Shown piece after piece: positions 1-22,034 of a stretch of DNA of 22,034 nt (position 1 is the stretch's first letter; every line of letters begins with the position of its first letter). The notes beneath the pieces are model-generated. The model did not search any database, had not been told where the DNA came from, and was given only the letters and a program-made list of their open reading frames with translations. The translations under genes were made by a program, and so were the position numbers. Source of the stretch: a virus. The stretch spans positions 1 to 22,034 of IMG/VR virus record IMGVR_UViG_3300005581_000155; one strand, given 5' to 3'.

Positions 1-335
1 GCTGAGCTGCCCGCAGCGCCCGTGGTGACGCTGCCGAGGGTGATGGTGGCGGCGGTTCCGATTGGGCCGGTGAGTCCCACGTCGCCGCGCGGAATGGCGA
101 ACGTCAGCGTTTGCGCCGGGGCCGTGCCGCCGAGGGTGACGCTGGCGCTCGATCCGGCTGCGCCCGTGGTCACGCTGGCGATGCTCAAGCTGTTTGCGGG
201 GCCGGTATTGCCGAGATCTCCCTTGTCGCCTCGCGGGATCGTGAAGTTGAACGTCGCTGCGCTGGAGTTGCCGGAATTGGTAGCAATGGCTGAGCTGCCC
301 GCAGCGCCCGTGGTGACGCTGCCGAGGGTGATGGT
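1..335. repeat. Direct repeat within fibre gene (47-bp copies at 1-47 and 289-335)
   Basis: Bases 1-47 and 289-335 are identical by eye and encode the same Ser/Thr/Ala-rich module of the fibre. A diverged copy of the same module lies between them. The near identity at DNA level suggests recent duplication, so unequal recombination could change fibre length. Confidence 0.75.
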
Positions 336-461
336 CGCAGCAGCGCCGGGGATGCCTTGGACGCCCTGCGGTCCGGTGGCTCCGATGGGTCCGCGCGCGC
401 CGAGTTCGAGATGATATTCGGTCGAGGCGTTGTTGGTCGTGAGGGTGACGCTGGTAGGCAT
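1..461 (-). CDS. Collagen-like tail fibre protein (partial, C-terminus off the left edge)
   Basis: The frame opens at an ATG at 461 and stays open to the window edge, giving 153 visible codons. Residues 24-39 are collagen-like Gly-X-Y triplets (GPIGATGPQGVQGIPG). They are followed by modules that alternate a Thr/Ser/Ala/Gly-rich unit (GSVTTGAAGSSA, near residues 48, 96 and 144) with a unit ending in IPRGD plus further Gly-X-Y. Such repeats are known in phage fibres, where they form trimeric rods; a host-binding tip would lie in the missing part. The start overlaps the stop of the upstream gene by one base (TAATG), implying translational coupling. The fibre role rests on composition and on its place after tail genes. 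Any other collagen-like virion protein is an alternative. Confidence 0.72.
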   Translation of the reverse strand, partial: MPTSVTLTTNNASTEYHLELGARGPIGATGPQGVQGIPGAAATITLGSVTTGAAGSSAIATNSGNSSAATFNFTIPRGDKGDLGNTGPANSLSIASVTTGAAGSSASVTLGGTAPAQTLTFAIPRGDVGLTGPIGTAATITLGSVTTGAAGSS

Positions 462-817
462 TACGCGTGCGGGTCGGGGATGATTTGTTGGGTGCCGGAG
501 AGCAGGTCTTTGTCGATGCCGGCGGCGGAGGTCACCTCGATGGCCCAGGTGTAGAAGCCGGGGTCGAGCGCGAGGGCGCGAGGCTCGACGGTGAAACTCC
601 AGCCGTAGGCGGTGGCGGTGGCGATGGTGATCTGCCCGGCCGTGTTGCTGTCGAGCGTGAGCGCGACCGCTCCGGCCGCCCGCCAACTCATGCGGACGCG
701 GGTGAGCGCGGCGGCGAAAGTGGTGTCGTCGGAGCTGTCGATGGTGAATGTCAGGCCGCCCCAGGTTTCGCCGGTAACGACGAGTCCGAGCTTGATGTTT
801 TTGAGTGAGCTGGCCAT
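461..817 (-). CDS. Predicted beta-sandwich tail/fibre-adaptor protein (hypothetical)
   Basis: This is a 118-aa protein starting MASSLKNIKLG, rich in Thr, Ser, Ala and Val with alternating polar/hydrophobic strands, no TM segment and no signal peptide. Length, all-beta look and position directly before a collagen-like fibre resemble the small N-terminal adaptor domains (BppU-N type) that precede fibres in many tailed phages; this is a structural guess, not a motif match. A start at 847 would add 10 residues, but that ATG lies inside an inverted repeat (838-869) with AAGGA immediately adjacent, so 817 is preferred with modest confidence. The stop overlaps the fibre start by one base. Confidence 0.6.
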   Translation of the reverse strand: MASSLKNIKLGLVVTGETWGGLTFTIDSSDDTTFAAALTRVRMSWRAAGAVALTLDSNTAGQITIATATAYGWSFTVEPRALALDPGFYTWAIEVTSAAGIDKDLLSGTQQIIPDPHA

Positions 818-837
818 GGGGCGGCGTTGTGATTGTG

Positions 838-869
838 CCGTCAGCATTCCTTGACGGCGATGCTGACGG
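838..869 (-). repeat. 10-bp inverted repeat, possible hairpin before the adaptor gene
   Basis: CCGTCAGCAT at 838-847 is the exact reverse complement of 860-869, with a 12-nt loop. In the leftward transcript the loop contains AAGGA and the downstream arm starts with the ATG at 847. The hairpin could hide an upstream start or mark a transcript end, but no U-tract follows. Confidence 0.6.
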
Positions 870-903
870 CGCGGGGTTTCCCAGACGGGGTGGGAGGGAT
901 CGC

Positions 904-1488
904 TTAGGCGAGGAGGGTCACCGTGTTGAGCGACGAGTCGCGCTTTTCGAGGGTGAAGGCGATTTTGCGGGTTTTCGGGTCGGTCTTGCTCGCACCGTCC
1001 AGACGCAGGCGCGACCAGAAGAAGATCCGCTCGACCAGCACGCCGCTTTTGTTCCGCTGCTCGATGACGGCGAGCCCTTCGATGTGGCTGTTGTTGAGCG
1101 CGAACGGGACGATTGCGGTGCCGATGACCGGGACGGTGGCGGTGGCGAGTTCGAGCTGCTTGAAGTAGCTGCTCGTCTTGCTCGTCTCGCCCTTGTAAAT
1201 CACTTTTTTGAGCGTGCTTTCCTCGTCGTCAAAATAACCGCCGGTGCTTTGTGGCACCTGGAAGGTATCGACCTCGAACTCGCGGGAGAGTTCCAGCGTC
1301 TCGATGTCTGGCATCTGGTAGGCGGTGACGCCCGCGACGAGCGCGCCGGTGACGACCATCGCGCTTTGCGCCGGCCAGGTGGCGGCGGCGAGCGTGGTGG
1401 TGAGCAGGCTTTCGCCCACGGGGATGAAGCAGAGGGTGGAGACGTTGAGTAATTCGCGACGGGTCAGGGTGGATACGGGAGCAGGCAT
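904..1488 (-). CDS. Putative tail tube / major tail-like protein
   Basis: The product is 194 aa and soluble, with many beta-strand-like segments and an acidic-polar centre (for example FEVDTFQVPQ near residue 71). It has no recognisable catalytic motif. Its place after the gp36- and gp37-like neck genes and before the fibre genes is where a tail tube protein is commonly encoded, and its length fits that family; the assignment is positional. The ATG at 1488 has no SD and is preceded by a C/A-rich leader (1489-1516) that fills the whole gap to the previous gene. A different structural role, such as a baseplate or head-tail connector part, remains possible. Confidence 0.55.
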   Translation of the reverse strand: MPAPVSTLTRRELLNVSTLCFIPVGESLLTTTLAAATWPAQSAMVVTGALVAGVTAYQMPDIETLELSREFEVDTFQVPQSTGGYFDDEESTLKKVIYKGETSKTSSYFKQLELATATVPVIGTAIVPFALNNSHIEGLAVIEQRNKSGVLVERIFFWSRLRLDGASKTDPKTRKIAFTLEKRDSSLNTVTLLA

Positions 1489-1516
1489 GGTGGTGGTGTT
1501 CTGGTGGTTGGTTTAT

Positions 1517-1708
1517 TCAAGCGGGCTCTTGGAAGATGCCGGTGATGGTGACGAGGCCGAGCAACTCCAGCGCCTTCGCCTCGGTGGCGGTCAGGGCGAT
1601 GGGCAGCGGGCCGGTGCCGTAGTCCGCCTCGCCAATGGTGCAGCGGTCGACGGTGACGATGGCCGCGATGTTGCGCGGCTCCGGGGATGTTTTCGGGTCG
1701 GAGGTCAT
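1517..1708 (-). CDS. Small conserved-looking tail-region protein, unknown function
   Basis: A 63-aa protein whose start overlaps the stop of the gp37-like gene in an ATGA, so it is probably translated by coupling. It has an N-terminal Pro/Ser-rich patch, a beta-like centre (IAAIVTVDRC) and a helix followed by a strand (LTATEAKALELLGLVTITG). Mu-type phages carry short proteins of this size between gp37 and the sheath or tube gene, but I see no residue pattern that identifies it as one of them. It is unlikely to be chance because it fits tightly between structural genes in the same orientation. Confidence 0.55.
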   Translation of the reverse strand: MTSDPKTSPEPRNIAAIVTVDRCTIGEADYGTGPLPIALTATEAKALELLGLVTITGIFQEPA

Positions 1709-2139
1709 GACTGGAACTGGAGTGGGATGGAAATCTTGATTTGATAGATGAGCAGCTCGTCGGCGGGGATCGGGTCGATGCCGGTGATGACGAGCCGATC
1801 GGCGAAATGATCGTTCGGGGAGATCCGGTGGTCGTGGAGCGCCTCGGCCATGGCCTCGATGAGATCGTCTGCGGGTGTCTCGCCGGCGCGGAGGACCGGC
1901 TTGGAGAAGAGCGTGACCGTGTAGGCGTTGGAGAGCGCGGGGCCGTCGGCGGTGGCGTCGTTGTTGAGGGAGCCCGTCCATGAGATCACGGCGAGGCAGC
2001 CGCTTTGTTTGGCGACCGCCTTGCGGAGCTCGCTGGCGATGTCCTTCTGCCGGTCCACGACGAAAGGCACGCCGTCGAGCGCCGGGATGGCGGCGAGATG
2101 GGCGGCGATGGCGTCTGCGGTGGTGTAGAAGCGGGACAT
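1705..2139 (-). CDS. Mu gp37-like (DUF1834-type) neck / tail-terminator protein
   Basis: The 144-aa protein begins MSRFYTTADAIAAHLAA. It shows the mixed alpha/beta pattern of gp37/tail-terminator proteins: an N-terminal helix, a central strand pair (CLAVISWTGS and AYTVTLFSK), a helix (DDLIEAMAEALH) and a C-terminal hairpin ending ISIPLQFQS. Proteins of this family form a ring at the head-proximal end of the tail tube. Its place directly after the gp36-like gene (2-nt gap) matches Mu gene order. It overlaps the following 63-aa gene by ATGA. The assignment is by family resemblance and gene order, not a catalytic signature. Confidence 0.65.
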   Translation of the reverse strand: MSRFYTTADAIAAHLAAIPALDGVPFVVDRQKDIASELRKAVAKQSGCLAVISWTGSLNNDATADGPALSNAYTVTLFSKPVLRAGETPADDLIEAMAEALHDHRISPNDHFADRLVITGIDPIPADELLIYQIKISIPLQFQS

Positions 2140-2141
2140 GC

Positions 2142-2579
2142 TCAGAATTCCAGCAGGGTGGATCCGCCGTGAGAGCGGGAGGCGGCGGCGGGGATTTCGG
2201 GGAGGGCCCCGCTGGCGTCCTCGATGCGGACGCCGCCCGCGGCGACGGAGTCGAGAAAGGCATAGGCTTTGCGGAGCTCCTCTTTGCGGACTTCGGTCGC
2301 GCCTTCGGAGAGCGGCAGAGATCCGACAAGTGCGTCGCGGGCGATGGTGCAGGCCGCGAACAGGCATTCGTCGGGGATGGTTCCGGCCGGGCCCGTTTTG
2401 GTGAGGTTGGCCGGGTTCGAGGCGACCTTGCCGCGGACCATCGCGGTGACTTGGTAGATGATCTCCGCCAGCGAATCGACGCCGGCGGATTCCTGGCCGC
2501 TGGTCTGGACGTAGCCGTCGAGCTCATCGAGGGAGAGGCGGCCCCGGATGTTGTCGGCGGTGAGAGCGGTCCAAGACAT
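2142..2579 (-). CDS. Mu gp36-like (DUF1320-type) head-tail connector protein
   Basis: The 145-aa product starts MSWTALTADNIRGRLSLDEL. It contains the helical pattern of gp36/HK97 gp6-like connectors: an N-terminal segment with LSLDELDGYV, a long helix (AEIIYQVTAMVRGKV), a Cys-containing helix (CLFAACTIARDAL) and the typical last helix RKEELRKAYAFLDSVAAGGVRI. Such proteins assemble as a ring under the portal. An in-frame ATG at 2615 would add 12 residues. The start at 2579 is preferred because it matches the family N-terminus and places the GGGGACCACT element exactly 43 nt upstream, as at two other genes. The gene follows the capsid gene after a strong terminator. Confidence 0.72.
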   Translation of the reverse strand: MSWTALTADNIRGRLSLDELDGYVQTSGQESAGVDSLAEIIYQVTAMVRGKVASNPANLTKTGPAGTIPDECLFAACTIARDALVGSLPLSEGATEVRKEELRKAYAFLDSVAAGGVRIEDASGALPEIPAAASRSHGGSTLLEF

Positions 2580-2622
2580 GGCCGCAGCATGGCGAGCGGT
2601 GACGGCGCCCGCCATGACTGCC

Positions 2623-2632
2623 AGTGGTCCCC
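2623..2632 (-). promoter_or_regulatory. GGGGACCACT intergenic element, copy 1 (before gp36-like gene)
   Basis: The minus strand reads GGGGACCACT. It lies just beyond the U-tract of the capsid terminator and 43 nt upstream of the gp36-like ATG. It is one of five same-orientation copies confined to late gene gaps; the function is not known from sequence. Confidence 0.6.
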
Positions 2633-2634
2633 AA

Positions 2635-2670
2635 GGAAAAGCCCCCGGCCGCGGTGAGGCGGACGGGGGC
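2635..2670 (-). terminator. Rho-independent terminator after major capsid gene
   Basis: In the leftward transcript, GCCCCCG pairs with CGGGGGC (outer 7 bp) and CCGC pairs with GCGG (inner 4 bp) around a CTCACC loop. TTTT follows directly (plus-strand AAAA at 2637-2640). It begins 28 nt after the capsid stop codon. It would let the capsid and decoration genes be transcribed more than the downstream neck and tail genes. Confidence 0.85.
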
Positions 2671-2698
2671 AACACACAAACGAGCCTGGGGGCGAAAA

Positions 2699-3604
2699 TC
2701 AGGCGGTGGTGACCGTGAGGCGGGCGGCGGCGGCCGCGTTGTTCACATAGGCGGCCTCGGTCCACTCGGTGATGACCTTCTCGCCGAAATCTTTCTGCGA
2801 GATGCGGACGCCGCCGAACGGGTTGAGCGAGACGCGGAACGTCTTGAACGCGGAGCCGTCGAACTGGTTGGAGTTCTCCTCGGCGAAATAAACCCAGACT
2901 TCGGTAGCAAGCGCCTTGGTCTTGGTGCTCGCCGCGTTGAGCGACGTGTCCTTGATCGAGGTGCTGACGAGGCACTGGGTGTTCGGGTTGAGGAAGAGCG
3001 ATCCAACGTCCGAGATCATCGGGTTGATTTTCTGGCTGCCGGGGAAGCGCGCGATGGTCTTGGCGTGGTTCTTGAAGATGCTCCAAGCGCCGAGGTTGAA
3101 GACAACGCGGTTAGGGAGCATGCCGGTCGCGTTGGCGATGGTCTCCATGTAGAGGTCGATGTCGGCGACCGGATCATCGCTTGAGCCCCAGACTTCCGCG
3201 GTGGCGGCAACTCCGGCGCGCATGACGGTGAGGGTCTCGTTGAGGCGGCTGTTGCCGGCCTGGGAGACCAGGTTGCGGATGCGTGCCTCGCGGAGGATGC
3301 GCGAGCCGTCGCCGTCGGTGGCGAGGGCAAGCTCATGGTTGTCGATCACGTCGTGCAGCGCGTAGGGGCTGAGCGAGATGTTGACGCGCTCGCCGTCGGT
3401 CATGACGGCGGTGGAGTCGCCGCCGATCGCGCGCTTGGCGCTCGGGACTTGGAAGCCGGAGCGTTTGGCGTAGTCGATGACCGAGAACGAAGCCGCACCC
3501 GTCTGAACGACAGGAGCGAGGAAATCGGCGAGGGGCGAGGAGGTCTCTTGGAACAGTCCTTTGGCGAACTGGTTGAGAGTGGAGATGTTTGCAGGAGTGG
3601 CCAT
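2699..3604 (-). CDS. Major capsid protein (HK97-fold)
   Basis: This 301-aa protein has the layout of phage major capsid proteins. The N-terminal arm (about residues 1-60) is followed by a segment with DGERVNISLSPYALHDVID. The P-domain-like region contains VVFNLGAWSIFKNHAKTIAR, a hallmark pattern of capsid proteins in Mu-like and related prophages. The C-terminal strands include FRVSLNPFGGVRISQKDFG. It lies after the protease-scaffold and decoration genes and is followed by a strong terminator, as expected for an abundant product. There is no separate delta domain, which fits the presence of a dedicated scaffold. The ATG at 3604 has no SD; the leader is C/A-rich (CCACCACCCACTCACTCC). Confidence 0.88.
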   Translation of the reverse strand: MATPANISTLNQFAKGLFQETSSPLADFLAPVVQTGAASFSVIDYAKRSGFQVPSAKRAIGGDSTAVMTDGERVNISLSPYALHDVIDNHELALATDGDGSRILREARIRNLVSQAGNSRLNETLTVMRAGVAATAEVWGSSDDPVADIDLYMETIANATGMLPNRVVFNLGAWSIFKNHAKTIARFPGSQKINPMISDVGSLFLNPNTQCLVSTSIKDTSLNAASTKTKALATEVWVYFAEENSNQFDGSAFKTFRVSLNPFGGVRISQKDFGEKVITEWTEAAYVNNAAAAARLTVTTA

Positions 3605-3638
3605 GATATGAGGTCAGTTGGAGTGAGTGGGTGGTGGA

Positions 3639-4022
3639 TTATGCGAGGACGATGTAACCGGGGCTGAGCACGGCCTTGATGAGCTGGCCAGCGGCGGTGG
3701 ACGCTTCCAGGGCGACCGCGAAAGCCTTGTGGGTGGCGGTGGTGGACTTGTTGCACTGGCCGGAAGCGGCAGGCACCAGGTTGTCGCCGATTGCGATGCC
3801 GGAGGCGGACGCCTCGACAAACACGATGGCACCGGATCCGGCCGGAGCGACGGAGGCCACGCCAGAGGCGGCGCAATCCTCGGTGACGACGCCGAACGCA
3901 GCTTCGGTGGCCGCGGTGGTGACCACGCTGGTGCCGGAGCTGATTTTGACGATTTTGCCCATGGTGACGGCGGCGGCCCCGTTGGTGATCGGGATGATTG
4001 GACTTTCAGTGGCTAGGGACAT
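3639..4022 (-). CDS. Head decoration protein (DUF2190-like)
   Basis: The 127-aa protein is extremely rich in Ala, Gly, Ser, Thr and Val, and consists of short beta strands without charge clusters. Segments such as GKIVKISSGTSVV, AFGVVTEDCAASG, GDNLVPAASGQC and AFAVALEASTAAGQLIKAVL match the usual style of DUF2190 capsid-stabilising proteins, including the closing strand near VLSPGYIVLA. These proteins bind the outside of the expanded capsid. Its place between the protease-scaffold and the major capsid gene is the normal one. The gene has no SD and is preceded by a triple 10-bp C/A-rich repeat (4031-4060). Confidence 0.8.
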   Translation of the reverse strand: MSLATESPIIPITNGAAAVTMGKIVKISSGTSVVTTAATEAAFGVVTEDCAASGVASVAPAGSGAIVFVEASASGIAIGDNLVPAASGQCNKSTTATHKAFAVALEASTAAGQLIKAVLSPGYIVLA

Positions 4023-4030
4023 GATGTTGG

Positions 4031-4060
4031 TTCGGTTGGGAGTGGTTGGGAGTGGTTGGG
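4031..4060 (-). repeat. Triple 10-bp tandem repeat (CCCAACCACT) in the decoration gene leader
   Basis: The minus strand reads CCCAACCACT twice and then the variant CCCAACCGAA, followed by CCAACATC and the decoration ATG. The leader is nearly free of G and has no SD. It may be an unstructured ribosome-loading region or a protein-binding array. Confidence 0.6.
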
Positions 4061-4061
4061 A

Positions 4062-5078
4062 TCAGTTGAAGGCGGAGGGATCGAGTTCGGCGGCGCGCGC
4101 CCAGACCAGGGAGAAATCGGCTTTTTCGCCGAGTTCTGCGCGGGATTTGGTGAAGGCGGCCTCGACCCGGATGTCGGCGCTGCCGCCAGGGTTGAGCCCG
4201 GCGTGGACGAGGCTCTTTTCGAGTCCTTCGAGCGTCACCGGCATGGCGGCGAGAAATTTGCTGCCAAGGGCTTCGGAGGCTTCGAGCAGTTCGAGCGCCT
4301 GCGCTTGGGTTTCCTCGTCCTTGGGGGCGATCTTGCCCGCGGCGACGGCGGCTTCGACCTTGGCCTTGTGGCCAGCGGTCTTGGCATCCTTGGCGATGGC
4401 CTCGGCGGCTTCCACTTGGCCCTTGAGGGTGGCAAGTTCGGCTTCGAGTTCGGCGATGCGTTTTTCCTTGTCGCTCATCCCCTCTTTGAGGGAGGAGATT
4501 TTTTCGACAGCTTCGGTTTCGTCGGTGGCCGCAAGGGCGGCGAGGATGATTTGTGACATAATGGTTTCGGGGTTGAGATCGGTGTCGGCGGCGGCAATCA
4601 GGCCGATGCCGCGGAAAGCGGGCTCATCGACCAGCGAGCCGATCTCGCCCTTGTCGGGGAGGCCGGAGGGGATGCCGTCGGAATTGATGAGGAAGGTCGG
4701 GGAGAAATAACCGTAGTCGCCGCCCTCGATGGCAGCGCGTCCGCTGGTGCTCCAACTGGCGGCGAGGAGGATCCCGCGCTCCGGGTCAAAGGAAAAAGCG
4801 GAAGGGTGTCCGGATGCCGGGCCCGTCTTGGCGTGGTCAAACGCGAGACGTGGGCGGACGGTGCCGGAAAGACGTTTGTCGAGAGCCTCCTGAAGTGCCG
4901 CGGCAATCTCAGCCCCGCGCTCGGCGGGCACGTTCACGGTGATTTCACCGGGCTTGCCGCTGACGGTCGCGGAGATCCTGCTGGAGCCGACCGGGATATA
5001 CACGATCTCGCCCGGCGCGTCCTTGGAGACGGCTGAGGCGAACGCGGCGGTGATGATCCTTGGCACGGGATGACCCAT
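4062..5078 (-). CDS. Mu I-like prohead protease fused to a scaffold domain
   Basis: The protein has 338 aa. Residues 72-165 match the Mu gpI protease family: LAFDHAK (D81, H82), ILLAASWSTSGRAAIEGGDY and the conserved YFSPTF, whose S126 is the likely nucleophile. Residues 174-260 form an acidic/Ala-rich coiled coil (DKEKRIAELEAELATLKGQV), the scaffold part, followed by a C-terminal tail expected to bind the capsid protein. Family knowledge: the protease matures the prohead and degrades the scaffold. An in-frame ATG at 4559 (M174, MSQIILAAL) could yield the scaffold alone, as gene Z does inside Mu gene I. The start at 5078 is an ATG without SD; a GTG at 5066 is possible and would place the GGGGACCACT element 44 nt upstream. 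Confidence 0.85.
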   Translation of the reverse strand: MGHPVPRIITAAFASAVSKDAPGEIVYIPVGSSRISATVSGKPGEITVNVPAERGAEIAAALQEALDKRLSGTVRPRLAFDHAKTGPASGHPSAFSFDPERGILLAASWSTSGRAAIEGGDYGYFSPTFLINSDGIPSGLPDKGEIGSLVDEPAFRGIGLIAAADTDLNPETIMSQIILAALAATDETEAVEKISSLKEGMSDKEKRIAELEAELATLKGQVEAAEAIAKDAKTAGHKAKVEAAVAAGKIAPKDEETQAQALELLEASEALGSKFLAAMPVTLEGLEKSLVHAGLNPGGSADIRVEAAFTKSRAELGEKADFSLVWARAAELDPSAFN

Positions 5079-5110
5079 GCCGCATCGCCCCAGAAAATCC
5101 TAGGGTTTGG

Positions 5111-5120
5111 AGTGGTCCCC
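5111..5120 (-). promoter_or_regulatory. GGGGACCACT intergenic element, copy 2 (before protease gene)
   Basis: This exact 10-mer begins two bases after the stop codon of the upstream gene. It lies 32 nt before the ATG at 5078, or 44 nt before an in-frame GTG at 5066. Confidence 0.6.
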
Positions 5121-5122
5121 GT

Positions 5123-5773
5123 TTACTCGAAGGATTTCACGAAGTCCAAGATCGCCGCGGACCCCGCGTCTGAGATCGCGGATTCAGTCGGGAAAATGCC
5201 CTTGTCGCCGCGGTGGCGGGTGATGGTGCGGAGCGTGTAGAGCAAGGCCCCGCCAGGCTTGGCGACGGCATACGGCTGGCCCTTGTTCTTGCCTCGCACG
5301 GCGGTCTTGAGCACGCCTTCCACCAGATAGCCGACCGTCTCGCCGGCGGTCTTGGACTCGATGAACGCGAGCACGCCCGCGCGGCCCGGCCGGATCTGGC
5401 GGCCGTCCCGGATGGGCACCTCGGCGGAGGGCACGGCGAGCGCCCTGGTGAGCTTGCCGGTGAAGCTGGAAATGCTTTTGCCGGGCGTCACCTCGCCGCC
5501 GTGGTAGCGCAGCGCGATTCCCAGCTCAGTGAGTGAAACGGTGGCCTCGTCGGCGGTGGCGCTGGATTGCGCGGAGTTCCGCACGTCGGCCCAGAAATCG
5601 CCGCGGCTGTTGCGCGGGACATACTTGTCATCCAAGTGCTTGCGGACGATGCCGAGCACGGACTTGGAAATCTTCCCGTGCATCCCCTGCCGGTCCTTGA
5701 GTGCCTCGGCCACGGCGGAAACCGCGGCTTGCGCGGTGGCATCGTTCACGTCGATGGTGATGGAGAGACTCAT
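5123..5773 (-). CDS. gpG/gpS-like virion morphogenesis (tail completion) protein, tentative
   Basis: The 216-aa protein starts MSLSITIDVNDATAQAAVSA. An N-terminal helical part (residues 10-50, with ISKSVLGIVRKHLDD) precedes a segment with the pattern seen in Mu gpG/P2 gpS proteins: a polar loop, then LGIALRYHGGEVTPGKSI, then LAVPSAEVPIRDGRQIRPGR. The C-terminal part is basic and longer than usual. In Mu, gpG follows the F/MuF gene exactly as here. The ATG overlaps the MuF stop in an ATGA. Residue similarity is limited, so a different neck or morphogenesis role is possible. Confidence 0.6.
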   Translation of the reverse strand: MSLSITIDVNDATAQAAVSAVAEALKDRQGMHGKISKSVLGIVRKHLDDKYVPRNSRGDFWADVRNSAQSSATADEATVSLTELGIALRYHGGEVTPGKSISSFTGKLTRALAVPSAEVPIRDGRQIRPGRAGVLAFIESKTAGETVGYLVEGVLKTAVRGKNKGQPYAVAKPGGALLYTLRTITRHRGDKGIFPTESAISDAGSAAILDFVKSFE

Positions 5774-7095
5774 GATTCGGAGAGCGTGATCCGGATCGTC
5801 CGGGTGGCCGGATCCTGGGTGAATGCCTCGACCTTGAACTCGGTGCCGCCGACATACACGAATCCCGGCTTGCCAGGGCGGAGTGCTTGGATGTCGATCG
5901 CCTTGCTTGCGCCTTTGACGTGCAGGGTGACGTTCCAACCGTTGCCCAGCTCGCCAGCCATGGCGCGGGCTTGTGCCGACGCCGTCCCCCATTCCCATCC
6001 GGCGACGTTGGCGGGGATGGTGAGGCGTTTTGCGGTGAGCGAACGGATGAGCACCACCGCCTCAGCGGCGGAGAGCTTGAAGCCCCGCCACAGATCCGCG
6101 GGTGACTCGGCGGTCTCGATGCGGTCGAAGAGTTTGCGGAGAATGATCCGGGCGTCTTGCGCGTCCGGGGTTTGTCCGCCAGCCCATGCGTCGAGCGCGT
6201 CCTTTTGGGTCAGTCGGTCATAGCCGGCGGGTGCGGGCTTGGCCCAAATCTCGGCGAGCTTGGCCGCGGTGGCGGGCTTGGAGCCATCCGGGTCGGTGAA
6301 GACGAGCTTGCCGTCTTGCATCTCGCCGAAGCGGCCGAGCTTGTCGGCGAGTGCCAGCTTCAAGACCGGATCGGAGACCTGCGGGGCGACTTCCAGCCCG
6401 TCATTCATCGTCCGATGGATCGGCTTTTGCATCGGGTCGGTGTTCGGGTCGAGCTTCATGCCAAGCTCCAGAGCCTCGGTGCGGGAAATGCCGGTGACTC
6501 CCATGCCGCTGCCAAAGTCAAACGGCGGCCACGGCTGGTCGAAGCGGGAGATTTTCCGCCAAATCGGATGATTCAGAAGCGCGATCATGCGGGTGGGATG
6601 CACGCCAGGGATGTCGGCGAGTTCGGCCTTGGCCTCCGCCCAGAGCGCCGGCCAGTTCCGCGGCTCCTTGGCCTGCTTGATCCGGACCAACTCCTGAGCC
6701 GGAAATCCCCGGATGGCGGTCTGACTGCGGACCCAATCGGCATGCCCCCGCGCCATGTCGCGGTTAGTCTGCAAAACGACGTTGATGCGAGCGAGGCTGG
6801 AGAGGTCTTCCAGCCCGCCCGCCTTGCCTTCCGGCGGTTGGTAGCCGCGCTCTTCCAGCCACATGAACAACCGCTTTTCCGCGTCGTTCACGGATCGCTC
6901 ATTCCTGACTACCGCGTCCGTCTCGTCGCGGAATTGCTGGAGGATCTCCGCATCCGTCACGCGGGACATGAAGAACGCCCGCTCGCGGATCTCGGAAGGG
7001 ACGCTGCTCCATTCCTCCGACGTGAGCGCGGCAGGGAGGTTCTCACGCCGGGAGAAGGATTGAAACGCCTGGTTAAAATCGCCGTCGGTTGCCAT
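5770..7095 (-). CDS. MuF/gp30-like minor head protein with C-terminal ADP-ribosyltransferase-like domain
   Basis: The protein has 441 aa. The N-terminal half matches MuF minor head proteins: a helical region (VTDAEILQQFRDETDAVV), then RINVVLQTNRDMARGHADW (residues 103-121), the usual TN-x3-A-x-G pattern, and a Pro/Trp-rich HPIWRKISRFDQPWPPFDFGS. Residues 330-441 resemble the ADP-ribosyltransferase fold found as a toxin cargo on many MuF proteins: LWRGF (R337), GWEWGTASAQARAMA at the STS position (366-380), and a closing GFVYVGGTEFKVEAF. The catalytic ExE position reads Lys-Pro-Gly (409-411), so the domain may be inactive. It lies 7 nt after the portal gene. MuF identity is firm; the ART call is an inference from pattern. 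Confidence 0.78.
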   Translation of the reverse strand: MATDGDFNQAFQSFSRRENLPAALTSEEWSSVPSEIRERAFFMSRVTDAEILQQFRDETDAVVRNERSVNDAEKRLFMWLEERGYQPPEGKAGGLEDLSSLARINVVLQTNRDMARGHADWVRSQTAIRGFPAQELVRIKQAKEPRNWPALWAEAKAELADIPGVHPTRMIALLNHPIWRKISRFDQPWPPFDFGSGMGVTGISRTEALELGMKLDPNTDPMQKPIHRTMNDGLEVAPQVSDPVLKLALADKLGRFGEMQDGKLVFTDPDGSKPATAAKLAEIWAKPAPAGYDRLTQKDALDAWAGGQTPDAQDARIILRKLFDRIETAESPADLWRGFKLSAAEAVVLIRSLTAKRLTIPANVAGWEWGTASAQARAMAGELGNGWNVTLHVKGASKAIDIQALRPGKPGFVYVGGTEFKVEAFTQDPATRTIRITLSES

Positions 7096-7102
7096 AACTG
7101 AA

Positions 7103-8785
7103 TCACTCTAGTCCGGAAAGCCAAGCGGCGGCGAGCATGGACGCGAGCGCGTCGTCGTCGGTCAACCCTGCTTTGGCGGCGGCTTGCATCTTGGCGACGA
7201 GCGCGGCGACCTCCTCGGGGTCGTTGTCGATGGCGGCAGAGGCGGCTGCAACGTCGTAATCGCCGCGGCTGAGCGTGCGGAATCCGCCAGCCTCGATCAT
7301 GGCCGCGGTGACTTTCTCCACAGGTTTCCCCTCACCTCCCTTTGTTTCATGAGGCAAAACATCGCCCGTTGCAGGTTCTCCCTGCACGCCATCCGGCGAG
7401 GGAGGGGAAAGTAATTCGTCGCTAGCAGCGGGTGCCGGGATCCCGTGCCGCTCGTAGAACCATGCTTTGGAAACCGGCACCCGGCCGGTGGTGATCCCGA
7501 TCTTCTCGTCGCGCTCGGCGAGGGCTTTCTCATCGCGCACATCCTCGCGCCGCGCCCACATTTCCGGCAGGTCGTGGCCGAGGCTGTTGCCGTAGTTGGC
7601 GGCGACGATGGCCGGGATGAGCTGGTGGGTGAGGATGCCGCCGACGTAGTCCGAAATCCCTTCGATCACGCCGTCGAGCGTGCCCTGGTGGACCTCTCCA
7701 AGGGCCCGGCTGCCGGTGCTGCCGGTGCCGCTCGTCAACGTCTGCCCGAGGATGAACTGGTCGCACTGCTGGTCCGCGAGGTCGATGAGCGCCTTTTGCG
7801 GCAGCGAATCGCCCGCCTTGGCGGAGTCGAGCACGTTGATCTTGGTGCCGCTGCGGGTGACGATGTAGCCATTCGAGCCGATGCTCGCCAGCGCGGCGCG
7901 CACCGAACCCTCGTCCTTCGCGTCGGCGACCTCGGCGTGCCGCCACGGGATGCCGTAAAGCTGGGTGAAGGACATGAACCACTTGAGACCGTAAACCGCC
8001 GCCAGCCAGTAGCCCGCCAGCGCGCGCAGCGGGGCCGCGGTGGCCGGGTGGCCGGCGTGGCCGGCGTGAATGCCGATCAGGAAACGATTCGCCGGGAAGT
8101 CCTCGAAGGCGCGGCTGCCGCGCATGCCGCTGGGGTCGAACATCAACCGGTCCTCGGGGTCCGCGGTGGCGGGCGTGCTGTAGGGGTAGCCGTAAAAGCG
8201 GGCAGGCACCGTCTTGGTGGAGCGCGGCCGCCAGCCGTCATGGTTTTCCCAACGGATCTCGCAGACCGCGTGCCCGTAGTAGTAACCGCGCACCAGCGCC
8301 CTGATCGTGTCTTCAAGCCCGTTCTCCATGCGAACCGCGTCGGGCTTCATGCTCCAGACCCGCGCCTCCAATTCCTTGGCGACCTTCTCCGCCTTCGCGT
8401 CCGGTTGCTCGCCCCGCGCGGCGTAGGGGTGGATCTTCCAAGGCGCGACGGAAACCTTGCGGCCGATTTCCTCAATGGCCTTTTGCAGCTTCGGCCAGGT
8501 GTCGAGCATGGCCGTAAACAGCAGATGCTGGTAGTGCAGATCCCCGTTGAGGGCGGCGGAAAGGGTGCTGCGAACGTCGCCGGGTAGCTGTTCGCGCTCG
8601 AAATAGTCAAGCATCCGGTCGCGGGCGAGCGGGACATTGATGGAGCTGCCCCAATCGTTGCCAGAGCGGGTGGGGAAGTCGGCGGCGGCTTCGATGAGCT
8701 CGGAACGGCGCGGCGGGAGTCCGCCTGATTCGCGGAGAGAGCGGCATTGGGTGACCATGCGAAGATGATGTCGCGTCACTGGCAC
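7103..8785 (-). CDS. Portal protein (Mu gp29-like, DUF935 family)
   Basis: The product is 560 aa, and the family is usually about 450-550 aa. Diagnostic segments are YQHLLFTAMLDTWPKLQKAIEEIG (residues 85-108; early helix and wing), LIGIHAGHAGHPATAAPLRALA with the following LKWFMSFTQLYGIP (stem and crown region), and DQFILGQTLTSGTGSTGSRALGEVH, the conserved DUF935 signature. The dodecameric portal forms the DNA entry channel and binds terminase. The C-terminal 100 residues are acidic and helical. The listed GTG at 8785 overlaps a 6-codon mini-ORF. An in-frame ATG at 8758 (MVTQCRSL) lies exactly 43 nt after the GGGGACCACT element and is an attractive alternative start. Confidence 0.88.
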   Translation of the reverse strand: MPVTRHHLRMVTQCRSLRESGGLPPRRSELIEAAADFPTRSGNDWGSSINVPLARDRMLDYFEREQLPGDVRSTLSAALNGDLHYQHLLFTAMLDTWPKLQKAIEEIGRKVSVAPWKIHPYAARGEQPDAKAEKVAKELEARVWSMKPDAVRMENGLEDTIRALVRGYYYGHAVCEIRWENHDGWRPRSTKTVPARFYGYPYSTPATADPEDRLMFDPSGMRGSRAFEDFPANRFLIGIHAGHAGHPATAAPLRALAGYWLAAVYGLKWFMSFTQLYGIPWRHAEVADAKDEGSVRAALASIGSNGYIVTRSGTKINVLDSAKAGDSLPQKALIDLADQQCDQFILGQTLTSGTGSTGSRALGEVHQGTLDGVIEGISDYVGGILTHQLIPAIVAANYGNSLGHDLPEMWARREDVRDEKALAERDEKIGITTGRVPVSKAWFYERHGIPAPAASDELLSPPSPDGVQGEPATGDVLPHETKGGEGKPVEKVTAAMIEAGGFRTLSRGDYDVAAASAAIDNDPEEVAALVAKMQAAAKAGLTDDDALASMLAAAWLSGLE

Positions 8786-8801
8786 TCTGTCGCCATGCCT
8801 T

Positions 8802-8811
8802 AGTGGTCCCC
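8802..8811 (-). promoter_or_regulatory. GGGGACCACT intergenic element, copy 3 (before portal gene)
   Basis: The 10-mer is extended to seven G on the minus strand (plus-strand C run 8808-8814). It starts one base after the upstream stop codon and lies 16 nt before the GTG at 8785 or 43 nt before the ATG at 8758. Confidence 0.62.
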
Positions 8812-8815
8812 CCCG

Positions 8816-9040
8816 TCAGCGGCCGTGCTTCCAATGGCAGGAATCCGCGCCGCAGCCCTTGGCCATCCGCGCCACGTCTTCCTGCAGCTTGCCGATGGTC
8901 ACCCCTTGGATTTCGATGATCTTGTCCTGGGCGGACAACCGCGATTTCATGAATCCCCACATCACGGCGGCGAGGGTGGCGATGGTTCCGGCAAGGGTGC
9001 CGATGACGGTGAGAATCCAGGCCAGAGGCAGTTCGATCAT
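8816..9040 (-). CDS. Single-TM coiled-coil protein, lysis-cassette member (spanin- or holin-like)
   Basis: The 74-aa protein starts MIELPLAWILTVIGTLAGT. Residues 7-31 form one strong membrane segment. The rest is a short charged helix with heptad character (SAQDKIIEIQGVTIGKLQEDV), ending in a Cys pair (C63, C68). An N-terminal anchor plus coiled coil is the build of inner-membrane spanins and of some small holin-like proteins. It sits 10 nt after the endolysin candidate, supporting a lysis role. No family motif distinguishes the options. Confidence 0.62.
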   Translation of the reverse strand: MIELPLAWILTVIGTLAGTIATLAAVMWGFMKSRLSAQDKIIEIQGVTIGKLQEDVARMAKGCGADSCHWKHGR

Positions 9041-9050
9041 GGGAGGAGGT

Positions 9051-9614
9051 TTAGATGATGGGTCCGGTGATGAGGATGTAGGGAAATTTCTTGGCTCGCG
9101 CCGTGGCAAGCGCCTTGGTGAGCATGGCGTGGAACTCGTCCCACTGCTCCGGGTGGATCGTCTGACAACCGGCCGAGCTTGTCGTGGTGTAGCCGCCCCG
9201 GTGGATGTTGATGGCGATGCCGTCGCTCTTCCCCGCCTTGCCGTCGCGCATGACCGGCAGCGCCTCGTCCGGGGTGGCGGGCCGGAAGGCCGGGTAGCCG
9301 CCGCCCGGCCGGGAAATCCCGTGGTTGCCGGGCCGATACCAATGCACGCCGGCAATCAACGTGGCGATGCCATACTTGAACGCACTCGGGTCGGTGTTGG
9401 CATTGAAGCCCCCGAAACAATCCCCCGAGACCACGAAGATCGCGTCGTCGTAAAGATTGCGGTCATTCGCGCCGGCCGCGCCCATCGTGTGAAGGTAGTA
9501 GCCGCGCACCCCGACGACAAACACCTCGGGCAGCGCGTTGCCCATCACGGCCTCGGCGAGGTCCACGATCTGGCAGAATCCCGCTTTCGGGCGACTGGCG
9601 GGAAGGATCTTCAT
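9051..9614 (-). CDS. Endolysin candidate with YkuD-like (L,D-transpeptidase-type) motif
   Basis: The 187-aa protein has no signal peptide. The segment INIHRGGYTTTSSAGCQTI (residues 135-153) carries the ordered His, Ser, Gly and Cys (H138, S147, G149, C150) of the YkuD fold, whose Cys attacks meso-DAP peptide bonds of peptidoglycan. Upstream are WYRPGNHGISRPGGGYPAF and several aromatic and Gly-rich loops typical of a cell-wall enzyme. Flanking tiny membrane genes and the ATGA overlap with the preceding 36-aa TM peptide support a lysis function. The motif is H-x8-S-x-GC, with Ala where typical YkuD enzymes have His before GC, so this is a divergent subtype and the substrate is unproven. Confidence 0.65.
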   Translation of the reverse strand: MKILPASRPKAGFCQIVDLAEAVMGNALPEVFVVGVRGYYLHTMGAAGANDRNLYDDAIFVVSGDCFGGFNANTDPSAFKYGIATLIAGVHWYRPGNHGISRPGGGYPAFRPATPDEALPVMRDGKAGKSDGIAINIHRGGYTTTSSAGCQTIHPEQWDEFHAMLTKALATARAKKFPYILITGPII

Positions 9615-9721
9615 AGAAAGATGACGTAGAGAACCACCAGCCCCCAGAACACCCCGCAGACGAGAAAGGCCGGCAGCGTGCCGGTCGGTGTTTCATCGTC
9701 TTCGGGTCCGAGAGGGTGCAT
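9611..9721 (-). CDS. 36-aa single-TM peptide, lysis-cassette member
   Basis: A short frame starting MHPLGPEDDETPTG, with an acidic N-terminus (residues 6-10) and a membrane segment in residues 16-36 (FLVCGVFWGLVVLYVIFL). It starts 4 nt after the lipoprotein stop and its own stop overlaps the endolysin ATG (ATGA), so both ends fit coupled translation. A pinholin-like or antiholin-like role is possible from size and position; there is no sequence motif to prove it. Confidence 0.6.
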   Translation of the reverse strand: MHPLGPEDDETPTGTLPAFLVCGVFWGLVVLYVIFL

Positions 9722-9725
9722 GGGT

Positions 9726-9863
9726 TTACTTTTCCGAAATGATCCGGATCACGGTGGCCGCGGTGGCCGCGTCAAGCGTCACGGCCTTGGATCCGTCCGC
9801 ATTCATGGACAGGGTGCAGGAACTGAGGATAGCCGCGAGGGCGAGCAGGATGACGGCTTTCAT
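9726..9863 (-). CDS. 45-aa lipoprotein (outer-membrane spanin-like candidate)
   Basis: The protein starts MKAVILLALAAILSSC. A basic residue, a hydrophobic h-region and a lipobox (LSSC, Cys16) give a signal-peptidase II site and a mature lipoprotein of about 30 aa rich in Ala and Thr. Phage lysis cassettes of Gram-negative hosts often contain such a short lipoprotein as the outer-membrane spanin (Rz1 type). It lacks the usual proline richness, so an entry-exclusion or other lipoprotein is also possible. The ATG overlaps the stop of the two-TM gene (ATGA). Confidence 0.68.
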   Translation of the reverse strand: MKAVILLALAAILSSCTLSMNADGSKAVTLDAATAATVIRIISEK

Positions 9864-10108
9864 GGTTCGGGATCTTTCGGGGTGAATTCGTAGGAGCCAT
9901 CCACCGATCCGTTGTCGATCAGGTCGGCGGCGAACTGGAGCCACTGCCGCGCCGTCAGCGCGAAGAACCCCACGGAGATGACGTAGGGCCGCCACTCCGC
10001 AGGGAATGGCAGCACGGCGGAATCCAGCGGCAACGTGCCAATGCCGGCGAGTAAACCGCCCAACCCGGTGACGATCTGGAGGAATTGCTTTTTGAACTGC
10101 GGTGACAT
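9860..10108 (-). CDS. Two-TM holin-like protein
   Basis: The 82-aa protein starts MSPQFKKQFLQIVTG. Hydrophobic segments at about residues 10-27 and 41-58 are separated by a short Pro-containing turn (LPFPAEWRPY), and the tail is charged and polar (DNGSVDGSYEFTPKDPEP). This is the size and topology of class II holins. It is the first gene after the large terminase and the head of a chain of overlapping lysis-type genes. Its ATG lies 43 nt after a GGGGACCACT element. The holin role is inferred from topology and context. Confidence 0.65.
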   Translation of the reverse strand: MSPQFKKQFLQIVTGLGGLLAGIGTLPLDSAVLPFPAEWRPYVISVGFFALTARQWLQFAADLIDNGSVDGSYEFTPKDPEP

Positions 10109-10151
10109 GCCCGCGACCTTCGGGCGACCCCGCCGGAATCACAGCCCCGAT

Positions 10152-10161
10152 AGTGGTCCCC
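10152..10161 (-). promoter_or_regulatory. GGGGACCACT intergenic element, copy 4 (before holin-like gene)
   Basis: With its G run extended to six (plus-strand C 10158-10163), the element abuts the large terminase stop codon directly. It ends 43 nt before the ATG at 10108. Confidence 0.62.
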
Positions 10162-10163
10162 CC

Positions 10164-11516
10164 TCACCAGCCGGAGACAAATCCGCCGTGAAACGCGTTA
10201 CCGCCCCCCGCGAGCACGTCCCGCGAGCTCACCGCCCCGGTCATCCGCGCGCCGCAGGCGATGGCCCCGAGCAGCGCGTCGGCGCGGTCCGGCGATTTCA
10301 CGCCGTTTGCCCGCATCTTGTCCTTGGACTCCACCCGCAGCTTGCCGGTGTCGGTCCACTCGCTCTTGCGGGTGGTCAGTTGGTCAAATGCCTTCGCGTC
10401 GAGCTGCCCGAGGTGCACGCGGCCGCGCTCGATCTCCCTCGCCCCGACGTGCCACACCTCGGCGATCAGGTTCGCGTATTCGTCCTTCTCGTTGGCTGCC
10501 TGCCCGCCGTGGAAACGGTTGATCCTCCAGCCCGCCTCCGCCAGCGCGTCGATCATCACCGTGCCGAGGCCATCCGCATCCCCCCAGATCTGGCCGGCTG
10601 ACAATTCCTCGCGCCCGAAAAGCTGGATGAACTGGCGGACGCCCTGCATCGTGTCCTTCTCATGCCAGGCGTCGGCAATGTAAGCGTGGTTCCCCTTCCT
10701 CACCGCGAGCACGTTCTCGTCACCGCCTGCCGCAAAGTCGCAGAACGCGACCACCTCGCCCGTAGTCACCGCGGCGGGCTGCGATTCCAACGATCGCTTC
10801 AATCGCTCGCTGGTCAGGATGAACGCGCCCGAGTCCTCGGTGAACTCCGCAAGGTGCTTGGAGCGGAACAGCGGGTGATCCATCCCATAGCGCCGGAGGT
10901 CGAGCTCGTAGCGCTCCGCGGGGATGTGCAGGCAGTCCTTGGACGTGGCTTTGACGGTGTGAAAAAAACCGGCGGCCTTGTGATGCGAGTCGAAGAACGG
11001 CCCGCGCGGCGATCCCGGCGAAGAGACCCACAGCTCATATTTCCGCGTGCAGCGGTCGAAGGCCTCGAAGATCGACTGCGGCACGGTCTTGGCCTCGTCA
11101 ATAATCAGAAAAACCGGATCCTCCTCCTGGGATACCTTCGGGTGATGTCCCTCCGCCCGGCCGGGGTTGTCGGTCGAGAATCCAAAAGCGAAGCCGCCCT
11201 CCGGGGTCCGCAGCTCCTCGGCCATGAATTGCCACGTCGGGAATCGCGTTTGAAAGACGCGGATCGCCGGCCAGAGTTGTTTCTGGATCTGCATCCACGA
11301 TCCGGACGTGAACACACACTGCCCGCGCGGGTGCTTGTGGAGAAACCAGAGGATGAGCGGTGCAATGAGCCGCGCCGTCTTACCGCTGCCGTTGGCGGCC
11401 ACCACGCTGGTCTGCTTGCCCACCGCCACGGACTCCATGGCGTCGAGTTGCCACTCGTAGGGGATCACGCCAAGCACCTTGGCGCAGAACATCGTCGGGC
11501 TTTCCTCCGTGGTCAT
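10164..11516 (-). CDS. terL: Terminase large subunit
   Basis: This 450-aa packaging motor protein starts MTTEESPTMF. Walker A is ANGSGKT (residues 41-47) and Walker B with the catalytic Glu is FLIIDE (136-141). The coupling region has ELWVSSPGSPRG (161-172). The RNase H-like nuclease domain carries the expected acidic triad: D260 in FCDFAAGG, D313/D315 in IWGDADGLG and D410/D413 in SPDRADALL. Length and domain order are those of a complete, probably active enzyme that translocates and cuts concatemeric DNA. The ATG overlaps the small subunit stop by one base (TGATG). The packaging type (cos, pac or Mu-like) cannot be read from sequence alone. Confidence 0.92.
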   Translation of the reverse strand: MTTEESPTMFCAKVLGVIPYEWQLDAMESVAVGKQTSVVAANGSGKTARLIAPLILWFLHKHPRGQCVFTSGSWMQIQKQLWPAIRVFQTRFPTWQFMAEELRTPEGGFAFGFSTDNPGRAEGHHPKVSQEEDPVFLIIDEAKTVPQSIFEAFDRCTRKYELWVSSPGSPRGPFFDSHHKAAGFFHTVKATSKDCLHIPAERYELDLRRYGMDHPLFRSKHLAEFTEDSGAFILTSERLKRSLESQPAAVTTGEVVAFCDFAAGGDENVLAVRKGNHAYIADAWHEKDTMQGVRQFIQLFGREELSAGQIWGDADGLGTVMIDALAEAGWRINRFHGGQAANEKDEYANLIAEVWHVGAREIERGRVHLGQLDAKAFDQLTTRKSEWTDTGKLRVESKDKMRANGVKSPDRADALLGAIACGARMTGAVSSRDVLAGGGNAFHGGFVSGW

Positions 11517-12031
11517 CAGCCGCCTTGAGTAATGGCTGCGCGTTTGGCCTCGATCAGCCGGGCGAGCGCGTCTTCCTGCTGGGGTGCCAGAGCGAAGGCG
11601 TGAACGGTCGAGATCGGGCCGCCACTCGGGCCGCTGACCTCCTGGGTGATCCGCTCGCCGTAGCGTTTCGGATCCCACTTGGCGAGGAGCTTGAGATCAG
11701 TCTCGATGATGAGCTTGTCGCGCTGCACGTCGCCGGTGCTGTCACCTCCCTCGCGGGCCGTCTCCCTCAGTCGGGTAGCGATGGCGTCGAACCCGCAATC
11801 TCGGGCGCGCGCGATGTCTGCGGAAAACCCCGCGTCTTTCTCCATCCAGTCGTAAACCGTGCGAATCCCCGGCATCCCCGCTGGCGAGCAGATCACCGTG
11901 AGCGGAGTCCCGTTGGAAAGCCCGTCCGCGATCTTGCTGGCCACGGCGGGAGAGAACCTCGACGGCCTGCCGCGCGGTTTCGGCGGCGCTTTCTTCTTCG
12001 CTCGTCCCTGCTTGGCCACGGTTCGTTTCAT
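11516..12031 (-). CDS. terS: Terminase small subunit
   Basis: The 171-aa protein starts MKRTVAKQGRAKKK. A very basic N-terminal tail (residues 1-25) precedes a helix-turn-helix region: SRFSPAVASKIADGLSNG, TPLTVICSPAGMPGIRTVYDWM, DAGFSADIARARDCG. This is the classic layout of small terminase subunits that recognise the packaging site. A helical oligomerisation region follows (DKLIIETDLKLLAKWDPKRYG), then an acidic/Ala-rich tail that would contact the large subunit. The start is supported by a strong SD (GGAAGGA) 2 nt before the ATG, which is rare in this window. A GGGGACCACC element ends 45 nt upstream. Confidence 0.88.
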   Translation of the reverse strand: MKRTVAKQGRAKKKAPPKPRGRPSRFSPAVASKIADGLSNGTPLTVICSPAGMPGIRTVYDWMEKDAGFSADIARARDCGFDAIATRLRETAREGGDSTGDVQRDKLIIETDLKLLAKWDPKRYGERITQEVSGPSGGPISTVHAFALAPQQEDALARLIEAKRAAITQGG

Positions 12032-12076
12032 CGTCCTTCCATCTTCCGCGCGCGCGAGGGCTTGGCGAGTCCCGCC

Positions 12077-12086
12077 GGTGGTCCCC
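12077..12086 (-). promoter_or_regulatory. GGGGACCACC intergenic element, copy 5 (before small terminase gene)
   Basis: The minus strand reads GGGGACCACC, differing from the other copies only in the last base. It lies 13 nt after the upstream stop and 45 nt before the terS ATG. Confidence 0.6.
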
Positions 12087-12099
12087 GCTAAACCTTCCC

Positions 12100-12438
12100 T
12101 CATGACAGGTGTTTGCGGAGTTGGGTGAGGAACCATGTCCAGCCGTGTGATTTGCTTGGTGCATCGCCTGGAGCCTCGACGGTGATCCGGTCGCGCCGGC
12201 AGCCGATCCGCACCGTCCAGCGCCTGACCTTGCCGGATCTGAAATCCGTCCATTGGAGGCACCCGAGCGCATCGCCCTGGCTGCGCGGCAGGTTCTGCAC
12301 GTCATTCTCCGCCATTTCCCTCAGCCGCTCGGCCATATGCTCCAGCCGGCGAGCGGATTGCACGCGTTGGGAGGCTTTTCCCATTGCGCTCATTCTCAGC
12401 CGCTTGCGCTCGGCACGTTGTTTTCGGTAGTTTGTCAT
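12100..12438 (-). CDS. Hypothetical basic protein
   Basis: The 112-aa protein is rich in Arg and Lys. An N-terminal positively charged helix (residues 1-45, with RRLEHMAERLREMAEN) is followed by a small beta-like domain (CLQWTDFRSGKVRRWTVRIGCRRDRITVEAPG) and a C-terminal WTWFLTQLRKHL. I do not recognise the family. Composition and position directly before terS would suit a nucleic-acid-binding accessory protein, but that is speculation. It is kept as a real gene because it is in phase with the neighbouring gene layout and no competing frame fits. There is no SD before the ATG. Confidence 0.55.
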   Translation of the reverse strand: MTNYRKQRAERKRLRMSAMGKASQRVQSARRLEHMAERLREMAENDVQNLPRSQGDALGCLQWTDFRSGKVRRWTVRIGCRRDRITVEAPGDAPSKSHGWTWFLTQLRKHLS

Positions 12439-12456
12439 GGCTGGTCTAATAACGTG

Positions 12457-12813
12457 TTACCTTGAGACCCCTAGTAGGCGTTTTTCCTCATCGGTCAGCT
12501 TGTTGAGCGCCTCGGCGCGGGCCTTGATTCTCGCGTCATAGACCGCTTCCAGGTGTGCATTTGCGATTTCCGTCACATACCAGAGCGCGTTCGTGATTTC
12601 CTCGTGTGTGGCGCGAATCTGGCGGCGTCCAGTGTCGATCATCACGTTCCATTCGCCATGCGTTTCGCCGGTTTCGTTGGTCATGTGATCGTCGCGTTCC
12701 CAGTCGATGGAGACGCAACTGTATTCGTTGAGCGTGACCATGAGATTCCGCATCCAGTTTTCATCATTGTGCCGAGCGCTCGGCATGTCGTTGGGGCTTT
12801 CGGGTAGTTCCAT
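12457..12813 (-). CDS. Hypothetical acidic protein
   Basis: The 118-aa protein starts MELPESPNDMPSARHNDENWM. An acidic N-terminal half with beta-like stretches (GEWNVMIDTGRRQIRATHEEI) is followed by a long amphipathic helix (residues 74-110, TNALWYVTEIANAHLEAVYDARIKARAEAL). No known motif, TM segment or signal is seen. It ends 18 nt before the next start. The function is unknown; such proteins are frequent in phage accessory regions. Confidence 0.6.
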   Translation of the reverse strand: MELPESPNDMPSARHNDENWMRNLMVTLNEYSCVSIDWERDDHMTNETGETHGEWNVMIDTGRRQIRATHEEITNALWYVTEIANAHLEAVYDARIKARAEALNKLTDEEKRLLGVSR

Positions 12814-12836
12814 AATTTAGAAAGGTAACAAGTTGG

Positions 12837-12862
12837 TGGAGCCAAGCGGCGGGACGGCTCCA
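12837..12862. repeat. Small inverted repeat between two hypothetical genes
   Basis: TGGAGCC at 12837-12843 pairs with GGCTCCA at 12856-12862 around a 12-nt GC-rich loop, in the 57-nt gap between the 78-aa and 118-aa genes. There is no U-tract in the transcript direction, so a terminator is not supported. Confidence 0.5.
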
Positions 12863-12870
12863 GTTTGAAT

Positions 12871-13107
12871 TTATGGCTTCCGTGAGTCCGCCGCTGGCTC
12901 ACCTTTTGCGTTCTGCTCAAATTTCTTGACCTCGGCAAAGTGGTTCCATCCAGTTTCCTGTTCGACCTTTGCTTGCCATTCATCCAAGGCGATCCGCCAC
13001 GGGTGCAGCGCTTTGTGGGGCATTCCAAGGAAGACGTATGCCTCGTTAAGAAGCAGAACAAGTCGGTCGAGGTCAACGGGCGTGGCGGTGTGTGTCGAAG
13101 TTTCCAT
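12871..13107 (-). CDS. Hypothetical small protein
   Basis: The 78-aa protein starts METSTHTATPVDLDRLVLLL. A leucine-rich helix (residues 12-24) is followed by aromatic segments (MPHKALHPWRIALDEWQAKV, then GWNHFAEVKKFEQNA) and a polar tail. The start is well supported by AAGGAAA 8 nt upstream, lying inside the end of the methyltransferase gene, with a 4-nt gap between the two genes. The family is not recognised. Being directly coupled behind the methyltransferase it might act with it, but nothing in the sequence shows that. Confidence 0.62.
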   Translation of the reverse strand: METSTHTATPVDLDRLVLLLNEAYVFLGMPHKALHPWRIALDEWQAKVEQETGWNHFAEVKKFEQNAKGEPAADSRKP

Positions 13108-13111
13108 ATAG

Positions 13112-14017
13112 TTAGTTTCCTTTCTGGTGAGGCGATGTGGCGCTTTCCGCCCGTGCCTCACCTATTGCGTTCTCTGGAAATAAATTCAGCACCTCTTGGG
13201 CGAGGCGGTGGTGGCAGATTTCGACGTATTCGGGATTAATCTCGATCCCGATGAACCTGCGTCCGAGTTCCTTGGCCGCTTTCAGCGTCGTGCCACTACC
13301 CGCGAACGGATCAAGCACCACGTCGCCGGGATTGCTCCAGCTCGCTACATGGTCTTTTGCGAGTGCCAGCGGGAACGGTGCAGGATGTTCAGTCACATCG
13401 TCGCCGGCGAAGTGACCGACTTGGTATTGCCACACGTTATCCCTGATTCCGGTTTCACCCGTCGCCGTCGTGTGCTTTTCCCTCGCGCCCATCGCGGCGG
13501 CTTTTGGACTTCTCCAGTTGGCCATTCCCGCCGTTGAATTTCGCCTATCAGCCAGTCTATTTACCACCTGCGGCTTTCCTTTGGCCATGACCATCATGTA
13601 TTCCCACGCCTGCCAATACGCGGCGTTGCTTCCACACGCTCCGACGGCTGCTTTTTTGTAGATCATCACGTCATGGATGTTCAGTCCGCACACGTCCTTG
13701 AAGTGGATCGCTTGCCTCATGCTTGTGAGCGTCTCACTTCCGTTCACCGTCGCATCAGCCACCACCCACACGATCACGCCGCCAGGCTTGAGCACCCGCG
13801 TCAGTTCGCCCGCCAGTTTCTCGAAGTCCCATGAGTGGCCGCCATAGGTGCGGAGGTCGTCATACGGCGGCGACGTTACCACAATATCCACGCTTTCCGC
13901 TGGCATGGCGACGAGCGTTTCGCAGTTGTCCCCGTGGATCACACGATCCAAGAATGAAGACAGACAACAAGACGGTGATGCCAATCCCGAGGGCGGCGAT
14001 GTCGTTTCAGTATTCAT
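13112..14017 (-). CDS. DNA methyltransferase, beta-class (N6-adenine or N4-cytosine)
   Basis: The 301-aa protein starts MNTETTSPPSGLA. Catalytic motif IV is TSPPYDD (residues 48-54) and SAM-binding motif I is DPFAGSGTT (236-244), followed by GRRFIGIEINPEY (252-264). Motif IV preceding motif I defines the beta class; SPPY rather than DPPY is frequent in N4-cytosine enzymes but also occurs in N6-adenine enzymes, so the modified base is open. No endonuclease gene is nearby, so it is an orphan methyltransferase, probably shielding phage DNA from host restriction or marking it for regulation. It is translationally coupled to the upstream coiled-coil gene by ATGA. Confidence 0.9.
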   Translation of the reverse strand: MNTETTSPPSGLASPSCCLSSFLDRVIHGDNCETLVAMPAESVDIVVTSPPYDDLRTYGGHSWDFEKLAGELTRVLKPGGVIVWVVADATVNGSETLTSMRQAIHFKDVCGLNIHDVMIYKKAAVGACGSNAAYWQAWEYMMVMAKGKPQVVNRLADRRNSTAGMANWRSPKAAAMGAREKHTTATGETGIRDNVWQYQVGHFAGDDVTEHPAPFPLALAKDHVASWSNPGDVVLDPFAGSGTTLKAAKELGRRFIGIEINPEYVEICHHRLAQEVLNLFPENAIGEARAESATSPHQKGN

Positions 14018-14757
14018 AGCGTTTTTCCGCCCTCGGGCTGGCATACCTCTGCGTTGTGCCCAAAAATGCCGAGCATCCGCTGGATGAACGCTTCCTTGCT
14101 TTCATGATCCGTCGTCACCAGATTCTCGATTTGACCAATGGCTTCTACGCATCGCATGGTAGCTGCGATCAGTCCGGCGTCACCCCACAGTTCGCTTTCG
14201 GGATGCCCGCCCAATTCAACGCGTAGCTTCTCCTCGAAGTTATCCCGCCGCTCATTTATAGCCGCGATATCTTTTTGCAGCTTTTTTGCATAATCCCAGA
14301 TAGTCCCGTTGGGGTCCATCTGCTCGCAGCCGAGGTCCTTGTTTTGCTGGATGTATTTTGCCTTCCACTCTTCCCGCTCGCGTTCAGCGTTGATCATGCG
14401 TTCCTGTGTGGCTCCCAGTCGATCAACTAGTGCGTCTGCCGACTCTCGGTATCTGTCCCGCTCTGCCACAATCATCTCTGCGAGTATTTTCGTCGGAGCA
14501 TTGGCATCGGGCATCGCATCGAGCAGTATGTCACGCGCATCTCCCATTGCTTTTTGAGCGACATCCCGCTCGCGTTCTAGCTTTCGTGCGAAGTCTGCTT
14601 CAACGACCCGATCTGGATCGCACATTGCGTCGCAGTATTCCATAGCGTCGGATTCTGGTGTCGGCGCGAGTTTAATTTCGAGTTGCGAGTTCATAGGTTT
14701 CTTTAGTTTCGGTTCATCTTCAGGGTTAGGCCACCCGAGGCCGTCTAGTCCGCTCAT
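14014..14757 (-). CDS. Coiled-coil phage protein, unknown function
   Basis: The protein has 247 aa. After a flexible N-terminus, residues 50-180 are almost entirely charged helix (for example ADFARKLERERDVAQKAMGD, then ERMINAEREREEWKAKYIQQ), giving a long coiled coil, followed by a more globular C-terminus. Phages often carry proteins with an ADFARKLERERD-type segment in accessory regions, and their function is unknown. The listed start overlaps the upstream stop as ATGA. A second candidate, MNSQLEIKLAPTPESDAM at 14694, matches the usual N-terminus of such proteins better. A structural or DNA-metabolism role cannot be assigned. Confidence 0.65.
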   Translation of the reverse strand: MSGLDGLGWPNPEDEPKLKKPMNSQLEIKLAPTPESDAMEYCDAMCDPDRVVEADFARKLERERDVAQKAMGDARDILLDAMPDANAPTKILAEMIVAERDRYRESADALVDRLGATQERMINAEREREEWKAKYIQQNKDLGCEQMDPNGTIWDYAKKLQKDIAAINERRDNFEEKLRVELGGHPESELWGDAGLIAATMRCVEAIGQIENLVTTDHESKEAFIQRMLGIFGHNAEVCQPEGGKTL

Positions 14758-15026
14758 GGTTTCATCTCAGTTGCGCCCACGGATGAACTTGTTTCGTTCT
14801 CCCAAGAAAAAAGCAGCTTTGCCTTGGTCGGCGGCGTGATGTTGTTGCGCCAGTTTTCCGCTTCTTCGCGGGTTTCGGTAAGCTGCCTTTTGAGTTGCTC
14901 GATGTATTCCGCCCCGTAGCTCCATAGAGTAGAATCGTAATCCGCTGACCCATCTTCCTGCGCCCATTTCTCTACCATTTCAGGCGGCAGAGAATCCCTC
15001 AGTTCCTTGTAGTTGTAGTATGCCAT
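14754..15026 (-). CDS. Small tyrosine-rich coiled-coil protein, unknown function
   Basis: The 90-aa protein starts MAYYNYKELRDSLPPEM. The N-terminal aromatic patch (MAYYNYKEL) is followed by SADYDSTLWSYGAEY and a helix (IEQLKRQLTETREEAENW) with coiled-coil character. The ATG at 15026 has no SD. The frame is open up to a GTG at 15131 that would overlap the upstream stop as GTGA, but the added 35 residues would translate the structured region 15043-15125 and look non-coding, so 15026 is chosen. The function is unknown. Confidence 0.6.
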   Translation of the reverse strand: MAYYNYKELRDSLPPEMVEKWAQEDGSADYDSTLWSYGAEYIEQLKRQLTETREEAENWRNNITPPTKAKLLFSWENETSSSVGATEMKP

Positions 15027-15042
15027 AATCGTAATTTTAGAG

Positions 15043-15125
15043 GGAGAACAAGCCACGGCACCACGACCGGGACTTGAATTCAATCCGCCGCGCGGCGCGG
15101 ACGGATTTGAGCGTTCTCCAAGTCC
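15043..15125. other. Structured intergenic element (nested inverted repeats, tRNA-sized)
   Basis: The 101-nt gap holds three nested pairings. GGAGAAC (15043-15049) pairs with GTTCTCC (15113-15119). GGACTTG (15070-15076) pairs with CAAGTCC (15119-15125). A central hairpin combines AATCCG with CCGCG against CGCGG and CGGATT (15082-15107), with one bulged A and a 3-nt loop. The first pair spans 77 nt. On the minus strand TTCAAGTCC followed by CGGTCGTGGTGCCG resembles the 3' end of a tRNA, but no matching D-arm or 5' acceptor is present. It may be a structured RNA, a regulatory hairpin or a remnant attachment site. Confidence 0.5.
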
Positions 15126-15127
15126 GC

Positions 15128-15625
15128 TCACAGTTTTGGCGGGTAAGTTTTCCTCCGCTGGAGCCGCGGCTTGATGGTGAGTCCGAGCTGCCGGAATGCG
15201 TCCAGCATCGCCGCCCGCGTCGCGATCGCCACCGCGGTGTCAGTCGATTTGATCGTCACGCAGATCCGCCGGCCAACCGTCTTCGGGCCGGTTTCAATGG
15301 TGACCCGCAGTTTCCATCGCCGCTTGCTGGCGTCCCAGGTCAGCCCGTGGTCGCGCTCCATCCGCCAGCGCATCCGCACCGAGAGCGGCAGCGACGGGCA
15401 CTGGAGCGCCGCCAACGCCTCTTGTTGGACGCTCGTCGCGGGCGTCACCCCGTCGTAAATCCACGATTCGAGTTTCCGTCGCGGAGCGCGCACGATCCGG
15501 GCCATTTCCGACAGGCTGAAAAGCCCGCAGTTCTTAATCTCCACAAGGGTTTGCGCGAACGAAATTTTTATTTCCGGCGGTGCGGCGTTTCCGCGATTCT
15601 CTGCGATTTCGGGTGAGGGATTCAT
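15128..15625 (-). CDS. Putative DNA-binding protein (HTH plus integrase-arm-like segment)
   Basis: The 165-aa protein has an HTH-like region at residues 34-62 ([23 protein letters not shown]), with a basic second helix suited to DNA contact. Residues 94-150 have the strand-strand-strand-helix pattern of AP2/Arm-type DNA-binding domains ([20 protein letters not shown], then [19 protein letters not shown]). There is no integrase catalytic domain, so it is not a recombinase. It starts 3 nt after the SSB stop, at the end of the replication cluster. A regulator of the following accessory or late genes is a reasonable inference but unproven. Confidence 0.55.
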
Positions 15626-15628
15626 CGG

Positions 15629-16051
15629 TCAGAATGGAATGTCGCCGTCCTCGTCCTCGTCCTGAGTGCTTTCCGCCGCGGCCGGCATGCCGGGAGATTG
15701 TCGGCGGTCGGCTGGCAAATTCCGCGGCGCAGGCCCGTCGCGCTTTTCCGAGATAAGGTGCATGCTCTCGGCGGTCACCTTGGTCTTCCTTTGCTTCTTG
15801 CCGGTCTGCTTGTCCTCCCACTCGTCCTGGGTCAACCGGCCGGAAATCCCGAGCCGATCGCCTTTTTTGACATATTTCATCGCGGTCTCGGCAGTCACGC
15901 CCCACAGCGTGACATCCAGCCAAAGGGTCTTTTTGTTCTCCCCGTAGCCGTCATCCACGGCCAGCGTGAGACCGGCCACCGCCTTTCCGCTGGATGTGTG
16001 CCGGAGTTCCACTTCGCCGCCCACGCGGCCGATGAGATTGATCTGATTCAT
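15629..16051 (-). CDS. ssb: Single-stranded DNA-binding protein
   Basis: The 140-aa protein starts MNQINLIGRVGGEVELRHTS. Residues 1-103 form the OB fold with typical SSB landmarks: GRVGGEVELRHTSSGKAVAG, WLDVTLWGVTAETAMKYVKKGD and the strand RLTQDEWEDKQTGKKQ. A Pro/Gly-rich linker leads to the acidic tip DEDEDGDIPF, which in SSB proteins recruits partner enzymes. It coats single strands during phage replication and recombination. The ATG overlaps the stop of the 65-aa upstream gene as ATGA. It sits with helicase loader, resolvase and RecT/exo genes, as expected. Confidence 0.93.
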   Translation of the reverse strand: MNQINLIGRVGGEVELRHTSSGKAVAGLTLAVDDGYGENKKTLWLDVTLWGVTAETAMKYVKKGDRLGISGRLTQDEWEDKQTGKKQRKTKVTAESMHLISEKRDGPAPRNLPADRRQSPGMPAAAESTQDEDEDGDIPF

Positions 16052-16245
16052 GCTGTTTTTCTTTTTTGGTTGTTGGTTTGGTGAGTCCTTGCCGCGGCCA
16101 GCGCGGTCTTGAGTTCGAGATGCACGGCGGAGATCCGCTTGGTCGCCTTGAGTCGCAGCGCCCTGGCCGCGCGTTCGTGGGTGTCCGCCTCGGCGTATTC
16201 CCATGCCGCGAGATCCATCTCTCTGATTGCTGCCGGCGTGTTCAT
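16048..16245 (-). CDS. Small helical basic protein, unknown function
   Basis: The 65-aa protein starts MNTPAAIREMDLAAWEYAEAD. It is nearly all helix, acidic at the N-terminal side and basic at the C-terminal side (ALRLKATKRISAVHLELKTALAAAR), ending in KRK. It fits between the helicase loader and SSB with ATGA overlaps on both sides, strong evidence that it is translated. The family is not recognised. Small partners of helicase loaders or SSB are possible, but no motif shows this. Confidence 0.65.
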   Translation of the reverse strand: MNTPAAIREMDLAAWEYAEADTHERAARALRLKATKRISAVHLELKTALAAARTHQTNNQKRKTA

Positions 16246-16907
16246 GGTTGGGCGCGGTAGGAGGTCCAATCAAACTCGATGCTTTTCCCGTTCTCGCGGG
16301 CTCGGTCCACGATTGATTTGCCGAGGCTTTCGGCCAGATCGCTCTTGGCAAGGTTGGCGATCAAAATCGTCGGCTTGTTCGACGCGTAGCGCGCGTCAAT
16401 CACATGGGTCAGGAGCCGGTCCTCAAATGCTGTCTCACCGCGCTCCTGGATCTCATCGAGAATCAGCAGGTCGGTGCGGGCCAGATCGTCCAGAATGTCC
16501 ATTTCCGACAATTCCGATCCCTTGCGGAAGGTGGCCCGCACTTCGAGGAAGAATCGCATCGCGGTGCGGTAGCGCGAGGAGCCGACCATCACTGCCAGCT
16601 CCGCGGCCATCCGGGTTTTGCCGCACCCGCGCTTGCCGTATAACACCACGATGCCGTTTTTGAGCACCCGGTCCTTGGCGGACTCATAGGCGGCGGCCCA
16701 GCGCTCCCCATGAGGCGGCGTCTTCACCGCGTCCAGATATTTCACCGGCCAGCCGCTGCGCCCCCCAAGGGCGCTGCGTTGGATCCGCGAGCGCTCCGCC
16801 AACCGGCGGGCTTCTTGCTGCTCGGCGAGTTCTTCCGGAGTCGCCGGGATTTCATCCGGCGCGTCCGCGATCATTTGGTCTAATTTGGTCAGGTCGATGG
16901 TTTGCAT
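16242..16907 (-). CDS. DnaC/IstB-like helicase loader (AAA+ ATPase)
   Basis: The 221-aa protein starts MQTIDLTKLDQMIADAPDEI. Walker A is LYGKRGCGKTR (residues 89-99) and Walker B is DLLILDEIQE (146-155). Sensor I is ILIANL (181-186), and SIVDRARENGK (198-208) supplies the arginine-finger region. Family knowledge: such proteins load the replicative helicase at a phage origin with the initiator encoded directly upstream. The ATG at 16907 is one base after the upstream stop (TGACATG). An upstream ATG at 16946 would overlap the initiator gene by 38 nt and is less likely. IstB transposition helpers share this fold, but no transposase is present. Confidence 0.88.
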   Translation of the reverse strand: MQTIDLTKLDQMIADAPDEIPATPEELAEQQEARRLAERSRIQRSALGGRSGWPVKYLDAVKTPPHGERWAAAYESAKDRVLKNGIVVLYGKRGCGKTRMAAELAVMVGSSRYRTAMRFFLEVRATFRKGSELSEMDILDDLARTDLLILDEIQERGETAFEDRLLTHVIDARYASNKPTILIANLAKSDLAESLGKSIVDRARENGKSIEFDWTSYRAQP

Positions 16908-16908
16908 G

Positions 16909-17625
16909 TCAGTCGGGTAGTTGGAGAGTTTCCTGTGGGTATTCATGCGCCCTGCGGCGCGCTGGTGCCGTCGTGGGCGCTTTCTGGCTGGGAAGGTAGC
17001 CAGCGGCTTTCCATGACCTCAGCGTGGCCTTCCAGTCCTTCACGGAGGCCGCGCCGTTCTTCCATCCGTTGCCCTCCCATTTGTAGAACATCGCCTCGCC
17101 GTCCGTTTCAGGGAGGCCGAGCTCACGAGCGAAGGATTTCATCTCCTCCAAAGTCCCGCGGCTCTTACTGCCATTCGTAAGAATGGTAGTAAGTATCTTC
17201 TCTTCTCTTCTCTTCTCTGGTCGGACTTTCGGGGCTCTTTTTGTCGGACATGTGTCGGACAATTTGTCGGACGGATTTTGACCCATCCGGCGCAGGCGCT
17301 TGGCCTCACTTTCCAAGGCCCTTGCTTTCGCTGAACTCCCGTTGTGCCTAGTAAAACGAGGCAGGCAGAGGCTTCCATCTTCACCGTCCAGCCAACCGAT
17401 TTGACGCAATGCACTGGCAAACCCAGGGCGGCCAATGAGCCGGTCAAGGCGGCATTGGGTGATGTCGATTGCGTTTCCGTCAGCGGTTTGTTTGTTCGCC
17501 CAACTCCAGAAAGAGACGAGGTGTCCGACAGTTGTCGGATCATCTGTCCCTAAAATGTCGGACAATTTCATCACGTCCGGATCCGTTGGTAGATCGGTGC
17601 GTATTTTGATCCAGTCTCCAGCCAT
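16909..17625 (-). CDS. Phage replication initiation protein (winged-helix, lambda O/DnaD-like)
   Basis: The 238-aa protein starts MAGDWIKIRTDLPTDPDVMK. Residues 1-100 look like a winged-helix domain (VMKLSDILGTDDPTTVGHLVSFWSWA, then CRLDRLIGRPGFASALRQIGWL). A basic linker follows (about residues 110-150), and the C-terminus has the hallmark of phage replication proteins, MFYKWEGNGWKNGAASVKDWKATLRSWK. Gene order (initiator, then DnaC-like loader) is the common phage replication pair. Initiators of this type often bind iterons within their own gene; I did not see clear iterons. The linker carries a 5-nt tandem repeat at 17196-17218 that could shift the frame if its copy number changes. Confidence 0.75.
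   Translation of the reverse strand: MAGDWIKIRTDLPTDPDVMKLSDILGTDDPTTVGHLVSFWSWANKQTADGNAIDITQCRLDRLIGRPGFASALRQIGWLDGEDGSLCLPRFTRHNGSSAKARALESEAKRLRRMGQNPSDKLSDTCPTKRAPKVRPEKRREEKILTTILTNGSKSRGTLEEMKSFARELGLPETDGEAMFYKWEGNGWKNGAASVKDWKATLRSWKAAGYLPSQKAPTTAPARRRAHEYPQETLQLPD
17165..17218 (-). repeat. Pentanucleotide tandem repeat followed by a hairpin inside the initiator gene
   Basis: TCTTC occurs four times in a row plus TCT (17196-17218), read as AGAGA-type purine repeats in the transcript. Six bases after it in transcript order is an imperfect 12-bp inverted repeat with a 4-nt loop (17165-17176 and 17181-17192). The repeat unit is not a multiple of three. Confidence 0.75.
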
Positions 17626-17631
17626 GGTCGT

Positions 17632-18117
17632 TTATAGGGTGGATTCGTTGAGGGTGGTGATCGTGATCGCACATCCCGGTGCCTGCTCGCCCGGTAGCTC
17701 CCAGCGCTTCAGGACGGTCAACTCGCAGACCTGATCGTCGTCATGCCACGCGTAAATTCCCGTCAGCGCGTCGAGCACCGCTTTCGCGAGGTTGTCGGCG
17801 TCGGGCTTTTGCTGGTGCAGGAAAACAGGGGATGCCGGCTTGAGCTGGCCGTTGACGCGCAGGTGGTGCTTGGGCCGCGGCATGTAGAACACCAGCTTGA
17901 CCGCCAGCGCGTGAACGAGGCAGCGGTTTTCCAGATCCCGGCACGCCCGCGCCACGTCGCCCTTCCAGCCCTCCGCGGTGCCGGAGTCGTAAACCGCCGC
18001 CCGCCCGTTGCGGACGAATGCCCGCGGCCGTGGCTGGCCCTTCGGCAGCCCCAGCGCCCGCCAGTCACCGACTAGCGTCCTGACAACGTGAATTTCGCGA
18101 TGGGGACACGCGATCAT
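17632..18117 (-). CDS. rusA: RusA-family Holliday junction resolvase
   Basis: The 161-aa protein starts MIACPHREIHVVRTLVG. The family signature is present: KPDADNLAKAVLDAL (residues 104-118), with D106 and D108, followed by WHDDDQVCEL (124-133), whose D127 completes the acidic cluster. RusA dimers cut four-way junctions symmetrically, here most likely resolving recombination intermediates before packaging. RusA proteins are usually about 120 aa; this one has an N-terminal extension of about 40 residues that replaces the typical start. The ATG overlaps the exonuclease stop as ATGA. Confidence 0.88.
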   Translation of the reverse strand: MIACPHREIHVVRTLVGDWRALGLPKGQPRPRAFVRNGRAAVYDSGTAEGWKGDVARACRDLENRCLVHALAVKLVFYMPRPKHHLRVNGQLKPASPVFLHQQKPDADNLAKAVLDALTGIYAWHDDDQVCELTVLKRWELPGEQAPGCAITITTLNESTL

Positions 18118-18740
18118 GCCACATCCTCCCGGAAAGATTTTGCCAGATTCCACATGGCCGAGTATTCACTCACGAAATCCTCCACCATCGCCTTCAGCTT
18201 CGCCGTGTAGCCGTCCGGCTCCACAAACAGGTGCAGCGGCTTCATGCCGGGGCAGTAGGAAAAGAAGTGCCACGGCAGCCCCGTCACCATCATCGAAAAA
18301 TGAACCTGCGGCTTGTAGGTATCCGGCAGCCCGCCATCGAGCAGATAGCGCAGATGCGTCTTCGGTAGCGGGCACTTGATCTCCAGACCTTCGACGTGGT
18401 TGCCGCCGCGTGAAATCAACCCGTCCGGCGAGCACCCGATCACCCCGTCCTCTCGGGTGACGAAGCCGACCTCCTCCACCGCGATGGACAGCAGACCCTC
18501 AAACGCCGCCCGCGCCAGCGGCTCCATCGCCGTTCCGCGGTCGGTGTTCGCGTTGCCGTGCCAGGCGTTCTGGCCGGGGCAGAAACAATCCGAAACCAGC
18601 TCGTCCATGTAGGCCGCGCGCTGGGTCGAGGACTTCCCACCCGCCGTGATGATCTTGGCCGCGTTCGACGCCGTCAGCTTCCCGGTGCGGGCCGCGTGCC
18701 ATTGCTCGGAGCCCTGCAGCAGGTTCGGCCAGATTTTCAT
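18114..18740 (-). CDS. YqaJ-like (lambda Exo-type) recombination exonuclease
   Basis: The 208-aa protein starts MKIWPNLLQGSEQWHAARTG, the usual N-terminus of YqaJ exonucleases. Conserved sites are RGTAMEPLAR (E73), IGCSPDGLI (D106), GLEIKCP (E120, K122) and YKPQVHFSMMVTG (Q145), together the PD-(D/E)XK metal-binding centre. These enzymes resect double-strand ends 5' to 3' and pass the strand to a RecT/Bet annealase, which is encoded three genes upstream. Length matches the family. The start overlaps the upstream stop as ATGA. Confidence 0.92.
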   Translation of the reverse strand: MKIWPNLLQGSEQWHAARTGKLTASNAAKIITAGGKSSTQRAAYMDELVSDCFCPGQNAWHGNANTDRGTAMEPLARAAFEGLLSIAVEEVGFVTREDGVIGCSPDGLISRGGNHVEGLEIKCPLPKTHLRYLLDGGLPDTYKPQVHFSMMVTGLPWHFFSYCPGMKPLHLFVEPDGYTAKLKAMVEDFVSEYSAMWNLAKSFREDVA

Positions 18741-19054
18741 GGCGCCACCTCCTTCGCGGTATCAATCACGTCGCAAACCTTGCACTCGATGACGTAGCGC
18801 CACTCCTTGCCGATCTTCGCGTCGTCGCTCGGGAAACAGCGATCCATCTTGTAGCCGCATTTCCGCTTGGCCACCGGACAACCGAGGAAGCAGGGCGCGG
18901 GCTTGCCGTCCTCAAACTTCGGTCGCAGCGAGGTGGACTCCGGGTCGGTATCCATCACGCACATCCGTTCACCTGAGTGGATCCGGACCGGATCGCGGCC
19001 CATCATGAATGCGCCGCAATGAAACAGCACCTTGATCGTTGGCTGAGCGCTCAC
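18737..19054 (-). CDS. Cysteine-rich putative metal-binding protein
   Basis: The 105-aa protein has a GTG start (MSAQPTIKVLFHCGAFMMG) overlapping the upstream stop as GTGA. It has eight Cys (13, 32, 55, 59, 66, 73, 91, 94). The last six form CFLGC, CGYKMDRC and CKVC groups that could hold two zinc ions or another cofactor. It lies between the DUF1351-like gene and the exonuclease in a tightly overlapped recombination cassette, so a role as partner or DNA-binding accessory of exonuclease/annealase is plausible. I do not recognise a named family. The ATG further upstream (19072) would invade the neighbouring gene and is rejected. Confidence 0.68.
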   Translation of the reverse strand: MSAQPTIKVLFHCGAFMMGRDPVRIHSGERMCVMDTDPESTSLRPKFEDGKPAPCFLGCPVAKRKCGYKMDRCFPSDDAKIGKEWRYVIECKVCDVIDTAKEVAP

Positions 19055-19989
19055 GCCACCACCTCCTGCCATGCTGCGTTAATCGCGCTGGCAAACACCT
19101 GCGCCTTGGCAATGTTCTTCGGGAAGGTCAGCGCACCTTTAGCACCCTTCAGCGGCGCGAATGCGGTGAGGGCCGCCGCCTTGAATGACTTCCACTCCAC
19201 ATCCGCCGTGAGTTCAACGTGCGGCGTTGGGATTTCGGCCTCCGATGTTCCCGGTGCCTCCCGCCCATCCCGCGCCTCCACCAGTGCCACCTTCAAGGCA
19301 TCCGCCTCGGCCTTGAGCTTGTCAGATTCCGCCTTCAGCCTCGCCGCTTCCTCGGCCGCTTTCTTCGCCTGGACGCGGCGCACCAGCTCCGCCTCCACCA
19401 TCTCCGCTGATTTCAGCTCCAGCTCGGCCCGGTCCGGGATCGAATCCGCCCCGAACTTCGCCTCAAACCGGGCGAGCACCTCACGGCTCGCCACGATCGC
19501 AGCTTGCTGCGTCGCCTGGTAAACCCGGCACGCCGAGCGCATGCTCTCCACCGTCCGCTTGCCCTTGATCGCAGCTTGCAGTCCGGTCAGGAACTGCCGG
19601 CGCGCCAGCTTCGGCTCGATGTCAAACTCGGCGAGGTATTCCTCCACAATCTCCGCCTTGACCTCCTCCTTGCGCCTGCGGATCTGCCCGGCCAAGTCCA
19701 CTCGCGCCGCCGCCAGCTCGGCGGCCAGCCCGTCAATGCCCTCAAACAACGCGTGCAGTTGCTCCGCGTCGGCCAGCGCCTTCTCCTTCGCGCTCTTCAG
19801 CGCCGCCTCCGCCCCGGCGATCGCCTTCGCATCGGCGTCCGCCTGGTCGAAGTCGTCGTCCGTGGCAAGATCTCGGTTGATCTCCCCCAGCCGGGCGCGG
19901 ACCATCTCCGCGAATGCCGGAAAATTCGAGGAAACGATTTCCCCCCGCGCCTCGATGGCAAGAATGATTTCTGTGGTTTCGGCTGTCAT
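19051..19989 (-). CDS. DUF1351-like coiled-coil recombination-cassette protein
   Basis: The 312-aa protein starts MTAETTEIILAIEARGEIVS. Residues 8-110 match the DUF1351 pattern: a short strand, GEIVSSNFPAFAEMVRARL, an acidic spacer (TDDDFDQADADAKAIAGAEA) and a KEKALADAEQLH-type helix. Residues 190-245 are a long coiled coil (VRRVQAKKAAEEAARLKAES). The C-terminus is a small domain ending AQVFASAINAAWQEV. DUF1351 proteins accompany recT and exonuclease genes in many phages; their mechanism is not established. The gene starts 3 nt after recT. The family call is from pattern and context. Confidence 0.68.
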   Translation of the reverse strand: MTAETTEIILAIEARGEIVSSNFPAFAEMVRARLGEINRDLATDDDFDQADADAKAIAGAEAALKSAKEKALADAEQLHALFEGIDGLAAELAAARVDLAGQIRRRKEEVKAEIVEEYLAEFDIEPKLARRQFLTGLQAAIKGKRTVESMRSACRVYQATQQAAIVASREVLARFEAKFGADSIPDRAELELKSAEMVEAELVRRVQAKKAAEEAARLKAESDKLKAEADALKVALVEARDGREAPGTSEAEIPTPHVELTADVEWKSFKAAALTAFAPLKGAKGALTFPKNIAKAQVFASAINAAWQEVVA

Positions 19990-19992
19990 GAT

Positions 19993-20706
19993 TCAGAGCA
20001 GGTCTTGGGTTTCGGGTTCGTCATAAGAATCAAACGGGATATCATCCTCCGGCTCCGCTTCCACCTTGGCCTTGCGCGTCCTCGCGGACTCCGCCAGCGG
20101 CTTCGCTTCCTCCTGCTGGAACGGGTCGATCGCCGCGGCACGCGCCTTCACCGGCGTCACGTCGCGCATCCCCGGCGTGTCCGCCGCCTCGTCCTCATCC
20201 GTCACTCCGGAAAATCCAAACGCATAGCGCGCGCACTGCATCAGCGCCTTATGCCTCAACATCCGGTGCTCCATCTTCCACGGGTCGGAGTTGCGCTTGC
20301 ACTCGCTCAGGTGCTCCGTCACCGAGATCGGCCGGCTGCGGTCCTTGCGCCACAGCTTGCAGGTGATGGCCTCCAGCTTGCCGTCCTCGCCGCAATGCTC
20401 CTCGAACTCCATCCCATCCATCGCCGGGTGGTCGTTGACCATGCTCACCCAGCCGTCGATTGAGACGACCGGCACGATCCCGCCACCTTTCGCCGGAAAC
20501 GCGTAAATCTCCTTCGTCAGCGGGTTGAGCTGGTATTCGTTCGCCACCACCACCAGGGCCAGCAGCTCGTCGTCGGAGGCACCCTTGAAAACCGTCGCCT
20601 TGAGCGTGGCCATCAGTTTGATCGGGTCCACGTTCAGGCGGGATCCCAGAATGTTCAGCGCCGAAACGCGCGGCGCGGGTTGTTGTGTTGCCAGTTGTGT
20701 GTTCAT
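19993..20706 (-). CDS. RecT/Bet-family single-strand annealing protein
   Basis: The 237-aa protein starts MNTQLATQQPAPRVSALNIL. Core signatures of the Bet/RecT family are LKATVFKGASDDELLALVVV (residues 35-54), LNPLTKEIYAFPAKGGGIVP, VSIDGWVSMVN (81-91), CKLWRKDRSRPISVTEHLSE and MLRHKALMQCARYAFGFSG (149-167). It anneals strands resected by the YqaJ-type exonuclease, giving the phage its own recombination system. The acidic tail contains DDIPF (221-225), the same tip as the SSB encoded downstream (GDIPF). There is no SD; the leader is a CA repeat (AAACACACACACAAA). Confidence 0.9.
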   Translation of the reverse strand: MNTQLATQQPAPRVSALNILGSRLNVDPIKLMATLKATVFKGASDDELLALVVVANEYQLNPLTKEIYAFPAKGGGIVPVVSIDGWVSMVNDHPAMDGMEFEEHCGEDGKLEAITCKLWRKDRSRPISVTEHLSECKRNSDPWKMEHRMLRHKALMQCARYAFGFSGVTDEDEAADTPGMRDVTPVKARAAAIDPFQQEEAKPLAESARTRKAKVEAEPEDDIPFDSYDEPETQDLL

Positions 20707-20731
20707 TTTGTGTGTGTGTTTAAGGGAAAAT

Positions 20732-20926
20732 TCAGAGGACGGCGTAAAGCATCACCCCGGCCACGCCGAGGACGGTGGCGACCGCCGCGGCGATCACCGC
20801 CATGGCCAGCATCTGCTCGGACCGGCGCTCTTCGTGCTCAGCCACGCGCCGCAGCAGTTCGAGATCCGCACTGGGGTTCCGCCCGAACGTGTCCGAGCTT
20901 TCGCGTTTGATTTGATGGTCATTCAT
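20732..20926 (-). CDS. Small C-terminally anchored membrane protein, unknown function
   Basis: The 64-aa protein starts MNDHQIKRESSDTFGRNPSA. The first 38 residues are charged and helical (LELLRRVAEHEERRSEQ); residues 41-63 form one strong membrane segment (AMAVIAAAVATVLGVAGVML). The topology suggests a cytoplasmic N-terminus with a C-terminal anchor. It overlaps the upstream 27-aa TM peptide as ATGA. Early phage membrane proteins include superinfection-exclusion and holin-like factors; nothing here decides between them. Confidence 0.62.
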   Translation of the reverse strand: MNDHQIKRESSDTFGRNPSADLELLRRVAEHEERRSEQMLAMAVIAAAVATVLGVAGVMLYAVL

Positions 20927-21006
20927 GGCAGTTGCTGGTTGAGGACGAGGACGAGGAGCGCGATCACCGCGTTGACTCCGAGAAGAATAGAAAGTGCGAT
21001 TTTCAT
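20923..21006 (-). CDS. 27-aa single-TM micropeptide
   Basis: The frame starts MKIALSILLGVNAVIALL and reads as one membrane helix (residues 3-22) with a short polar tail (NQQLP). Its stop overlaps the ATG of the 64-aa membrane gene (ATGA). The leader is purely A/C (AAACCAACAAACCAACACC). The overlap and leader suggest it is translated, either as a peptide of its own or as a coupling leader. Confidence 0.5.
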   Translation of the reverse strand: MKIALSILLGVNAVIALLVLVLNQQLP

Positions 21007-21033
21007 GGTGTTGGTTTGTTGGTTTGATGGGTT

Positions 21034-21042
21034 CCCCCCCCC
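21034..21042 (-). other. Homopolymer G9 tract (C9 on plus strand) in a 124-nt gene gap
   Basis: The gap 21007-21130 holds AGGAGGGGGGGGG on the coding strand, then AACCCATC and the A/C-only leader of the 27-aa gene. I see no convincing promoter or ORF in the rest of the gap. The tract is long enough to slip in replication. GGGGAACC resembles a degenerate form of the late GGGGACCACT element. Confidence 0.6.
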
Positions 21043-21130
21043 TCCTGCCCGTCTGCTTTTGTCACCGGCCGTAAGCCATGGGCATTCGAGGTCGCCACCC
21101 GATCAGAGCAGAGGGAGAGGGAAAATTAGT

Positions 21131-21388
21131 TCAGCCGCCTTGCAGCCGTTGGATCTCCGCCTGCGGGATGCGGGTCAGACCCTCCAGGTCATCCACCGTG
21201 CGGATCAGCCCCGCCTTGATCCGGCTCCGCACCGTGTCCTGGCTCATGTTCAGCGCCAGCGCCGCCTCCCGGACGGACAACGGAGCCTTCCGCTTCGGGC
21301 CGGAGACCTCGCCCATCTTCACCGCGATCCGCTCCGCCAGCACTTCAAGCTGCGCGTCGGAAAGCCGGACCTCCAGTGACGCACTCAC
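21131..21388 (-). CDS. Excisionase-like helix-turn-helix protein
   Basis: The 85-aa protein has a GTG start overlapping the upstream stop as GTGA, with GGAGG 8 nt before it. Residues 1-32 form an acidic/hydrophobic helix. Residues 36-85 match the HTH_17/excisionase (MerR-like winged helix) pattern: PLSVREAALALNMSQDTVRS, then RIKAGLIRT and IPQAEIQRL, the last part contacting DNA through the wing. Such proteins act as directionality factors or small repressors. No integrase is in the window, so a regulatory role is as likely as excision. It is co-encoded with the RHH-like protein upstream. Confidence 0.75.
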   Translation of the reverse strand: MSASLEVRLSDAQLEVLAERIAVKMGEVSGPKRKAPLSVREAALALNMSQDTVRSRIKAGLIRTVDDLEGLTRIPQAEIQRLQGG

Positions 21389-21588
21389 GACGCCACCTCC
21401 TCGGTCGGGCTGGTGCCGGAGGCTAGCGCGGCCTCCGCAGCGCGCTCCAGGTAGTAGCGGGCAAAGCTGCTCTCGGTCCGGTGCTCAGCGCAGGCGGCCG
21501 CCTTGATCCGCTGGCGCAGGCCGCGCTCGATCTGGATCGCCAGGATAGTGGTTTCGCTGTCGGGGTGGTCTGTCGTTTCGTCAGGCAT
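21385..21588 (-). CDS. Ribbon-helix-helix-like small regulator (leftward)
   Basis: The 67-aa protein starts MPDETTDHPDSETT. The segment TTILAIQIERGLRQRIKAAA gives a short strand followed by helix A; the turn HRTESSFARYYLERAAEAAL gives helix B, the Arc/MetJ-type ribbon-helix-helix layout. Such proteins bind DNA as dimers through the strand. A GTG at 21594 would add two residues. The promoter region upstream carries CCGTTWAACGG palindromes, likely targets of this protein or its divergent partner. Confidence 0.62.
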   Translation of the reverse strand: MPDETTDHPDSETTILAIQIERGLRQRIKAAACAEHRTESSFARYYLERAAEAALASGTSPTEEVAS

Positions 21589-21603
21589 GCACACCGTTTA
21601 AGA

Positions 21604-21614
21604 CCGTTTAACGG
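21604..21614. promoter_or_regulatory. Operator-like palindrome CCGTTTAACGG (left copy)
   Basis: This is a perfect 11-bp palindrome around a central T, located 16 bp upstream of the leftward gene start. A half-site repeat ACCGTTTA precedes it twice at 10-bp spacing (21593 and 21603), placing adjacent sites on one face of the helix. Confidence 0.65.
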
Positions 21615-21661
21615 CGTTGCCAAGAAAAAACTTAAGGAACGGTAAATAATTTTTTAAGACG

Positions 21662-21672
21662 CCGTTAAACGG
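21662..21672. promoter_or_regulatory. Operator-like palindrome CCGTTAAACGG (right copy)
   Basis: This is the inverted partner of the left copy; matching extends to 14 bp (21604-21617 against 21659-21672). The two sites flank an AT-rich core (21621-21658) that probably contains the divergent promoters; I could not fix -35 and -10 boxes. Confidence 0.65.
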
Positions 21673-21723
21673 CAATTAAAAACACCTTGCGCCCCGTGCA
21701 ACGCCGTGATAATGGTGAAAAGT

Positions 21724-21951
21724 ATGAAGCCGAACAAAACTCGTGCAGCAGACAAGACAGTGCTGGGCGTCTCCATGCCAAAATCCTTGAAACTTCGCAT
21801 CACCCGGCTCGCCGAGGCGGACCACCGCAACATGGCCCAATGGTGCGTCGTGCAGTTGGAAAAAGCCGTCTCGGAACTGGAAGCCGCCGCCCCCGCTCCG
21901 CTCAAATCCCTCCCCGACTCAGCAAACAAGCGCTCACCAAAACGCGCCTAA
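21724..21951 (+). CDS. Ribbon-helix-helix-like small regulator (rightward, divergent)
   Basis: The 75-aa protein starts MKPNKTRAADKTVLGVSMPK. It has a basic N-terminus, a strand (VLGVSMP), helix A (KSLKLRITRLAEAD) and helix B (NMAQWCVVQLEKAVSEL), the Arc-type ribbon-helix-helix order, then a Pro/Ser/Lys-rich tail. The ATG at 21724 is preceded by GGTGA 5 nt upstream; a GTG at 21706 or an ATG at 21712 would add 6 or 4 residues. It is the first gene on the plus strand and diverges from the early operon, a usual position for a phage repressor or antirepressor. It may bind the palindromes at 21604 and 21662. Confidence 0.68.
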   Translation: MKPNKTRAADKTVLGVSMPKSLKLRITRLAEADHRNMAQWCVVQLEKAVSELEAAAPAPLKSLPDSANKRSPKRA

Positions 21952-22034
21952 TGGTGCAACTGACACATGCGGCAAGCCGCCCTCCCCGACCAGCAAAAAA
22001 CCCGAAAATTCTAGCCCTAACAAATACCCCCCCC
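21951..22034 (+). CDS. Possible partial ORF running off the right edge
   Basis: An ATG overlaps the preceding stop as TAATG, and 28 codons remain open to the window end. The visible peptide (MVQLTHAASRPPRPAKN and on) is basic with no motif. The last bases are a C8 run. It may be the start of a coupled gene or chance. Confidence 0.25.
   Translation, partial: MVQLTHAASRPPRPAKNPKILALTNTPP

Follow-up and report, generated by a model that had tools for sequence, protein, structure and literature searches.

Two divergent genes for putative RHH proteins

The DNA analysed here is a virus record from IMG/VR of 22,034 bases, probably derived from a temperate phage; the whole of this stretch is referred to below as the window. 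Near its right end, two small genes diverge from a short gap. Gene A, on the minus strand (21385-21588), would encode 67 aa from the ATG at 21588, inside a frame that is open from a GTG at 21594, and gene B, on the plus strand (21724-21951), would encode 75 aa from the ATG at 21724, inside a frame that is open from a GTG at 21706. Judging from the relatives described below, these two ATG codons appear to be the better starts. Gene A heads a leftward operon, in which it is followed by an excisionase-like HTH_17 gene (21131-21388, minus strand; PF12728, 28.9 bits against a cut-off of 27) and then by a short frame, RecT, a RecE-like protein, a further short frame, YqaJ, RusA and a replication protein. 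At the opposite end of the window, a minus-strand frame (3-686) with collagen-like GPxGxxGP repeats probably encodes a tail protein. To the right of the gap, the plus strand carries B, after which the record soon ends.

The original prediction described both flanking genes as small, RHH-like and divergent from the site between them, and profile searches, AlphaFold models and comparison with PDB folds all agree with this description. In Pfam, A matched RHH_10 with an E-value of 0.015 and 16 bits, under the cut-off of 27, and B matched no RHH family. Among PHROGs, the matches were to families of Arc-like repressors (A, phrog_3431, E 0.0046) and Arc-like regulators (B, phrog_38161, E 6.6e-5). Neither protein reached an RHH profile above a curated cut-off, and the PHROGs matches come without a given cut-off. 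Profiles built from A-like and B-like proteins reached CopG, ORF56, ParG, Mnt and RHH antitoxins with E-values from 0.002 to 1. The AlphaFold monomers contain two helices each, at residues 24-36 and 41-59 in A (mean pLDDT 83.8) and at 26-38 and 43-61 in B (mean pLDDT 77.9), which is the helix pattern of RHH proteins (about 13 and 19 residues), with the strand left unassigned in the monomer models. The nearest PDB folds of both are RHH proteins, among them PutA, CopG, Arc and AmrZ (for B: AmrZ, Arc and CopG), with target TM-scores mostly of 0.6-0.9 and Z-scores of up to 6.7 for A, every Foldseek E-value being above 0.05. Both A and B thus look like RHH proteins by profile and predicted fold.

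Some of the weaker profile names (partition PHROGs for B, antitoxins and ParG among PDB entries, and NikA-like matches for the proteins of the relatives L004 and L015) would fit an RHH component of a partition, toxin-antitoxin or relaxase-accessory system. We regard such a function as very improbable, given that a ParA-type ATPase (PF13614) was detected in none of 10 records and that the neighbors of the pair are HTH_17 and, in relatives, an integrase, with no toxin or relaxase.

Within a single cassette, the kinship of A and B is recognizable in four cassettes (alignment z-scores of 10 to 12) and hardly so in L005 (z 3.9). The tail of B (window 21880-21951, APLKSLPDSANKRSPKRA) is nearly identical in the window, L013 and L005, despite the quite different RHH part of L005, as if a foreign DNA-binding part had been joined by recombination to a resident tail. 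Three further loci that matched the DNA pattern derived from this tail (L056, L057 and L060) were rejected as chance matches inside unrelated frames.

Candidate operators in the intergenic region

The gap contains two exact palindromes of 11 bp, as the original prediction had it: candidate operator O1 (CCGTTTAACGG, 21604-21614) and candidate operator O2 (CCGTTAAACGG, 21662-21672). They form the cores of a 14-bp inverted repeat (arms 21604-21617 and 21659-21672), the arms of which face each other across an AT-rich middle. The repeat had been predicted and is indeed perfect, but its reported spacing of 45 bp needs correction, because the palindromes are 47 bp and the arms 41 bp apart. The predicted 10-bp phasing of half-sites is also present: ACCGTTTAA occurs at 21593-21601 and is seen again 10 bp on, at 21603, overlapping O1. 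In addition, GCAACGCCGT at 21698-21707 on the plus strand is an inverted copy of 21611-21620 and represents a possible third, partial site. A search for the palindrome elsewhere, which had been proposed as a check, found exactly 2 copies of the motif in the whole record and none outside the pair in the gap.

The position of these sites relative to A and B depends on where the promoters lie. A promoter consensus scan of the window found none, and the promoters were therefore inferred by comparison across loci. On the A side, a TTG stands 34 to 37 nt ahead of the start codon in 9 of the 10 RHH/RHH loci defined below (the exception is L015; in L096, the TTG of A is at -35). On the B side, the distance is 33 to 37 nt, again in 9 of 10 (the exception, G003, has TTC). 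In controls, a TTG at 33 to 37 nt preceded 14 of 190 long ORFs and 292 of 3259 ATG codons. The predicted A promoter (21595-21623, minus strand) consists of TTGGCA (21623-21618), a 17-bp spacer and TAAACG (21600-21595), and the predicted B promoter (21687-21715, plus strand) of TTGCGC, a 17-bp spacer and TAATGG, with the TTG 37 nt before the ATG of B. This placement suggests that the transcripts of both genes are leaderless; that of A would start at or near the ATG. O1 occupies the spacer of the predicted A promoter, and the extra half-site at 21593-21601 covers its -10 element. O2 is centered 57 bp before the start codon of B and 15 bp upstream of the predicted -35 element of B, and the possible third site falls inside the predicted B promoter.

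Exchange of the cassette among related phages

The record IMGVR_UViG_3300042938_001697 (hereinafter G003) shares 18 kb with the window at 95-97% identity, with 96.7% over 344-12458 and 95.3% over 15125-21406. The alignment then deteriorates sharply: between 21419 and 21866, blocks of 50 columns contain 8-32 identical positions, and from 21867 the blocks return to 42-46 of 50. The dissimilar part, at about 21407-21866, covers the operators and the greater part of both A and B. The palindromes of G003 read GTGTTNAACAC and show the same anatomy as those of the window in other letters: the pair GTGTTCAACAC and GTGTTAAACAC lies 40 bp apart, the extended inverted repeat matches at 13 of 14 positions, and the motif occurs only twice in the record. 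Counted each in its own record, there are 2 copies of the motif in the window, G003, G004 and G005, and 3 in G002.

A separate stretch of the window, 12459-15124, also does not align with G003, except for one 74-base piece; within it, the frame at 13112-14044 reads, as a protein, as a DNA methyltransferase.

By sequence comparison, L004 and L094 are a second case of exchange. The two loci are 88% identical through the integrase and B2, do not match over B1, the gap and A, and then show 80% and 93% identity through the HTH gene and RecT. In L004, an ortholog of window B persists as B2, which follows B1, a different RHH gene. Direct repeats of ACGTTTG were noticed by eye in L004.

To survey the locus more broadly, we considered the 10 loci in which each strand carries a gene confidently assigned to RHH; most of the relative records are fragments. 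Not included in this set were L006 and L020, where only the A side has an RHH gene, L037 and L041, where only the B side has one, and L090/L091, where the RHH hits on either side are weak. The 10 loci stand for seven cassettes, since L094-L096 are near relatives of each other, as are L005 and L088. Exact palindrome pairs occur in the gap of 5 of the 10 loci, corresponding to 4 of the 7 cassettes. L005 and L088 carry a common third cassette with GTAGC-N7-GCTAC sites, L015 has GCGTATATACGC twice, 21 bp apart, and L009 has two CGTAAC-N7-GTTACG sites separated by 158 bp, of which the second falls within gene A. L015 also encodes a third RHH-like gene (5911-6108) on the B side, between B and the integrase. 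Outside the set, no palindrome pair was found in the gap of L090/L091. In L006 (4861-5605), the place of B is taken by an HTH gene that weakly resembles CI and faces a weakly RHH-like gene, and TTTCCTAAATTGGAAA occurs twice in the gap, one copy overlapping the RHH start. L006 may represent a mixed HTH/RHH version of the locus, and both types of regulators may be interchangeable here.

Matches to the window motif with up to two mismatches are at chance level in the window (4 found versus 3.72 expected), as would be the case if the palindromes were a coincidence or had no role. Such an explanation is scarcely credible. When the 147-bp region of the window gap was shuffled with preservation of dinucleotides, only 4 of 2000 shuffles contained two matching palindromes, of whatever sequence, with half-sites at least 5 bp long. 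The same test gave 3 (L013), 0 (L005), 0 (L088) and 1 (L015), each of 2000. The equivalent pair of G003 in other letters also speaks against coincidence, as does the retention of O1 in L094-L096, where much of the gap has changed. The palindrome pair is real and beyond chance.

Covariation of the motif with protein A

Both window proteins have orthologs in L094, L095 and L096 (in L094, 42 of 61 residues of A and 37 of 52 of B are identical). All three loci keep the proximal CCGT-N3-ACGG, together with AACGG ten bases on, directly before A, and their O2 is degenerate.

We aligned A and B with Arc and Mnt and compared the residues in the columns of Arc Q9, N11 and R13, which we take to be DNA-contact residues. 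In A, these are I, A and Q in the window, L094 and L095, and I, G and R in G003. In B, they are V, G and S in the window, G003 and L004, and T, G and S in L094. Thus, the change of the motif between the window and G003 goes with A rather than with B, given that two of the A residues, at positions 17 and 19 of the window protein, differ and the aligned B residues are the same. From this single contrast, we infer that the palindromes are read mainly by A. The proposed sharing of the operators by both proteins is less certain, as the motif change tracks the predicted DNA-facing residues of A, with those of B constant. The motifs of the window and G003 both contain the core GTTNAAC, and this common core could be readable by B, too.

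The constancy of B at these positions, along with the location of O1 within A's own predicted promoter, would suit a simpler arrangement, in which A merely autoregulates the early operon and B regulates the integrase, so that the pair sets the timing of expression and confers no immunity. We consider this arrangement improbable, because the exchange is confined to this stretch both between the window and G003 and between L004 and L094, the pattern expected of immunity regions.

Genomic context and other candidate repressors

The window stops in a poly-C run (22026-22034), at the place where G003 stops too; L005 has a longer poly-C run there, followed by the integrase. The integrase of the window phage probably lies just past the end of the record. 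Beyond B, an integrase above the Pfam cut-off is found in L004, L094, L009 and L015. At the same place in L005 and L088 stand proteins of 402 aa and 442 aa without a Pfam match, which we call integrases by place and sequence. Sequences resembling tRNA 3' ends (T arm, acceptor and CCA) lie beside the integrase in L004 (6287), L094 (2856), L095 (4332) and L009 (2214) and are probably attachment sites in tRNA genes; no whole tRNA gene was detected in any of the eight sources. The record of L004, G001, appears near-complete, given that its two ends share a 5.3-kb overlap at 99.8% identity. In G001, B1, B2 and the integrase run rightward, and the other listed frames run leftward except for three short rightward ones, taken to be spurious.

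The HTH_3 profile was sought in 12 and then in 7 records, three of them twice. Among the 10 RHH/RHH records, it scored above the cut-off in two. In G403, the record of L088, a C1-type HTH_3 gene (L088 6348-6797, 43.3 bits) lies directly after the integrase on the strand of B and is a candidate second repressor of that phage; in G002, the record of L005, the match is marginally over the cut-off and far from the locus. No HTH_3 match over the cut-off was found in the window record, G003, G001 or G400-G402, with the window and G003 ending before the integrase. Peptidase_S24 was found in 0 of 12 records.

These results bear on whether the RHH pair might play only a secondary or accessory part in immunity, like immI in P22, with lysogeny kept by a CI-type HTH repressor located elsewhere, for example, beyond the integrase. 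The gene in G403 stands in just such a place, and an HTH_3 gene could follow the integrase in the window phage and G003 as well, because both records stop before that place. Furthermore, P22 has exactly such a two-part arrangement (PMC6550527). We nevertheless judge an accessory role unlikely. HTH_3 did not exceed the cut-off in the near-complete-looking G001 or in G400-G402, the gene after A is HTH_17 and not an ant-like gene, and the RHH pair sits at the divergence point of the integrase and the early operon and not within a late operon.

Searches beyond these records gave few leads. Among named phages, neither megablast with the window nor tblastn with HTH_17, B or A produced a match. A alone as a query had no match among viral contigs, and a profile search with A recovered 4 loci, all already in the locus set. 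No integrated prophage or host was found. Relatives of RecT occur in two Verrucomicrobiota bins and in five genomes from other phyla. When 387 genomes of the phylum to which one of these bins belongs were searched, 2 matched, including the bin itself.

Discussion

Taken together, the comparisons moderately favor the view that 21385-21951 is an exchangeable lysogeny and immunity control cassette of a temperate phage, built of two divergent RHH proteins. The sharp exchange of this stretch alone in otherwise near-identical phages favors the reading as an immunity region, and, in line with the genetic switch envisaged in the original prediction, its behavior among related phages is that of an immunity cassette. 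In the proposed mechanism, A, at the head of the leftward recombination and replication operon, would hold the position of Cro or Arc, and B, directed toward the integrase gene of the relatives, that of CI or Mnt. RHH dimers would dock on the CCGT-N3-ACGG sites and the 10-bp-phased half-sites. Since O1 lies in the spacer and a half-site on the -10 element of the A promoter, predicted to be leaderless, proteins bound there would switch off the leftward operon, and O2, upstream of the predicted -35 element of B, would modulate B and the integrase. Under this model, occupancy would repress, B would maintain lysogeny, and exchange of the cassette would change superinfection immunity.

A more far-reaching version can be entertained only tentatively, and we lean somewhat against it as a whole. 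Here, the RHH/RHH pair would be the only lysis-lysogeny switch and immunity system, replacing CI/Cro; two strand residues of A (in the columns of Arc N11 and R13) would set the operator code; the swapped alleles would form a natural specificity series (CCGTT versus GTGTT); and both transcripts would be leaderless, with the operator in the spacer of the A promoter.

A switch built from two RHH proteins had been thought unusual, but the layout is not unprecedented, as the immI region of P22, overlooked in the original prediction, is a divergent RHH/RHH pair: mnt lies on the minus strand, Oarc and Omnt in the gap, and arc on the plus strand. In PMC7549136, Arc (53 aa) is described as acting in lytic growth and repressing itself, and Mnt (82 aa) as acting in lysogeny. 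PMC8022706 presents immI as a secondary immunity region inside the late operon. Like immI, the locus described here has two small RHH-like genes on opposite strands with candidate operators in a short gap, and, by position, A resembles arc and B resembles mnt. Unlike in immI, one motif is repeated here, compared to the different Oarc and Omnt of P22; A is followed by HTH_17, where arc is followed by ant; and, in the relatives, the pair lies between the integrase and the early operon rather than inside a late operon. Having no ant after A, the pair is not filed under immI.

With the cI/cro region of lambda-type phages, the locus shares the placement of divergent regulators at the junction of the integrase side and the early operon, as found in the relatives L004, L094, L009 and L015 (the window ends too early). 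The swapping of alleles with cognate operators among relatives is also reminiscent of lambda-type phages, and PMC6550527, which describes P22 immunity as two-part, gives lambda and 434 as a heteroimmune pair. In contrast to cI/cro, the regulators are RHH-like rather than HTH proteins and have no S24 domain, and there are two operators, versus the tripartite sites of lambda. Lacking HTH regulators, the pair is not filed under cI/cro, either. A third comparison is F55 of the archaeal virus SSV1, a 55-aa RHH protein that keeps the virus dormant via short repeated sites in early promoters (PMC9608457). F55 is likewise a small RHH regulator of lysogeny, but it is a single regulator whose 11-nt sites are spread over several promoters, and not one of a divergent pair.

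By analogy with these systems, the best reading is of an immI-type pair standing where cI/cro normally sits. The layout has a precedent, and the novelty would lie in where the pair sits, in the repetition of one motif and in the natural series of alleles. A limited search of the open-access literature found no RHH/RHH pair serving as the primary lysogeny switch; RHH control of lysogeny has so far been represented by P22, at its second locus, and by the archaeal virus SSV1. If the interpretation is correct, an RHH pair at the place of CI/Cro, with alleles exchanged along with their cognate operators, would be a very small model for the evolution of immunity specificity, a system that would let one ask which strand residues read which bases.
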